A DNA stretch of 64,000 nt, from NCBI RefSeq assembly GCF_900095885.1, contig NZ_LT615367.1, positions 1,798,001 to 1,862,000 of the forward strand, in the 5' to 3' direction. The notes below the pieces were generated by a model. The model made no database searches and was not told the DNA's origin. It saw nothing but the letters and a program-made list of their open reading frames with translations. A program made the translations under genes and the position numbers. Shown here piece after piece: positions 1 to 64,000 of the stretch. Within the stretch, counting starts at the first letter, position 1, and each line of letters opens with the position of its first letter. Source of the DNA: Dickeya aquatica (GTDB lineage: Bacteria > Pseudomonadota > Gammaproteobacteria > Enterobacterales > Enterobacteriaceae).

Positions 1-1
1 G

Positions 2-472
2 CTGTTGTTTGTCGGGCTGTCGCTGGCGCGCTATGGCATGTTGATGCTCGATGAGCCCACCAACCATCTTGATTTGGAAGGTAAAGAGGCACTGGCGCAC
101 ACCTTGCAAACCTTCTCCGGCGGCGTGTTGCTGGTGACACACGATCGCACGCTGATAACCCAGAGCTGCAACCGTTTCTGGCTGGTTGAGGCGGGGCAAC
201 TGAGCGAATGGCACGATCTGGAGGCGTTATATCAGCACCTGAGCGAGCCGGGTACAGGCGTGCTGCCCGCGCGACCAGTCACGCCTGCTGCCGATGAGGC
301 CGCAAGCGTGGGTGTTGACCCGCAGCAGGAAGAACAGCTTGGCCAACTGGTGGCGCTGGAACAACAGTTGGCACAAGACATGGCGCGTAAACCGAAACAT
401 CAAAAACCGGCATTGCAGGCCGCCTGGCGGGCAGAAATAGCCCGCCTGAGCGCGTTGCTGGAGCTGGAATAA
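2..472 (+). CDS. ABC-F family ATPase, C-terminal part (5' end outside window)
   Basis: The frame is open from the window edge and ends with TAA at 470-472. The first visible residues lead into a Walker B motif (LMLDEPTNHLDL) and an H-loop (LLVTHD), and there is no membrane segment. The DEPTNHLD signature is typical of the soluble ABC-F proteins (Uup/YheS/EttA type), which act on the ribosome rather than in transport. The rest is a C-terminal tail rich in Gln, Glu and Ala that could form the usual ABC-F coiled coil. Walker A and the first ATPase domain are missing only because the window begins here. The exact subfamily cannot be decided from this fragment. Confidence 0.85.
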   Translation: MLFVGLSLARYGMLMLDEPTNHLDLEGKEALAHTLQTFSGGVLLVTHDRTLITQSCNRFWLVEAGQLSEWHDLEALYQHLSEPGTGVLPARPVTPAADEAASVGVDPQQEEQLGQLVALEQQLAQDMARKPKHQKPALQAAWRAEIARLSALLELE

Positions 473-478
473 CCCTCA

Positions 479-498
479 GGCCCCCGTTTAAGGGGGCT
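479..498 (+). terminator. hairpin after the ABC-F gene
   Basis: GCCCCC at 480-485 pairs with GGGGGC at 492-497 around the loop GTTTAA, seven bases after the stop codon. No U-tract follows, so it is a terminator-like hairpin rather than a textbook intrinsic terminator. Confidence 0.45.
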
Positions 499-626
499 AA
501 CCACTCGGGTTGGCCACGTTTTGACGGCGGCCACCGGCTTAACGCCATGCGCGAATTATCGGGTAAGCCCGGTCTGCCTGCGTTACCCTGTCAAAACACA
601 CGTCATCGAATAGAGGTCGTATTACC

Positions 627-1424
627 ATGCCCCGTTCGCTTGTGGCTCCCCCGCATCAGCCCATTGCCGGACAACCTGCGCCGATACTGCATGCGCTACC
701 GCGCCCGGTTTATTTTCGCAGTTACCCGCTGCAAAAAGAGACGCAGGTGGCCGTGCATCAGCACCCGTTTGTCGAGTTTCTCTATGCGCGCGAGGGCGGT
801 ATGCGGGTGGAGATAGAAGGTCAAACGCTGATTGTGCCGGTGCTCTATGGCGTCTGGATACCCGCGCAGGTGCCGCATTGCATTGTCGCCACCAGCGATG
901 TGCTGCTGGAAAGCCTGTATATCGCGCCGGATTATGTGCAATTAGGGCACCGCGGCAGCAACGTGGTGCTGGTCAGCGACTTTATTCGCGAGTTCATCCA
1001 CTACGCGACGCTGAATGTACCGGAGCAATATGATAGCGATGGCGAGGATGCCAAACTGGTCAGCGTATTAACCACCCTGCTAACGCAGTTGCCCGATGCC
1101 GGTTTCTCCCTCGTCTGGCCCTATTCAGCACCGCTGATGCGTGTCTGCCGCGCCATTCAACGGGCACCAGAACAACCGCATACGATTGAGGCCTGGGCCA
1201 GTCAAACCGGCATGTCGGTGCGCACCTTTTCTCGCCGCTTTAAAAAAGAAACCGGGCTTGCCTTTAGCGAATGGAAAAAGCGTCAGCGCCTGCTGGAAGC
1301 GGTGGTACGGCTGAAGAATAACCACAGTGTGACGCAAGTGGCGCTGGAGCTGGGCTATGCCAGCACCGCGTCGTTTACGTTTGCCTTCCGCCAGATGTTT
1401 GGGGTGCCGCCTACGCGTTATTGA
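627..1424 (+). CDS. AraC-family transcriptional regulator (cupin plus HTH)
   Basis: This 265-residue protein has an N-terminal cupin-like sensor region (residues about 25-110, with a HQHPFVEFLY stretch) and a C-terminal AraC double helix-turn-helix. The second HTH carries the classic VALELGYASTASFTFAFRQMFG pattern near the C-terminus. The layout matches the NimR/YeaM-like class, in which the cupin binds a small ligand and the HTH binds DNA. It stands alone, convergent with the yohK-like gene (stop 1424 against stop 1448). The ATG at 627 follows GAGG at about 612. The ligand and targets are unknown. The neighbouring yohJK pair or its own promoter are the simplest candidates, but nothing in the sequence proves either. 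Confidence 0.9.
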   Translation: MPRSLVAPPHQPIAGQPAPILHALPRPVYFRSYPLQKETQVAVHQHPFVEFLYAREGGMRVEIEGQTLIVPVLYGVWIPAQVPHCIVATSDVLLESLYIAPDYVQLGHRGSNVVLVSDFIREFIHYATLNVPEQYDSDGEDAKLVSVLTTLLTQLPDAGFSLVWPYSAPLMRVCRAIQRAPEQPHTIEAWASQTGMSVRTFSRRFKKETGLAFSEWKKRQRLLEAVVRLKNNHSVTQVALELGYASTASFTFAFRQMFGVPPTRY

Positions 1425-1447
1425 CGGCACCGTCTTGCGTTGTACTG

Positions 1448-2143
1448 CTAGCGCGACAGCATCAGCAATAGCGGGAACAGCAGTGGAGCCAGCAGCGAAG
1501 TGATGATGCCGCACAGCACCAGCGCCAGCGAGCTGAAAGCCCCTTCCTCATAGTCGAGTTCCGCGCAGCGCGCGGTGCCAAGCGCATGTGCCGCTGTCCC
1601 CATTGCCAGCCCGCGCGAGGCTTTGGTGTGAATACGCATGGCGTTAAGCAGCAGATGCCCGAATACCGCACCGAGAATACCGACAAAGATCACACACACC
1701 GCGCTGATGGCGGGGATGCCGCCGAGACTGCCGCCAACGGCCATAGCAATCGGTGTGGTGACGGATTTCGGCAAGATAGAGGCGGCGATAGCGGGCGTGG
1801 CCCCTAATCGCAGCGCAATCCAGGTGCCGCTTATCATGGCGACTACACTGCCTAGCACGCACACGCTGATAATCGATTTCCAGCGTGCCCGAATCTGATG
1901 CAACTGTTCATAGAGCGGGAATGCCAGCGCCACCACCGCCGGTTGCAGCAGGCTATTGAGCACGCGACTGCCGCTAAAATAGCGCGCGTAAGGGATGTGG
2001 CTTATCCACAGAAAAGGGATTAACACCGCCATGGCGACCAGCAACGGATTCAGCAACGGGCTATTAAATCGCCGGGAGAGATGGCGAGCGCCAAAAAACA
2101 CCCCCAGCGTCAACGGCAATGACCACAGAATATCAGGCAGCAT
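1448..2143 (-). CDS. yohK: LrgB/CidB-family membrane protein, YohK-like
   Basis: This is a 231-residue polytopic membrane protein, the length of E. coli YohK. The LrgB hallmark stretch [19 protein letters not shown] lies at about residues 123-141, followed by [12 protein letters not shown]. LrgAB/CidAB proteins are holin-like partners thought to affect murein hydrolase activity or the export of small metabolites such as pyruvate. Its start overlaps the end of the upstream yohJ-like gene by 11 bases (2133-2143), which implies translational coupling. Family assignment is firm; the physiological role in this organism is not established. Confidence 0.9.
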
Positions 2144-2564
2144 GATTCGACTCCCTTTCTGGGGCGTGCGGCTGGTGCGACGGTTTTGGACGATGCAGCA
2201 GGTGCGAGCAGCCGCTGACGGTGATCAGCACGATAACGGTACTGACCACACAAGAGACAACCACGGGCCCGAACTGGCTGCGAAGCAGGTCGGTGTACTG
2301 CATTACGCCAACGCCGACGGGCACAAACAGCAACGCCATATAGCGCATCAGCAAATGGCAGCCCGGCCTGACCCACTGCGCCGGGATAATGTGCACGGAT
2401 AACAGGATGAACAGGATAAGCATGCCGATAATGCTGCCAGGCAAGGCAACCGGTAATCGAGCAGATAAACTGATACCGAGAGATAAACAGCCATAAATCA
2501 GTAAAAATGCTCTGAACTGCTGCCAGAAGTGCATCATCAATGTATTCATAAACGCGTCTGCCAC
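2133..2564 (-). CDS. yohJ: LrgA/CidA-family holin-like protein, YohJ-like
   Basis: The protein has up to 143 residues and four hydrophobic segments. [11 protein letters not shown] and [17 protein letters not shown] are diagnostic of the LrgA/CidA family, and it resembles E. coli YohJ closely. The annotated ATG at 2564 would add a few residues; the Met at 2549 (MNTLMMHFW) is an equally plausible start and is closer to the usual 132-residue length. It is the first gene of a two-gene operon with the LrgB partner. No LytTR-type two-component system lies next to it, unlike in Gram-positive lrg operons. Confidence 0.9.
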
Positions 2565-2684
2565 GGCAATGGAGTGAAGGGATAACCGGGTGGATTATCG
2601 CGCGGTTTGCGGTGGCGCTTATTATGAAATCAGGACGATATTTATCGAATAAAAGACAATTCAGCGGCGCGGATGCCCGCAGGC

Positions 2685-3290
2685 TTATTCCTGGCGGGTG
2701 ATGTTCAGCGCATCATACAACCGCACCAGCTCGGCCAGTGAATCGGCCCGCATTTTTCGCATCACGGCGGCGCGCCGTACTTTGACCGTCACTTCGCTTA
2801 TTCCCAACCGGGCGGCAATCTGTTTGTTCAACAGCCCGGCAACCACCCCTTGCAACACGAGCTGCTCACCGCTGCTCAGGCTGTCATAACAGGCGCGCAG
2901 CTTTTCATGCACCTCGGCAAGGTGGCGCTGGGCACTGTCTTGCGCTAATCCTTTCTGAATGGCATCGAGCAAGTCTTGCTCACGAAACGGTTTGGTTAAA
3001 AACTCCAGTGCTCCGGCTTTCATCGCCCGTACCGACATTGGAATATCGCCGTGGGCGGTAATAAAAATCACCGGTAAACAGAGGCCAAGGCGGGTCATCT
3101 CGTCGTGAAAATCAAGCCCGCTTATTCCCGGCATGCGCACATCAAGAATCAGGCAGGCTGGCCTGTCAGGGCGCGTAGCGTCAAGAAATTGCCGTGGTGA
3201 AGCGAACGCCTGCGTCTCCAGGCCAACGGAGGCGAGTAAATCTTCCAGTGATGCGCGAACGGACGCATCATCATCGACGATATAAACCAT
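2685..3290 (-). CDS. FixJ-type response regulator (REC plus LuxR-type HTH)
   Basis: This protein has 201 residues. The receiver domain (1-120) has the acidic pocket VDDD at 5-8, the phospho-acceptor Asp50 in CLILDVRMPGISG, and the conserved Lys100 in LTKPF. A linker leads to a NarL/FixJ-type HTH (about 137-200, GLLNKQIAARLGISEVTVKVRRAAVMRKM). The class is FixJ-like and normally activates transcription once phosphorylated by a cytoplasmic-domain histidine kinase. It lies 24 bases downstream of the kinase gene, and both sit downstream of an ABC transporter, so all four genes may be one transcription unit. Confidence 0.92.
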   Translation of the reverse strand: MVYIVDDDASVRASLEDLLASVGLETQAFASPRQFLDATRPDRPACLILDVRMPGISGLDFHDEMTRLGLCLPVIFITAHGDIPMSVRAMKAGALEFLTKPFREQDLLDAIQKGLAQDSAQRHLAEVHEKLRACYDSLSSGEQLVLQGVVAGLLNKQIAARLGISEVTVKVRRAAVMRKMRADSLAELVRLYDALNITRQE

Positions 3291-3314
3291 CGGGGAGGGG
3301 GCATGTTGGGGGTG

Positions 3315-4397
3315 TCATTCATGCGTTGCACTCTCGGTTTTCGCGGGTGTTCCCGGCAGGGTGAAACAGAAGGTTGCGCCACCGTCCGGGTTGGCGCTCG
3401 CCCATATCTGGCCGCCGTGGGCTTCCACGATTGAGCGGCAAATGGTCAGGCCAATTCCCATGCCGGTGGATTTGGTGGTAAAAAAGGTTTCAAACAGGCG
3501 CTGGCTGGCTGGCGGCGAAAGCCCGATCCCGCTGTCGCACACGGCAAAGCAGATGTCTCCACGCGCATCAGGCGTGACCTGTAACGTCAGGGTGCGCACG
3601 TCACCGTCGGCGGCGGCTATCGCGTCAATTGCATTCAGGATAAGGTTCATCACCACCTGCTGGAGTTGAATTTTATCGGCCAGTACCGGCGGTAATCCTT
3701 CGGCTAGCGTCACGGTAAATTGAATGCGTTGTTGCATCAGCTCGTTGCGGATAAGCAACAGCATTTCATCAAGCGTATCGGCGATATTTAACCAGGCCTT
3801 GCGTGCCGGGGTGCGGCTGGCAAAGCCGCGGATGCGGGTAATGATTTCACTGGCCCGGTTGGCGTCATTGATGATGCGTTGCACCGCCAGCTCGGCACGC
3901 GCCTGGTTTGCCGGTGTGGCATTCAGCCAGCGCAGGCAGGCGTGCCCGCTGGTGACGATAGACGCCAGTGGCTGATTCACTTCATGGGCGATGGAGGCCG
4001 TCAGCTCGCCCATCAGGTTCACACGGGAAATTTGTGCCAGCTGGGCGCGGGCCTCATGGTAGGCGTTGATCGCCGCAGACATTTTCAACGCCAGATAGGT
4101 TGACAGGCTGATTGCCACCAGGCTTATCAGGCAGTTAATCAGGCTGGCCTCGCCGCCGTTGGGTTTACTGAGCCGGTAACTGAGCAACGTCAGCATGATG
4201 CACCACAACGCCATCATCGTGACGCCACGCGGGTTAAAGCAGCGCACCGCCAGCAGTACCACCGCTATCTGAAATACCCCGACGGCAATATCAAGGTCAG
4301 TCAGAGTATCGACCACGGCTATCCCTACCGACATCAACACCAGCGGAATAACCCGCAGGGCGTGTGCCATGGTGCCGGTGTGTGTTTTATCACTCAT
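3315..4397 (-). CDS. membrane sensor histidine kinase, FixL-like core
   Basis: The chosen start is the ATG at 4397, preceded by AAAGG; a longer reading from 4493 would overlap the ATPase gene. The 360-residue protein has four or more N-terminal membrane spans (about 12-108), a HisKA box with His138 (LMGELTASIAHEVNQPLAS), an N box (QVVMNLILNAIDAI), and G1/G2 motifs (VCDSGIGLS, TTKSTGMGIGLTICRSIVEAHGG). No PAS or periplasmic domain is visible, so sensing probably occurs in the membrane or through a partner. Pairing with the adjacent FixJ-like regulator is clear. Its location beside a NitT/TauT-type transporter suggests it responds to that substrate or to its flux, which is inference. Confidence 0.92.
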   Translation of the reverse strand: MSDKTHTGTMAHALRVIPLVLMSVGIAVVDTLTDLDIAVGVFQIAVVLLAVRCFNPRGVTMMALWCIMLTLLSYRLSKPNGGEASLINCLISLVAISLSTYLALKMSAAINAYHEARAQLAQISRVNLMGELTASIAHEVNQPLASIVTSGHACLRWLNATPANQARAELAVQRIINDANRASEIITRIRGFASRTPARKAWLNIADTLDEMLLLIRNELMQQRIQFTVTLAEGLPPVLADKIQLQQVVMNLILNAIDAIAAADGDVRTLTLQVTPDARGDICFAVCDSGIGLSPPASQRLFETFFTTKSTGMGIGLTICRSIVEAHGGQIWASANPDGGATFCFTLPGTPAKTESATHE

Positions 4398-4449
4398 TGT
4401 CACTGACCTTTGTGTCTGCGTGCCATGTTGGCCGCCGTGGCGGCCCGAC

Positions 4450-5778
4450 TCACGATGGATTTTCCAGGCTGAACAGGTCATGGGTTTCGTCATAGGCGAA
4501 CAGTTCAGCGTAGCGCCCCCACTGTATCGCGCAATTCAACGCCTGCAAGGCATCGATTTCAGACATAAAATCCTCCAGCTCATCACGAAAGCGCCGGGCC
4601 GGTGCGGTGCGTGATGAGCGTTCATCCAGCACCCGGCGAATGTGCGCCACCAGCGGGACATAGCTTAATAGGTGCTGGGCGAACAGTTGTTTACGCTCAT
4701 CAACGCCCGCGCTGGCATAGCGCCCTGCGGCAGGTAATAGCCGAATGTCACCGCCTTTGAGTTCGGCAAAACGCAGCAGTTGCAGCGTTTCCGCCACGGG
4801 GAACAGTTCGTCGGCGGTATAATGCAGCTCGTTAGCCAGTTCCGGCAAGTCGGCTTTTCCGGCGTAGGGTGCGGCCTGTAGCGCTTCTATCAACCCTGAC
4901 AGCGAGTTGGTGGAGACGCGAGGCAACACCATGCCAAGCCCGGAGCCGGGAATGGTGCTCTGGCGCTGGGTATCGCTGCCGGTGTCAGTAGTCATTTTAA
5001 CGTAAATGTCTTCAACCAGTGCACGAAACGCCGGGTCCTGGCGGTTACGCGGTTGCGGCAGTTCCACCCGAATTTCACTGGCAACCCGGCCGGGATTGAT
5101 AGAAAACAGCACGATGCGATCGCACATTAACACCGCTTCTTCAATGTTGTGTGTCACCATCAGGATTGATTTTATCGGCATGCGGCGTTCCGCCCATAGC
5201 TCCAGCAGGTCAGTGCGCAGCGTTTCAGCCGTCAGCACATCCAGGGCGGAGAAAGGTTCATCCATCAGCAGAATATCCGGGTCAACCACCAGCGCGCGCG
5301 CCAGCCCAACCCGCTGGCGCATCCCGCCAGACAGCTCTTTGGGGTAGGCGTTTTCAAAACCGTCCAGCCCGATAAGGTCGATGGCCGCCAGCGCCCGTTT
5401 GCGCCGTTGTTCAAGCGGCACACGCTGTGCTTCCAGTCCGACCTCGACGTTTTGTTGAACGGTCAACCACGGAAAGAGTGCAAAGCTCTGAAACACCATG
5501 CTCACCGTAGACGGTTTACCCTGGGCATCAGCCGGGAAATCAACATCGCCCGCCGTCGGGGTAATCAGCCCGGCAATCGAGCGCAACAGCGTCGATTTGC
5601 CGGAGCCGGAGCGCCCGAGCAGGCCGACAATTTCGTTCTCGCCAAGCCGCAGGTTGACATCATCGAGCACCAGCCGTTCTGCACCTTGCTTACCATAAAC
5701 ATGGCGCAGATGCCGCACCTCGACCAGGCTTTGTTGCGGATGCTGTACAAGGGGGTGAAGAGGGGATTGATGAATCAT
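4450..5778 (-). CDS. NitT/TauT-type ABC transporter ATPase with C-terminal AAA-associated domain
   Basis: The start is set at the ATG at 5778 because AAGGAG precedes it; the frame is open further upstream without an SD. The 442-residue protein has Walker A (GRSGSGKST), Q-loop (VFQSFALFPW), signature (LSGGMRQRV), Walker B (ILLMDEPFSALD) and H-loop (THNIEEA) in the first 230 residues, as in SsuB/TauB/NrtD. The C-terminal 150 or so residues match the AAA-associated extension found in nitrate/taurine-family ATPases whose permeases are fused. It lies just downstream of the fused permease gene. The substrate cannot be read from the ATPase. Confidence 0.9.
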   Translation of the reverse strand: MIHQSPLHPLVQHPQQSLVEVRHLRHVYGKQGAERLVLDDVNLRLGENEIVGLLGRSGSGKSTLLRSIAGLITPTAGDVDFPADAQGKPSTVSMVFQSFALFPWLTVQQNVEVGLEAQRVPLEQRRKRALAAIDLIGLDGFENAYPKELSGGMRQRVGLARALVVDPDILLMDEPFSALDVLTAETLRTDLLELWAERRMPIKSILMVTHNIEEAVLMCDRIVLFSINPGRVASEIRVELPQPRNRQDPAFRALVEDIYVKMTTDTGSDTQRQSTIPGSGLGMVLPRVSTNSLSGLIEALQAAPYAGKADLPELANELHYTADELFPVAETLQLLRFAELKGGDIRLLPAAGRYASAGVDERKQLFAQHLLSYVPLVAHIRRVLDERSSRTAPARRFRDELEDFMSEIDALQALNCAIQWGRYAELFAYDETHDLFSLENPS

Positions 5779-5788
5779 GATGTTCTCC

Positions 5789-7543
5789 TTAACCGAGGCG
5801 CAGACGGCGTTCGGCGAATTGATACAGGGGACGCCACAGCAGGCGGTTAAACGCAATAACAAAGACCGACATCACGGCAATACCCAGCGTGACGCGCGGA
5901 AAGTCTGCGGCCGTTGTGGCATTGGCGATATAGGCACCCAGCCCGGTCGCTTGCAGATGTTGCTGGCCCCAGGAAATGGACTCGGACACGATGCTGGCGT
6001 TCCATGAGCCACCGGCGGCAGTCAGTGCGCCAGTAACGTAGTAAGGGAAAATGCCGGGTAACGCCACTTGTCGCCACCACTGCCAGCGCTTGATGCCATA
6101 AATGCGTGCGGCTTCCAGCAGGTCCGTCGGCAGGGTACTGGCACCGGCTATTACGTTAAACAGGATGTACCACTGTGTGCCCAGCACCATCAGCGGAGAC
6201 AGCCACACATCAGGGTTGAGGTGATAACCGGCAATCAGAAACACCGCGAAGGGAAACAGCACATTGGCCGGGAAAGCCGCCAAAAACTGGGCCAGCGGTT
6301 GCAGGCGCTCTGCCGCTGTTGGGTGCAAGCCAATCCACACGCCGACAGGCAGCCAGATAAGGCTGGCGATGATAATCAGCACCACCACGCGGCCCATGGT
6401 GATAAACCCCATGCCGACGGCACTGAGCACATCCGCCATCCCAAGAGAGGTGCCGATAAACTGCACCAGCAGCACCACTCCCGCCAGCACGCCCATCACC
6501 ACCACAGCCTGCCAGAGCCGGTCAGTGAGCGGGTAATAGCGTGCGCTCACCGGGAAACGCCAGCCGCGCGGTAGTGAAGGCAGGCGCAGCGATGCCAGCA
6601 GATGAAAAGGCCAACAGACAGCGGTGATAATCAGCGTGGATAAGTGCGTCCGGCGCATCAGGTCGTAGACCCATGAGCGCGGCCTTTTTTGTGATGCCGT
6701 TTGCTCGAAGCGGAACTTGTCAGCCCAGGCGACGACCGGGCGAAACAGTAACTGATCGTAGAGCACAATCACCACGGTCATCGCCACGACCGCCCAAAAG
6801 ATGGCGTGCAGATCCTCTTGCTCGATAGCCAGCGCCAGCCAGGAGCCGATACCGGGCAGGCTCACGGTGGTATGCCCAACGGTAATCGCTTCACAAGCCA
6901 CCACAAAAAACCAGCCGCCGGACATCGACATCATCATATTCCACACCAGACCGGGGATGGCAAAAGGCAATTCCAGACGCACAAAGCGCCGCCACGGCGA
7001 GAAGCCAAACTGCTGGCTGACTTCATGCAAATCGTGCGGCACGGTGCGCAATGACTGGAAGAAACTGAAGGTCATGTTCCAGGCTTGGCTGGTAAAAATG
7101 GCGAAAATCGCCGCACACTCCACCCCAAGCTGGCTGCCGGGGAATAGTCCCATAAAAAACGTCACCGTGAAGGTGAGAAACCCTAGTACCGGTACGGATT
7201 GCAGAATATCCAGCGCCGGGATTATCACCTGTTCTGCTTTGCGGCTCTTGGCGGCCAGCGTGGCGATAACCAGGGTGAACAGCAACGAAACCCCTAATGC
7301 CACAAACATGCGCAACGTCGTGCGCAGGGCATACCCGGGCAGTAAACGGGTGTCGAGCGTCACCGGGCTGACGTCCAGCACGGACAGGGGCAGGCTCATT
7401 TGCTCAATACCATAGATGAGCAACACGGCAACCATCAGTAACAGGGCAAAAAACAGCATATCCGCCCGGTAAGAGAGGGTGACAGAATGCTGGCGACCAG
7501 CCGCGGTGCGGTCCGTGAGTATCGATTGAAGGGGATGGCGCAT
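5789..7543 (-). CDS. ABC transporter permease with two fused BPD_transp_1 domains
   Basis: The start is the ATG at 7543, preceded by GAGAGG; earlier in-frame codons lack an SD. The 584-residue protein repeats the binding-protein-dependent permease unit. The first EAA-like loop (LHEVSQQFGFSPWRRFVRLELPF) is near residue 180 and the second (LLEAARIYGIKRWQWWRQVALP) near residue 490, so one polypeptide probably supplies both membrane halves. Families of this type (with a NitT/TauT ATPase) move nitrate, sulfonates or other small anions. No substrate-binding protein is encoded in the neighbouring sequence, so the transporter either uses one encoded elsewhere or works without it. Confidence 0.9.
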   Translation of the reverse strand: MRHPLQSILTDRTAAGRQHSVTLSYRADMLFFALLLMVAVLLIYGIEQMSLPLSVLDVSPVTLDTRLLPGYALRTTLRMFVALGVSLLFTLVIATLAAKSRKAEQVIIPALDILQSVPVLGFLTFTVTFFMGLFPGSQLGVECAAIFAIFTSQAWNMTFSFFQSLRTVPHDLHEVSQQFGFSPWRRFVRLELPFAIPGLVWNMMMSMSGGWFFVVACEAITVGHTTVSLPGIGSWLALAIEQEDLHAIFWAVVAMTVVIVLYDQLLFRPVVAWADKFRFEQTASQKRPRSWVYDLMRRTHLSTLIITAVCWPFHLLASLRLPSLPRGWRFPVSARYYPLTDRLWQAVVVMGVLAGVVLLVQFIGTSLGMADVLSAVGMGFITMGRVVVLIIIASLIWLPVGVWIGLHPTAAERLQPLAQFLAAFPANVLFPFAVFLIAGYHLNPDVWLSPLMVLGTQWYILFNVIAGASTLPTDLLEAARIYGIKRWQWWRQVALPGIFPYYVTGALTAAGGSWNASIVSESISWGQQHLQATGLGAYIANATTAADFPRVTLGIAVMSVFVIAFNRLLWRPLYQFAERRLRLG

Positions 7544-7883
7544 GGTTTTCCTCTCAGTGTCAAAGGCCTTCGCCAGAAAAGTGTCTGGCCGGTGGTGACG
7601 TCTCACTACCTGACCGCCGGTTATATTGCCTGCATACCGCACGTTGCCGTCTGATGGTCAGGCTATCGGCCAGAATAAATACATGACGGTGAAGTATGCC
7701 GGGCAGTGTTATGGTGGGGGAAAATAAAATAATCGTGCCATAACGTCCATAATTACATGGTATCGATGGGGTATACCAAAGTATATTCCAGTGAAACTAA
7801 CGCAGCATTGAAATGACGCCGCTGGTTATTTATCCTTGGCGGGATTTCTATTTTTTAAAAAAGAAAAATAAAAAGGACGTGCA
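7544..7883 (+). other. intergenic region between the ABC operon and mgtC
   Basis: This region must hold divergent promoters for the ABC/two-component block (minus strand) and mgtC (plus strand). It contains an imperfect dyad CCATAATTACATGG at about 7750, the palindrome GGTATACC at about 7771, and a run of A and T around 7846-7870 that could fold into a weak hairpin. No convincing PhoP box was found by eye. Confidence 0.4.
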
Positions 7884-7925
7884 ATGAATAAAAAAAGGTA
7901 TCGAAAAAACAATGAGCCGCCATAG
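7884..7925 (+). CDS. putative leader peptide MNKKRYRKNNEPP upstream of mgtC
   Basis: A 13-codon ORF starts with ATG at 7884, has AAGGA nine bases upstream, and ends with TAG at 7923-7925, 41 bases before the mgtC start. The peptide has a basic N-terminal half and ends Glu-Pro-Pro. In Salmonella the mgtA and mgtCBR leaders contain short ORFs rich in acidic and proline codons (mgtL, mgtP) that sense Mg2+ or proline through ribosome stalling. The EPP end fits that logic, but the sequence is not homologous in any way I can show. A short hairpin (CCGC-CATA-GCGG, 7917-7928) covers its stop codon. Confidence 0.55.
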   Translation: MNKKRYRKNNEPP

Positions 7926-7966
7926 CGGTGGTGAAAATAAAGAAGGAAATAACAAGAGGAAATAAA

Positions 7967-8662
7967 ATGAATCTGACCCTATTTGTCTTTAATCTTTTAC
8001 TGGCGATGATCCTCGGAGCCGTCATTGGCGCAGAGCGCCAGTGGCGTCAGCGGATGGCGGGCTTGCGTACCAATGCGTTAGTCGCCACGGCAGCCGCCAT
8101 CTTTATCCTTTGTGCCCGCGCCTTTGAGCCGTTAAGTGCCGGGCGTATTGCCGCACAGGTCGTCTCGGGTATCGGCTTTCTGGGCGCAGGAGTGATTATG
8201 CGTGATGGCATGAATATTCGTGGATTAAACACCGCGGCGACATTATGGTGTTCAGCCGCTATCGGTTTATTGTGTGGCATGAGTTTATATTGGGAAGCGG
8301 TGGTGGCGGTTATTATTATTTTATGTGCCAATATTGTATTGCGTGAGTTGGTGCAGCGTGTGAATCAGCCTGCCGTATTTTCTGCACAAGGAGAAATGAC
8401 ACGGTATCGGGTTGAAGCCCATTGCCATTCGCCGGATGAAATTACGGTACGCACGCTGATGCTACAGTCAATTAATATGACTTCACTGCATTTATATTCA
8501 TTACGCAGTGCTGATATGACGGAAAGTACGATGGAAGTGAGCGCAGAGATGCTGGCGCATGGCGCGGCGCAAAAAGAGGTGGAGGCGATGGTGTGTCGCA
8601 TCAGTCTTGAGAAAAGTATCAGTTCGGTAACCTGGCGTGTGATACCGGCGCTGGCCGAGTAA
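7967..8662 (+). CDS. mgtC: MgtC-family virulence and Mg2+-limitation membrane protein
   Basis: The ATG at 7967 is preferred to the upstream in-frame codon because AAGAGGAAATAAA precedes it. This gives a 231-residue protein with the MgtC/SapB signature (GAVIGAERQWRQRMAGLRTNALVA near the N-terminus, VVSGIGFLGAGVIMRDG and IRGLNTAATLWCSAAIG following), about five membrane spans, and a C-terminal ACT-like soluble domain (about 145-228). MgtC is needed for growth at low Mg2+ and for virulence in several pathogens, including soft-rot bacteria; it modulates the F-type ATP synthase in Salmonella. There is no mgtB partner here. The leader ORF upstream suggests attenuation-type control. Confidence 0.92.
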   Translation: MNLTLFVFNLLLAMILGAVIGAERQWRQRMAGLRTNALVATAAAIFILCARAFEPLSAGRIAAQVVSGIGFLGAGVIMRDGMNIRGLNTAATLWCSAAIGLLCGMSLYWEAVVAVIIILCANIVLRELVQRVNQPAVFSAQGEMTRYRVEAHCHSPDEITVRTLMLQSINMTSLHLYSLRSADMTESTMEVSAEMLAHGAAQKEVEAMVCRISLEKSISSVTWRVIPALAE

Positions 8663-8684
8663 GCCGTACCTGTTATCAGGAAAA

Positions 8685-8708
8685 AGGAGAGGCCCGAAAG
8701 CCTCTCCT
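8685..8708. terminator. bidirectional terminator between mgtC and katG
   Basis: AGGAGAGGC (8685-8693) pairs perfectly with GCCTCTCCT (8700-8708) around CCGAAA. Read on the minus strand it is followed by a T-run (complement of 8681-8685), as expected for the end of katG. It also closes mgtC on the plus strand. Confidence 0.8.
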
Positions 8709-8745
8709 CCTGGTTTACCCGCTTACCGGTTATATGGCCCAGGCA

Positions 8746-11349
<2,604 letters not shown>

Positions 11350-11844
11350 ATGGCATTAATGAAACAGATGATACGGGCCACCGGGGCATTGGCGCTGATG
11401 ATGAGCCTGGGGACGCAGGCGGCAGGCTGGCAGGAGTCACTCTCGAGTGCTGCCAGTCAACTCAGTGCAGGCAGTGCGGGTAAAGGCACTTCCGATACCC
11501 CCGACCTGGCAGGGTTGAGTGCGTTACTCAATGGCAACACGCAGTCACTGAGCTCGGGGAGCATGAATAATGCCGCAGGGATTTTGGGCTATTGCGTCAA
11601 ACAGAAACTGGCGGCGGCCAGCAATGCCGATACGATTAAAAACCAGCTATTGACCAAACTCGGCCTGACTACGCCGCAGCAACAGCAGCAAACCGGCTAT
11701 CAACAAGGGCTGGCAGGTTTACTGACCACCGGTGATGGCAAGCTGCTGAATTTAAACACCATCGGCAACTCGGCACTGGCTGAAAAAGTCAAAGCCAAAG
11801 CCTGTGATCTCGTGTTAAAGCAAGGCATCAAATTTATTTCCTGA
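11350..11844 (+). CDS. DUF2501 exported protein, YjjA-like
   Basis: This 164-residue protein has a signal peptide (about 1-24, ending TQAAG). The mature part is Ser/Gly/Gln-rich and contains two cysteines (in GYCVKQ and KACDLV) that could pair in the periplasm. The composition and the LxTKLGL...GLAGLL pattern match the DUF2501/YjjA family, whose function is unknown. GAGGGAATGAG precedes the ATG. It is a single gene, convergent with the glucan synthase, and ends before a strong hairpin. Confidence 0.8.
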   Translation: MALMKQMIRATGALALMMSLGTQAAGWQESLSSAASQLSAGSAGKGTSDTPDLAGLSALLNGNTQSLSSGSMNNAAGILGYCVKQKLAAASNADTIKNQLLTKLGLTTPQQQQQTGYQQGLAGLLTTGDGKLLNLNTIGNSALAEKVKAKACDLVLKQGIKFIS

Positions 11845-11858
11845 AGATGACCCATCGC

Positions 11859-11886
11859 ACCCAGGAGCGCGCTCTGCCTCCTGGGT
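11859..11886. terminator. hairpin between yjjA-like gene and glucan synthase
   Basis: ACCCAGGAG (11859-11867) pairs with CTCCTGGGT (11878-11886), nine perfect pairs with a ten-base loop, between two convergent genes. It probably serves both. Confidence 0.7.
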
Positions 11887-11939
11887 ACCTGCCGTGCCGA
11901 CCTGCATGATGTTCCCCATGAAATCCGCTCTGTGTGGCG

Positions 11940-14900
11940 TTAATGCTGAATAATATCAACATGATGCGTTTTTCCATCATCATGCAGTGGAATGCTGTCA
12001 TCGGCTAACATCACGCCATCCAGCGCAACGCTATAGGCATTGCTGCCACGCGAAACGGTAATCTGATACCGGGTGTTGCCATGTTGATAGATCATGCTGA
12101 TAAACGGCCAGTCGTGAGGCAGCCGGGCATGCACCGTGAAGACCGGGCCATAGCGCCTAATCCCCAGTAACTCCTCCGTCAGCAGGCGATATGCCCAGCC
12201 CGCGGAGCCGGTATACCAGCTCCAGCCACCTCGCCCTTGATGGGGGGCGACGCTGTAGACATCTGCACTCATGACGTAGGGCTCGACTTTGTATTGCGCC
12301 ACAGCCTGGGCGGTGAGCGTGTGATTTATCGGGTTTATCATCGCCCACAGTTGCCAGGCGCGTTCGGTATTGCCCATGCGGGCAAAAGCCATGACTGCCC
12401 AGATAGCACCATGAGTATATTGCCCACCGTTTTCCCGCACGCCAGGCAGATAACCTTGGATATAACCGGGATTTGGCCCGTGGCCATCGAACGGCGGTGT
12501 TAATAGCCGGATGAGCCCGGCGTGTGTATCCACCAGCCGTTCATCCAGCGCCCGCATGGCCGCGAGGCAGCGTGCCGGATGGGCGGCGGCGCAGAGTACG
12601 GACCAGCTTTGCGCAATCGCATCTATCTGGCAGTCTTGCGAGGCTTTTGAACCCAGCGCTTCGCCACTGTCAAAATAGCCACGCCGATACCATTCGCCGT
12701 CCCAGGCGCAGGATTCGAGGTCTTTTTGTAAACGCAGCGCCGTTGTGCGGCACAGCGCTGTCATACGGTCATCCTGTCGTTGCCCGGCAAGACTGGCGAA
12801 ACGCTGCAAAATGTCGTACAGGAAAAAGCCGAGCCAGACACTCTCCCCTTTCCCTTCAATGCCGACGCGGTTCATGCCGTCGTTCCAGTCGCCTGCGCCC
12901 ATGAGCGGCAAGCCATGCTGGCCGAAATGCATCCCGCGTTGCAGCGCTTTTACGCAGTGCAGCCAAAGCGTTTCTTCAATGGCGCTGGTCACGGGACTAT
13001 CGTAGACAGACTCTTCGCCGGGCTGAAGCGCTCGCCCTTCCAGATACGGTATGTTCTGTTCCAGTATGCCGGTGTCTCCCGTCGTTTCCACATAGTGGCA
13101 GACGGCCAGCGGGAGCCAGAGATAATCATCGGCACAGCGTGTGCGCACGCCATTACCGGCAGGCGGGTGCCACCAGTGTTGCACGTCGCCTTCGATAAAC
13201 TGGCGTGAGGCGCACAGCACTATCTGGTCGCGCAGTTGCGTGGGCGCGGCATGGCTGACAGCCAGCGCATCCTGCAACTGATCGCGAAAACCAAATGCAC
13301 CGCCCGATTGGTAGTAACCGCTGCGGGCCATCAGGCGGCAGGCTAGCGTCTGGTATAGCAGCCAGCCGTTCACCAGCACATTCACCGTGGTATCCGGGGT
13401 ACTGACCACGATGTTATCAAGCAGGGAATGCCAGTAACGGTGAACAGTGTTCAGCGCCTCGCGGGCGGCATCCTCATTCAGATAGTGGGCCAATAGTGCC
13501 TGAACCTGAGCCGTATTTTCGCCCACGCCAAGGATGAAGATAAACGTTTTCTGGTCGCCATCGATAAGGGTGGCCGCCGACTGGAGCGCAGCACAAGGGT
13601 CAAGACCGGCTCCGGTTTTATCCGACAGGCGGTGCACCTGCATGGCGGCGGGGTGTTGCCGGGAACCGTTGCGGCCGAGAAACTCGCGGCGGTCGCCCGT
13701 CAGCGAGCAGTGGACGCCGCTGACGGCAAAAAATGCGGTGCGTGGTGTTCCGTTACCGCCATAAAAGTTATTCGCCAGTACACCGCAACCACCGACGACG
13801 CTGGCGGCCTGGGTGACGACATGAAAAGCGGATTGTGTGCGTGATGCACCGAGCGTCCATTCCACATACCCCGTGGCGGATAATTTACGCGTGCGACCGG
13901 AGTTGTTCGTGAGCGTGAGGATGGCGAGCTTAACCGGGTCGTGTTCGGCCACCAGTACCGTCAGCTCGCTGTCGATACCGCATTCACGATGGGCGAATAC
14001 GCTGTAGCCGAAACCATGACGCGACAGATACTCGCCCTGGCCGCGTACCGGCAGCGTGGTGGGTGACCAGTACGCGCCGCTCTCTTCATCGCGCAGATAA
14101 AAGGCTTCACCGCTGCGGTCACTGACCGGATCGTTTTCCCACGGTGTTAACCGATATTCATGGGCATTCTCATACCAGCTATAGGCCTGACCGGCTTCGG
14201 ACAACACGCTGCCAAAACCGGGGTTTGCCAGCACGTTTGACCAGGGTGCCGGTGTTGGCTGATGCTCCCTGAGCACAATCTGGTACTCGCGCCCATCGGG
14301 TGAAAACCCGCCGAGGCCGTTGAAATGGAGCAGCGGGCGGGTATCCACGGTCCAGGGCGTGTGTTGATTGATTTCCAGCCCGGCGAGCGGTATCAGGGGA
14401 GGCGGCACGGTTTTGGGGGTATGAATACGCTGGTTAAGCTGTTCATTTAACCCACCGGCACGGTCATCAAGACACAGGTGCGCCACGCTCATTAACAGCA
14501 GTTTGTCTTCCGCGCTCAGGTGTTCGCCATTGCGCACAAAAATCCCGCCGGATTTGTCCAGCAGGCTGGCCTCAGCCCCGGCATAAACCAGATTCATGAT
14601 GCGCTGTTGCAACACCTGCTGGTAGCCGCCGGGGCTGTCATTGAGGATCACTAAGTCTACCGCCAGCCCTTTTAGTCGCCAGTAGCGGTGCGCCTGAATG
14701 AGCGTGGAAATCGAGGGGATACTCTCCTCGCTGGTGATACTGAACAGCACAATCGGCAGGTCGCCAGAAATCGACCATCCCCACAGGCTGGACTGGCCGC
14801 GCCGGTTGCGGCTGATTATCTGGCTGTCGGCACGCAGTGGCGTGCACGGGTAAAGCACGGCGCTGGCGAGGCGGTTGAACAGCGCCGCATCATCTTCGTT

Positions 14901-17900
14901 GGCGTTAATTTGCCGCAAGACCACCAGGCTGTGCGACCAGGCCAGTTCAAAAACGCGGTCGGCAATGGGATGATCGCGGTATTTTTCCACCAGCGCCAGA
15001 CTCTGCCTGCGATCGGGGCTGATACCATAAACGACATCAACAATGACCGGCAGCCCAGGCTGTAGCGTAATGCGGTGACGTATGGCCATGATAGGATCGA
15101 GCACGGAACCCGCGCTGTTGCCGAGGGGCCCGCGGTGTCGGATGGCGAGCGCATCCGTTGGGGTTCTGCCGCGCCCCAGGAATGTCGCCCGATCGGTTTC
15201 AAACGAGGCCCGCGAGTGGTTATCGCCATGCACCACCATCATGTGAAATAACCACGGGTTCTGTTCATGCGGGGCGCGCTCGCGCCGGTGACACAGCAGG
15301 GCATCCTGCGCGGGAATCAGCTCGGTCTGGATAAACAGATTACTGAACGCCGGATGGGCCAGATCGCTGGCGGCAGGTGCCAGCACCACCTCGGCATAGG
15401 TTGTCAGCTCAAGGGTACGGGGCTGGCGGCCGTGGTGGCGCAGCGTTATCCGGCGCAGTTCAATGTTGTCTTCCGAGGACACCACCACCTGTGTTCTGAC
15501 ATTGAGCGTGCCGCAGGTGCGTTTAAATTCAGCTCCCGCATCGGTAAATACCACGGTGTCGTGGCTGTTGGCATTCCCTGTCGGATGCCAGGTGTTGCTC
15601 CACACCTCGCCCGTATGCGGATCGGTGATGTAGCAGAAGGCTCCCCAGTTATCACAGGTGGCATCGCTGCGCCAGCGTGTCAGGGCAAGACTGTTCCAGC
15701 GGCTGTAACTGCCGCCGGTATGCGTCATCATCAGGTGGTAATGACCATTGGAGAGCAGTTGTACCTCGGGAGACGGGCTATCTGGCGAGGTGAAAATTCG
15801 CGGCTCATAGCGAACCGGCTTGACCCGTCCTTCATGAGACTCAAAATGACGGCGTGGGCTGTAGAGTTCGACCGCATCCGGTACTCGCTCTTGTAACAGC
15901 AGGCGGGCTGACTGGAAAGCGGTATTTGACATAAACCGGTCTGCCATCGGGGCATCAAGCAGCACATGCGCCAGTGCCTGAAAGGCCATGCCCTGATGAT
16001 GGGCCATCCATGATTGCACCACCGCATACAACTGCCCGCTGGCGAGACGTGACGGCGTATAATCCAGCGCTTCATAAAAACCGTATTCGCCGTGTGCACC
16101 GTTTTTTTCCAGCCGCAACAGGTTGTCACAGGCTTTTTGTGGCGCGACCACTAATGCCAGCAGCGTGGCATAGGGCGCGACCACCATATCGTCGGCCAGA
16201 CCTCGGCGCAGGCCAAGACCCGGTACGCCAAACGCCTGATATTGATAATTTTGTTGCACATCAAAAGCGTAATAGCCGGATTCTGACACCCCCCAGGGCA
16301 CGCCGCGCTCTTTTCCCCAGTCAATCTGGCGTGCCACCGCCGATTGACTCATCTCGTCAAGCAGGCTGCCAGGCCAGGTGGGCATCACCAGATTAGGCAT
16401 CAGATATTCAAACATCGAGCCGCTCCATGACATCAGTGCGGTGTCGTTATCAATCGTGGTGAACAGCCGGCCCAGCGCGTACCAGCTTTTGAGCGGCAAC
16501 TGGTTCGTCGCGATAGCGAGAAAATGGGTCAGGCGAATTTCCGATGGCAGCAGGTCGTAGTGGCTGTTATCCAGCGTATTGGTGTCGCTGTTGTAGCCGA
16601 TACTGAGCAAGTGAGTCACGTTGTTATAAAGAAACGTGAAATCCATGCGCGCATGTTCACTCAACCGCAACTCAAGTTCGGTGATGATATTCAGGCGCTG
16701 GCGTGCCAGCGCTATTGCGGATACCGGGGGCGAACCCTCGCCGGTATCGGTTGCACTGGCAAGCCAGCTCAGAGATGGCAGCGCCTGCGCGTCATAGGCT
16801 GGCGTTAACCAGCCAAGCAGGTGTGACGCTTCATGGCACCACTGCTCCAGTTGCTGCTGTAAATGGCTAATCCAGCGCAGCACGCGGCGGTCGTCTTGCG
16901 AGTAAGACGCCATCAGACGCTGGCTTTCGGTGTGCATCTGTTTGAGTGCGGCAAACCGTTGTGCTGCGGGAAGCGTGGCGGTGTGAACACCGTGCAGGCG
17001 CAGTTGCCGCAGTGCATCAGGGGCGTTCTGACCCCAGTGTTTTTCCAGAATCCCCAGCGTATCGTCCAGCCCGGCCAGCACCCGTGTACTGTCCAGTACC
17101 GGCTGATTACGCATGGCGGACAGGCCCTCGCGCAGCGTCAGTAAATGCCCCGCCATATTGCCGCTATCGACGCTGGAAACATAACGCGGGCTGAGAGGCG
17201 CAAGGGTGCGGGTGTCATACCAGTTAAACAGATGACCACGCCAATGCTCCATTTTATCCAGTGAGTCAAGGGTACGCGTCACGCGCTGTAACACCTCACC
17301 GCCAGGCAGGTAGCCAAAATCCCATGCGGTCAGGTTCGCCAGCAACGACAGGCCAATGTTCGTCGGGGAGGTGCGATGTGCCAGCGTTGTCTGCGGTATT
17401 TCCTGATAGTTATCAGGTACTAGCCAGTTCTCTTTTGCGCTGGAAAAGGTGTCAAAAAAGGCCCAGATTTCACGGCTTGTCTGCCGTAACAGGGCGGCTT
17501 GCTGGCTTGTGGGCAAAAACGGGGTGCGCACCGGCGGGCGGCTTAACCAACTGAGCAGCAGTGGGGCCAGACACCACAACAGACTGACGGGCACCATGAT
17601 GACCAGCAAGGAGGGAGCCAAAAACATGCCGGGCACCGTGAGCGCGGTGGCGCAGGCGACATTCAGCCACATCGCCCGGTAAAACCGGGCGGGCGTCGTT
17701 GTTGTCTGCTCGCCGTCGTCACGGTAACTGGCCCACTGGCTGAGGTTGCGCTGGCTGATGCCCAGACGCCATAGCGTGACGGCGATGGCATACAGCGAGT
17801 ATCCGGCTTCATGGGGCAGGGTGGCAACATTGAGCCCGATATGTGAAAGCCGCTTCAGTGCTCCCGCGGCAACCAGCAACACATGCTGCCCAACAGGGCG

Positions 17901-20519
17901 ACGGTGAGGCTTATTGAGCAGGTCGCAGGTGATGGCCAGCACCGTTGGCAGCAGCCAGGCCAGCGCCAGCACGCTCAACCAGTAAAGCGGGTAAGCTTGC
18001 CACAGCAGGGCGTAAAACAGCAGCACCAGTAGCGAGGGGGCCACCAGGCTGCGCCGCAAATTATCAAAGATCTTCCAGCATGAAAGCGCAGACAGCGGGT
18101 TTTTATCCTCGCGGTTGTCTGCTTTTCTGACGCGCGGTTTGAGCCAGTTAAGCAGTTGCCAGTCCCCGCGAATCCAGCGTGTGCGGCGCGCAACGTCCGA
18201 CAGGTAATTATTGGGGTGCTGCTCGTAGAGCAAAACCTCGCTCAGCAGCCCCGAGCGGGCATAACACCCTTCGAGCAAATCATGGCTGAGTACCAGATTG
18301 TCGGGGCAGCTATCTTTCGTGGCCTGAACAAAAATATCGACATCATAAATGCCTTTGCCGACAAACGAGCCTTCGCCAAACAGATCCTGATAGATATCTG
18401 AAGACATCATCGAGTAAGGGTTGTTACCCGGCACGCGACTGCGCAGTGCCGCGTAGCGCCCCTGCCCGTGACGCGGGATCTCTTCGGCCAGCCCCGGCTG
18501 TAATATGCCATAGCCTTTGACTACCCGTTGACGCACGGGATCATAGACCGGCAGGTTGAGCGGATGGGCCAGGGTGGCAATCAGTTTGTGTGCCGTGTCG
18601 CGTGGCAGAACGGTGTCTGCATCCAGAGTGATGACGTATTTGATCCGTGCCGGTAACTGGCCCGGTGGCAGACCTGCGACGCTTGAGAACTGCGCGTCAG
18701 GCTGGCGTAACCAGTGATTGAGCAACGCCAGCTTGCCCCGCTTGCGCTCATAGCCCATCCAGACCCCCTGCGGCGCGTTCCATTCAGGGGTGCGGTGAAG
18801 CAGATAAAAGCGCGGGCGGCTGGCGGGATAGCGCCGGTTAAGATCCCGCATCTGTGCAAGTGCCTGTTCGAGCAGCGCGTTATTTTCCGGCGAAGCCTCC
18901 GCGGCTGAATCGGTGAAATCGGTTAACAGGGCAAAACAGAGGTGATCGCTTGGGTTGCCAAGCCAGCACACCTCAAGACGGGTGATAAGGTCGCTGACGC
19001 TTTCCCGGCCGTTGAGTAAACAGGGGATCACCACCATGGTGGCGGCATCTGGTGCTATTACGGCAGAGAAGTCCATGCGTGGTAATGGCCGTGGGGTACT
19101 CAACCGGGTAACGGCTTCGCTTAACAAACCTATCGCTAACTGACTGCTGACCACGATAAGTGGCAAAATGATGAGTATCAGCAGCCCGCCTGCCCCCTGC
19201 TGTAAGGCTTCATACCCTGTCCCGGCGGTTAGCGCCGTGGTCACGACACACAGGCTGCCAAGCCATAACAGCAACGGGCGTTGCCCGCAGCGCTGTCGCA
19301 GGCGGCTACGCAGCGAAACACGCGCGGAAAACAGTGCGTCCAGTTGCGGGCGGCCCTCGCCCATCAGGTAATAACCGATATGGCGGCCCGGTGTATTGGG
19401 CGCGGTTGCCTGGGCGAGCGCCAGAACACGGCAGGCCACGTCCTGCTCGCTGACGTGGCTGTCTCTGGCCAGTGTTTCAATGAGATGGCGGTAATGGTCT
19501 CGGGTATCAAAGTGCATTAATGGGTAAGTGCCGTCAGGATCAAGGCGCAATTGCTGTTCCACCACGCTGGTGGCTTCGGCAAAATCTGCCCAATTCGTTT
19601 CACCCAGTAAACGCAAACCGGCGATACTGTTGCTCACCGACATTTTGCTGGCAGCGAGCTGTTGATTAAAACGGTAAATCAGCGCATCGGTGGTGACGCC
19701 CTGTTCTGCAAGGCGCTGTTCAATCCAGCTTAGCGGTACCGCCAGCATATTGCCGCGCCCTTGCAGACGGCGTACCAGTTCAGCGACAAATGCGCTACTG
19801 AGCACGGGACGGGAGCGCGCCAGATCGGCTATCACCATGATAAGGTCAGCCGGGGTGTTTTCGGCACATGCAAAAATTCGTGTGACCCAGTGATTCGCCA
19901 GCGTGCGCTCTTGCTGGGCGTTGACCACATCGACACTGACGCGGCGGAGATTTTCAATCAGCGCCAGGCGCAACATGCCGGGTAGTGCCCAGATTTCCCC
20001 TAATGTCAGCGGTGTGACCTGCTGATAGGCGCTGATATAGCCGCTCAGGCTGGCGGTGTCCCAGCGCCCGTCGCCGTGGGCAATGGCCTCTGCGGCAATA
20101 TCATAAATTCGCGGGCAGTGGTGTGGCGAAGCCAGTGCAGGAAGGCCTTTACCGACATTTTTCGGTAAGTGCTGCCGAACGATGCGAATTTGCTCCTCAA
20201 TCAGGTAGTAATTATCCAGCAGCCACTCTCCGGCCGGCATCATGCTCGCTTTTTTGCCTGTATTAAGCAGGTAGCAGTTTTGCGTAATGATCGCCTCATT
20301 GTCATTCAGGCGTTTGAGAAGGGAGTAGGGCGGTCTTGCGGGCGATAATTTATGTGAGCGGGCCAGTTTTTTGCCGTAGCGCTCCAGTTGAGGGGTTGAG
20401 AACAGCTCGGCCTGAAGACGATGTTCACTTATCGCGTCATTGCCCTGACGCGGTGTTAGCTTGTGTACTGGCGGCCCGGCATTGGAAGTACGAAACCATG
20501 TCTTGATATTCATGTTCAT
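11940..20519 (-). CDS. ndvB: cyclic beta-1,2-glucan synthase, NdvB/Cgs-like (2859 residues)
   Basis: This very large inner-membrane enzyme is built as in Cgs/NdvB of Rhizobiaceae and Brucella. It has an N-terminal cytoplasmic region, membrane spans (about 412-460), a GT84 glycosyltransferase region with Asp-rich motif ITLDADTVLPRD (about 630), further spans (about 830-1050), glycoamylase-like domains, and a C-terminal GH94 phosphorylase domain with the catalytic-type motif GAGDWNDGMNRVG near residue 2546. It makes cyclic beta-1,2-glucans from UDP-glucose by initiation, elongation, length control and cyclisation. These glucans act in osmoadaptation and in virulence. The frame is intact throughout. 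The first ATG (20519) and the one two codons later are both possible. No ABC exporter of the NdvA/Cgt type is beside it. Confidence 0.93.
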   Translation of the reverse strand: MNMNIKTWFRTSNAGPPVHKLTPRQGNDAISEHRLQAELFSTPQLERYGKKLARSHKLSPARPPYSLLKRLNDNEAIITQNCYLLNTGKKASMMPAGEWLLDNYYLIEEQIRIVRQHLPKNVGKGLPALASPHHCPRIYDIAAEAIAHGDGRWDTASLSGYISAYQQVTPLTLGEIWALPGMLRLALIENLRRVSVDVVNAQQERTLANHWVTRIFACAENTPADLIMVIADLARSRPVLSSAFVAELVRRLQGRGNMLAVPLSWIEQRLAEQGVTTDALIYRFNQQLAASKMSVSNSIAGLRLLGETNWADFAEATSVVEQQLRLDPDGTYPLMHFDTRDHYRHLIETLARDSHVSEQDVACRVLALAQATAPNTPGRHIGYYLMGEGRPQLDALFSARVSLRSRLRQRCGQRPLLLWLGSLCVVTTALTAGTGYEALQQGAGGLLILIILPLIVVSSQLAIGLLSEAVTRLSTPRPLPRMDFSAVIAPDAATMVVIPCLLNGRESVSDLITRLEVCWLGNPSDHLCFALLTDFTDSAAEASPENNALLEQALAQMRDLNRRYPASRPRFYLLHRTPEWNAPQGVWMGYERKRGKLALLNHWLRQPDAQFSSVAGLPPGQLPARIKYVITLDADTVLPRDTAHKLIATLAHPLNLPVYDPVRQRVVKGYGILQPGLAEEIPRHGQGRYAALRSRVPGNNPYSMMSSDIYQDLFGEGSFVGKGIYDVDIFVQATKDSCPDNLVLSHDLLEGCYARSGLLSEVLLYEQHPNNYLSDVARRTRWIRGDWQLLNWLKPRVRKADNREDKNPLSALSCWKIFDNLRRSLVAPSLLVLLFYALLWQAYPLYWLSVLALAWLLPTVLAITCDLLNKPHRRPVGQHVLLVAAGALKRLSHIGLNVATLPHEAGYSLYAIAVTLWRLGISQRNLSQWASYRDDGEQTTTTPARFYRAMWLNVACATALTVPGMFLAPSLLVIMVPVSLLWCLAPLLLSWLSRPPVRTPFLPTSQQAALLRQTSREIWAFFDTFSSAKENWLVPDNYQEIPQTTLAHRTSPTNIGLSLLANLTAWDFGYLPGGEVLQRVTRTLDSLDKMEHWRGHLFNWYDTRTLAPLSPRYVSSVDSGNMAGHLLTLREGLSAMRNQPVLDSTRVLAGLDDTLGILEKHWGQNAPDALRQLRLHGVHTATLPAAQRFAALKQMHTESQRLMASYSQDDRRVLRWISHLQQQLEQWCHEASHLLGWLTPAYDAQALPSLSWLASATDTGEGSPPVSAIALARQRLNIITELELRLSEHARMDFTFLYNNVTHLLSIGYNSDTNTLDNSHYDLLPSEIRLTHFLAIATNQLPLKSWYALGRLFTTIDNDTALMSWSGSMFEYLMPNLVMPTWPGSLLDEMSQSAVARQIDWGKERGVPWGVSESGYYAFDVQQNYQYQAFGVPGLGLRRGLADDMVVAPYATLLALVVAPQKACDNLLRLEKNGAHGEYGFYEALDYTPSRLASGQLYAVVQSWMAHHQGMAFQALAHVLLDAPMADRFMSNTAFQSARLLLQERVPDAVELYSPRRHFESHEGRVKPVRYEPRIFTSPDSPSPEVQLLSNGHYHLMMTHTGGSYSRWNSLALTRWRSDATCDNWGAFCYITDPHTGEVWSNTWHPTGNANSHDTVVFTDAGAEFKRTCGTLNVRTQVVVSSEDNIELRRITLRHHGRQPRTLELTTYAEVVLAPAASDLAHPAFSNLFIQTELIPAQDALLCHRRERAPHEQNPWLFHMMVVHGDNHSRASFETDRATFLGRGRTPTDALAIRHRGPLGNSAGSVLDPIMAIRHRITLQPGLPVIVDVVYGISPDRRQSLALVEKYRDHPIADRVFELAWSHSLVVLRQINANEDDAALFNRLASAVLYPCTPLRADSQIISRNRRGQSSLWGWSISGDLPIVLFSITSEESIPSISTLIQAHRYWRLKGLAVDLVILNDSPGGYQQVLQQRIMNLVYAGAEASLLDKSGGIFVRNGEHLSAEDKLLLMSVAHLCLDDRAGGLNEQLNQRIHTPKTVPPPLIPLAGLEINQHTPWTVDTRPLLHFNGLGGFSPDGREYQIVLREHQPTPAPWSNVLANPGFGSVLSEAGQAYSWYENAHEYRLTPWENDPVSDRSGEAFYLRDEESGAYWSPTTLPVRGQGEYLSRHGFGYSVFAHRECGIDSELTVLVAEHDPVKLAILTLTNNSGRTRKLSATGYVEWTLGASRTQSAFHVVTQAASVVGGCGVLANNFYGGNGTPRTAFFAVSGVHCSLTGDRREFLGRNGSRQHPAAMQVHRLSDKTGAGLDPCAALQSAATLIDGDQKTFIFILGVGENTAQVQALLAHYLNEDAAREALNTVHRYWHSLLDNIVVSTPDTTVNVLVNGWLLYQTLACRLMARSGYYQSGGAFGFRDQLQDALAVSHAAPTQLRDQIVLCASRQFIEGDVQHWWHPPAGNGVRTRCADDYLWLPLAVCHYVETTGDTGILEQNIPYLEGRALQPGEESVYDSPVTSAIEETLWLHCVKALQRGMHFGQHGLPLMGAGDWNDGMNRVGIEGKGESVWLGFFLYDILQRFASLAGQRQDDRMTALCRTTALRLQKDLESCAWDGEWYRRGYFDSGEALGSKASQDCQIDAIAQSWSVLCAAAHPARCLAAMRALDERLVDTHAGLIRLLTPPFDGHGPNPGYIQGYLPGVRENGGQYTHGAIWAVMAFARMGNTERAWQLWAMINPINHTLTAQAVAQYKVEPYVMSADVYSVAPHQGRGGWSWYTGSAGWAYRLLTEELLGIRRYGPVFTVHARLPHDWPFISMIYQHGNTRYQITVSRGSNAYSVALDGVMLADDSIPLHDDGKTHHVDIIQH

Positions 20520-20680
20520 AAGATTGCTCTGATGCGACGTGAACGCACGGGAGCAGTTGTGAAATCAATGTCAGAAACGTTCTCTCAGGATGGGTGTAAG
20601 GCATCAGGGATTTTACAGCTGCGTGGGGTTTCTTTAGCAAGAGTGTGGTTTTTGCACTGCAACTAAAACCGACGCCAGCA

Positions 20681-20845
20681 TCATCGAGGCACAACAAATA
20701 AGGCTTTGCATTCAGGGCAGAGCATTGCCTGTTCCTGACGAATTTTGGAAACGGGTTGCGAAGATTTGGAACCACAAACCGGGCAAGTGACGGTGGTGGT
20801 GGCGGCACCGCCAATCAGTTTCATTGCGTAATCGAAGAATGACAT
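20681..20845 (-). CDS. 54-residue zinc-ribbon protein, YnfU-like
   Basis: A small ORF starts with ATG at 20845 (AAAGG nine bases upstream) and ends with TGA at 20681. It encodes an N-terminal amphipathic stretch (MSFFDYAMKLIGG) and then two CPxC knuckles, TCPVCGSKSS and LCPECKALF, 23 residues apart, as in a single zinc ribbon. Enterobacteria carry comparable small zinc-binding proteins (YnfU/YmcF type) of poorly known function. It lies upstream of the glucan synthase in the same direction, 161 bases away. The coding evidence is the motif and the SD. A longer ORF in another frame across the same bases is rejected. Confidence 0.75.
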   Translation of the reverse strand: MSFFDYAMKLIGGAATTTVTCPVCGSKSSQPVSKIRQEQAMLCPECKALFVVPR

Positions 20846-21133
20846 GATGATTAACCTTTCAATGAATGAACTTCATTCTATCACGAGCTGGTCAAATTGT
20901 GTGCAGATTATATCGATGTTTTCACCACCCTGAGCGGATGAGTGACGGATGCGAGTGAAAAGCGATGGCGGGCTGTCGCCCCGTCAGGTCAGGATTTCAA
21001 GGTGTCATCGTCGTAGGGTCATGGCGAGAACGCAACCTTCGTGCTGTTGCGGGGCAAGATTCCAGCCACACCATGACGATGCCACCAGAAAATAGACGCG
21101 ACAGTTTATGGCATCTTCATCTTCCCCGAAAAT

Positions 21134-21694
21134 TCAATTCTCATTGATTTCCTGACTGAGAAGACGGGCGCGGCACACGTCCAGAATTTCATCGGCCAGG
21201 CTGGAATCGTCAGGGCAGGCGCGAGACAGCACCAGAGCTCCGACAAGGTGTGCAATGGTATTGATGAGCTCGGCACGCGTGCAGTTTTGCGCCCCCGGTT
21301 CATTTGCCAAAATAGCCAGTTGATTTTCAATGCCAGCGGCGAATGTGGCCTTGATGGCTTCAGACTGGCGGGCTGCATCGCTCCCCAGCGCTGACATGAC
21401 GCACCCCTTTGCCATCACATCACGATGCTGCCGCGAGAGGTAATATTCAATAAAGTCTTTTCGCGCCACCCCCACAGAACGTTGTGCCGAATGGGAAAAA
21501 CCGCAATGCATGGCCTCTGACAGCAAATCAGCCTTGGAGCCAAAGTGTTTATAGAAACCGCCGTGAGTTAAACCTGCGGCTGACATCAGTTCCGCGACCC
21601 CCACGCCGTCATAGCCGCGCTCACGAAACAGCTCCGAGGCCGTTTCAACGATCCGCAGCCGGTTTTCACGCACCTGCTCTTTTGACACTTTCAT
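21134..21694 (-). CDS. TetR-family repressor, AcrR/NemR-like
   Basis: The start is the ATG at 21694 (GAGG upstream), giving 186 residues. The N-terminal HTH is typical: IVETASELFRERGYDGVGVAELMSAAGLTHGGFYKHFGSKADL. The C-terminal ligand domain has several cysteines (GCVMSALG, NCTRAE, RACPDDS, DVCRAR), which would suit a repressor sensing electrophiles, as NemR does through cysteine modification. It diverges from an old-yellow-enzyme gene, with a large dyad between them, so it very probably represses that reductase set and itself. Confidence 0.9.
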   Translation of the reverse strand: MKVSKEQVRENRLRIVETASELFRERGYDGVGVAELMSAAGLTHGGFYKHFGSKADLLSEAMHCGFSHSAQRSVGVARKDFIEYYLSRQHRDVMAKGCVMSALGSDAARQSEAIKATFAAGIENQLAILANEPGAQNCTRAELINTIAHLVGALVLSRACPDDSSLADEILDVCRARLLSQEINEN

Positions 21695-21736
21695 GGTTTT
21701 CAAATCCTCGCGTAAACATGCCTGTCGGCAGTATAC

Positions 21737-21792
21737 ATTGATGATGACCATAATCAAACGTGTTGACTTTTTAGATTATGATCACCATCATT
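21737..21792. promoter_or_regulatory. large inverted repeat, probable TetR operator with divergent promoters
   Basis: Arm 21737-21755 and arm 21774-21792 are inverted copies (16 of 19 matching; core GATTATGNTCA-CATCA) separated by 18 bases. On the minus strand TTGATT-N16-TATACT overlaps the first arm and would drive the repressor gene. On the plus strand TTGACT at 21764 lies between the arms and would serve the reductase gene. Binding to either arm would block both promoters. Confidence 0.7.
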
Positions 21793-21832
21793 GCGTTCAG
21801 GCTTTTAACCCTCACTTAACAAGGGAACTAAC

Positions 21833-22924
21833 ATGACGCAGCAACCACTCTTTCAGCCTTATGCTCTTGGCGCGATGACGCTTGCCAACCACATTGTGAT
21901 GGCACCGTTAACACGCAACCGTGCCGGAGCCGGTCTGGTGCCAGGCGAGCTGGCAGCAACGTATTACGCACAGCGTGCAACCGCGGGGTTGCTGATTACC
22001 GAAGCCACACAGATTTCGGCACAGGCTCAGGGCTATCAGGATACGCCGGGGATCTACACGCAAGCTCAGATAGACGGCTGGCGCAAAGTGACTGACGCTG
22101 TGCATGCCAAAGGCGGGCGTATCTTTGTACAGCTATGGCATGTAGGACGAATTTCCCATGTCGATCTGCAACCCGGTGGTGCTGCACCGGTGGCCCCATC
22201 CGCTATCCGTGCTGAGACGAAAACCTTTGTGAACAATGGCTTCTTTGACGTTTCTGTACCTCGTGCGCTCGAAACGGCAGAAATAAAAGGCATCATTGAC
22301 GATTTCAGAAAGGCATCAGCAAACGCCATCGCCGCCGGTTTTGATGGTGTTGAGATTCATGGCGCTAATGGTTATCTGCTGGAGCAGTTCCTTAAAGATG
22401 GCGCGAATCAGCGAACTGACGAATACGGTGGTTCGATTGAGAATCGGGCACGACTGCTGTTAGAGGTCACGGCGGCAGTTAAAGAGGAGATTGGCGCTGA
22501 ACGCACCGGTGTTCGCCTTTCCCCGGTTTCAACCGTTAATGCGATTTCAGGCAGTGACCTTCAGCCACAATATGACTACCTCGTTGAGCAACTCGATGCA
22601 TTAGGCATTGTGTACCTTCATGTCGTTGAGGGTGTGACGGGCGGGCCCCGTGATGCCTCGCCATTTGATTACGACTCCCTGCGCCGGCGTTTTAAACATA
22701 CCTGGATTGGCAACAACGGCTATGACCTGACGCTGGCGTCCTCGCAACTTGCGCAAGGTAAAGCTGACTTGTTTGCTTTCGGCCGCCCGTTTATCGCCAA
22801 CCCGGATCTGGTTGAACGGCTGAAAACAGGTGCGCCACTGGCGACATTCAACCCTGAAACGCTTTATGGCGGTGGGGCGCAAGGGTACACCGATTACCCG
22901 ACGCTTTCCGGGGTAACGCCATGA
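21833..22924 (+). CDS. old yellow enzyme family flavin reductase, NemA-like
   Basis: This 363-residue FMN enzyme has a TIM barrel. Visible conserved residues are Thr26 (APLTRNR), Gln100 (VQLWHVGR), and the substrate-binding His176-Asn179 with Tyr181 in EIHGANGYLLEQFL. NemA-type enzymes use NADPH to reduce N-ethylmaleimide, alpha,beta-unsaturated carbonyls, nitrate esters and similar electrophiles. SD AAGGGA precedes the ATG. It is first in a run with an SDR and an MDR reductase, and is divergent from a TetR gene, which is the nemR-nemA type of arrangement. Confidence 0.92.
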   Translation: MTQQPLFQPYALGAMTLANHIVMAPLTRNRAGAGLVPGELAATYYAQRATAGLLITEATQISAQAQGYQDTPGIYTQAQIDGWRKVTDAVHAKGGRIFVQLWHVGRISHVDLQPGGAAPVAPSAIRAETKTFVNNGFFDVSVPRALETAEIKGIIDDFRKASANAIAAGFDGVEIHGANGYLLEQFLKDGANQRTDEYGGSIENRARLLLEVTAAVKEEIGAERTGVRLSPVSTVNAISGSDLQPQYDYLVEQLDALGIVYLHVVEGVTGGPRDASPFDYDSLRRRFKHTWIGNNGYDLTLASSQLAQGKADLFAFGRPFIANPDLVERLKTGAPLATFNPETLYGGGAQGYTDYPTLSGVTP

Positions 22925-23015
22925 TATCTCAGGCACCGCGGTGCCACATCCATCGCCTATCCCGAATGGTGTTTAACCATTAAATGTTGTTTAACCATTA
23001 ATAGAGGAATACCCC

Positions 23016-23798
23016 ATGACTCACTCTTCAGTTCTGATTACAGGCGCTTCTACAGGTATTGGTGCGGTTTACGCTGACCGGTTCGCCCGCCGCGGCCACG
23101 ATCTTGTGCTGGTCGCGCGCGACAAGGCAAGACTGGATACCCTTGCCGCGCGTCTGCGGCAAGAGCATGGCGTTGACGTCGATGTTCTGCCCGCCGATCT
23201 CACGCAGTCGGCGGAACTGGCGGCAGTCGAGGCCCGTCTGCGTGATGATTCGCGGATAGGGACGCTTATCAACAATGCCGGTATTGCACAGTCGGGCAGC
23301 TTCATCGAGCAGACGCCGGATTCGATTGAGCGGCTCATCGCGCTTAACACCACCGCTTTGACGCGCCTTGCCAGCGCGGTAGCGCCTCGGTTTGTACAAG
23401 CCGGTGAAGGCACGATAGTTAACATCAGCTCTATCGTGGGCCTGGCCCCGGAATTCATGATGTCGGTTTATGGTGCCACCAAAGCCTTTGTCCTTTTCTT
23501 GTCTCAGGGAATGCATCAGGAGCTATCACCCAAAGGGGTTTACGTCCAGGCGGTGCTGCCTGCCGGAACCTACACGGAAATTTGGCAACGTGCCGGGATA
23601 GACGTCAATACCATGGCCAAAATGATGGAAGTGGGTGAATTGGTGGATGCGGCGCTGGTTGGCTTTGATCGCCGTGAGCTTGTCACCATCCCACCACTGC
23701 ACAACGCTGCCCGCTGGGATGACCTCGATGCCGCGCGACAGGCTCTGCTTTCGGACATCAAACAAGACGAAGCCGCAGAGCGCTATAAAACCCTTTAG
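23016..23798 (+). CDS. short-chain dehydrogenase/reductase (SDR)
   Basis: The 260-residue Rossmann enzyme has TGASTGIG at 9-16, NNAG at 87-90, and catalytic Ser138/139, Tyr152 and Lys156 (YGATK). The C-terminal part is of the DltE/YqjQ-like classical type. It uses NAD(P)H to reduce a carbonyl; the substrate is unknown. It follows the OYE gene by 91 bases and precedes an MDR gene, and all three may help remove reactive carbonyls under the TetR regulator. Confidence 0.88.
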   Translation: MTHSSVLITGASTGIGAVYADRFARRGHDLVLVARDKARLDTLAARLRQEHGVDVDVLPADLTQSAELAAVEARLRDDSRIGTLINNAGIAQSGSFIEQTPDSIERLIALNTTALTRLASAVAPRFVQAGEGTIVNISSIVGLAPEFMMSVYGATKAFVLFLSQGMHQELSPKGVYVQAVLPAGTYTEIWQRAGIDVNTMAKMMEVGELVDAALVGFDRRELVTIPPLHNAARWDDLDAARQALLSDIKQDEAAERYKTL

Positions 23799-23972
23799 TC
23801 AATATATGGCGCTCTGTTGCACCCCGATGACGACCATTCGGGAGTGTGACAGGGGCCAGACTGATTTTCTGGTGGATCAGGCGTGGGGATATTGCTCCGG
23901 CGGCTTCGCAAGAGAGCGCAATAAAACAGGCTAAACGCATTATTGATGCGAACATGACAGGATAAATAACAA

Positions 23973-24995
23973 ATGAATAATAACACCATGAAAGCCTTCA
24001 CCTTTAAGCGCTACGGTAAAAACCCTGACTGGGGATTTGATGACGTAGACTACCCTTCACTCGGCGCAAATGACCTGCTGGTTAAGGTGTATGCTGTCGG
24101 TCTGAATCCTATCGACACAATGATCCCGTCCGGGAAATTTAAACCGATTCTGCATTTTAAGCTCCCCGCAACATTGGGCAGTGATTTGTCCGGTGTGGTC
24201 ATTGCGGTGGGCAGTGCGGTGACCCGATTCAAACCCGGTGACGAAATCTTTGCCAGCATTTTCGATCTGGGAACAGGCGCACTCGCTGAATGTGCCGTGG
24301 TGCCTGAAAGCGCGGCGGCCATGAAGCCGACAAACCTGGATTTCGTGCAGGCGGCTGCGCTCCCAATGGTGAGCCTCACGTCCTGGCAGGCACTGGTCGA
24401 GCGTGCGAGGCTCCGGCCCGGTCAGAAAGTTTTTATCCCGGCAGGCTCCGGGGGGATTGGCACCGTGGCAATCCAGTTGGCGAAGCACCTTGGTGCAACG
24501 GTGGGAACGACAACGAGTACGGGCAATATCGAATGGGTGCAGCGTCTGGGTGCTGATGAAGTCATTGATTATAAAAAAGAAGAATTCGAAAATGTATTGA
24601 CGGATTATGATGTTGTACTCGGCACCATAAGGGGGAATGCAATCGAGAAATCGACCCACATCCTTAAAACGGGAGGGCAGATTGTTTCTCTTATCGGGCC
24701 GTTAGATAGCGCCTTCGCACGAACCCGGCGGTTAAACGTCTTGCTGACTTTTATCTTCGGGCTGATGAGCCGCAGAATGATGCGTCTTGCGAAAAGGCGA
24801 GCGCTGACTTATTCATTTCTTTTCGTGCGGCCTGATGGTGAGCAACTCACCCACATCGGTAACCTGCTGGAAACGGAACAAATCAAGCCGGTTATCGACA
24901 AAGTGTTCCCTTTTTCAGCGACAAAAGACGCACTTGACTACCTTGCCCAAGGACATGCAAAGGGAAAAATTGTCATCAAAATGCAGGAAGAATAA
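23973..24995 (+). CDS. NADP-dependent MDR oxidoreductase, quinone oxidoreductase-like
   Basis: The 340-residue protein has an N-terminal GroES-like domain (about 1-125) lacking the catalytic zinc ligands, and a Rossmann domain with AGSGGIGTVAIQLAKHLG at about 153-170. Zinc-free MDR members reduce quinones or enones. The start ATG at 23973 has AGGAT upstream; a Met five codons later is an alternative. It is the last gene of the reductase set before the island boundary. Confidence 0.88.
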   Translation: MNNNTMKAFTFKRYGKNPDWGFDDVDYPSLGANDLLVKVYAVGLNPIDTMIPSGKFKPILHFKLPATLGSDLSGVVIAVGSAVTRFKPGDEIFASIFDLGTGALAECAVVPESAAAMKPTNLDFVQAAALPMVSLTSWQALVERARLRPGQKVFIPAGSGGIGTVAIQLAKHLGATVGTTTSTGNIEWVQRLGADEVIDYKKEEFENVLTDYDVVLGTIRGNAIEKSTHILKTGGQIVSLIGPLDSAFARTRRLNVLLTFIFGLMSRRMMRLAKRRALTYSFLFVRPDGEQLTHIGNLLETEQIKPVIDKVFPFSATKDALDYLAQGHAKGKIVIKMQEE

Positions 24996-25020
24996 CGCGT
25001 GAGACGGCGGATTTTCGTGT

Positions 25021-25331
25021 CGTGAACAAAGATGTGCTGCTCACAGTGTCGCATTTATTGGTTTCTCTGCGGGTGGGGAAACAGGGTTGCTTCTGGCAGG
25101 AGGTAAGATTGATGCTTCACGTTATGTCAGCTACTGCAAGCCTCATCAGGCAGAGGCAATGTGCTTGGCAAAGGGGCAGATCAAAAATGACCGTCCGGCT
25201 CTTTCTCCGAACCGGACTTGCGCATCAAAGCCTGGGTAGTGATGGCACCGGTGAGTGCGCCTTTTTCCCCGGAGTCGCTTAACAACCTGACTAAACCAGC
25301 GTTATGTGTTGCCACGCTGGCAACAGAATGA
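25021..25331 (+). pseudogene. remnant of an alpha/beta-hydrolase (dienelactone hydrolase-like) gene
   Basis: In the frame running through 25054 the bases encode a nucleophile elbow, FIGFSAGGETGLLLAGGKID, followed by RYVSYCKPHQAEAMCLAKGQ. The frame then fails at about 25211 and the continuation, LRIKAWVVMAPVSAPFSPESL then NLTKPALCVATLATE, is one base out of phase and stops at 25329-25331. GxSxG followed by a MAPxSAxFSPESL strand is the pattern of predicted dienelactone hydrolases. The 5' part is absent, so the gene is both truncated and frameshifted. It marks the edge of the AT-rich island. Confidence 0.65.
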
Positions 25332-25645
25332 CCGCGATGACCGCTTCAATTTTAAACTCTTCGTGCTTTGTGATAACGCTTACCGCTCATGAGCACTTCG
25401 CTTTAAGCTATATTAAATGACGCTGAGGCGTGTGTTAAACCCGTGGTGATTCACATAATGGGTTTGAAACTACTGACGAACATCAGAAACGGGAAATATC
25501 AATAGCGGCTTGGTGAGACAGAGTTATACATCCCGGTTGCAAGTGATTTATGGCCCTATGTACGGTGCCCCTGTCAGAATTGACAGTTTTCTTTAATTTC
25601 TAAAAAGCGTTTACTGAGTTAAGAAATTAGAGGGTACTGTGAAAA
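25332..25645 (+). other. promoter region of the AfsA-like operon
   Basis: No gene is seen in these 314 bases. Composition changes here from GC-rich to AT-rich. The lux-box-like dyad at 25569-25588 is the main feature, and a weak SD (AGAGGG, 25629-25634) precedes the first operon gene. Confidence 0.5.
25569..25588. promoter_or_regulatory. lux-box-like operator upstream of the AfsA-like operon
   Basis: CCCTGTCAGAATTGACAGTT contains CTG-N10-CAG with the dyad CTGTCA-GAAT-TGACAG. It agrees with the classical lux box at the conserved CCTGT...ACAG positions. Its centre is about 68 bases before the start codon. If it were at -42.5, as in LuxR-activated promoters, transcription would begin near 25621, which leaves room for the SD. 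Confidence 0.65.
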
Positions 25646-26530
25646 ATGAAAGATACTAAATTATACACTCACAAGAGAAATGAAAACGATATATTCATCA
25701 CTGATATATCGAAGATCTCTGACAACCATTTTCAGTGTGATTTTAGACTAATTACCGAACATGATTTTTACTGTGATTTTCTCGCTTGTACGAACAGAAT
25801 AAACCCAATTTTTTTGTTAGAATGCGCAAGACAGGTTGAAACTTATTTGTCACATACTGAATTTGGTGTAACACTGGACAGTAATTTTCTACTCGACAGT
25901 TGGTCAGTGAAATACTGTCCGACAAGGACAGGAGATGCAGAAAATCTGAAAGCTGATATTTACTCAACATACCCGGCTGTTGATAAAACGAATAAAAATG
26001 AATTCAATATTATTTTCAAAACAAACACAACAGTCATCTGTACAGTTATAATAGATGTAAGATATATAAGCAGTCATTGTTATAAGCGCATACGCCGAGT
26101 TCCTTATGGAATCAATACGTCTGAAGTCATAGCGCCGCTTTCTCCTGCCAGTGTTTGTTATACATCTCATGAAAATGTCATTCTGGCAGATTTGAATGAT
26201 AATGGACCGTATGTTAAGGCAATAATTCATGTTAATTTAAATAACATATCACTTAATGATCATGAACAGGATCATATCACGGGTATGAATCTTACCGAAG
26301 CAGCTAAACAAATATGTTATAGCTACCTGTCACTATATATGAATGAAAAAAGTGATAGATTTATTCCTGTAAACTTAAAAGCATTTTTCTTTAAATTTGT
26401 TGAAAAGCACATCCCAGCATTCGTTGCAATAAAGAAAGTAGAATTACAGGATAAAACTTATTCCTTTGAAGTCGATGTAATTCAGGATGAAAACACGCTG
26501 GCCACCATTAATTTAAAACTGAGAGGTTAG
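25646..26530 (+). CDS. AfsA-family protein (A-factor / gamma-butyrolactone synthase-like)
   Basis: The 294-residue protein has two hotdog-like repeats, as AfsA/ScbA do. Repeat one has PIFLLECARQVETYLSHTEFGV (Glu59, Arg62, Gln63) and repeat two has DHITGMNLTEAAKQI (Glu218, Gln222), both matching the AfsA patterns (E-x-x-RQ, and DHxxGMxLxEAA-Q). In Streptomyces, AfsA joins a beta-ketoacyl chain to dihydroxyacetone phosphate to make a butenolide phosphate, the precursor of gamma-butyrolactone hormones. Here it heads an operon with an ACP and a ketosynthase that could supply the ketoacyl chain, and a phosphatase that could remove the phosphate. The chemistry in this organism is inferred from family and context. 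Confidence 0.82.
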   Translation: MKDTKLYTHKRNENDIFITDISKISDNHFQCDFRLITEHDFYCDFLACTNRINPIFLLECARQVETYLSHTEFGVTLDSNFLLDSWSVKYCPTRTGDAENLKADIYSTYPAVDKTNKNEFNIIFKTNTTVICTVIIDVRYISSHCYKRIRRVPYGINTSEVIAPLSPASVCYTSHENVILADLNDNGPYVKAIIHVNLNNISLNDHEQDHITGMNLTEAAKQICYSYLSLYMNEKSDRFIPVNLKAFFFKFVEKHIPAFVAIKKVELQDKTYSFEVDVIQDENTLATINLKLRG

Positions 26531-26531
26531 A

Positions 26532-26771
26532 ATGGATAAATTAAAATATTTACTCAAAAATGTATTTGGTGTTTCTGAAAGTGATGCTCAGGATAACAAA
26601 ACTCTTGAGAATATGGATCTTGACTCTATATGCATAATCGAGTTTCAGATCGAAATTGAAAGGACGTTTAATATTGATGAAGGCCAACTGGCTTTAATTA
26701 GTAGCGATACTTTGCAAACAATCATGGAAAGAGTCAGAGGACTACAGCCTGTAGAATTAAAAGACGTATGA
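26532..26771 (+). CDS. acyl carrier protein
   Basis: This 79-residue acidic helical protein carries the phosphopantetheine attachment motif LDSICIIEF, with Ser32. It begins two bases after the AfsA-like stop and overlaps the ketosynthase start by four bases (ATGA), so the three genes are translationally coupled. It would hold the growing or condensed acyl chain for the adjacent ketosynthase. It is distinct from the housekeeping AcpP, whose motif is GADSLDTVE. Confidence 0.9.
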   Translation: MDKLKYLLKNVFGVSESDAQDNKTLENMDLDSICIIEFQIEIERTFNIDEGQLALISSDTLQTIMERVRGLQPVELKDV

Positions 26772-27997
26772 ATATAAAAAACAAAGTTGTGGTTACAGGC
26801 ATGGGGATCATATCCTCAGCCGGTCATACACCAGAAAAGTGTCGTATGACTCTGCTTGAAGGGAAAGGAATGGCAAAACCCGATCCCCGATTGAGCCATC
26901 TTGATGTCTCATGGTCTTGCCCCATTCAGGATTTTGTACCTGAACAGCATATAAATAAATCATTGATTTGGCGATGCGACCCCTTTATTCAGTATGCTAT
27001 ATACGCGGCTCAGCATGCAATCAACGATGCAGGTTTAGACAAACATAATAGAGGAGTAAAAACAGGTATTGTGCTGGGTAATTCCCTCGCAGGTATAACC
27101 TCTCTGGAAACACTGAACAAAAGAGCCGTTCAGGAAGGAGTAGGAACAATTGGATCACTATATATCTTGTCCACGATGGGAAGCATAGCAACGGGTAATT
27201 TAGCTATTGAACTCGGTATCCACGGGCCGACCTATCTTACAGGTACGGCATGCTCATCCGGTGCAGATGCGATAGGAACTGCCAAACGTCTTATCCAAAG
27301 CGGGGAATGCGATATTGTTCTTGCCGGTGGCAGTGAGGCTCCAATCACACCACTTGTTCTTTCCTCTTTTACAAAGATCGGCGCACTTTCAAAAAATAGC
27401 GATCTTTTGCACGCGTCACGGCCATTTGATAAAGAAAGAGACGGTTTTGTCATCTCCGAAGGCGCTGCGGTCATGGTATTAGAAAATGAAAAAACGGCGT
27501 TGGCTCGTGGAGCCAAAATTTATGCGACGTTGTCCGGATATGGTTCAGCAAATGATGCGCATCATATTACGTCACCTGCACCTGATGGTTCTGGATTATC
27601 TCAATCAGTTTATGAGGCGCTGGAGGATGCTTCGTTATCTCCGATTGATATTCAGTGTATCAACGCACACGGTACATCAACACCTCTGAATGATCATATT
27701 GAGGGAAGTGTTTTGTTCCGCATATTCGGTAACCGTCCATGGGTAACATCAACAAAGGGCGTTACCGGACACAGCCTTGCCGCAGCGGGAGCAATGGAAG
27801 CTGTTTTTTCTGTATTAAAAATCATACATGATGAAATTCCTCCTGTTGCTGGTTTAAGACATATTGATGATGAAATAAAAATCAATATTGCAACAGAAGT
27901 CATACAAGGGACGGGTATTAAAAATGTGCTCAGTACATCTCTGGGGTTTGGTGGGCAAAATGCTGCTCTGATATTTTCTCAATACAAAAAAGGTTAA
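26768..27997 (+). CDS. beta-ketoacyl-ACP synthase, FabF-like
   Basis: The 409-residue thiolase-fold enzyme has the complete catalytic triad: Cys162 in GTACSSG, His301 in NAHGTSTPLND and His335 in KGVTGHSLAAAG. It should carry out decarboxylative Claisen condensation of malonyl-ACP with an acyl primer. Together with the adjacent ACP it could provide a dedicated beta-ketoacyl-ACP for the AfsA-like enzyme. No ketoreductase or dehydratase is in the operon, consistent with a chain left at the keto stage. Length and motifs are normal for FabF. Confidence 0.93.
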   Translation: MNIKNKVVVTGMGIISSAGHTPEKCRMTLLEGKGMAKPDPRLSHLDVSWSCPIQDFVPEQHINKSLIWRCDPFIQYAIYAAQHAINDAGLDKHNRGVKTGIVLGNSLAGITSLETLNKRAVQEGVGTIGSLYILSTMGSIATGNLAIELGIHGPTYLTGTACSSGADAIGTAKRLIQSGECDIVLAGGSEAPITPLVLSSFTKIGALSKNSDLLHASRPFDKERDGFVISEGAAVMVLENEKTALARGAKIYATLSGYGSANDAHHITSPAPDGSGLSQSVYEALEDASLSPIDIQCINAHGTSTPLNDHIEGSVLFRIFGNRPWVTSTKGVTGHSLAAAGAMEAVFSVLKIIHDEIPPVAGLRHIDDEIKINIATEVIQGTGIKNVLSTSLGFGGQNAALIFSQYKKG

Positions 27998-28002
27998 TAA
28001 AC

Positions 28003-28698
28003 ATGAACATCAAGAAAATAAAGTTATTTGCGATCGACAGTGATGGTGTTGTTCTGAATGACACATACAGCCCAGCAATTAAAACTTTTGTTGAATCTCT
28101 CGGCGTGGATTACTCACCATTGATCGAACGAAGTGTCTGGGGGTCTCCACAAATTACCGCAGGCCATAATCTCGCATTAGCCTGTAAACTTCCTTATTCA
28201 GGTGAAAAAGTTATTAATGATTTTTTCAGAACCAGAGATCATTACCTTAAAGAACATCCGGTTGAAGTTATGCCCGATATCGAATCAACGCTGGCGTTGT
28301 TACAAAGTACCGGGGCACGTATGACCTGCTATGGAGGAAGAAATAAAGAATATAGCTTCGACAAGTTTTTAAAACCATTTGAAAATTATTTTGATAAAGA
28401 GATGCCATATATTGATATCAATGCCTTTCGTCCGGGGATGTATGAAATTGTAAAAGAAAAATTCAACCTGAATTTTGATGAGGTTGTTTTTATTGATGAC
28501 ATCAATCGTGTTGCAGAAGTGTGTAAGGCCCTGGGCGCTGGATTTATAGGTATTCCTGCTTCCATGCCGCATAACTTCCAGCGGGAAGAGATGGTCAATA
28601 CTGGTGTTAAATATATGGTGAACAGGTTTACGGACATTACAGAAGACCTCATATATGAAGTTGACGAGCGCCTGGTTTCTGCGGCTCTGTGGAAATAA
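28003..28698 (+). CDS. HAD-superfamily phosphatase
   Basis: The 231-residue protein starts with motif I FAIDSDGVVLN (nucleophile Asp12, general acid Asp14) and has motif IV VVFIDDINRV near residue 166; a cap domain occupies about 20-95. It resembles phosphoglycolate phosphatase-type HADs. In gamma-butyrolactone routes a phosphate from dihydroxyacetone phosphate must be removed, and this gene is a good candidate for that step, by inference from position. It begins five bases after the ketosynthase stop. Confidence 0.85.
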   Translation: MNIKKIKLFAIDSDGVVLNDTYSPAIKTFVESLGVDYSPLIERSVWGSPQITAGHNLALACKLPYSGEKVINDFFRTRDHYLKEHPVEVMPDIESTLALLQSTGARMTCYGGRNKEYSFDKFLKPFENYFDKEMPYIDINAFRPGMYEIVKEKFNLNFDEVVFIDDINRVAEVCKALGAGFIGIPASMPHNFQREEMVNTGVKYMVNRFTDITEDLIYEVDERLVSAALWK

Positions 28699-28711
28699 AC
28701 TAAGGTACAGC

Positions 28712-29872
28712 ATGGAAAAGTTCAGCAATACAATTCTGATTTTTCTTATACCTATAATATGCGGGTTTACCGCAGCCAATATGTACTACGTTCAGCCGTT
28801 GGCTCCTGTGATCAGCAGTGAACTGATGGTTTCTTATGAAAAAGCATCCATGCTGTATTCATTTTCTCTGGCTGGCAACGCACTATCTTTATTTTTTATA
28901 ATTCCTCTAGGGGATTTTTACAGTAAAAGAAAATTAATCACACTATTGTATTTGGTTTCCACTGTATCGTTATTGATGTTTTTTTTTACAAAAAGTTATT
29001 ACGCATTGTCTGCTACGGCATTTTTAATTGGAACGGGAACATCTGCCATTCCATTAATTACCGCTGGTCTTAGCAGACAAAAAAATGGAACTAAACATAT
29101 AGACCGAATAATGGCCGGTGTATTAACAGGCATTCTTTTTTCCCGTTTTATGTCGAGTATGCTCAGTGAGCTCTGGGGATGGAAGTCGATATATGCTATA
29201 GCATCAATACTGATGTTTCTATCCTGTATATTGCTATTTATCTTTTATCCAACATCATATGATAAGAATAATCAAGATAAAAGCTCCTACATCCGTATTT
29301 TATATCTGAACATTAATGGAATTAGGCAGGATGTTGCAATTAGGCATTATTGTTTTAATGCCTTTTCCATTATGTTCCTGTTCTCCGCATTCTGGAGCAA
29401 TGTTTCTATGTTTCTGACAACGACTTTCCATTTCAGTCAGTCACAGGTTGGTCTTTTTTCGTTGACAGGTGCTACTGGGGCTTTATCCGTTCTTTTTTCA
29501 TCCTGGATACTGAAAATCATAAACCACAAAAACAATCCTCTGTACTTTTTGATTGTTATAAGTCTACTGATGATGGGGATTTACGGGAATAATTTGATTA
29601 TTACCATCACAGGTGCACTACTAATTGATGCATTTATTCAGTTAATACATGTCAATAATCAGCGTGGGCTTTTTCTTTCCTGCAAAGGAAATGAAGCACG
29701 AGCCGCAAGTTGCTATATGACAAGTTTTGTTACTGGTGGCGCAATTGGTGGGTTTATATCTTCTTATCTCTATTCCGTATCTGGATGGAGTGTGGTGCTG
29801 ATTAGCTGCGCAATCATTACCTTAATTCCAATGTTTATGAAACTGCGAGAAAACGTTAATGAAAAATATTGA
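28712..29872 (+). CDS. MFS transporter (DHA1-like)
   Basis: The start is the ATG at 28712 (AAGG upstream); the frame is also open into the HAD gene, which is not a likely start. The 386-residue protein has about twelve membrane spans and the MFS A-motif-like loop GDFYSKRKLI after TM2. The N-terminal sequence FTAANMYYVQPLAPVI is typical of drug:H+ antiporter family members. It overlaps the transketolase start by 14 bases. The likely role is export of the operon product. AT-rich like its neighbours. Confidence 0.88.
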   Translation: MEKFSNTILIFLIPIICGFTAANMYYVQPLAPVISSELMVSYEKASMLYSFSLAGNALSLFFIIPLGDFYSKRKLITLLYLVSTVSLLMFFFTKSYYALSATAFLIGTGTSAIPLITAGLSRQKNGTKHIDRIMAGVLTGILFSRFMSSMLSELWGWKSIYAIASILMFLSCILLFIFYPTSYDKNNQDKSSYIRILYLNINGIRQDVAIRHYCFNAFSIMFLFSAFWSNVSMFLTTTFHFSQSQVGLFSLTGATGALSVLFSSWILKIINHKNNPLYFLIVISLLMMGIYGNNLIITITGALLIDAFIQLIHVNNQRGLFLSCKGNEARAASCYMTSFVTGGAIGGFISSYLYSVSGWSVVLISCAIITLIPMFMKLRENVNEKY

Positions 29873-30578
29873 GATATCACAGAATAAAAGAGAGCTTCTG
29901 AATCATTATTTGTCACTGATGACGGGTGATGAAAAGCACGCAGATTCCTCTATTTCCACACTCGATGTCATCCAGGTATTATATGATAAAGTCCTGAATT
30001 GCTCGCCAGAAAAAGTACGAGATGAATACCGGGATCGTTTCTTTTTGTCAAAAGGGCATGGTCCAATGGCATTCTACGCCGTACTGGCATTAACGGATTT
30101 TATTAAACCTGAACTTCTGAAAACCTATGGTGAATATGACAGCATACTAGGATACCACCCGGACAGAACAAAACTGGACTGCGTGGAAATATCCAGTGGT
30201 TCGTTAGGACATGGGTTACCTTTGGCTATTGGCTCCGCTCTTGCACTACGCGCCAGAGGAATTACAGGACCAAAACACTGGGTCCTTATTGGGGATGCAG
30301 AACTTGATGAAGGCTCTAATTTTGAAGCTATTCCTTTTGCAGGCAGGCGCGGACTATCAGAGTTAAATGTCGTGGTCATAGACAATGACTCATCAACTCT
30401 TGGTTGGCCGGGTGGAATATCACACCGGTTTTCAATTGAAGGCTGGGAGGTCAGCCGTGTTAACGGCAGAGATCAAGAAGAACTGTACCAGGTGTTTTCC
30501 AAAGAGCATCCTCATAAACCTCACGCTATTATCGCAACAGTAGAAACTAAATCAGGTAAAGCCCGCAGACAAATTTAG
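29859..30578 (+). CDS. transketolase-like protein, N-terminal (thiamine diphosphate-binding) half
   Basis: The 239-residue protein carries the ThDP-binding signature GDAELDEGSNFEA (145-157) ending in VVVIDNDS, with upstream SKGHGPM (65-70) and SGSLGHGLPLAIG. These match the first domain of transketolase, and the second domain is the next gene. Split transketolases occur in several natural-product clusters and in archaea. They move a two-carbon ketol unit between sugar phosphates or onto other acceptors. The actual substrate here is unknown. Confidence 0.88.
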   Translation: MKNIEISQNKRELLNHYLSLMTGDEKHADSSISTLDVIQVLYDKVLNCSPEKVRDEYRDRFFLSKGHGPMAFYAVLALTDFIKPELLKTYGEYDSILGYHPDRTKLDCVEISSGSLGHGLPLAIGSALALRARGITGPKHWVLIGDAELDEGSNFEAIPFAGRRGLSELNVVVIDNDSSTLGWPGGISHRFSIEGWEVSRVNGRDQEELYQVFSKEHPHKPHAIIATVETKSGKARRQI

Positions 30579-30587
30579 GAGAATAAA

Positions 30588-31517
30588 ATGAATAAAGTTT
30601 TAACTTGGGATCAACGATTTGCTGAAATAAACGCAATGAGACAACGATTTGCAGTCGTCATGTCAGACTTGATTCGGGAAAAAGATAATGTCGCACTGGT
30701 TCTTGCAGATATTACCGCAGAAAGATTCAGTGAGGTTTTAAGCGATTTTCCTGACCGGGTTGTCAATGTCGGGATCAGAGAACAACTGATGATCGATATG
30801 ATTGGTGGCCTGGCATTATCCGGTATGCGTCCGTTTGCGCATACCTTTGCCAGTTTTCTAATCGAACGCCCTTTTGAGCAAATTAAAATTTCACTGAATC
30901 ATCAGAATGTCGGTGCTGTGCTGGTCAGTGCCGGTGCCTCTTATGATTTGTCAGTTGATGGACGGACGCATCAATCACCCGCTGATGTTGCAATGCTTAA
31001 TACACTAGCAGATTGGAAAATAATCGTTCCTGGAAATGCAGTGGAAGCAGAGTACGCACTTAGAATCGCAGCAAACGATACCGGCCTGTACTACATTCGG
31101 TTATCAACAGAAACAAATAAGCAAACATATTGGTCAGGTGAAAATAGCTTTACGGTACTGAGGACTGGTCATCAGGGGACCATAATTGCAGTCGGTCCTG
31201 TTGCTGACAGAGTATTAGAGGCTACAGAGGATCTTGATATAACGGTGCTGTACGCGCCGGTTATATCTCCTTTTGACAGCGCAACATTACGGAACACTCT
31301 TTCAGTTCCGGATATCGCAATTGTTGAGCCGTATCTGGAAGGTACCACGTCCCATGCAATTTCTGAGGCATTGTCGGATGTCTCTCATCGAGTATTATCG
31401 ATTGGCGTAAAGCGAAAAGAATTAAGGCAATTTGGCACACCGGAAGAACACATCAAGGCTCATGGGCTTGATATACATGGATTAAGAGAACGTCTTGCCG
31501 GGTTCTACCATCACTAA
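30588..31517 (+). CDS. transketolase-like protein, C-terminal half
   Basis: The 309-residue protein has the pyrimidine-binding domain, including the catalytic-type Glu65 in NVGIREQLMI that activates ThDP, followed by a transketolase C-domain (about 190-300). It follows the N-terminal half after nine bases with a good SD (AGGAG), so the two would form a heterotetramer. It is the last operon gene and ends at a 15-bp hairpin shared with the convergent LuxR gene. Confidence 0.88.
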   Translation: MNKVLTWDQRFAEINAMRQRFAVVMSDLIREKDNVALVLADITAERFSEVLSDFPDRVVNVGIREQLMIDMIGGLALSGMRPFAHTFASFLIERPFEQIKISLNHQNVGAVLVSAGASYDLSVDGRTHQSPADVAMLNTLADWKIIVPGNAVEAEYALRIAANDTGLYYIRLSTETNKQTYWSGENSFTVLRTGHQGTIIAVGPVADRVLEATEDLDITVLYAPVISPFDSATLRNTLSVPDIAIVEPYLEGTTSHAISEALSDVSHRVLSIGVKRKELRQFGTPEEHIKAHGLDIHGLRERLAGFYHH

Positions 31518-31519
31518 TA

Positions 31520-31554
31520 TATGATCTGACAAGGAAACACCTTGTCAGATCATA
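31520..31554. terminator. 15-bp hairpin between the operon and luxR-type gene
   Basis: TATGATCTGACAAGG (31520-31534) pairs perfectly with CCTTGTCAGATCATA (31540-31554) around AAACA. The luxR-type stop codon (31545-31547) is inside the right arm, and the transketolase stop is three bases before the left arm. No U-tract follows on either strand. Confidence 0.65.
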
Positions 31555-32165
31555 CCTTGGGATGTCGCTTTAAATATTGCATAACGTACAGATGTCACAT
31601 CCAGCTTACTGAGAACATTATTAATATGAAATCTTACAGTCCTCTCACTCACACCGAGAATCATTGCTACCTCTATATAAGTCTTCCCAATTTTCAATAA
31701 ATTCATGACTTCCTTTTCCCGTCCCGTAAATGCATAGATGGTCTTTTGCTCATAGTGTTCCTCAAAAAGGCTCAAGACATTAAACAAAATCTTATGCTTT
31801 TCACTGGCGTATAATTTAACAAAATCATCATTATCGTCATTAAAATATACAGTAAAAATCACTATTTCATATTTTATTTTTATAACAAAAGTCACTCCGT
31901 TGTGAATTCCATACTTTTCGGATAATATTTTTATATCCTTGTTATCCGTATTTACAGTAGACCATTTAAAGGGGGTGGTTTTATTTTTAGCCTTTAACAC
32001 TATATTGCTTCGAATATGTAGTTTTCTTTTAATGAAATCTCGCTCCCAACAATCTGGCAGGTTTGATACAATTGAAACTTCATCGAGAGGATTGATCGTA
32101 ATAATCGAGTATCTTTTTATGTGTATTTCATTAATGTACTCTTCCACGAATATTTTCATCATCAT
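31545..32165 (-). CDS. LuxR-family regulator with degenerate AHL-binding domain (LuxR solo)
   Basis: The 206-residue protein has an N-terminal region that aligns without gaps to the TraR/LuxR autoinducer domain over Trp40 (TraR Trp57), Phe44 (Tyr61) and Trp68 (Trp85), with Gly90 in YGIHNGVTF. The key Asp70-Pro71 of AHL receptors is Ser53-Asn54. The C-terminal HTH (147-200) keeps Glu150, Leu and Gly160 in TGREKEVMNLLKIGKTYIEVAMILGVSERTVRFHINNVLSKL. Three ATGs in a row begin it; the second (32162) has the best spacing to GAGG. No luxI gene is nearby. The altered pocket suggests a ligand that is not an AHL, and the neighbouring AfsA-type operon is the obvious source. Confidence 0.85.
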   Translation of the reverse strand: MMMKIFVEEYINEIHIKRYSIITINPLDEVSIVSNLPDCWERDFIKRKLHIRSNIVLKAKNKTTPFKWSTVNTDNKDIKILSEKYGIHNGVTFVIKIKYEIVIFTVYFNDDNDDFVKLYASEKHKILFNVLSLFEEHYEQKTIYAFTGREKEVMNLLKIGKTYIEVAMILGVSERTVRFHINNVLSKLDVTSVRYAIFKATSQGMI

Positions 32166-32646
32166 GATGCCTCATATGTTAGATTTCACTCCCTGAGTCA
32201 TTACTTCTATTAAATTTCACGCACAATGCAATATTTCATTTTAATATCTAAAAAATCGTTTTTTATCAATCACAAATGATAAATAAAATGGCATCATCAG
32301 TTAAATAATCTTATCCGACCGATATTACCACAAAAACAAACTAAATAACGTTTGTCTACTAACAAAGTCAAAAATATCACTCATGATATTTTTTGTATTT
32401 TAAAAACAATTCTTTATCACTGCGTTCCTTTGTAAATATCCACTTCAAAGAAAAAGGCCGGTTTAGACCTGAATAGCATGATCATTTAATAGTATGTTAT
32501 TCATATGTATGAGATCATTCTTGTATATTATCAACTGAAATTTACTATTGCCATTGGCCTATTCCCTAACAGCTCATTACCAGATAAAAACCAGCGTTGA
32601 TGACATGAGATTTATTTTCTCTCAATTGTTCCGATAATATACAGAA
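32166..32646. other. AT-rich non-coding region upstream of the luxR-type gene
   Basis: About 480 bases of very AT-rich sequence with no credible ORF and no recognised gene remnant. It holds the promoter of the luxR-type gene. I found no CTG-N10-CAG element here, so there is no visible sign of autoregulation. Confidence 0.5.
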
Positions 32647-32676
32647 TAATCCTACCCACATAATATGGACACCGCC

Positions 32677-33531
32677 CTAAGCGAGGTTCTGGTTTTCAAA
32701 TTGTTCCGGGCTGAGACCGCCACAGGCACTGTGACGACGCCAGCGATTGTAATCACGCTCAATATAATTAAACACCGTTGTCCGCATTATTTCCCGGCTG
32801 ATAAAGCGTTCCCCGTGGATACATTCCACTTTCAGTGAGTGGAAGACGCTTTCCGCACACGCATTATCGTAGCAACAACCTTTTGCGCTCATGCTGCCGC
32901 GCAGGCTGTGCCGCTTCAGCAATGCCTGATAATCCGCTGAACAGTACTGTCCGCCGCGATCCGTGTGAACGATAACGTTCTTCGGGCGTTTACGCCGCCA
33001 GAGTGCCATCTGTAACGCATCGCAGGCCAGTTTTGCTGTCATTCGTGAGGACATCGACCAGCCAATAACGGCACGAGACCACAGGTCGAGCACCACCGCC
33101 AGATACAACCAGCCTTCATCTGTACGTAAGTAAGTGATGTCACCCGCCCATTTCTGATTTGGGCCGCTGGCGATAAAGTCCTGCTTCAGCAGGTTTTCCG
33201 ATACCGGCAGGCCGTGCTCACGGTAGCTGACCGGGCTGAATTTACAGCTGGCTTTCGCCCGTAATCCCTGACGACGCAGGCTGGCAGCGATGGTTTTGAT
33301 GTTGTACTCCGGCAACTCATCAGCAAGGCGCGGCGCACCATACCGCTGCTTTGCCTCAGTGAATGCCTGACTGACGGTAGTATCGCAGATGAGCCGGAAC
33401 TGCTGGCGTGGGCCGGGTTGATGGCGACGTTTGAGCCAGGCATACCAGCCGCTTCGGGCAACCCGCAGCACCCGGCACATGGCTTTGATGCTGAACTCAG
33501 CCTGATGCTTTTCGATGAAGACAACCTTCAT
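32677..33531 (-). CDS. IS3-family transposase OrfB, copy 1
   Basis: The 284-residue DDE integrase-fold protein has [29 protein letters not shown] with the first Asp, [11 protein letters not shown] with the second, and [15 protein letters not shown] with the Glu. Its ATG overlaps the OrfA stop by four bases. It differs from the copy 2 protein at scattered residues, so the two copies are not a very recent duplication. Confidence 0.9.
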
Positions 33532-33827
33532 TTCAGGCGCTTCGCGAAGTCTGTCGCGGCCTTTTGGAGAATGGCCAGTTCTTCATCCCGTTCAGCCAGT
33601 TGCCGCTTAAGGCGGGCGATTTCAACAGACATTTCCTGCTCACGTTCGGAAGAAGAATGGGCATTCTTTAGCTTGCTGCGCCAGGCATAGAGCTGTGATT
33701 CATACAGGCTGAGTTCACGAGCAGCAGCAGCGACGCCAATACGCTCTGCCAGTTTCAGGGCCTCATCGCGGAATTCAGGTGTGTACTGTTTACGGGCTGT
33801 TTTGCTGGTTGATGCTGGTTTTGTCAT
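33528..33827 (-). CDS. IS3-family OrfA, copy 1
   Basis: The 99-residue protein has an N-terminal HTH ([27 protein letters not shown]) and a Leu-rich coiled coil ([24 protein letters not shown]), the standard OrfA of IS3 elements. It ends at the OrfB start. Confidence 0.9.
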
Positions 33828-34029
33828 GAGTAATCACCTCTGGTTGAGAGTTTACTCACTTAGTTGCGTGTCCACTAATGATGGGTAGGATCACTTTTTC
33901 AACCTTTAATCAATTGATAAAAATAGTATGTGGGAATTTATTTTGTCTTTTTCATTTGAATATAAACACTGCTGATAACCAGTATAAAATAACAATACTC
34001 AGAAAATAAACCCATCTCATCTGTTGATA

Positions 34030-34055
34030 TATATAATTAATGTGTTAATTATATA
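34030..34055. repeat. perfect AT palindrome upstream of a small ORF
   Basis: TATATAATTAA (34030-34040) and TTAATTATATA (34045-34055) are perfect inverted copies around TGTG. It lies 28 bases before the small ORF and could be an operator or cruciform-forming site. Confidence 0.6.
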
Positions 34056-34082
34056 AATATGACACATCGGAGAAAATTAATA

Positions 34083-34208
34083 ATGAAAGAAATAAAAACG
34101 CTAAAAGAGGCTATTCAGGTATATAAAGAGATCATTAAAATAGAAAAGGATCATGGCGATCTTTTCTATGCAGGAAAAATCCCTGAGCAGGAATGGAATG
34201 CTAAATAG
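34083..34208 (+). CDS. small hypothetical protein (41 residues) trapped between ISs
   Basis: An ATG at 34083 with GGAG nine bases upstream opens a 41-codon frame (MKEIKTLKEAIQVYKEIIKI...), charged and predicted helical, ending TAG at 34206-34208, 25 bases before the IS5-family element. No family is recognised. It may be a genuine small protein or the surviving part of a gene lost during IS insertion. The palindrome just upstream favours a functional promoter. Confidence 0.4.
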   Translation: MKEIKTLKEAIQVYKEIIKIEKDHGDLFYAGKIPEQEWNAK

Positions 34209-34233
34209 CTTCTCATATTACCGCTCCACTTTA

Positions 34234-35155
34234 GGCTGTGTCCCTTAACTTAACAACCGCTTCAAAAATAACCTGATCGCCCCCAGCTTTAGCATACTCA
34301 GGTAGTTTCTGGCTGTTTTTTCCGAGCGTGTAGCGATACGACGATTTTCTTTGAGTATCGCAAAGCAGCGCTCCACGACATTGCGTTTTTTGTACAGGCC
34401 TCTGTCGAGGGGCCGACGTCTGTCCTGACTGGCTTTTTCATTCGATTTAAACGGAATTACCACTTTTATTCCCTTTATTTTCAAATGAATGCGGAGGCTG
34501 TTACTTGAGTAACCCTTATCCGCCAGTACCGCTTTCGGACGCGATTTCAGATGCCCACTTCTTCGGATAATCCCGACGCGGTTAAGCAACGTTTCCGCAT
34601 ACCGGCTTTCGTGGGCCTGTCCACCGCTCAGGCAAAAACTTAGCGGTAATCCTGTGCCATCTGTCGCCAGATGGATTTTGGTGCCAAAGCCGCCGCGTGA
34701 GCGACCCAGCCCATGGTCCTCGTGTTCATCGGGATGTTTTTTTTCGCACCAGCGGCCGCTTTCAGGGCGCGAACGTTACTGCCATCCAGCGCGATAACAT
34801 CCCAGTCAATCAGTGCGCCCTCATCCAGAATCTGGAGTAATTTATTGAAAATACTGTTTATTACTCCGGCTTTAGACCACCGGTTAAAGCGGTTGTAAAT
34901 CGTTTTCCATTGACCATAACGCTCAGGTAAATCCCGCCATGGCGCGCCGGAGCAAAGCACCCAAAATATGCCATTCATGACATGCCGGTGAGCAAAGTAA
35001 GGACGGCCGCCTCTGGAAGAGCCTCTTTCAGGCGGCAGCATGGGAGAAATCAGCGCCCATGCATCATCGGGAAAATCGTAACGAGCCAAATTGAAGTACT
35101 TTTTGTGGCAAAATCATGTCCCTGATTGTACAAAAAACAGTTACGGGACACACCC
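34234..35155 (-). mobile_element. IS5-family (IS427-type) insertion sequence, copy A (922 bp)
   Basis: The ends read GGCTGTGTCCCTTAAC at 34234 and, on the complementary strand, GGGTGTGTCCCGTAAC at 35155; TA flanks both sides. It has inserted into the 3' end of the adjacent IS630-family transposase gene. Copy B at 51521-52442 has the same length and orientation. Confidence 0.88.
34245..35089 (-). CDS. IS5-family transposase (copy A), read by -1 frameshift
   Basis: The first frame (35089 to 34640, MARYDFPDDAWALISPM...) and the second (ending 34245) are joined by a -1 shift at an A8 run (34737-34744 on the complement). After the shift the protein reads KKHPDEHEDHGLGRSRGGFGTKIHLATD and continues to the C-terminal KRNVVERCFAILKENRRIATR, the usual DDE transposase end. 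Programmed frameshifting is known in IS427-type elements, and the same A8 run is kept in copy B, so both copies look functional. Confidence 0.85.
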
Positions 35156-36179
35156 TAGTCAGGCCAGGTTGGTTGCCGGCAAATGGTGAAGCTGCATTCA
35201 TAAATTGCGTTACCTGTTTCAGTAACTGCCACAGGTACTGGCACTGATGGTTTCGCGTTATTGTCTCGTGTAACGATAGCCACAACCGCTCTATCGGATT
35301 CAGCCACGGCGAATAGGTCGGCAGAAACAGCAGCCGGAACTTGCTGTTCTCCGCCAGCCAGCGCTCCACTTTGTGGCTTTTATGGATGATGTCGTTATCA
35401 ACCACCAACGTAATGGTTTTCGCCCGCCGGTATATGCGTCGTAATGCCTCTAACAGTTGGATAAATAAATCAGAGCTCTTGCTGTTGCCACTAACGTAGG
35501 AGACTCGGCCCGTCCCCGAATGCAGTGCGCCAGCCAGATAATGTTTCTGGTTCTGTCCCGGCGTGGCGATACGTTTCTGCTGCCCTTTGGGCATCCAGTC
35601 GGCACCGATTTTCGGGTTCAGGTCGATATCGACTTCATCCTGATAAAACACGGGATTAGCCGCTGAGCCCTGAGCCAGCGCCTGCTCGATGGCAAGCCGC
35701 TTTTCATCATAATGCGGGTCCCTGATTTTCAGCGTCGGTGCGGCCCTGCGCCAGACCATACCGGCCTGTTTGAGGTATCGGTGCAGGGTGGAGCGGTGAA
35801 GCGTCACGTCAAAAAGCCGGTTGACGATACGGGTCAGTAACTCCGTGCTCCAGCGGGAGCGCAGCCAGCCGAAATCCTTCGGTGAACGTTGAACCAGCAA
35901 GGGAAGCACACGCTGGATATCGGCGACGGGCCAGCAAGGCGCACGACCGGGCCTGAGGCTCTTGAGTCCTTCAACACCCTGTAAAGTAAACCAGTTTATC
36001 CATCTTCCGACGGATGAACGCGCAGCACAGAGCAGTCTGGCGACGTCGGTGACGGTCATTCCCCGATGCAACATCAACATGGCAATGAGTCGTCTGGCAT
36101 AATTTTTATCGCGTGTTTGTTGGGCTTCTTTGCACATCAGTTGTCGTTCTTCATCAGGGATTGCTGCTATGATCGGCAT
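35064..36179 (-). CDS. IS630-family transposase with 3' end replaced by an IS insertion
   Basis: The protein has an N-terminal HTH (GMTVTDVARLLCAARSSVGRWI) and the DDE triad of IS630/Tc1-mariner: YQDEVDIDL, TLVVDNDIIHKSHKV, and PTYSPWLNPIERLW. From Arg at base 35157 onward the sequence (RVCPVTVFCTIRDM...) is encoded by the IS5-family terminal repeat, so the last native residues are lost. Activity is doubtful. A short inverted repeat (CTCAGTCCG / CGGACTGAG) lies just upstream, near the likely IS630 end. Confidence 0.85.
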   Translation of the reverse strand: MPIIAAIPDEERQLMCKEAQQTRDKNYARRLIAMLMLHRGMTVTDVARLLCAARSSVGRWINWFTLQGVEGLKSLRPGRAPCWPVADIQRVLPLLVQRSPKDFGWLRSRWSTELLTRIVNRLFDVTLHRSTLHRYLKQAGMVWRRAAPTLKIRDPHYDEKRLAIEQALAQGSAANPVFYQDEVDIDLNPKIGADWMPKGQQKRIATPGQNQKHYLAGALHSGTGRVSYVSGNSKSSDLFIQLLEALRRIYRRAKTITLVVDNDIIHKSHKVERWLAENSKFRLLFLPTYSPWLNPIERLWLSLHETITRNHQCQYLWQLLKQVTQFMNAASPFAGNQPGLTRVCPVTVFCTIRDMILPQKVLQFGSLRFSR

Positions 36180-36378
36180 CGCTCAGTCCGGTTGGTGATT
36201 TGTGATGTTTGGCGATTGATCAGATCGCTCAACTCGGACTGAGTTCCCTTCAAGTGATCTACTATTTTGCGAAGCTATTTAGCGTATACAGGGTTATGTG
36301 TTTCCCTGTATATGATGTTAACTGGAACGAAATTTATATGAGTAATGAACTTCAAAAGAAATTCTCACAATGGGAGTT
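36180..36378 (+). other. spacer with dyad and a truncated gene start
   Basis: The dyad TATACAGGG (36285-36293) and CCCTGTATA (36304-36312), spaced by ten bases, precedes an ATG at 36338. That ATG opens MSNELQKKFSQWEF before the frame is cut by the IS3-family copy at 36379. It looks like a promoter with operator and the first 14 codons of a lost gene. Confidence 0.5.
36338..36378 (+). pseudogene. 5' stub of a gene interrupted by an IS3-family element
   Basis: ATG at 36338 begins MSNELQKKFSQWEF; the IS begins at 36379 and the frame then reads only five IS-derived codons to a stop. Beyond the IS (37626 onward) the sequence is part of another transposase, so the rest of this gene is not in the window. 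The family is unknown. Confidence 0.4.
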
Positions 36379-36444
36379 TGATCCTACCCATCATTAGTGG
36401 ACACGCGACTAAGTGAGTAAACTCTCAACCAGAGGTGATTACTC

Positions 36445-36744
36445 ATGACAAAACCAGCATCAAACAGCAAAACGGCCCGTAAACAGTACACCCCCGAATT
36501 CCGTGATGAAGCCCTGAAACTGGCTGAGCGTATTGGTGTCGCTGCCGCCGCCCGTGAGCTCAGTCTGTATGAATCCCAGCTCTACAACTGGCGCAGTAAG
36601 CTGAAAAATGCACATTCATCTTCCGAACGTGAACAGGAAATGTCCGTCGAAATTGCCCGCCTTAAGCGACAACTGGCTGAACGGGATGAAGAACTGGCCA
36701 TTCTCCAAAAGGCCGCGACATACTTCGCGAAGCGCCTGAAATGA
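36445..36744 (+). CDS. IS3-family OrfA, copy 2
   Basis: The 99-residue HTH plus leucine-zipper protein is almost the same as copy 1 OrfA, with a few substitutions (for example Asn for Thr at residue 7 and Tyr for Asp near the end). It ends in an ATGA overlap with OrfB. Confidence 0.9.
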
Positions 36745-37595
36745 AGGTTGTCTTTATTGAAAAACATCAGGCGGAGTTCAGCGTCAAAGCCATGTGCCGG
36801 GTGCTGCGGGTTGCCCGAAGCGGCTGGTATGCCTCGCTCAAACGTCGCCATCAAACCGGCACACGCCAGCAGTTGCAGCTCATCTGTGATACTGCTGTCA
36901 GCCAGGCATTCACGGAAGCAAAGCGGCGTTATGGTGCGCCTCGTCTCGCCGAAGAACTGCCTGAATACAATATCAAAACCATCGCCGCCAGCCTGCGCCG
37001 TCAGGGACTGCGGGCGAAAGCCAGCCGGAAGTTCAGCCCGGTCAGTTACCGTGAGCACGGCCTGCCGGTGTCAGAGAACCTGCTGAAACAGGATTTTTAT
37101 GCCAGTAGTCCGAACCAGAAGTGGTCCGGAGACATCACGTACCTTCGCACGGATGAAGGCTGGCTGTATCTGGCGGTGGTGATTGATCTGTGGTCCCGTG
37201 CTGTTATTGGCTGGTCGATGTCGTCACGAATGACGGCGAAACTGGCCTGCGATGCGTTACAGATGGCGCTCTGGCGGCGTAAATGTCCGGAAAATGTCAT
37301 CGTCCACACGGATCGTGGCGGGCAGTATTGCTCAGCAGATTATCAGGCGCTAGTGAAGCGGTATAACCTGCGCGGTAGCATGAGTGCAAAGGGCTGCTGT
37401 TACGATAACGCTTGTGCGGAAAGCTTCTTCCACTCGCTGAAAGTCGAATGCATCCACGGTGAACGCTTTATCAGTCGGGAAATAATGCGGACGACGGTAT
37501 TTAATTATATCGAGTGTGATTACAATCGATGGAGACGTCACAGTGCCTGTGGCGGTCTCAGCCCGGAACAATTTGAAAACGAAAATCTCGCTTAG
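36741..37595 (+). CDS. IS3-family transposase OrfB, copy 2
   Basis: The 284-residue transposase has the complete DDE set ([32 protein letters not shown]). Intact, with perfect element ends and a target duplication, so this is the copy more likely to be active. Confidence 0.9.
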
Positions 37596-37625
37596 GGCTG
37601 TGTCCACATTACGTGGGTAGGATCA

Positions 37626-38292
37626 GTTCATTCAGGCATTCATCCCGAAAGCGACCGTTGAAACTCTCAATAAATCCGTTCTGCGTTGGCTTACCTGGCT
37701 GGATAAGTCGCAACTCCACACCATGCTCAAAGGCCCATTGATCGAGCGCACGGCAGGTAAATTCCGGGCCCTGATCGGTTCTTATTGTCGCCGGATAGCC
37801 ACGAAAGAGCGCGATGCTGTCCAGAATACGCGTGACCTGAACGCCTGAAATACCGAAAGCAGCAGTGATCGTCAGACACTCCTTCGTGAAATCATCCACA
37901 CAAGTCAGGCACTTAATCCGGCGGCCGCTGGCAAGTGCATCCATGACAAAATCCATCGACCATGTCAGGTTCGGCGCATCCGGGCGAAGAAGCGGAAGCC
38001 GCTCAGTCGCCAGACCCTTACGGCGCTGTCTGCGTTTTACGCCCAGGCCATTGAGATGATAGATGCGGTAGACCCGTTTGTGGTTAACGCAAAGGCCTTC
38101 ACGACGCAGAAGCTGCCAGATACGCCGGTAACCGAAACGTCGGCGTTCCATTGCCAGTTCGGTGATACGTGCAGACAGATACGCATCAGTAGCCGGGCGG
38201 TGCGCATCATAACGGCAGGTCGACAGGGACAAACCTGTCAGCCTGCAGGCACGCCGTTGCGACAGACCTGTCGCTTTGCACATCACTGTCAC
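37626..38292 (-). pseudogene. IS3-family OrfB, C-terminally truncated
   Basis: The sequence has [28 protein letters not shown] (first Asp region), IRTDQGPEF (second Asp) and [19 protein letters not shown] (Glu), and is then cut where the neighbouring IS begins, so the last 40-50 residues of a normal OrfB are missing. The upstream part ([18 protein letters not shown]) would normally be reached by frameshift from OrfA. Confidence 0.85.
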
Positions 38293-38315
38293 GGCTTCCC
38301 GCTTCTGGTCTGTCG

Positions 38316-38579
38316 TCAGTACTTTCGGCCCAAAGCCACCTGTAGTGCCTCTTTATCCAGCATGGCTTCGGCGAGCAGCTTCTTGAGGCGGGCGTTCTCT
38401 TCTTCAAGTGACTTAAGCCTTTTTACTTCAGGTACGTCCATGCCACCAAACTTCTTACGCCACGTATAAAACGTGGCGTCGGAGATGGCGTACTTACGGC
38501 AAAGTTCGCGGGCGGAAACACCCGCCTCGGCTTCGCGAAGAATATTGATGATCTGTTCGTCGGAAAAACGCTTCTTCAT
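38316..38579 (-). CDS. IS3-family OrfA of the truncated element
   Basis: The 87-residue protein has an HTH ([41 protein letters not shown]) and a coiled coil ([26 protein letters not shown]). It is intact but useless without a full OrfB. Confidence 0.88.
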
Positions 38580-38650
38580 GGGGTTGTCCTCATGTTGCTG
38601 ATGAAGACATTACTAACATCGTCGTGTGTTAATCAATGGGGAGCAGGTCA

Positions 38651-39340
38651 ATGATGTTGTTCCTCTATAAATGGGACGGCTCAACATAAGTGTGGCAGGA
38701 TTATGTTGAGGAGGGACGTCCATCATATCACTTGGAGGAAACCCAGCCCGAGTTGCGCGATCTAATAAATTGCCAAATCAAAGAAAATTCACCAACCAGA
38801 CTGTATCGCAATGATTATTTTCTGGTTTTTTGTTTAAAAAAATTCCAGCTAATGGATATAATTACAAGGCTTTCAATTCTGTTAAAAATAATTACTATAA
38901 GTGACTTATAGTGTGGTTGTTTTATTTAAACATTAAATAACAAAAACATATTAATTATGCAATAAATATGGAATGGCAGAGTTTTCAATAAGAAAAGATT
39001 CAAATCAAAAAGAAACTTGCATCACAGAAAAATAGATTTACTAGTACAAAAATACTGTTCAGGCTCTTTTTGTAAAAGAAAAAGCTGTAGATAAATGGGG
39101 GTTTAGTAGAAAGCTCGAAGTTTTTATATAAAGTTAATTAGCTTATTGAAAAGCCCTGTCTGTAAGAACAGAATGGTTAAAGGGAGTTCATGTTAACGTC
39201 ACCGCATGGCGACGACTAGCTTTTATTTTTAAAGTGTCGCAAGTTTTTATTTGAAAATTAGCTATTTAGTTGGTGGTATAGATCAGCCATATCAAGGCTT
39301 TTTTATGGAAAATTTATCTATGCTTTGAAGGATAAGATAT
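38651..39340 (+). other. leader region of the second biosynthetic cluster, with an unrecognised gene remnant
   Basis: About 690 AT-rich bases. From 38690 a short frame reads WQDYVEEGRPSYHLEETQPELRDLI, which looks like real protein sequence but matches no family I can name. It degenerates after about 40 codons. The lux-box-like dyad at 39154-39173 lies 168 bases before the first gene. No other gene is seen. Confidence 0.45.
39154..39173. promoter_or_regulatory. lux-box-like operator upstream of the second cluster
   Basis: CCCTGTCTGTAAGAACAGAA contains CTGT-N8-ACAG, that is CTG-N10-CAG, the lux-box core. It shares CCCTGTC and ACAG at the same spacing with the element upstream of the AfsA-like operon. 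The internal dyad is weaker than in that element. Confidence 0.5.
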
Positions 39341-40759
39341 ATGAATGATTCATTGCTTCGATATCAGGTAAAGCAGTCAAAACTAACAATAGTAAAGCAA
39401 ATTTCTGCATACGAAATCTGTCAGAAATTAATGTCATATGATGGTAATTTAAAAGACGATTTCTATACTGCTTTCAACTTCATTGATGATGGTGTACGGC
39501 AACGTTTTAGCGCTTACGGTAGACTCGCTGAAATAACTGTACATTTAAGTCAGGATAAAATTATCTTCTCTTTCGAAAAAGATGAACGTAGTATTATCAC
39601 TGATGTGCAGGAGTTTAATTCGGACACAACGCCTTATTCACTCGTATTCAGCCATTTAAATGGTTTTACAAAGAAAGTACGGAATTATTTGCTCGAGCAT
39701 ATGGATCTGCCCGATAACCACAACGATGTGGTATTTTTCGGTGGCTGGAAAGCCGTTACCAGACGAAATGGCATTGTGGAACTTGCTAAATTTACGTTGC
39801 CTTTAATTACAGTTAAACAACAGAATAATAATGTGATACTGACACAGTTTTTAAAAAACTGGTCAGAGGAGATCAGTATATCTCGTTTGTTAGAAGAAAA
39901 CGAAAAAATTCCCATATTAGATTCCTTAGTCGTCCTGTCAGCATCGTATGCTTCGAATCGTCAAGAATATGAAGAACAGCTAAGTAAAGTGGTATTAGAT
40001 TTAAAAAGCCTCAATGTATCGAAAGTCGTCGTATCCAAAAAGAAAGATATTTTGTTTAAAACAGCGCCCAACCCTCTTGCCTTTGCTGCTAAGTTGGCGT
40101 CTCGGCATGGTCAGGTTTATGACTATATTTTTCACTGGAAAAACGAAAAATATTGGGTAGGTGTGTCACCTGAAATTTTGCTGACAAAAGAAAAATCATA
40201 TATATCAACGAAACCACTCGCTGGAACCATCCGGCTTGATCAGTCGTCAGAACTAAATATTGCCTCAGATATTCTCAAAAATGACAAAAAAGAGTCTAAG
40301 GAACATATGCTCGCTTCAAATAAACTTGAGGAGGAGCTTCAGGAAGTCTGTATTCCAGGCACAGTCAAATGCACGAGCGGGAAAGACCCGTTTGGCGTCG
40401 GATATGCTGTGCATCTGAGAAGTGTAATTAGCGGTGAAGTGGAAGATAACGTAAGTAGTTTTGACATACTGGCAAAAATATACCCACCAGCTACTATCTG
40501 GGGAATACCAGAAGACTGGAGTGGTACGATTATAAAAAACTTTGAGAAATTTGACCGTGGCTACTTTACCGGAGGGTTGGGCTACTTCACATTGAATGAT
40601 AACAGCAATTTCTCGCTTGTGATCAGGAATGCCTCTCTTAATGATTGCCTGTTAGAGGTTTATGCCGGTTCAGGAATCATTGACCAATCGAATCCAGAGA
40701 AAGAATGGCGTGAAACCGAAACTAAAATGACGCCTATTCTTTCTGTATTAGAAGATTAA
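39341..40759 (+). CDS. chorismate-utilising enzyme (isochorismate/salicylate synthase-like)
   Basis: The 472-residue MST-family enzyme has the general-base Lys228 (SKVVVSK) characteristic of water-adding members (isochorismate and salicylate synthases), GVSPEILL (274-281), KPLAGTIR (291-298), KESKEHMLASNKLEEEL with Glu321-His322, YPPATIWGIP (381-390) and FDRGYFTGGLGYF. The segment YPPATIWGIP is closer to the MbtI/Irp9 pattern FPSVTASGIP than to the usual HPTPAVGG motif. It commits chorismate to the pathway; isochorismate or salicylate is the most likely product. First gene of the operon. Confidence 0.85.
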   Translation: MNDSLLRYQVKQSKLTIVKQISAYEICQKLMSYDGNLKDDFYTAFNFIDDGVRQRFSAYGRLAEITVHLSQDKIIFSFEKDERSIITDVQEFNSDTTPYSLVFSHLNGFTKKVRNYLLEHMDLPDNHNDVVFFGGWKAVTRRNGIVELAKFTLPLITVKQQNNNVILTQFLKNWSEEISISRLLEENEKIPILDSLVVLSASYASNRQEYEEQLSKVVLDLKSLNVSKVVVSKKKDILFKTAPNPLAFAAKLASRHGQVYDYIFHWKNEKYWVGVSPEILLTKEKSYISTKPLAGTIRLDQSSELNIASDILKNDKKESKEHMLASNKLEEELQEVCIPGTVKCTSGKDPFGVGYAVHLRSVISGEVEDNVSSFDILAKIYPPATIWGIPEDWSGTIIKNFEKFDRGYFTGGLGYFTLNDNSNFSLVIRNASLNDCLLEVYAGSGIIDQSNPEKEWRETETKMTPILSVLED

Positions 40760-40795
40760 AATCTACTCGTAGCAATTAAAAATAAGGATATCAAT

Positions 40796-42040
40796 ATGCC
40801 TAAGTACTGCGTAGTGGTTGATGGTTTCGGCTCTGGACAATATATTGCTCCCAAACTGATAGAATTGGGATATCACTGTATACATATTACAGCTCTGCAA
40901 GGCGATATGCCTTTTGCCTCTTATAAAATTGACTCAACGCAATATGACGTAGAGTTAGTATATAATGGTGATATCGATAATGTAGTAGTGGCTTTAAAAC
41001 CCTATGATATCATTGCGGTGTTGCCAGGCATCGATTCTGGCGTGGCGCTTGCAGATCAATTAGCTGATAAATTAACATTAAAACAGAATAATCCTGCCAC
41101 ATCACGCGATCGGCTAGATAAATACCATAGTCATTTAAAGTTAAAAGAAAATAACCTACCGCATGCTAGTGGGAAATTAGTTTCCAGTGAGGAAGATTTA
41201 ATCGGCTGGTTTGATGGCCAAGATGCTCAGTCAATAATAGTAAAACCTCCGAAAAGTACTGGCGGAATAAATGTCTATGAGTGCAAATCACACTCACAAC
41301 TGGTTGAAGCGTTTCATAAAGTACAATCACAGTCGCGTGTAATTGGAATCAGTAACGATGGCGTCTTGGCGCAAGAGCTATTGAAAGGTGTTGAATACAT
41401 CGTAGATAGCGTATCTTTTGCGGGAAAACATTACATCACTGATATTTGGCGTAGCGACAAGCTGGACGTTAAAGATGGTAACTATGTCTATGAAAAAACC
41501 ACCTTGCTTCCAGCTCAGGGTGATATTCAGGATAAGTTAGTTGCTTATCATAAATTGGTTCTGGATGCATTAGGACTAACGTTTGGCCCTTGCCATAACG
41601 AAATCATGCTAACTGAAAAGGGCCCTGTTCTTATTGAGATGAATCCCAGACCTGCTGGAGGAAACATACCAGATATCACTCAGGCTTGTACAGGGAAAGG
41701 GCAAATTGGTTGGATAGATTCTTTATGTCATTTTCTGGAAAGTGGTGTAGCGCCGAAAGATGAACTTTATACACTCCATAAAATTGGAATGATTGTTCCT
41801 TTTATTTCTCATGTTTCCGGGAAATTAACTTCATTTAAAAATATTGATAAAGTAAAGTCCTTGAATTCATTTTACAAATTACATTTATTCAAAGAAATTG
41901 GCTCTAATATAAACGTAACCAAAGACATGTTCACAATTCCCGGCGCAGCTAATTTGGTTCATGAGGAATCAGAGGTGATTAATAAAGAATACTACTTTAT
42001 TCGCGACCTGGAACATGAAGGTCTGTTTGATGTTTGTTGA
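40796..42040 (+). CDS. ATP-grasp ligase (amino acid ligase-like)
   Basis: The 414-residue protein has an N-terminal PreATP-grasp domain (VVVDGFGSGQYIAPKL), the nucleotide-binding IIVKPPKSTGGINV (147-160) and the metal-binding HNEIML...LIEMNPRPAGG (267-289). Such enzymes join a carboxylate, activated as acyl phosphate, to an amine, as in BacD-type dipeptide ligases. A strong candidate for forming an amide bond to an amino acid in the cluster product. Substrates unknown. Confidence 0.85.
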   Translation: MPKYCVVVDGFGSGQYIAPKLIELGYHCIHITALQGDMPFASYKIDSTQYDVELVYNGDIDNVVVALKPYDIIAVLPGIDSGVALADQLADKLTLKQNNPATSRDRLDKYHSHLKLKENNLPHASGKLVSSEEDLIGWFDGQDAQSIIVKPPKSTGGINVYECKSHSQLVEAFHKVQSQSRVIGISNDGVLAQELLKGVEYIVDSVSFAGKHYITDIWRSDKLDVKDGNYVYEKTTLLPAQGDIQDKLVAYHKLVLDALGLTFGPCHNEIMLTEKGPVLIEMNPRPAGGNIPDITQACTGKGQIGWIDSLCHFLESGVAPKDELYTLHKIGMIVPFISHVSGKLTSFKNIDKVKSLNSFYKLHLFKEIGSNINVTKDMFTIPGAANLVHEESEVINKEYYFIRDLEHEGLFDVC

Positions 42041-42063
42041 TTTAATCATTCTCAACAGAGGCA

Positions 42064-43161
42064 ATGGATATGTTGGATATATATAACTTTACATCTTCAA
42101 AAACGGTATCCAGAGACGAAGTGGTCCAGGCTGCGATGAAATGGCATTTCTCTAATGATACCGGAAGTTCATTTTGGCTGGAGCAAAGAAAAAATTTCGC
42201 TTTCGACCCTTTGACGGATATCAAAACCGTAGCGGATTTAAGAAATTTTCCTGATGTAACTGAGAAATATAAGACTGCCAAAATCGAAGATTTAATACCT
42301 CGTGGATTAATAAAGTATCGCGGGGAATTTAACATTTATGAAAGTGGTGGAACCACAGGAAATCCAACACGTATTGTTGAACGCGAGTCGCGCCGTATTG
42401 GACTAGATTATGTAAATAATATGTTGGTTCAGCACGGTATAAGCTTGGAGCAGAAAGGCAATTGGTTACATATCGGGCCTGCAGGCCCTCATATTGTAGG
42501 TAGGTCTATTGGTCTTCTTGCAAACCATCGCAAACAACAGTGTTTTTATATCGATTTTGATCCCCGTTGGGTAAAAAAGCTGATTCAAAAGGGTGATATT
42601 GCGCAGGTAAAGGCATATTCAAAGCATATCATTGACCAGGCGGCAGATGTATTATTAACACAGGACGTTAGCGTAATTTTTGTTACACCTCCGCTATTAG
42701 AAATTTTATGTCAAGATCAACGCATCTATTCCACGTTAGCAGAACAGTTAGTTGCCATCATATGGGCGGGGACATCAATAGATCCGGATTCGCTTGCATT
42801 ACTAAAATCGGAGTTTTTTGCGGAGCAAAAAATCATAGGCCTGTATGGTAATACGCTGATGGGAATAGCTCCGCAGCGACCTGCTACAGCAGGGGATCTA
42901 TACCCTTGCGTGTTTCAACCATTCGAGCCATTCACGATAGTTGATGTTGTTGATCCAAATAATAATCAAAATATTGTGCCATATGATTCACGAGGATTAG
43001 TTCGAATTAATCTACTGACGCCAGAATGTTTCGTGCCAAACAGAATAGAACGAGATGAAGCCATTAGAGTAAAAAGTATTTCTTCTACACAAGGCGATGG
43101 TCTAGCAGAAATTACTCCCCCGGCTAAATCTGGCAAAGCCATCATTGAGGGGCTTTATTGA
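42064..43161 (+). CDS. adenylate-forming ligase (PaaK/LuxE-like)
   Basis: The 365-residue protein has the phosphate-binding loop ESGGTTGNPTRI (93-104), as in phenylacetate-CoA ligase and LuxE acyl-protein synthetase, and a later GLYGNTLMG adenine-loop region (about 260). It is shorter than PaaK, closer to LuxE size. It would activate a carboxylate as acyl-AMP. The next gene is an aldehyde-dehydrogenase-type reductase overlapping it by one base, which resembles the LuxE-LuxC pairing that reduces acids to aldehydes. AGAGG precedes the ATG. Confidence 0.78.
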   Translation: MDMLDIYNFTSSKTVSRDEVVQAAMKWHFSNDTGSSFWLEQRKNFAFDPLTDIKTVADLRNFPDVTEKYKTAKIEDLIPRGLIKYRGEFNIYESGGTTGNPTRIVERESRRIGLDYVNNMLVQHGISLEQKGNWLHIGPAGPHIVGRSIGLLANHRKQQCFYIDFDPRWVKKLIQKGDIAQVKAYSKHIIDQAADVLLTQDVSVIFVTPPLLEILCQDQRIYSTLAEQLVAIIWAGTSIDPDSLALLKSEFFAEQKIIGLYGNTLMGIAPQRPATAGDLYPCVFQPFEPFTIVDVVDPNNNQNIVPYDSRGLVRINLLTPECFVPNRIERDEAIRVKSISSTQGDGLAEITPPAKSGKAIIEGLY

Positions 43162-44561
43162 TGCGTGAAATAAAGGTGCTAAGGCCATCAGGAACCTATC
43201 AATGCTCAAAGCCATTGATTATTTTTTCAATAGATGGTGAAGCGTTGTTGCAGCTAAATCAAGCTCCCGGGTTGCTTATAAATAAAGTCAAAAACGAAAT
43301 GTTGGAAAGCGTCAAGCAGAAATCGTCTGATGTCAGGAATATTATGGAGGCGGCTGCCGAATACTTTTTTTACAGTGAACTGGATGGGCAAACGCCAGGT
43401 GAATATGTTAATACCTTGCACCGTCTTTCAGGGCTACCGGTAAATAGCATATACAATGCTATGCAAGGGTTATACACATTCCTAGCTACTGCAAATAAAC
43501 GTATTGATCAAGGAATGCCTCAGGGCGCAGTTAACTACGAACAGATTTCGCCAGAATATAAGGGAGGGATCTGGGCACCTTATGGTGAATTGCTATCTGT
43601 GATAGCCCCCGGTAATCACCCGCTGTCAAATCAGGGATGGCTCGAAGCGCTGTCTTATGGCTACAGGATTATGTTACGCCCTAGTCAGAGGGATCCCTTG
43701 ACTGCATATCGCTTGATATTGGCTTTAAAAAAAGCCGGTTTATCAGAAGGTATGGCTGCTTATGTTCCTTGCGACCATCGTCAGGTTGATAACATCATAA
43801 GTGCAGGCGATCTGTCATTGGTTTATGGCGGGGAATCGATGGTTGAACGTTATCAGAGCAATGCTAACGTTATTCTGCGCGGGCCTGGTTACAGCAAAAT
43901 ATTGTTTGAGAGTGAAACGTTTTGTCTGTCTGATTCAATGCAAAAACAAGTAACCGAAAGCATCTTAGATGACGGCGGTGTTAAGTGTACAAATGTCAGT
44001 GGCTTACTGGTTCAGGGATCGATTACGCCTGTTTTATCAATAATCAAACAGCGCCTTTCCGGCATTAAAGCTGCGCCATTGTACAGCAAAGATGCTGTGC
44101 TACCTGTAATGACCTTCAATACAGCCAGTAGCTATTATAATCACATAAAAAAAATATGTGCTGAGGAGTCAATAGCATTCATTCCCGTCTCTGAACATGA
44201 CCCACTGGTAGATTTCGGCGATGGCACTGCATGCATTGAGCCAATTATTCTCCTGTCAGACAAATTACCTGAAGAGCTTGACCGCTTTAACCTTGAGCTA
44301 CCATTTCCCTGCGTTTGGATAGCGGGCTGGCCAGAAGAGAGAAAACTTTCAGCGTTGACCTCGACATTAGCCTTGGGTCTTTACATCGATAGTCCTGTAA
44401 AACTTACTGAAGCATTAGCCAATGTTAATATTAAAAAAATAGTCATGGCAGGGCACCAGGTGTCCTCGAATTTTGATCTTCCGCACGATGGTTTTCTGTC
44501 AAACAGATTATTGACAGTTAAAGGGTTTAAAGCCACATCTACATTTTCGTTCAATTTATAA
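43161..44561 (+). CDS. aldehyde dehydrogenase superfamily acyl reductase (LuxC-like role)
   Basis: The ATG at 43161 overlaps the preceding TGA by one base and is preferred to the TTG just before it. The 466-residue protein has the ALDH fold with APYGELLSVIAPGNHPL (139-155, cofactor-side loop) and the nucleophile Cys276 in DDGGVKCTNVSG. The usual ALDH Glu base is not obvious, as in LuxC acyl reductases that take an activated acyl group. With the adjacent ligase it probably reduces an aryl or acyl adenylate or thioester to the aldehyde (inference). Confidence 0.75.
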   Translation: MREIKVLRPSGTYQCSKPLIIFSIDGEALLQLNQAPGLLINKVKNEMLESVKQKSSDVRNIMEAAAEYFFYSELDGQTPGEYVNTLHRLSGLPVNSIYNAMQGLYTFLATANKRIDQGMPQGAVNYEQISPEYKGGIWAPYGELLSVIAPGNHPLSNQGWLEALSYGYRIMLRPSQRDPLTAYRLILALKKAGLSEGMAAYVPCDHRQVDNIISAGDLSLVYGGESMVERYQSNANVILRGPGYSKILFESETFCLSDSMQKQVTESILDDGGVKCTNVSGLLVQGSITPVLSIIKQRLSGIKAAPLYSKDAVLPVMTFNTASSYYNHIKKICAEESIAFIPVSEHDPLVDFGDGTACIEPIILLSDKLPEELDRFNLELPFPCVWIAGWPEERKLSALTSTLALGLYIDSPVKLTEALANVNIKKIVMAGHQVSSNFDLPHDGFLSNRLLTVKGFKATSTFSFNL

Positions 44562-44572
44562 GGTGAAAGGTT

Positions 44573-45253
44573 ATGAGCAAGTTTTTACCAAAAGAGATCA
44601 TCGATCTAAGTATTCCTTTTTCCGTAGATATGCCAAAGTATGATGCGCCTTGGTTTCCAAAATTTAGTTATGATGAAATCAAACCTGAGCAAATGTCAGA
44701 GGCAAACTGGCATAGGCGTTTCACTACTTTAAATTTGTTTGCTCATAATGGAACTCACATCGAATCTGGTGACCACGCATTCAGAAATGGTTACACAGTC
44801 GATAAAATAGAGTTGAAGCATTTTGTCGGTTATCCAGTCATCATCGACTTGTCAGGCATCGCTAATGGCACCGAGATTACGCCACAGATGATTGAGCCCT
44901 ATGTAAGGGACGTGAAATTTACCAAGCAATCGATTATTTTAATTCGGACTGGATATGATGATAATTATTGGGACACAGATAACTTTTGGGATCACTCCCC
45001 GTGGCTGAATGCCGCGGCAGCCGATTTATTGGTGTCGACAGGTGCTGGTTTTTTTGGTCTTGATTTCCAGACGGAAAAACCGGGCGAGAAAAACTTTGTT
45101 GTACATAAAACGTTGCTGTCAGGACATGCAGTGCTTTGTGAGTATTTATTCAACCTTGATAAAGCGAATGAAAACACCCTTTTTATGGCATTGCCAATAA
45201 GTGTGACTAATACCGAAGCGTGTCCTGTTCGTGCAGTATTAATTAAGGGGTGA
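44573..45253 (+). CDS. cyclase-family (kynurenine formamidase-like) metal hydrolase
   Basis: This 226-residue PF04199-type protein has the metal-binding motif AHNGTHIESGDHAF (57-70; His58, His62, Glu64, His68). The usual HxGTHxDxPxH has Asp where this has Glu64. Family members hydrolyse N-formyl groups or close rings. In a cluster that also contains a formyltransferase, either deformylation or cyclisation of an intermediate is plausible. Confidence 0.82.
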   Translation: MSKFLPKEIIDLSIPFSVDMPKYDAPWFPKFSYDEIKPEQMSEANWHRRFTTLNLFAHNGTHIESGDHAFRNGYTVDKIELKHFVGYPVIIDLSGIANGTEITPQMIEPYVRDVKFTKQSIILIRTGYDDNYWDTDNFWDHSPWLNAAAADLLVSTGAGFFGLDFQTEKPGEKNFVVHKTLLSGHAVLCEYLFNLDKANENTLFMALPISVTNTEACPVRAVLIKG

Positions 45254-45258
45254 ATAAA

Positions 45259-46029
45259 ATGACTCATACACATGAGTTAGATAAAAAACGCGTGGCAATC
45301 ATTGCTGGCGGGGCTAAAGGTATTGGTTTTTCAACAGTAAAAAAATTCACAGAATCTGGCTATGACTGTTTTGTCATTGACCGCGATGAATCTGCAATCG
45401 AAGAGGCGTCGACCCAATTGAGCGGATCTGCAATTAAATGGTTTTGTCTGGATTTGCTCAATGATAATAATGAATTAGAAAGTATATTTTCTAATCTTGC
45501 TGCATATCAATCTATAACACTCGTGAATCTTATAGGTGGTTCTCGTTATGGTTATAAGGATACATCCCAGTTGACCTGGCAGGACGTAGTGGACACTTTC
45601 GCATTTAATTTAAAACCAGCCTTTACCTTAATACAGGCTTTGTTACCTTTGTTCAAAGTGCGTAGAGAAGGCCGCATTGTCAATATTGGATCAATTACCA
45701 GCCGTATGCCTCTAAAGCTGACTTCTCTTGATTATGGTTGTGCTAAGTCGGCGCTACTGGGATTTTCTCGTCATCTTTCTATGGAACTGGCTGGATATCC
45801 AGTATTAGTTAACACGGTTTGTCCAGGAATAGTTGGGACTGAAAGAATAAAAGCACGTTGGGATAATCGCAGTGATGATGAGAACAACGCAATCCTTGAC
45901 ACCATACCTCTGAATCGTGTTGCTGAGCCAGAAGATATTGCTGAAACGATATTTTTCCTGGGGTCGGAAAACAACAGGTACATGACAGGAGCAATAATGG
46001 ATGTTAATGGCGGGATATATCGTCCTTAA
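45259..46029 (+). CDS. SDR-family dehydrogenase 1 of cluster 2
   Basis: The ATG at 45259 has AAGGGG at a good distance; the upstream GTG is less likely. The 256-residue protein has GGAKGIG (17-23), Ser145, Tyr159 and Lys163 (YGCAK) and the C-terminal NPxG-like NTVCPGIVGT. It resembles 2,3-dihydro-2,3-dihydroxybenzoate dehydrogenase/FabG-type SDRs, which act next to isochorismate in siderophore pathways, so oxidation of a dihydro-aromatic intermediate is one possibility. Confidence 0.85.
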   Translation: MTHTHELDKKRVAIIAGGAKGIGFSTVKKFTESGYDCFVIDRDESAIEEASTQLSGSAIKWFCLDLLNDNNELESIFSNLAAYQSITLVNLIGGSRYGYKDTSQLTWQDVVDTFAFNLKPAFTLIQALLPLFKVRREGRIVNIGSITSRMPLKLTSLDYGCAKSALLGFSRHLSMELAGYPVLVNTVCPGIVGTERIKARWDNRSDDENNAILDTIPLNRVAEPEDIAETIFFLGSENNRYMTGAIMDVNGGIYRP

Positions 46030-46067
46030 CAGATTATTATTTATATGGATAATATCGGTGGATTGAA

Positions 46068-47441
46068 ATGAATGTACAAGAAAAAAGTCAAGAAATTAAC
46101 TCCTATAAAGGGGCTATTTTCAAGCTATCCTATGCTGTTTATTTAGAGCTGATTTCAACTGTTGCCAGCGGCATTATTGACATGATTTGGGTCGCCAGAC
46201 TGGGTGGTATTGCCGTTGCCGCCGTTGCGGTTGCAACAAGTTTTGAAAATGTTCTCATGGGGATCATGTTTGCTGTTAGCGTTGGCACGACGATACTGAT
46301 TTCTAATCGTCTGGGCACAGATGATTTAAAAGCAGTGAAATCGTATATCCGTTCTGGTTTTATTTGCGCTTTGGTTTTTGGCTTGTCTGTAGCCCTTATC
46401 TCATTTGTTTTTCGTGATCAAATAACGGATGTACTTATCGGGGAGAAATCGCAAGAGATAAAGGCATCTGTTTCTCAGTTCTTTATGATTATGTTTCCTG
46501 GTATGATTGTACTTTATGCGCAGATGATGGTGGATGCTATATTTAAAGGGCATAAAAACACAAAGATGCCAATGAAAACGGCTATTTTGGCAAACGCCGT
46601 TATTATAATATTAGATCCTATCCTCATTTTTGGCTGGTTTGGCGCGCCTGCGCTTGGTGTACTTGGCGCGGCGTTGGCAACGGTTTTAGGGCGCCTGGTT
46701 GCTTTATCATGGTCGAGCTATAAATTAATTAACTATCAGGATGTAAGAAATCTTACTCATGTTAATCCAACAATTCCTACCATTACCGGGATTAAAAATA
46801 TTGTTTTCCTGGGTTTTCCCCTGTCTCTGGACTTTATAACCAGAATGTTAGGCACGATGGTATTGATAAATGTGGTGTCTCACTTTGGCGAGTCATACGT
46901 CGCTGCTTTCGGTATCGCAATCAAGATTATTATTTTTGTCACGATGGCATATTATGCCATCCGTCAGGCTAGTAGCATTCTTTTGTCCAGAAGAATTGGC
47001 GAAGGTTTTCCTGAAGATTCAAAAATAATTACACGTGATGCTTGCTATCTTGGGCTACTAATTACTCTCATTGCTGCCATCATCCTCATTATAAACCCTT
47101 CACATCTTATCAGCTGGTTCATTGATGATGCTGCGGTTATCAGTTCTGCGGCAACCTTGCTACTCTATTTGACTGTTTATCTTTTCCCGTTATCTTTCTG
47201 TGTCGGCAGTAGTGGTGTTTTCGTCGGTTCTGGTTACGGAACTTTATTAACATTGGTTACGTGTTGCGGAATTGGCTTGCAAACACTAATCGCGATCACG
47301 CTTCCTTATTATTACCACGACGTTGTTTATGTGTGGTATGCGATGATTTTTGGCGCAATATTGCAAACGGTGTTAATTGCTTATTTCTTGTGGATGAAAA
47401 TCATCCCGCAGATATCGGCTCAAACAACACGAACAATTTAA
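46068..47441 (+). CDS. MATE-family efflux transporter
   Basis: This 457-residue protein has about twelve membrane spans in two bundles. The N-terminal half includes SGIIDMIWVARLGGIAVAAVAVATSFEN, typical of MATE (NorM/DinF) proteins that exchange Na+ or H+ for a bulky organic molecule. Its place in the middle of the biosynthetic operon points to export of the product or self-protection. Confidence 0.88.
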   Translation: MNVQEKSQEINSYKGAIFKLSYAVYLELISTVASGIIDMIWVARLGGIAVAAVAVATSFENVLMGIMFAVSVGTTILISNRLGTDDLKAVKSYIRSGFICALVFGLSVALISFVFRDQITDVLIGEKSQEIKASVSQFFMIMFPGMIVLYAQMMVDAIFKGHKNTKMPMKTAILANAVIIILDPILIFGWFGAPALGVLGAALATVLGRLVALSWSSYKLINYQDVRNLTHVNPTIPTITGIKNIVFLGFPLSLDFITRMLGTMVLINVVSHFGESYVAAFGIAIKIIIFVTMAYYAIRQASSILLSRRIGEGFPEDSKIITRDACYLGLLITLIAAIILIINPSHLISWFIDDAAVISSAATLLLYLTVYLFPLSFCVGSSGVFVGSGYGTLLTLVTCCGIGLQTLIAITLPYYYHDVVYVWYAMIFGAILQTVLIAYFLWMKIIPQISAQTTRTI

Positions 47442-47459
47442 TTAAAACAGGTGAATGAT

Positions 47460-48188
47460 ATGAAAACTGTTCTCGTTTTAGGCGCAAGTGGTGATATTGG
47501 TAGCAGCATCGTATCTGAACTGCTTAAGAACAAATATCGAGTTATTGCTCAATGCTTTCAACATTCTGAGCGGCTTGTAAACATTAGCGCTGAATTGAAC
47601 GTCGCAAAAGATAATCTTGTGGTTTTTGCTGCTGACTTAACCAATGCAAATATGCGGAAAGAACTCATGGCTAATGTTTCAAAAATCACAACCACACTGC
47701 ATGGTTTGGTTAATGTTATCGGCGGTGGCAGGCCTTGCAACATTCGCGATCTCGATCTTGATGACTGGGATTTTTCCCTGGCACTCAACCTGACCGCACC
47801 TTTTCACTGTCTACAATTGGCATTACCTTTGCTCGAACGCGCGAAAGGCAGCGTTATCAATTTCTCGTCTGTCGCCGCTTACACTGGAGGCGCATTTGGC
47901 CCCCATTATGCTTCAGTGAAATCAGGGATTCTCGGCTTAACTCGATCTGCTGCCAGGGAACTCGGACCTTATGGGATTCGCGTAAACGCTATCTCGCCAG
48001 GTCCCGTTGATACCGAAATGACCCATTCATTACCTGCCGAGGTACTCAAGAAAATCATTGATGAGACACCGCTAAGACGCATGGTAACTACGAGCGAGAT
48101 TGCCAGCGCAGTTAATTACTTTCTTGATGAGGCAACTTCCACCACAGGACAATCGCTTGTTATTGATGGAGGCCGCTTTTTCAATTAG
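47460..48188 (+). CDS. SDR-family dehydrogenase 2 of cluster 2 (FabG-like)
   Basis: The ATG at 47460 is preferred to the GTG nine bases earlier because of the AGGTG spacing. The 242-residue protein has GASGDIG (8-14), Ser137, Tyr150 and Lys154 (YASVK) and AISPGPVDTEM. Similar to FabG-type ketoreductases. It overlaps no neighbour and ends about 100 bases before the DAHP synthase gene, where a separate promoter could lie. Confidence 0.88.
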   Translation: MKTVLVLGASGDIGSSIVSELLKNKYRVIAQCFQHSERLVNISAELNVAKDNLVVFAADLTNANMRKELMANVSKITTTLHGLVNVIGGGRPCNIRDLDLDDWDFSLALNLTAPFHCLQLALPLLERAKGSVINFSSVAAYTGGAFGPHYASVKSGILGLTRSAARELGPYGIRVNAISPGPVDTEMTHSLPAEVLKKIIDETPLRRMVTTSEIASAVNYFLDEATSTTGQSLVIDGGRFFN

Positions 48189-48284
48189 CAATGTAAGTGT
48201 TTTGTTCATTAATGATGTCATATAACATGAAATTAATTTTTATAATGTTTTTTGCGCGAGCAATTTAATTGTAGAGGATAGTCT

Positions 48285-49451
48285 ATGTCAACGCTTAACA
48301 TTCTCCCACAATCTTCATTTGAAGATGAAGATGCTATAGTTCCCTATTACAAACAGCATTACTTTTATCGTCGTCCAAATAATATTTTGCATGAGAGAGA
48401 AATAATATCACCTCAGGAATTGATACGAAAATTTCCTCTTTCCTTATCATCACACAATTTTGTAAGTCAATCTCGTAAAACGATAGTGGACATACTCAAT
48501 GGACGAGATCCCCGCTTACTTGTCATTGTTGGACCTTGCTCAATTCACAATCTTGATGCAGCACGTGAATACGGAGAGAAGCTTAAGTTATTATCGGATA
48601 AAGTGAGTGAGTCTTTTTTTATCGTAATGAGAAATTATTTTGAAAAGCCCCGGACTACGGTTGGTTGGCAAGGCCTTATTAATGATCCTTATATGGACAA
48701 CAGTTTTTGTATTGAAGATGGCTTGATATTAGCTCGTAAATTGTTGAGCGAGCTATCCAGCATCGGTTTGCCAACCGCCATTGAGGCGCTTGACACGCTA
48801 ATACCTAAATATCTTCAAGACCTAGTAAGCTGGACAGCAGTAGGGGCACGCACCACCGAATCCCAACCTCACAGGAAATTTGCCAGTTCTCTTGACTGTG
48901 CTGTCGGTTTCAAGAACAGTACTGATGGCTCAGTGGATGCAGCGGTGAATAGTATCATCGCCTCTAAAGTGGGAGGGCATTTTCTCAATATTAATGAAAA
49001 CGGTAATTTGGTAGTAACTACCAGTCAGGGAAACCCACACGCTCATATCATTCTTCGTGGTGGTGCGAATGGTCCAAACTATAGTGCAGAGCATATTATC
49101 AACGTGGAGGCGACACTATATAAGAAAATGCTACCTGATTGTATTGTTGTAGATTGCAGCCATGATAATTCAGCAAAGAACCCTTCAAACCAATTGGTTG
49201 TGGTTAATGACGTTAAGCAGCAGATACTCTCCGGTAATAAATCCATTAAAGGAATCATGCTGGAAAGTAATTTACAATGGGGCAATCAGTGCATTGGGGA
49301 TGATCTGTCTGCTATCCTTCCCGGTTTGTCCGTAACAGATGCATGCATAGACTGGCAAACGACTGAAGACTTGTTGCTTAAACTCAAAGATAGTTTGCAG
49401 TTTAGTTTGTTAAATCGCTTTAGACTGCAAAATTCTAAACATTCAGACTAA
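48285..49451 (+). CDS. class I DAHP synthase (AroF/G/H-like), cluster-specific
   Basis: The 388-residue protein has IVGPCSIHN (83-91), VMRNYFEKPRTTVGWQGLINDP, GARTTESQPHRKFAS and VDCSHDNSAKNP, all class I DAHP synthase hallmarks. It condenses erythrose 4-phosphate with phosphoenolpyruvate as the first step of the shikimate pathway. A copy inside a chorismate-consuming cluster usually boosts precursor flux and may be insensitive to aromatic amino acid feedback. The N-terminal extension (about 30 residues) differs from housekeeping AroG. Confidence 0.92.
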   Translation: MSTLNILPQSSFEDEDAIVPYYKQHYFYRRPNNILHEREIISPQELIRKFPLSLSSHNFVSQSRKTIVDILNGRDPRLLVIVGPCSIHNLDAAREYGEKLKLLSDKVSESFFIVMRNYFEKPRTTVGWQGLINDPYMDNSFCIEDGLILARKLLSELSSIGLPTAIEALDTLIPKYLQDLVSWTAVGARTTESQPHRKFASSLDCAVGFKNSTDGSVDAAVNSIIASKVGGHFLNINENGNLVVTTSQGNPHAHIILRGGANGPNYSAEHIINVEATLYKKMLPDCIVVDCSHDNSAKNPSNQLVVVNDVKQQILSGNKSIKGIMLESNLQWGNQCIGDDLSAILPGLSVTDACIDWQTTEDLLLKLKDSLQFSLLNRFRLQNSKHSD

Positions 49452-49484
49452 ATAATTAGGATTTAATTTTAAAGGAATTTAATT

Positions 49485-51479
49485 ATGAATACCGCTGTAA
49501 TTAAACAATCAAATGAGAATAAAATTAAACCTATTAGTTGCTATGTGTTTGGATTAGGATCCTTGTTGAAGCTTTGTACTCAACAACTACTAGCGAACAA
49601 CCGTTTCGACGTGTTGGGATTTATCTCGGCTGATGAAGATGCAATTCAGTGGGCCAATAAACAAGGAATTAAAACGCTTCATCTCGTTGACAAGGTTCGT
49701 TATGACCTGAGTGCAGATAAAATCCAACGTTTTTTACATAATCAACAATTTGACTATTTTTTCAGCATAGTTAATGCGATGAAGTTGCCTACCAGCATCA
49801 TCAATTTGCCTAGGAAGATGGCTATTAATTTCCATGACTCTGAGTTGCCAAAATATGCAGGAGTTGATGCTACTAGCTGGGCTATTATGAAACAAGAACC
49901 CGTTCATGCTGTTACATGGCATAGTATGAGCAATGAGATCGACGAGGGTGAAATTGTACTTCAACAATTATTCCCTATTGAAAATGACGACACGGCTTTT
50001 ACACTAAATGGAAAGTGTTTTGAGGCCGGAGTGCAGTCGTTTTCAAGATTAATTAGAAATATTGAGACGAACGAAATAGAAACGAAAGTGCAAGATCTGA
50101 CTAAGCGATCTTACTACTCTCGCTACAAACCATTCACTGATCCTGATCTGGAGTGGAATTATGGAATTATTGACTGGCAAAAGAGTGCAGAGTCGATTGA
50201 TGCTTTAATTCGATCCTTAAACTTTGGGCAGTACCGCAATTCTATGTTGAGTGCTAAAGTTAAATTTCCAAAGCAATATGTTCTTGTAGGGAATTCGGAA
50301 ATCACTCCTGATAGTTCATCTAAACCAGCAGGTACGATTGTAAGTATTCAAAATGGGAAAGTCGTCGTATCGACTTTGACAAAAGACCTGGCAATTTATA
50401 ACCTCAGGTTTTTGGATGGTAGGGTTTATAATATACATCAAGAGAATGACGTCTTGCGATTGAATGTCGGGTTTCAGTTGGCATATGATGCTCCTGACAA
50501 AACAGAGCTTTATCAGCTCGATAAACAATGTCTCTGGAATGAACGCTATTGGGCTGATAAGATCGCTAAGACGCGACAATCTAATTCGTTAAGTACGGAT
50601 GTTTCGTTACAATCGAAAAATAAGATTTATTCAATACACCTTCCGGATAATAAGGGGCTATTTCTTAATGAATGGGACAGCCAAGTGCAATTGCTAGCCC
50701 TCTATGTCATTGTTATTTCAGCCAAAAATAATAATTCTAATGTTGCTGTCTGGTCATCTCAGTTAGAACTGTATAATAAATTTTCTAAATACTCAGCGCT
50801 ATTTTCTTTATACTTTCCATCTATCTATGAAATTAACTATGGTGCATCTTTAACCAATCTGATAGAAAATGTTGATCGAGAATGGAAAGAGGTCATGCTT
50901 AAGGCTGGCTTTCACCATGATTTGTTACATCGTTTCGTAGAATTGCGTTCAGAACATGGATGGTTAAAGTATAACGATTTTGGCTTTTCAGCTTTCTCGG
51001 AGCATGAGAGTATCGAACATGATTATTTATTTGGTATGAAGCTGCATTCTGATACATCATGTTCAAATATTAATTTGATTGTTGACACTGCTAGGTTTAA
51101 TTCTGTAGTGGCTAATCAATACAGTAACGCCATTTCGTTCGCCATCAAGAATCTTAAAAAATGGGCTGAATCTTCTCTGTCTGTGCTTGAAATTGTACAT
51201 TACTTGAAACAATACTCAAACATCGAGAATTATCAAGATGTTGCTGCAGTATTACCGAATGGTTCGAGTGAAAAAGATAATGTAAGTTTGCTTTCAGATA
51301 TTTGGTGTGAAACTTTAGGTGTTTGTTCCGTGGAAGATAACCAAAATTTCTTCAACTCAGGCGACTCGATAACTGCCATGCAGTTTGTACAACGTTTTAA
51401 TCTTTTAACGGGAAGAAGCATACCGTTATCATATATCTACAAAAAGCCGAATTTTTCTGACTGGATTGAGTTGATATAA
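49485..51479 (+). CDS. formyltransferase - middle domain - carrier protein fusion
   Basis: The 664-residue protein starts with a formyltransferase domain: catalytic Asn115, His117 and Asp153 in INFHDSELPKYAGVDATSWAI and NEIDEGEIVLQQ, followed by an FMT C-terminal-like domain to about 320. A middle part (about 345-590) has no adenylation motifs and is not recognised; parts (RYWADKI, WLKYNDFGFSAF) faintly recall condensation-like domains. The C-terminus is a carrier domain with Ser628 in FFNSGDSITAMQ. Formylation domains are known at the start of NRPSs such as LgrA. Here the acceptor would be an amine tethered to the carrier domain. SD AAAGGA precedes the ATG. Confidence 0.8.
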   Translation: MNTAVIKQSNENKIKPISCYVFGLGSLLKLCTQQLLANNRFDVLGFISADEDAIQWANKQGIKTLHLVDKVRYDLSADKIQRFLHNQQFDYFFSIVNAMKLPTSIINLPRKMAINFHDSELPKYAGVDATSWAIMKQEPVHAVTWHSMSNEIDEGEIVLQQLFPIENDDTAFTLNGKCFEAGVQSFSRLIRNIETNEIETKVQDLTKRSYYSRYKPFTDPDLEWNYGIIDWQKSAESIDALIRSLNFGQYRNSMLSAKVKFPKQYVLVGNSEITPDSSSKPAGTIVSIQNGKVVVSTLTKDLAIYNLRFLDGRVYNIHQENDVLRLNVGFQLAYDAPDKTELYQLDKQCLWNERYWADKIAKTRQSNSLSTDVSLQSKNKIYSIHLPDNKGLFLNEWDSQVQLLALYVIVISAKNNNSNVAVWSSQLELYNKFSKYSALFSLYFPSIYEINYGASLTNLIENVDREWKEVMLKAGFHHDLLHRFVELRSEHGWLKYNDFGFSAFSEHESIEHDYLFGMKLHSDTSCSNINLIVDTARFNSVVANQYSNAISFAIKNLKKWAESSLSVLEIVHYLKQYSNIENYQDVAAVLPNGSSEKDNVSLLSDIWCETLGVCSVEDNQNFFNSGDSITAMQFVQRFNLLTGRSIPLSYIYKKPNFSDWIELI

Positions 51480-51520
51480 TGATTTTGTAAATCCCAGCTA
51501 AATAGCTGTTCCAAATAGTA

Positions 51521-52442
51521 GGCCGTGTCCCTTAACTTAACAACCGTTTTAAAAATAACCTGATCGCTCCCAGTTTTAGCATACTCAGGTAGTTTCTGGC
51601 TGTTTTCTCCGAGCGGGTGGCAATACGGCGATTTTCTTTAAGTATCGCAAAGCAACGCTCCACGACATTGCGTTTTTTGTACAGGCGCGTGTCGAGGGGG
51701 CGACGTCCGTCCTGACTGGCCTTCTCATTCGATTTAAACGGAATAACCGCTTTTATTCCTTTCATTTTCAAATGAATGCGAAGGTTTTTACCTGAATAAC
51801 CCTTATCCGCCAGCACCGCTTTCGGACGTGATTTCAGGTGCCCGCTTTTTCGGATAATCCCGACCCGGTTGAGCAACCTTTCCGCGTATCGGCTTTCGTG
51901 GGCCTGTCCACCGCTCAGGCAAAAACTCAGCGGTAATCCTGTGCCATCTGTCGCCAGATGGATTTTGGTGCCAAAGCCGCCGCGAGAGCGACCCAGCCCA
52001 TGGTCCTCGCATTCATCGGGATGTTTTTTTTCGCACCCGCGGCCGCTTTCAGGGCGCGAACGTTACTGCCATCCAGCGCGATAACATCCCAGTCAATCAG
52101 CGCTTTTTCATCCAGAATCTGGAGTAATTTATTGAAAACGCTGTTCATTATTCCGGCTTTAGACCACCGATTGAAGCGGTTGTAAATGGTTTTCCATTGA
52201 CCATAACGCTCAGGTAAATCCCGCCAGGGTGCGCCAGAGCAAAGCACCCAAAATATGCCATTCATGACATGTCTGTGCGCAAAGTAAGGACGCCCGCCTC
52301 GGGAAGAGCCTCTTTCAGGTGGCAGCATGGGAGAAATCAGCGCCCAGGCTTCATCGGGGAAATCGTAACGAGCCAAATTAAAGGACTTTTTGTGGTGAAA
52401 TCATGTCCCTGATTGTACAAAAAATAGTTACGGGACACACCC
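51521..52442 (-). mobile_element. IS5-family (IS427-type) insertion sequence, copy B (922 bp)
   Basis: The ends GGCCGTGTCCCTTAAC (51521) and, on the complement, GGGTGTGTCCCGTAAC (52442) match copy A, with TA on both sides. It has the same orientation as copy A at 34234-35155, so the two are long direct repeats flanking the second cluster. On its right it abuts an IS256-family fragment. Confidence 0.9.
51532..52376 (-). CDS. IS5-family transposase (copy B), read by -1 frameshift
   Basis: The first frame begins at 52376 (MARYDFPDEAWALISPM) and the second ends at 51532. They join by a -1 shift at the A8 run (52024-52031, complement), as in copy A. Small differences from copy A show that the two have drifted apart. 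Intact. Confidence 0.85.
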
Positions 52443-52850
52443 TAGCGTGGGAGACACATCAGCATCGTACATCTCTTTGAATGTAGAAACGATTTCGCGG
52501 GTCGTCATCCCTTTGGCGTACAGGGACAAAATCTGGCTATCCATCTGCGTGATACGTGTCTGATTTTTCTTTATCAGTTGCGGCTCGAAGGTGTTTTCGC
52601 GGTCACGTGGCGTGCAGAGTTCAATCTCACCGTCGTCGCATAACACGGTTTTAGACGAGTAACCATTTCGGGTATTAGAGCCTGATTTAGGGGCATTTTT
52701 CTCGTGCCCGAGATGCTCAGTCAGTTCTGTATTGAGCGCGGTTTCGACGGTTAACTTCGTCAGCATGCGGGAAAACGCATTGAGGTCGGCTTCGGTTTTA
52801 AGGCCTTTAGCCAGTTCAGCAGCCAGTGTTTTGAGTTTCTTTTCGTCCAT
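52443..52850 (-). pseudogene. IS256-family transposase, N-terminal fragment
   Basis: The frame begins MDEKKLKTLAAELAKGLKTE at 52850 and runs to the junction at 52443. The DDE catalytic core is lost, so it is inactive. Confidence 0.85.
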
Positions 52851-52921
52851 CGTTTGCCTGTCTCCGTTGTTGGAGTGAACATATCAAAAACAGGCAATTA
52901 CACAATTTTAATTACAGTCTC
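52443..52921 (-). mobile_element. 5' fragment of an IS256-family element
   Basis: The outer end is at 52921 (complement begins GAGACTGTAATTAAAATTG). The transposase start (52850) encodes about 135 residues, including HLGHEKNAPKSGSNTRNGYSSKTV and FEPQLIKKNQTRI, which are typical of the IS256/mutator N-terminus. The gene is cut by IS copy B at YDADVSPTL. The rest of the element is not on the other side of copy B, so a deletion accompanied or followed the insertion. Confidence 0.85.
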
Positions 52922-53191
52922 GTTTTGCGGCATATTCCACGTTAGCACCATGGCTGTTCGGTGTTCACTCCGCAGTGCCTCACCTCAGCCATGGCTCTAA
53001 GGCGTTGTTATGATTTCTGGTAAGACGGGAGAATCCAGGAAAACACCCTTCGTGACGGGATGAAGTGTGTATCTGAGCATGATGTTACGAGGGGACATTT
53101 CTTCTCATCATTCAACGCACATTTTGTTATCCTTTCAGCAATAACCCAGTAAACTATCGGCCCATTTGCAACACAGGTTCACTTCCTGACC

Positions 53192-53659
53192 ATGATGACT
53201 TTACGTCTGAAGCAGCAACTGACAGCCAGCATCGCCATTTTGGCGGTGCTGCTGCTGTTTGTTGCGCCAGTCGTGTCAAAATATCTCATGCACCATCAGA
53301 TGATGGTGCATGAAATGATGGTCGAAAAAAGGGTTGATGGGGGGCTGTCGGAGGCTGTCTCCCATCAGCACAGCATGCCAGATATGGAAGGCATGTCACA
53401 CATGCAGATGGACCTGACAGCACAGTCGGAGTCACAAAGCCAAAGCGCCTTTATGCCAGAAGGCATCGCCTGCGGTTACTGTGATCTGCTTATCCATGTT
53501 CCCATGATGCTGTGGGAATTTATCCCGCTCATCTGGCTGCTGCTGATGCTCTGCGATCAGCCAGTTGCACTACCTGTCATACTGCGCTTACCACGTCGTT
53601 TTATGCGCAGCCACCATCCCCGAGCCCCGCCTTATTTCGGTTTTTTCACTGAAATTTAG
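53192..53659 (+). CDS. DUF2946-type His/Met-rich membrane protein
   Basis: This 155-residue protein has an N-terminal hydrophobic anchor (about 8-30), a His/Met-rich loop (HHQMMVHEMM; HQHSMPDMEGMSHMQMD), a CGYCDLL motif (96-102) and a second hydrophobic segment. This matches DUF2946 proteins, which accompany copper or iron uptake genes. It is followed by a PepSY membrane protein gene and then copC. Met and His clusters suggest binding of copper ions in the periplasm (inference). Confidence 0.75.
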   Translation: MMTLRLKQQLTASIAILAVLLLFVAPVVSKYLMHHQMMVHEMMVEKRVDGGLSEAVSHQHSMPDMEGMSHMQMDLTAQSESQSQSAFMPEGIACGYCDLLIHVPMMLWEFIPLIWLLLMLCDQPVALPVILRLPRRFMRSHHPRAPPYFGFFTEI

Positions 53660-53734
53660 ATGCTTCGGCAACAGCTGAACGACCTGTTCACAGGTCAGTT
53701 TCGTATGCATATTCTTTGAAAAATTGGAAAGGCC

Positions 53735-55227
53735 ATGTCTTATTCAACACCTGCCGTATCAGCTCCACAGGGAGCGATGTTCAACCTTATCCGACGTCTG
53801 CATTTCTACATCGGCCTGTTCATCGCGCCTTTTATCTTTGTGGCAGCGCTGACCGGCACCTTCTATGTGCTGACGCCACAAATCGAAAACTATTTGTATA
53901 AAGACGCGTTGTATACGCAGGAGCAGGGGCAACAGAGGCCACTGTCCGAACAGATTGCAGCTGCGCGCCATTATGCGGGCGAGAACACCAAAATTTATGC
54001 CGTCCGTCCGGCACCTTCCGCCACAGACACCACGCGCGTGCAGTTTGTGGGGTGGGCCTTGGTCCCTCTGAATCACGCTCGGTATTCGTCGATCCCTATA
54101 CTTTGCAAATCAAAGGTGATATGACGGTGTACGGGACGTCCGGCATACTGCCGTTGCGCACGTGGTTGGATCATCTGCATCAGGGGCTGCTGCTGGGCGA
54201 TATCGGGCGTAACTACAGTGAACTGGCAGCCTCATGGCTCTGGGTGGCCGCATTGGGTGGCGTCGTACTATGGCAGGGTACCCGCCCGCGTCGTAAGGCG
54301 AAGAAAGTAAAAGGGGGCTTTGCGATAGCCCGCCACTGGCATATTACCCTCGGACTTTGCCTGCTCGCCGGTCTGCTCTTTTTTTCCACCACTGGCCTGA
54401 CTTGGTCGCAATGGGCGGGAAACAATATCGACAGCATGCGTAGTGCGTTGAACTGGCTGACTCCGCAGGTCAATACCAGTTTGGACAACGTAAAGCCTGT
54501 CGCGCCAGCCGATGCACATGCCGAGCACCATGGCGACATGTCGATGCCGGGGATGAGCATGAAGCCCGCCACGCCTAAACCTGTTGCGGTGAATCGTTCG
54601 GATAGCGACTGGGGTAACGTGCTCAACGCCGCCCGCGCCGCCGGTATCTCTGCGGCGAAAGTCGAGCTGCGTCAGCCTAAAGGGGCGGGTAAGGCATGGA
54701 CGGTAACAGAAGTCGATCGCCGTTGGCCAACCCAAGTGGACGCGGTTTCCGTCAATCCTGACGACTTCACCATCGTGGATCATGTCTGGTTCGATAAGTT
54801 TCCACTGGTCGCAAAACTGACCCGCTGGGGCGTCGATGCACATATGGGTGTGCTGTTTGGCCTGCCGAATCAATTGATCCTCGCTGCTTTCGGGCTGGGG
54901 CTCTGCGCCATGATCGTACTGGGTTATCGCATGTGGTGGATGCGGCGTCCGTCACGGGCGGAGGCAAATCCGGCACAGACGCTTTTTGCCAGTTGGCTGG
55001 CGCTTACCCTTTACGGACGCATTGGCACATTGCTTATCGCCTTGGCGCTGGGGTATTGCCTGCCGGTGATGGGGGTGAGTCTGCTGATTTTCCTTCTGGT
55101 TGACATTCTGCGCTGGAAGCATCATCAGCGGCAAACCCGCGCTGGCAGCGCACCGCATTCGTCTCAGCGATTACCGCTGAATAGCATTCAGTCCCGTATG
55201 GCAGTGAAAAATTTGAGGAAGAGGTGA
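53735..55227 (+). pseudogene. PepSY-associated membrane protein, one-base frameshift
   Basis: The first frame encodes MSYSTPAVSAPQGAMFNLIRRLHFYIGLFIAPFIF, normal for the PepSY-TM family, up to VQFVG at about 54050; it then runs off to a stop at 54124. The downstream frame resumes GLGPSESRSVFVDPYTLQIKGD and continues to 55227 with three more membrane segments and a Met/His-rich loop (HAEHHGDMSMPGMSMKP). One missing G in the G-run near 54046-54053 explains it. Either a real inactivation or a sequence error. Family members act in siderophore-iron reduction; the Met/His loop and neighbours point to copper. Confidence 0.8.
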
Positions 55228-55315
55228 GAAAATTATATGTTGGAGGATTGAAGGTTCTGGTGCGTGAGATATGGCGCTGATTTTCAATCTAGTTAATTAT
55301 TAATACCGATGTTAA

Positions 55316-55340
55316 ATACCCCGGTATTACACCGGGGTAT
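55316..55340. terminator. 10-bp hairpin between the PepSY gene and copC
   Basis: ATACCCCGGT (55316-55325) pairs perfectly with ACCGGGGTAT (55331-55340) around ATTAC, between two convergent genes. Likely bidirectional terminator without a long U-tract. Confidence 0.7.
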
Positions 55341-55357
55341 ACCATGACAACCCAATA

Positions 55358-55726
55358 TCATTTTACGCTGAAATTATAAGTGCCTTGCGTCTTATGCCCA
55401 TCAACAGATAAAGCGTGCCAATCGACTTCATAATTGCCTGATGCCAGCGGCGCATCCAGCGGAATGACTAATTGGGATTTGTTAGCCGGAGACAAAGTCG
55501 CTTTACCCGTTTTTACCACATCGCCTTTCCCGTTTTTCAGTTCGACTCCGCTAAAATTGGCTTCCAGATCTTCTGTAAAACTAAGCGTCAGACTTTTAGG
55601 TGATGTCGTCACCTCACTCTTGGCCGCTGGTTCGGTACTCTTGAGGTGTGCGTGTGCCTGGGCCTGTTGTGCGACGAAAATACTTGCCATGAAGGCTGCC
55701 ATAATGCCAATTCTGGAGAATTTCAT
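55358..55726 (-). CDS. copC: periplasmic copper-binding protein CopC/YobA
   Basis: The 122-residue protein has a signal peptide (about 1-24) cleaved before HAHLKSTEPAA, whose N-terminal His is the CopC Cu(II) ligand, and the C-terminal DWHALSVDGHKTQGTYNFSVK, which holds further His ligands. Length and motifs match enterobacterial YobA/CopC. AAAGGA precedes the ATG. The copD and yebY partners usually found next to it are absent, so it is a solitary periplasmic carrier here. Confidence 0.92.
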   Translation of the reverse strand: MKFSRIGIMAAFMASIFVAQQAQAHAHLKSTEPAAKSEVTTSPKSLTLSFTEDLEANFSGVELKNGKGDVVKTGKATLSPANKSQLVIPLDAPLASGNYEVDWHALSVDGHKTQGTYNFSVK

Positions 55727-56053
55727 ATCTGTTCCTTTGGGGTGAATATAACCATAACCAGCCAGAGATAATAATGGGTAGGAAAAGCATGTATCACTTC
55801 CTCATCAACTTCAATATGAGATAATTGGCGGGATATTTCTACCAGAGCAATGAGCCAAGTGCTATGAAGCCGAGTCGCTCAAGCAGCCGACGATACTCCA
55901 GTATTCACACAAGTGATAAAGAAATTGATAGGTCTCTGTTGCAACTGCTCAAAGGTTAGCTAAGACGTATCGAAGATATCCGAGTCAGTGGCAACAGCGC
56001 GAATCCATACAAAAAATTACAAAAAAACGCCATTTGCAATAAAGCACAATTAA
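55727..56053. other. copC / ABC-operon intergenic region
   Basis: About 330 bases between divergent genes, with no credible gene. The end near the ABC operon contains TTGCAA-N17-TTATGT, a possible promoter overlapping the Zur-like box. Confidence 0.5.
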
Positions 56054-56073
56054 ATGTTATGTTATCACATAAC
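56051..56073 (+). promoter_or_regulatory. Zur-box-like operator overlapping the promoter
   Basis: TAAATGTTATGTTATCACATAAC, of 23 bases (56051-56073), agrees with the gamma-proteobacterial Zur consensus GAAATGTTATANTATAACATTTC at 17 of 22 scored positions, by my manual alignment. It contains the dyad TGTTATG-N6-CATAACA (56055-56074). It covers the -10 of the predicted promoter (TTGCAA at 56034, TTATGT at 56057), so zinc-bound Zur would block transcription. Confidence 0.6.
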
Positions 56074-56095
56074 ACGCGGCAACATGTGCAGTTTG

Positions 56096-56905
56096 ATGAA
56101 TAACGATTACCCTTATCCGATCCCCGTTCTTGATGCAAAAAACGTGAGTATCTCCACCGATAATCACACGCTGGTCAGCGAGTGTAGCTTTCGTCTGTTC
56201 GAAGGCGAACGGGTCTGTATCATCGGCTCATCAGGTTCAGGTAAATCCCTGACCGCAAAAGCTATCATCGGCATACTTCCTGCCGAGTTAACATTGCAGG
56301 GAAGTATATGCATTAACGGTGCGTGTGTTGGCGGGGTTCATCCATCCCGGCGACCTGAACACGCCATGGTTTCTGCCATCTTTCAGGACTCGTCCACCGC
56401 GCTTAATCCGCTAATGCCGGTGGGTCGCCAGCTTGCTCTGGCGCTGAAAACGGGTAATAACGCAAAACTGTCGTCCTTACTGGATGCGCTACAGCTGAGC
56501 GGTATTCCCCAGTTACTCTCACGATACCCTGATGAACTCTCCGGCGGACAGCGTCAGCGCATCTGTATCGCACTGGCTCTGATGGCGAATAACCGTCTGC
56601 TGATTGCTGATGAACCGACGACGGCGCTGGATGTCATTAGCCAGCAGAAAGTTATGCAGGTATTAGGTCATCGTACAACATTGAGTTCCCCCCCTGCTCT
56701 GCTCTTCATTACTCACGATATCGCCGTTGCCACTCAACTGTGCGAGCGAGGTATCGTGATGGAAAAAGGCCAGATTGTGGAATGCGGCACCATGGTCCAA
56801 CTCCTGAATGCGCCGGAGCATCCTTATACCCGCAAGCTGGTACAGGCAGCACGGGCTGCAGAACAGGCGTTAAAAACACATTCCAGTGAGGCACTCGCCG
56901 GATGA
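56096..56905 (+). CDS. ABC transporter ATPase 1, CntD/NikD/DppD-like
   Basis: The ATG at 56096 is chosen because the predicted promoter and operator lie upstream of it; the ATG at 56084 is also possible. The 269-residue protein has Walker A (GSSGSGKS), Q-loop (AIFQDSSTALNPLM), signature (LSGGQRQRI) and Walker B (LLIADEPTTALD), the form typical of oligopeptide/nickel transporters. It is translationally coupled to the second ATPase by an ATGA overlap. With the downstream genes it forms a complete importer. Confidence 0.88.
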   Translation: MNNDYPYPIPVLDAKNVSISTDNHTLVSECSFRLFEGERVCIIGSSGSGKSLTAKAIIGILPAELTLQGSICINGACVGGVHPSRRPEHAMVSAIFQDSSTALNPLMPVGRQLALALKTGNNAKLSSLLDALQLSGIPQLLSRYPDELSGGQRQRICIALALMANNRLLIADEPTTALDVISQQKVMQVLGHRTTLSSPPALLFITHDIAVATQLCERGIVMEKGQIVECGTMVQLLNAPEHPYTRKLVQAARAAEQALKTHSSEALAG

Positions 56906-57735
56906 GTACGACTTTACAAACGGCATCCCATCATTTCATTCAGGTCGACAGGATTTCCCGTTACCGCAGTCGGGCTGCGTTCACGTGGAAAAAGGCCACG
57001 CCTGGAAACGCTATCCTTGAAGATTTTTCGTTAACACTGCACCAGCATGAACGCGTCGGCCTGCTCGGATGTTCTGGCTGCGGAAAATCAACGTTACTAA
57101 AAGTTATCCTTGCGCTCGATGCTGTGGATGACGGAGTGGTGTATTGCGACGGAAAGGTGGTCAGGCCAGGTTCTGCCCGTACATTACGCTGGTATCGCCG
57201 CCAGGTTCAGTACCTTCCTCAGGAGCCTGCCAGCACGTTGCCTCCGGCAATGCGTGTCAGTGATATCCTCAACGAACCACTAAGACATTTAGGTTGCAAC
57301 CGTAACGCCTCACCCAATCTTGCCGCAGCACTTGAACAGGTTGAACTCAGCCCGAAGGTTCTCGACCAACGCGCAGGCTCGCTTTCAGGCGGCCAGGCTC
57401 AACGCGTTGCGCTGGCGAGGGCTCTGATCATTCAGCCCGATTTTCTGCTAGCTGATGAGCCGGTCAGTGGCCTTGACCTGCCTCTGCGTGAGCAAATCAA
57501 ATCGCTACTTTTGCGAATAACAGAAGAAAACCGGATGGGACTACTGCTCGTCTCTCATGACATCTCAATGCTGGCGGGATTATGCGACAGAACATTGGTC
57601 ATGGAGGCCGGGAAAATCATTGAAGATCGCCCAACGCTGCAAATGCTGCATTTACCTCATCACCCGCATACGCGCCAGCTTCTGGACGCAGTACCGGCTC
57701 TTTTTTCTCATGTCCCTTCCCGGGCACATGGTTGA
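56902..57735 (+). CDS. ABC transporter ATPase 2, CntF/NikE/DppF-like
   Basis: The 277-residue ATPase has Walker A (GCSGCGKST), Q-loop (YLPQEPASTLPP), signature (LSGGQAQRV) and Walker B (FLLADEPVSGLD). It lacks the C-terminal Cys-rich iron-sulfur tail of many DppF proteins and resembles NikE/CntF in size. It pairs with ATPase 1. Confidence 0.88.
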   Translation: MSTTLQTASHHFIQVDRISRYRSRAAFTWKKATPGNAILEDFSLTLHQHERVGLLGCSGCGKSTLLKVILALDAVDDGVVYCDGKVVRPGSARTLRWYRRQVQYLPQEPASTLPPAMRVSDILNEPLRHLGCNRNASPNLAAALEQVELSPKVLDQRAGSLSGGQAQRVALARALIIQPDFLLADEPVSGLDLPLREQIKSLLLRITEENRMGLLLVSHDISMLAGLCDRTLVMEAGKIIEDRPTLQMLHLPHHPHTRQLLDAVPALFSHVPSRAHG

Positions 57736-57762
57736 ATACACTTTTAACGAACGCCCGTAACC

Positions 57763-58977
57763 ATGACTGAATTAGCTTCAAGTAAGAAAGCTCACACGTC
57801 TCCCCCATTACTGCTGGCCAGCCAGTTTATCTTCAATACCGGATTTTATGCGGTTGTTCCTTTCTTAGCCCTTTTTCTGCGCGATGACATGCTGCTGTCA
57901 GGTGCAGCGATTGGCCTTGTGCTCGGCCTCAGAACCTTTTCACAACAGGGGATGTTTCTGGTCGGTGGTGCGCTTACTGACAGGTTCGGCGGGCGAGCCA
58001 TTATACTCTGTGGCTGCCTGATCCGAATCAGCGGATACCTGTTGCTCGCTACCAGCGCCTCGTTATGGGGAGTCATCCTGGGAGCTTGCCTGACAGGTGT
58101 TGGCGGCGCACTCTTCTCGCCCGCAATAGAGTCACTGATGGCACAGGCGGGTACACAAAGTGAAAAAGAAGGTAAGCGCAACCGTTCAGAATGGTTCGCC
58201 TTATTCTCTGTTTGTGGCGAACTGGGTGCAGTCATAGGGCCAATGTTGGGGGCATTGCTAACCGGGTATAGCTTCCAGTACGTCGCGCTTGGCGGTGCTG
58301 GCGTTTTCCTGTTTGCGTTGATCTTCCTCTATTTCATGTTGCCGACAGGTGGCCATCATCGCGGTAACCTTACCATTGCGCCCTGGTGGACGGCGTTTCA
58401 ACAACGCCGCTTTGTTGCCTTTATTGTCGCCTACAGCGCTTACCTGTTCAGCTATAACCAGCTCTATCTGGCGTTACCCGTTGAACTGCGTCGCTCTGGG
58501 GGAAGTGAAGCGGACCTTGGCCCACTGTTTATGCTGGCCTCCGTTATGATCATTTTCCTGCAATTGCCTCTGGCGAGGTTTGCCCGAAAACGCGGCGCAT
58601 CGCAAATACTGCCTGCGGGTTTTTTGCTGCTGGCATTGTCTTTCTTTAGCGTTGCGCTGTTCGCCAGTACCACACCGCCAGACAACCTGTGGCGGCTGCT
58701 TCCCGCTGTTTTACTGGTCACGCTACTGACACTGGGCCAGATGCTTATTGTTCCTGTCGGCATGGACATGATCCCCGTCTTTGCCCGAGATAAAAATCTG
58801 GGTGCACATTACGGGGCGCTGTCATCCATGGGCGGCGTAGCCGTTCTGACCGGAAATTTTGTCCTGGGCGGGCTGCTGGATCTCGCACTCACCCCCTCTT
58901 CGCTAGCCTTTGTGCCATGGCTGATGATGGGCTGCATTCCGTTATGCAGCGCCGTGGCCATGTTGTTTATTTTATGA
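57763..58977 (+). CDS. MFS transporter, CntE-like
   Basis: The 404-residue protein has about twelve membrane spans. The loop after TM2 is LTDRFGGRAII, and the N-terminus GFYAVVPFLALFLRDD is typical of multidrug-type MFS proteins. In staphylopine-type systems an MFS protein, CntE, exports the metallophore and is encoded with the Cnt importer. Its position between the ATPases and the binding protein gives it that likely role here. A general efflux function cannot be excluded. Confidence 0.82.
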   Translation: MTELASSKKAHTSPPLLLASQFIFNTGFYAVVPFLALFLRDDMLLSGAAIGLVLGLRTFSQQGMFLVGGALTDRFGGRAIILCGCLIRISGYLLLATSASLWGVILGACLTGVGGALFSPAIESLMAQAGTQSEKEGKRNRSEWFALFSVCGELGAVIGPMLGALLTGYSFQYVALGGAGVFLFALIFLYFMLPTGGHHRGNLTIAPWWTAFQQRRFVAFIVAYSAYLFSYNQLYLALPVELRRSGGSEADLGPLFMLASVMIIFLQLPLARFARKRGASQILPAGFLLLALSFFSVALFASTTPPDNLWRLLPAVLLVTLLTLGQMLIVPVGMDMIPVFARDKNLGAHYGALSSMGGVAVLTGNFVLGGLLDLALTPSSLAFVPWLMMGCIPLCSAVAMLFIL

Positions 58978-59016
58978 ACGCTAACACCACCTCTGCAAAT
59001 CAATAAGGATACATAG

Positions 59017-60543
59017 ATGAATATGGGTAAAACCTTTTGGCCTGTTTATGGGCTCCTGTCTGCCACCTTATTACTCACCGGCTGTTTTAATGAACCGCAG
59101 GGTGAATCGCTTAGTGCCAGCAAGGGCAGAATTAAAGTGGTGCACCTTCTGCCGCCCCGTTCCGGCCTGACACCGCTCAGTGATGATGCGTTCAAATTAT
59201 CGCGCTGGAGCACAGCGGAAACGCTGGTCGTGCTCAATAGTGCCGGTGATGCGCAGCCAGCGCTGTCGACGAAATGGCAACAAATCAATGAGACGACCTG
59301 GCGCTTTGAACTACGCCCGAACGTCAGGTTTCATGATGACAGCATGCTGACTGCGCAGGTGGTTGTGAATGCCCTGACCGTCGCCGCCAGCGCCACGCCC
59401 AAACCCCGTATTCTTGATGGTGTAAAACTCACTGCAAAAGCAGAGGGTGATAATGCTGTTCTGGTCACAACTGAAAAAAGCGATCCCCTTTTGCCTCAGC
59501 GACTTTCCAGCCCTCAGTTGGCAATTTTGTCCCTGAGTGCTTACAAAGAAAATGGTGTGGTGAATCCGGTTAATGCGGGGACAGGGCCATTTATCCTGCG
59601 TAGCGTGGACGGCACCAGCAGTGCGTCACTTGACCGTTTTGAAGGCTACTGGGGTGAGAAAGCGAAAGCCAGCGGTATTGACGCAAGTTTTGTTCCAGAT
59701 GGTGCCGCTCGCGCTGCCGCATTACGTACCGGTACGGCAGATATTATTGAGGCGATCCCCGTGTCTCAGGCCCCGCTTCTGGAACAATCACTGGTTCATG
59801 AAGTCCCCATGCCGAGAACCAATACGCTCTATCTCAACACAGCTAAGGGTGTCATGAAAGATCCTGCGATGCGTGCCACAGTCCGTGACGCGATTAACCG
59901 TCAGCAACTTGTCGATAATGTCTATGAGAAACGTGCAGACGTTGCGCAGGGACTGCTTGGCCCGGCCTTACCGTGGGCAGCGCAATTACGTAAACCGGTT
60001 GCAAACCCAGTTGTCCCGGGTAGACCAGGCGGAGCTACAATTACACTGGCGACGTTCAGCGATCGCGCGGAATTACCAGAAGTCGCGGTTTACCTGGCAC
60101 AACAGCTCACCGCTGCCGGGTTTACCGTGAAACAAGTGGTTCGTGAATATGCTCAGATTGAAGCAGATGCGCTAGCTGGGAAGTTTGATGCGTTTATTCT
60201 TTCCAGAGCAACCGTCCTGGATTCTGGTGACCCGGTCGCTTATATGTATAGCGATTTTTCCTGCGAAGGTTCGTTCAATATTTCTCAGTTATGCCGCCCG
60301 GAAATTGATGCTGCGCTGAAAAAAGCCGGTGAAATACCTGCCGGTGAAGCCCGTCGTCAGGCCATCATGGACGCTGAGAACCTAATCCTTGCCAGTGATG
60401 CTGCCATTCCAATGTTGCATGAACGTGTTATTCAGGGAGAAAGCGCGGCTCTGAAAAATGCGCTACGTGACCCTCGCGAACGCACGCTCATCAACAACCA
60501 GACGCAGTTGGTCACCAGCGAACAGAATTCTGCTTCGCAGTAA
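59017..60543 (+). CDS. substrate-binding lipoprotein, CntA/NikA-like (SBP_bac_5)
   Basis: The 508-residue protein has a lipobox, LLLTGC, with lipidated Cys23, and a family 5 solute-binding fold (LSTKWQQINETTWRFELRPNVRFHDDSMLTAQVVVNAL; WGEKAKASGIDASFVPDGAARAAALRTGTADI). Family members bind peptides, nickel-chelates or opine metallophores. The upstream Zur-like box, the MFS neighbour and the lack of peptidase genes favour a metal-chelate ligand over peptides. AAGGA precedes the ATG. Confidence 0.88.
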   Translation: MNMGKTFWPVYGLLSATLLLTGCFNEPQGESLSASKGRIKVVHLLPPRSGLTPLSDDAFKLSRWSTAETLVVLNSAGDAQPALSTKWQQINETTWRFELRPNVRFHDDSMLTAQVVVNALTVAASATPKPRILDGVKLTAKAEGDNAVLVTTEKSDPLLPQRLSSPQLAILSLSAYKENGVVNPVNAGTGPFILRSVDGTSSASLDRFEGYWGEKAKASGIDASFVPDGAARAAALRTGTADIIEAIPVSQAPLLEQSLVHEVPMPRTNTLYLNTAKGVMKDPAMRATVRDAINRQQLVDNVYEKRADVAQGLLGPALPWAAQLRKPVANPVVPGRPGGATITLATFSDRAELPEVAVYLAQQLTAAGFTVKQVVREYAQIEADALAGKFDAFILSRATVLDSGDPVAYMYSDFSCEGSFNISQLCRPEIDAALKKAGEIPAGEARRQAIMDAENLILASDAAIPMLHERVIQGESAALKNALRDPRERTLINNQTQLVTSEQNSASQ

Positions 60544-60562
60544 GTCAAGAGGCTATTGATCG

Positions 60563-62347
60563 ATGAGTGAACCTCTGTACTGCAGAACCTGTGCCAGGAT
60601 TCAGCGGGCGAGTTGCCTGCCTCATGGCTTAATGATGACGTTAGTGTCACGACTCATTACGTTGACAGGCATCATTGTAGTGATAGGGATGCTACCGTGG
60701 CTTTCAGGTTCGGATCCGGCAATGGCATTACTGCGTGCGCGTTCCGCGGAACAGGAAGCCACGCCGGAAGCACTGGCAGCAATCCGTCAGTCACTGGGGC
60801 TTGATAACGGCCCCGTCCACTTGCTGATTAACTGGCTCAGAGGCCTTTTACAAGGCGATGCCGGGAATTCCTGGATTTCAGGACGTCCGGTACTGCCCGG
60901 AATGGTGCAGGCAGCGCAGGTATCACTGACGCTGATGCTAATGTCTTCCTCAGTGGCGCTGGTGCTGGCAGCAATGATTTGTCTGCCGACGTTACGTCGT
61001 GGACTGCATGGCCGCTCATACCGTTCGACAGGTTTTTTCGCGTCGATATTTACCGCATTACCCGAGTTTCTTCTGGCATCCTTTTTACTGGTCGTCGGCG
61101 CGGTCTGGCTGAAGTGGTTTCCCCCTTATGGCTGGAACGGTCTGCACTATGCCGTGCTGCCAGCGCTGGCCATGGGGATCCCGGCAGGGGGCTATCTGGG
61201 GCGAATATTCTCTGATGCTTTAGCCGCGACGTTCAGCGAAAACTGGGTTATTACCTGGACGGTGTCAGGGATATCGCGCTGGCACATTATTTGTGCAGTG
61301 CTTAAGCGGACCTTATCTACGGTAATGCCGTTAATCGGACTTGTTCTGGTATCACTGACAGGTAGCGCCGTGGCGGTTGAGAAAGTTTTTGCTATCCCCG
61401 GACTGGGCAGAGCAACGCTTGGGGCCGTCGTCGCACAGGATCTTCCGGCACTGCAGACCGGCATTCTCTTCCTGCTGATTATCGCATTTATGTTCGGGAT
61501 GCTGGCCGCGGGGATCAGATACCTCATTCTTGGCCGGGCGTTACTCTCGTCATCTCTGCCGACGACAAATGAACCGGACGACAGTAACAGACGGATGTTG
61601 TTCGTACTGCCGGTTGTCTGTGCCGTCGCGCTGGCCGTGCTTATGTTGGCTGGCTTGTCACGTGATCCGTACGCGTCTGAGTTTCTGCGCCTGGCGCCAC
61701 CCTCGTCTTCACTGCCCTTCGGTGCCGACGCCATGGGTCGCGATTTACTGGCGAGGGTTGCGCACGGTACCGTGCATACCTGCATTCTGGCGCTGATTGT
61801 CTCACTCGTTTGTCTTGCTCTGGGTCTAGTGATTGGTCTATTTCCGCGAGTATTTGTTGGACCGACCGAGATGGCTAATGCCCTGCCGTCTGTCATTGCA
61901 GGTTTGCTTGTGGTTTCCGTCAGTGGCCCCGGCAGTTCAGGCGCTGCCATTGCGATAGCGTCTGTCGGCTGGGCACCGATGGCGACACACACAGCCGCGC
62001 TGGCAACAGAGATCCGTGCCAGATCTTACATAAGCATCCTGCCCGTTTTGGGTGCTGGCTGGCTACGTCAGAATCTGTTTTATGTTTTTCCTGCCCTCAT
62101 TGGCCCGCTTTTCCGTCATGCCATGCTGCGATTACCTGGGATCTCGCTGGCATTAGCGTCACTGGGGTTTCTGGGGCTGGGAGCATCACCACCTGAACCG
62201 GAATGGGGCAGTGTTCTCGCGGAAGGCATGCCATACCTTGAACGCGCCTACTGGGTCGTACTGGCTCCGGCGAGCGCCCTGGCCATTTTATCTGTAATGG
62301 GTGTGAGTCTGGCGAGCCTCACAAGTAAAAAACACACACGTATGTAA
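60563..62347 (+). CDS. fused ABC permease, NikB-NikC/CntB-CntC-like
   Basis: The 594-residue protein joins two DppB/DppC-type permeases. The first half (to about 330) ends with VEKVFAIPGLGRATLGAVVAQDLPALQ, the second has SLPFGADAMGRDLLARVAHGT at about 382-402 and LALASLGFLGLGASPPEPEWGSVLAEG near the C-terminus. These are the usual signature sequences of each separate subunit, so a gene fusion is clear. The first 23 residues (two CxxC-like cysteines) may be translated, or the start may be at 60632. It completes the importer of this operon. Confidence 0.88.
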   Translation: MSEPLYCRTCARIQRASCLPHGLMMTLVSRLITLTGIIVVIGMLPWLSGSDPAMALLRARSAEQEATPEALAAIRQSLGLDNGPVHLLINWLRGLLQGDAGNSWISGRPVLPGMVQAAQVSLTLMLMSSSVALVLAAMICLPTLRRGLHGRSYRSTGFFASIFTALPEFLLASFLLVVGAVWLKWFPPYGWNGLHYAVLPALAMGIPAGGYLGRIFSDALAATFSENWVITWTVSGISRWHIICAVLKRTLSTVMPLIGLVLVSLTGSAVAVEKVFAIPGLGRATLGAVVAQDLPALQTGILFLLIIAFMFGMLAAGIRYLILGRALLSSSLPTTNEPDDSNRRMLFVLPVVCAVALAVLMLAGLSRDPYASEFLRLAPPSSSLPFGADAMGRDLLARVAHGTVHTCILALIVSLVCLALGLVIGLFPRVFVGPTEMANALPSVIAGLLVVSVSGPGSSGAAIAIASVGWAPMATHTAALATEIRARSYISILPVLGAGWLRQNLFYVFPALIGPLFRHAMLRLPGISLALASLGFLGLGASPPEPEWGSVLAEGMPYLERAYWVVLAPASALAILSVMGVSLASLTSKKHTRM

Positions 62348-62372
62348 TGAATAGCAGTCTAAGCACGGCCCA

Positions 62373-62405
62373 CGTTGAGGTGCAGCAAGGACATCGCCCT
62401 CAACG
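62373..62405 (+). terminator. possible hairpin after the transporter operon
   Basis: CGTTGAGG (62373-62380) pairs with CCTCAACG (62398-62405) with a 17-base loop, 26 bases after the permease stop. The loop is long and no U-tract follows, so this is weak. Confidence 0.35.
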
Positions 62406-62503
62406 CTCCGCTGTCGTGAGAGTACTGCATGCCTGCTTGAAACGAATGTGCACATTTTTTCACCATAACTATGCTGATTCTGGATCTCTGGCAGGATTCG
62501 CTT

Positions 62504-62677
62504 AGGGTGTGCCCTGTAATTATTTTTTGTACAGTTGAGTATTGTTATAACTGTGCAAAAAACGCTTTTAAGCGATAAAGAGCGACCAAAATAGATGAAT
62601 ATCTAAACAAAAGTCACCTTTCGGAAATGATTATTGCAGCACTCTTTAGCGTGTAAGAAGGTTAAGGGTACAGGCCC
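62504..62677. mobile_element. MITE-like relic of the IS427-type element (174 bp)
   Basis: The left end GGGTGTGCCCTGTAATTA at 62504 continues TTTTTTGTACA and matches the right terminal region of the IS5-family copies A and B at about 27 of 31 bases. The right end, read on the complement from 62677 as GGGCCTGTACCCTTAAC, resembles their other terminus. TA flanks both sides. There is no coding sequence inside. It appears to be an internally deleted derivative that could be moved by the full-length transposase. Confidence 0.65.
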
Positions 62678-63004
62678 TATTATTTGGCGCAGCTGTTTCG
62701 CAGTCTTCAGAAGTAGAACTCACAGCGAAAAGTAGACATATCGTCACTCAAATCTACAAAAAAAAGGTGGCACAGGATTTGTGTATGGTTTCGGAGATAA
62801 TTTACTTTCTAATAACATCACCCACATTATTTTAATCATTTGTTCTTGTAAAGTTAAAATAATGGGTTATTTTTCAGTTGTAAACTCATACTATATTGAT
62901 AATAAATAACCCCAGATTTTTGTGTGATTTTAGGCGTAGATCAAATCTGCTGACATGTCAGTATGATAAAAAATTAAATAATCACACAAAATATGGAGAG
63001 CGTT
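62678..63004 (+). promoter_or_regulatory. promoter region of the DUF4198-cbiM genes, with palindrome and possible NikR half-sites
   Basis: No gene is seen. Two elements stand out: the perfect palindrome CTGACATGTCAG (62950-62961) and, partly overlapping, GTATGA (62961-62966) with TCACAC (62982-62987) at a spacing of 15. NikR operators read GTATGA-N16-TCATAC, so this is one base short and one mismatch away. SD GGAG lies just before the start at 63005. Confidence 0.4.
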
Positions 63005-63781
63005 ATGTCAGGCCGTTCCGTTATGAATCCTCTGTCGTTAATCATTACCGGGATTATATTTTCCCCTTTTGCTTCTGCGCACTTTCAGGAAATTATTCCT
63101 TCCACCGACGTTCTGCCGCAAGGTGGCAACGTTACTCTCAATCTTGTTTTCACACATCCTTTTGAGGGCGGCCCGGTGATGGACATGAAACGGCCTGTCT
63201 CGGTTGGTGTGCTTGCAAATGGCAAAAAAACAGAACTCACCGACCAACTAAAAGCCTCCCCAAAAAATGGGGTATCGGCGTGGTCAGTCTCTTGGAATTT
63301 ACCTGAACCTGGAGCGGCTATTTTCTACGTACAACCACAGCCTTACTGGGAGCCTGCAGAGAATAAATATATTGTCCATTATGCAAAAGTGGTGGTAGAC
63401 AGTTTCGCCTCTGGCGAAGGCTGGGATGCGAATGTCGGCCTGCCTGTCGAAATTGAGCCATTGACTCGCCCAACAGGATTGTGGACCGGGAATCTATTTT
63501 CCGGCGTTGTAAAAAAATCAGGTAACCCCGTTCCTTTTGCAGAAATCGAAGTGGAATACGTTAACGATCAAGGTATAAAAGCACCGAATGATGCCTACAT
63601 CACGCAAGTAATTAAGGCTGATGCTAACGGGACTTTTAATTACGCCATGCCTGCATCTGGTTGGTGGGGATTCGCGGCGTTAATGGAAGGTAATACACCA
63701 ATGAAATCTCCGGAAGGCAAATCGGTCCCTGTCGAAGAAGGGGCGTTAATTTGGGTTCATACCAACGCTATGAGCAAATGA
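63005..63781 (+). CDS. DUF4198 periplasmic protein linked to nickel/cobalt uptake (NikM/CbiM-associated)
   Basis: The ATG at 63005 is preferred because GGAG precedes it; an upstream in-frame ATG at 62993 is weaker. The 258-residue protein has a signal peptide (about 1-25, ending ASAHF), and the new N-terminal His could bind metal. The beta-rich fold with HFQEIIPSTDVLPQGGNVTLNLVFTHPFEGG and NPVPFAEIEVEYVND is that of the DUF4198 family, found next to ECF-type nickel and cobalt transporters. It lies one base before cbiM. Confidence 0.8.
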   Translation: MSGRSVMNPLSLIITGIIFSPFASAHFQEIIPSTDVLPQGGNVTLNLVFTHPFEGGPVMDMKRPVSVGVLANGKKTELTDQLKASPKNGVSAWSVSWNLPEPGAAIFYVQPQPYWEPAENKYIVHYAKVVVDSFASGEGWDANVGLPVEIEPLTRPTGLWTGNLFSGVVKKSGNPVPFAEIEVEYVNDQGIKAPNDAYITQVIKADANGTFNYAMPASGWWGFAALMEGNTPMKSPEGKSVPVEEGALIWVHTNAMSK

Positions 63782-63782
63782 C

Positions 63783-64000
63783 ATGGCACACATTCCGGAT
63801 GGTCTGCTTTCTCTTCCAATACTGGTCAGCGACGGTATTATCGCTATTACTGGCGTCGGGCTGGCGTTACGTAGGATTAATGATCGTGCGATTCCTCGTA
63901 TCGCTATTCTGTCAGCTGTCTTTTTTACAGCCTCGCTGGTGTCAATGCCTGTTGGCCCTTCCAGTATTCACCTGTTGTTATCAGGATTGATGGGGATAGT
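63783..64000 (+). CDS. cbiM: energy-coupling factor transporter S component CbiM, N-terminal part (continues beyond window)
   Basis: The ATG at 63783 follows the DUF4198 stop by one base. The 72 visible codons begin MAHIPDGLLSLPILVSDGIIA and continue to SMPVGPSSIHLLLSGLMGI. The N-terminal His (residue 3, HIPDG) and the later GPSSIHLLLSG are the metal-binding signatures of CbiM/NikM membrane proteins, which take up Co2+ or Ni2+ with CbiQO-type partners. The gene is cut by the window edge. Confidence 0.92.
   Translation, partial: MAHIPDGLLSLPILVSDGIIAITGVGLALRRINDRAIPRIAILSAVFFTASLVSMPVGPSSIHLLLSGLMGI

What the first reader, a model, noticed from the sequence alone, without database searches (positions are those of the whole stretch)
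25569..32165. AfsA-type (gamma-butyrolactone-like) synthase operon beside a LuxR solo: a possible hybrid signalling system
The sequence shows an AfsA-family double-hotdog protein, ACP, ketosynthase, HAD phosphatase, MFS exporter and split transketolase in one tight operon. A convergent luxR-type gene shares its terminator, and there is a lux-box-like dyad in front of the operon. AfsA/ScbA enzymes make butenolide precursors of Streptomyces hormones, which are normally read by TetR-type receptors. In Photorhabdus, LuxR solos PluR and PauR read pyrones and dialkylresorcinols made by neighbouring ketosynthase pathways. My inference is that this locus joins an AfsA-type synthase with a LuxR receptor, a pairing I do not know to be described. 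The phosphatase fits the dephosphorylation step of the A-factor route.
Basis: partly seen in the sequence, partly recalled or inferred. Interest (0 to 1): 0.9.

Follow-up and report, generated by a model that had tools for sequence, protein, structure and literature searches.

The report
AfsA-type synthase replacing LuxI beside LuxR
A mobile seven-gene pathway, built around a relative of the enzyme that makes Streptomyces hormones, sits in E. coli and related bacteria in the place normally held by the LuxI signal synthase, next to an altered LuxR sensor and a matching LuxR-type DNA site, which suggests a quorum-sensing circuit that uses a different class of signal.

Summary
Window 25569-32165 is one conserved cassette: lux-box-like dyad, afsA-like gene, ACP, ketosynthase, HAD hydrolase, MFS, split transketolase, then a convergent luxR. 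The operon is in 13 of 5426 complete E. coli genomes at about 75% DNA identity, each time with that luxR; the six places opened lie on ICE-like islands. The dyad is the conserved part of otherwise diverged upstream DNA. Two canonical LuxI/LuxR pairs, whose LuxRs are the nearest relatives outside the family among 392 genomes, carry the same dyad before luxI (one with a mismatch); one lies in the same kind of ICE at the same place. The AfsA operon thus stands where luxI stands. The LuxR family reads W-F-S-x-W-G instead of W-Y-D-P-W-G, arguing against an ordinary AHL ligand. Best reading: an autoinducing LuxR circuit whose signal is an AfsA-type butenolide. Control through the dyad is well supported; product and ligand are inferred. 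Against: 4 of 17 luxR-bearing E. coli genomes lack the operon; the three opened keep a tktC stub.

The parts
25571..25586 (.). lux-box-like dyad CTGTCA-N4-TGACAG, followed by TTT
   Evidence: Perfect dyad before the operon in six of six E. coli places opened while the rest of the intergenic DNA aligns poorly; only perfect copy in the 4.5-Mb genome; same dyad before luxI in L073 (perfect) and L074 (one mismatch) and before the porin in A38 (one mismatch) and L032-L034 (perfect).
25610..25615 (+). -10-like hexamer TTTACT, 34 bp centre to centre from the dyad (TTTAAT at 33 bp in E. coli copies)
   Evidence: only 4 of 6 matches and not the best-scoring hexamer nearby; functional role inferred
25646..26530 (+). 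AfsA-type double-hotdog protein, 294 aa, probable butenolide synthase
   Evidence: PF03756; model pLDDT 88 matches hotdog thioesterases and dehydratases; LLECARQxET and DHxxDH blocks shared with actinobacterial AfsA proteins
26532..26771 (+). acyl carrier protein, 79 aa
   Evidence: PF00550; DS motif present
26768..27997 (+). FabF-like ketosynthase, 409 aa
   Evidence: PF00109, PF02801; Cys-His-His motifs present
28003..28698 (+). HAD hydrolase, 231 aa, probable phosphatase
   Evidence: PF13419 over cut-off; DxDG and DD motifs; 54-58% identical to HADs of AfsA clusters in Erwinia persicina, Actinophytocola and Streptomyces melanogenes
28655..29872 (+). MFS transporter, 405 aa, probable exporter
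   Evidence: PF07690
29859..30578 (+). transketolase, N-terminal half (ThDP-binding)
   Evidence: PF00456; best PDB match the split transketolase 6yak; GD...G motif
30588..31517 (+). transketolase, C-terminal half
   Evidence: PF02779; best PDB match 6yaj, C chain of the same split enzyme; GIREQ and DGxTHQ motifs
31520..31554 (.). shared convergent stem-loop, terminator-like
31545..32165 (-). LuxR-type regulator, 206 aa, altered ligand-pocket motif W-F-S-N-W-G
   Evidence: PF00196, PF03472; model matches QscR, SdiA, RhlR; motif counts

Best explanation
The cassette is a LuxR-type quorum-sensing circuit in which the LuxI synthase is replaced by an AfsA-type operon. Inferred chemistry: the ketosynthase and ACP make a beta-ketoacyl-ACP; the AfsA-like enzyme condenses it with a 1-hydroxy-2-ketone (DHAP, or a ketose phosphate made by the split transketolase) to a phosphorylated butenolide; the HAD enzyme removes the phosphate; the MFS protein exports the product. 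Supported by sequence: the convergent LuxR acts at the dyad in front of the operon and so drives it (autoinduction), and in A38-type elements a porin gene too. Inferred: LuxR is activated by the operon's own product, a lactone without the AHL amide, which would fit retention of W57 and loss of D70. In E. coli the cassette lies on integrative conjugative elements, some of which have lost the synthase while keeping the receptor.
For: Conserved cassette from dyad to luxR at 76-77% DNA identity in the three relatives aligned; 13 of 13 operon-bearing E. coli assemblies have the luxR at the same distance. AfsA and LuxR co-diverge, r = 0.98, 0 of 5000 permutations as high, 9 pairs, 5 of them paired only by equal contig length; this shows linkage, as expected of any two genes that travel together. 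Dyad conserved where other upstream DNA is not: best 20-bp block 18-19 of 20 matches, against at most 16 in 100 shuffles of one of the three comparisons. TTTAAT lies 33 bp from the dyad centre at three E. coli afsA promoters and two porin promoters, TTTACT at 34 in the window (two of the afsA and the two porin promoters are near-copies). The only two LuxR hits besides the window's own at E 1e-35 among 392 genomes of the same family are canonical LuxI/LuxR pairs, convergent, with the dyad before luxI; dyad centre to ATG is 67.5 bp in L073, equal to the window. L074 lies in the same ICE type: hypothetical 50%, AlpA 81%, DUF2857 59%, transglycosylase 63% identical to those of T309.Ta3. Ligand motif: W 47, F 47, S 47, W 48, G 47 of 48; the L073, L074 and L075 LuxRs read W-Y-D-P-W-G by eye in the alignment. 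Catalytic motifs are present in every enzyme checked. AfsA-family chemistry with DHAP or a pentulose from passages of PMC7756379 and PMC12593393.
Against: No metabolite or binding data. The AfsA protein scores 114 against the ScbA/BarX equivalog cut-off of 200, so an A-factor-like product is not assured. PluR and PauR need the Asp that this LuxR lacks (PMC4414361), so a wholly different or absent ligand is possible. 4 of 17 luxR-bearing E. coli genomes lack the operon. Both afsA and luxR look interrupted in E. coli SCU-101. The window's -10-like hexamer is only 4 of 6, a 5-of-6 hexamer lies elsewhere (16 bp from the centre), and the promoter scan lists no sigma-70 promoter there. Neither luxI promoter has a top-ranked -10-like hexamer at 33 bp, and the dyad-to-ATG distance in L074 is 80.5 bp. 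16 one-mismatch dyads occur elsewhere in the genome, more than the control's 6.
Confidence: 0.6

Rival explanations
1. LuxR controls the operon through the dyad, but its ligand is something else (a host or neighbour compound, or none), and the operon makes an antibiotic or other effector. This would be a pathway-specific regulator, not an autoinducing signal circuit.
For: AfsA-family enzymes also make antibiotics or parts of them: methylenomycin and gladiostatin (passages). In C. subtsugae an AfsA operon is up in the quorum-sensing-on state (passages). An AfsA locus on ICEPan was read as antibiosis (PMC4458695, passages). LuxR and its boxed porin persist without the synthase in L032-L034.
Against: Strict pairing of LuxR with the operon in E. 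coli and co-divergence with AfsA; the LuxI-like position and box fit a synthase-receptor pair better.
Confidence: 0.25
2. The product is a scavenging molecule such as a metallophore; LuxR, porin and the FecCD-type importer next to it in A38-type elements form a secretion and uptake system.
For: A38 and the three LuxR-only elements opened carry FecCD permease, ATPase, binding protein, MFS and porin genes beside luxR, and the porin has its own dyad.
Against: The importer is not annotated in the stretches of the other five E. coli places opened, and the A38 permease, binding protein and porin have no match in the window; none of the operon's eight matched families is a known chelator-making enzyme (judgement from recalled knowledge).
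Confidence: 0.07
3. The LuxR responds to AHLs from the genome's own LuxI, elsewhere on the chromosome, and the cassette is an ordinary AHL-regulated operon.
For: The genome has a LuxI (290 bits) 2.5 Mb away along the contig with its own convergent LuxR.
Against: D70 is Ser in 47 of 48 family members and P71 is Pro in 0 of 48, while the LuxR next to that LuxI has the full W-Y-D-P-W-G.
Confidence: 0.05
4. The dyad is a small attenuator or terminator hairpin, unrelated to LuxR.
For: The terminator scan lists it: 6-bp stem followed by TTTTCTTT. L074 also has several T after its dyad, interrupted.
Against: In L073 the perfect dyad before luxI is not followed by a T run; the spacing to TTTAAT is the same in five promoters, though some are near-copies.
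Confidence: 0.03

Closest known systems
LuxI/LuxR acyl-homoserine-lactone quorum sensing
   Same: Convergent receptor gene, box before the synthase, same dyad as the nearest canonical pairs L073 and L074 (one mismatch), one of them in the same ICE type.
   Different: No LuxI (PF00765) in the cassette; synthase is a seven-gene AfsA operon; ligand motif changed at Y61, D70, P71.
LuxR solos PluR/PauR (class C, non-AHL endogenous signal)
   Same: LuxR-type receptor with an altered W-Y-D-P-W-G motif beside a non-LuxI pathway (PMC4414361, PMC10134790, passages).
   Different: Motif W-F-S-x-W-G, not T-Y-D-Q-C-S or T-Y-D-Q-Y-I; Asp70 lost rather than kept; AfsA instead of the pyrone or dialkylresorcinol enzymes; box before the synthase, whereas the review says PluR/PauR systems lack autoinduction.
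Streptomyces gamma-butyrolactone/butenolide systems (AfsA/ScbA with TetR-type receptor; recalled apart from the passages)
   Same: AfsA-family enzyme with a HAD hydrolase.
   Different: LuxR, not a TetR-type receptor; dedicated ACP and ketosynthase; split transketolase; AfsA 24-31% identical to the actinobacterial ones fetched.
Methylenomycin MmyD / syringolide AvrD pathway
   Same: Condensation of a beta-ketoacyl carrier with a ketose by a butenolide synthase gives a model for the role of the transketolase (PMC12593393, passages).
   Different: No oxidoreductase is encoded in the operon here; the substrate here is unknown.
Erwinia persicina AfsA-ACP-KS-HAD-AKR-MFS-PHP operon with LysR (L015)
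   Same: Same four core genes in the same order, HAD 54.5% identical.
   Different: Reductase and PHP protein instead of transketolase; LysR instead of LuxR.
C. subtsugae quorum-regulated AfsA-HAD operon
   Same: AfsA and HAD genes strongly up in the quorum-sensing-on state (PMC12114271, passages).
   Different: AHL system; a MarR gene, not a LuxR gene, is described beside it in the passages I saw.

Membership tests
AfsA/ScbA butenolide synthases | two PF03756 hotdog stretches over the cut-off | tested here: met
   95.4 bits against 24, two stretches
AfsA/ScbA butenolide synthases | ScbA/BarX equivalog score | tested here: not met
   NF041195 114.1 bits against cut-off 200: a relative, not an ScbA equivalog
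AfsA/ScbA butenolide synthases | condenses a beta-ketoacyl thioester with DHAP or a ketose | not testable with these tools
   needs enzyme assay
Streptomyces GBL signalling system | TetR-type receptor as partner gene | tested here: not met
   the conserved cassette 25569-32165 contains only a LuxR regulator; a TetR-like ORF (by eye, not scanned) lies at 21134-21757, outside the unit
Canonical LuxI/LuxR system | LuxI (PF00765) next to luxR | tested here: not met
   the only LuxI match of the genome is at C1:4316070, 2.5 Mb away along the contig
Canonical LuxI/LuxR system | lux box before the synthase gene, receptor gene adjacent | tested here: met
   binding itself not tested
LuxR-type regulators | autoinducer-binding domain plus GerE domain, LuxR fold | tested here: met
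   PF03472 30.0 bits, PF00196 54.5 bits; QscR E 2.3e-14
AHL-binding LuxR | W-Y-D-P-W-G motif | tested here: not met
   W-F-S-x-W-G; D70 is S in 47 of 48, P71 is P in 0 of 48
LuxR solo class C (non-AHL endogenous ligand) | activated by a product of the neighbouring non-LuxI synthase | not testable with these tools
   genetic pairing shown; ligand not tested
Split-chain transketolase | separate ThDP-binding and pyrimidine/C-terminal chains with intact motifs | tested here: met
   (Transketolase_C domain just under its Pfam cut-off); substrate not tested

The most novel reading that the evidence does not exclude
On enterobacterial integrative conjugative elements, a LuxI gene and an AfsA-type butenolide operon are interchangeable in the same circuit: related convergent LuxRs and the same box, with the receptor pocket retuned (Y61F, D70S, P71 mostly to E/N/D) from acyl-homoserine lactones to a Streptomyces-hormone-like lactone. 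It would be an autoinducing LuxR circuit read by a butenolide, with receptor-only derivatives that could listen to producers.
Probability: 0.5. Interest if true: 0.88.

Novelty: new variant of a known kind. Interest (0 to 1): 0.8.

Why it matters
It would link two great lactone signalling chemistries of bacteria, actinobacterial butenolides and proteobacterial LuxR receptors, in E. coli and its relatives, and show a quorum-sensing synthase being swapped on a mobile element while receptor type and promoter are kept. It gives a ready test of how a LuxR pocket changes ligand class (three positions) and a natural set of producers and apparent receptor-only strains. In one E. coli strain, SCU-101, the cassette (with interrupted afsA and luxR) lies near the colibactin genes on the same stretch.

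Tried and rejected
Viral contigs: 16 pattern stretches, none a relative. Plasmids: AfsA by tblastn gave 93 records, all under 60% identity, 89 of them Streptomyces; LuxR at E 1e-20 gave none. Distant DNA search of plasmids returned IS3-type matches and a transketolase of Streptomyces clavuligerus pSCL4, beside an MFS and a condensation-domain gene, with no AfsA annotated in the stretch shown. PDB by sequence for AfsA: none. Genome surveys, own genome counted: AfsA in 2 of 97 relatives, 8 of 394 of the order, 14 of 392 of the family; LuxR in 10 of 394 of the order at E 1e-25, the nine others at no more than 111 bits against 335 for the window, and 3 of 392 of the family at E 1e-35. Of the 13 further AfsA matches in the family, 8 have open frames of 334-338 aa and are distant; four contexts fetched (L060-L063) match no other protein of the cassette, and the Pfam scan of parts of L061-L063 shows HAD-P450-MFS and PPDK-like neighbours. 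Gilliamella L012 has an AfsA gene with no other match to the cassette. Control of ICE transfer genes by the dyad: no dyad with two or fewer mismatches in front of the type IV secretion genes in L018, L021 or L069; the two L069 hits (two mismatches) are at 2022 and 34701. AHL sensing was judged unlikely. A glycolyl-ACP loading role for the transketolase (NapB/NapD-type, recalled) was considered; the listing gave no paper that I pursued. Paper searches gave the papers read in part; their other entries I saw as listings only.

Rows dropped: A1 uses 22 of 25 AfsA hits (P0010, P0020, P0021 left out as short); A2 uses 48 of 59 LuxR hits (five short or partial: P0046, P0054, P0071, P0073, P0074; six distant: P0079-P0084). 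I opened 6 of 13 operon places and 3 of 4 luxR-only records in E. coli; some records are repeat assemblies of one strain (8178 three times, SCU-101 and 2018-06-4CC twice). Only L032 of the three luxR-only elements was aligned with A38. In one search, 5 of 9 pairs were matched by equal longest-contig length, not by reading the contig; L018 and L021 are near-copies. The L182 position of the LuxR DNA-binding domain was mis-indexed and is not used.


Full report
What is there. The window carries a tight seven-gene operon on the plus strand, afsA-like, ACP, ketosynthase, HAD, MFS, transketolase N half and C half, and a convergent luxR. Main domain matches are over their cut-offs for AfsA, ACP, KS, MFS, Transketolase_N, Transket_pyr and both LuxR domains; Transketolase_C is just under, and the HAD match is marginal in Pfam, but the HAD protein has the DxDG and DD motifs and is 54-58% identical to the HADs in AfsA clusters of Erwinia persicina, Actinophytocola and Streptomyces melanogenes. 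Catalytic motifs are present in ACP, KS, HAD and both transketolase halves, and the AfsA protein shares the LLECARQxET and DHxxDH blocks with actinobacterial AfsA proteins. Its model (mean pLDDT 88) matches hotdog thioesterases and dehydratases. The LuxR model (87) matches QscR, SdiA and RhlR over nearly full length.

It is a unit, and mobile. Aligned with three E. coli relatives the similarity runs from window 25569-25570, the start of the dyad, to at or near the luxR start codon, at 76-77% identity over about 6.6 kb. Nucleotide search found the operon in 13 of 5426 complete E. coli genomes and the luxR in 17 of 5426. The 13 are among the 17, and the luxR lies 2053-2056 bp beyond the matched stretch in every one; several are repeat assemblies of one strain. 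In the five opened places other than A38 the cassette sits close to a tyrosine integrase beside tRNA-Asn; ICE-type core genes (AlpA, DUF2857) follow in all six, type IV secretion genes are seen in T309.Ta3, BCE049, CFE299, 3-72 and A38, and colibactin genes in SCU-101. None of nine ICE or A38 neighbour proteins tested has a match in the window; there the cassette has an IS3-like remnant to its left (25306-25469) and a run of transposase-like ORFs to its right (by eye), and GC falls to 0.35-0.45. Orthologues are sporadic: among 392 genomes of the same family only the window's own has a strong AfsA match (516 bits; next 117) and a strong LuxR match (335 bits; next 142). Names given by sources place relatives in Klebsiella, Citrobacter, Salmonella, Serratia fonticola, Vibrio mimicus and Bisgaard taxon 10/6.

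AfsA and LuxR travel together. For 9 loci or contigs the pairwise identities of AfsA and LuxR correlate with r = 0.98; 0 of 5000 label permutations reach this. Five of these pairs rest on equal contig length only, two loci are near-copies, and co-divergence shows linkage, not function.

The dyad looks like a lux box. Upstream of the operon the window and E. coli sequences align poorly except at CCTGTCA-N4-TGACAGTTT; the best 20-bp block has 18-19 matches in the three comparisons, against at most 16 in 100 shuffles of one of them. The perfect dyad occurs once in the 4.5-Mb genome; 16 other sites have one mismatch against 6 for the control pattern, contexts not examined; with TTT added there is one perfect site and two with a mismatch, control one. 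Its centre lies 33 bp from a TTTAAT hexamer in three E. coli afsA promoters and 34 bp from TTTACT in the window; a better-scoring hexamer lies elsewhere in the window, so this choice is guided by the E. coli copies. In A38 a second dyad (one mismatch) stands before a porin gene, again with TTTAAT at 33 bp. From recalled knowledge, a lux box centred near -42 lies about this far from the -10. The only two other LuxR hits at E 1e-35 among the 392 genomes, G715 and G611, are canonical LuxR proteins convergent with LuxI, and each has the dyad before luxI: perfect in L073, one mismatch in L074. In L073 the distance from dyad centre to ATG, 67.5 bp, equals that of the window and two E. coli copies; in L074 it is 80.5, and neither luxI promoter has a top-ranked -10 at 33 bp. 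L074 further lies in the same ICE type, directly before hypothetical, AlpA, DUF2857 and transglycosylase genes that are 50, 81, 59 and 63% identical to those after luxR in E. coli T309.Ta3. So the AfsA operon occupies the luxI position of an otherwise similar circuit.

The receptor is not an ordinary AHL receptor. At the six pocket positions of TraR (W57, Y61, D70, P71, W85, G113; from PMC4414361, passages) the family has W 47, F 47, S 47, (E 18, N 16, D 9, other 5), W 48 and G 47 of 48. The canonical relatives L073, L074 and L075 read W-Y-D-P-W-G by eye in the alignment. D70 binds the AHL amide in TraR (same paper). A butenolide has no such amide; this fit is my inference. The ligand domain is also shorter at its N terminus. 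The genome's own LuxI is 2.5 Mb away along the contig, with its own receptor.

Chemistry. An AfsA-like domain condenses beta-ketoacyl thioesters with DHAP to a phosphorylated butenolide (PMC7756379, passages); MmyD is proposed to use a pentulose, and AvrD is said to use xylulose (PMC12593393, passages). The recurring core AfsA-ACP-KS-HAD in E. persicina (L015) and AfsA-KASIII-ACP-KS-HAD in S. melanogenes (L011) shows a biosynthetic module with exchangeable tailoring genes. Here the tailoring part is a split transketolase, nearest by sequence in the PDB to the two-chain enzyme of Carboxydothermus. A transketolase product is a 1-hydroxy-2-ketone (recalled), the kind of substrate AfsA-type enzymes use, so I propose that it supplies the ketose; acting on a later intermediate is equally open. 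No reductase is encoded in the operon, so the product may remain a butenolide.

Results against. Four of 17 E. coli records with the luxR lack the operon. The three I opened (L032-L034) keep a tktC stub, the luxR, and a perfect dyad on the porin side. L032, the one aligned, matches A38 at 94-95% on both sides and lacks A38 positions 11936-17758. I read this as loss of the synthase with the receptor kept, but it also shows that LuxR can persist without it. In SCU-101 the AfsA match falls in two pieces and the luxR is annotated as two ORFs. The dyad is also listed by a terminator scan. AfsA does not reach the ScbA equivalog cut-off. Contexts of many LuxR relatives (for example Citrobacter P0053, Salmonella P0050 and P0051) could not be fetched, so how often LuxR stands alone outside E. 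coli is unknown.

Literature. In searches for AfsA with LuxR, transketolase, ICE, hotdog and LuxR solo terms no title, abstract start or passage that I saw describes this locus; the held library lacks most subscription papers and all preprints. Nearest are a quorum-regulated AfsA operon in C. subtsugae, an AfsA gene on Pantoea ICEPan and an AfsA gene with LysR on a Klebsiella michiganensis island, all seen as passages. The LuxR-solo review says PluR and PauR systems lack autoinduction, and its text has no occurrence of AfsA.

Verdict. Observation confirmed. That LuxR controls the operon through the dyad I hold at about 0.85; that the operon's product is the LuxR ligand and is an AfsA-type lactone at about 0.6.

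Noticed in passing
L032-L034 (E. coli 2018-06-4CC, NRZ14408, YF-1): Elements that lack the AfsA operon (tktC stub left) but keep luxR and a perfect dyad before the porin: possible receptor-only listeners.
   Followed up: partly
L020:18790-23116 and L032:9477-13803: FecCD-type ABC importer genes and an MFS gene upstream of luxR in the same direction, in A38-type elements.
   Followed up: no
L074:2807-5471: Beside the LuxI/LuxR pair of the related ICE: DHQ-synthase-like, SDR and NT5C-type genes, perhaps another small-molecule pathway.
   Followed up: no
window 39341-51479: A second group of biosynthetic genes: chorismate-binding enzyme, ATP-grasp, aldehyde-dehydrogenase-like, MATE exporter, DAHP synthase, formyltransferase with carrier domain; GC is low at its start (0.34 at 39-40 kb).
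   Followed up: no
window 32677-38349: Cluster of transposase-like ORFs (read by eye) with an IS1222 frameshift element at 38232-38349.
   Followed up: no
L019:12077-18597 (E. coli SCU-101): afsA and luxR both look interrupted in a strain whose colibactin genes follow about 6 kb further on.
   Followed up: no
genome, outside the window: 16 one-mismatch copies of the dyad elsewhere in the genome against 6 for the control pattern; possible further targets or palindrome bias.
   Followed up: no
window 31520-31554: The shared stem-loop is perfect over 15 bp and conserved in E. coli copies, but has no T run on either side.
   Followed up: partly
window 11940-20519: A 2859-aa ORF on the minus strand, large glucan-synthase-like by eye, not scanned.
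   Followed up: no
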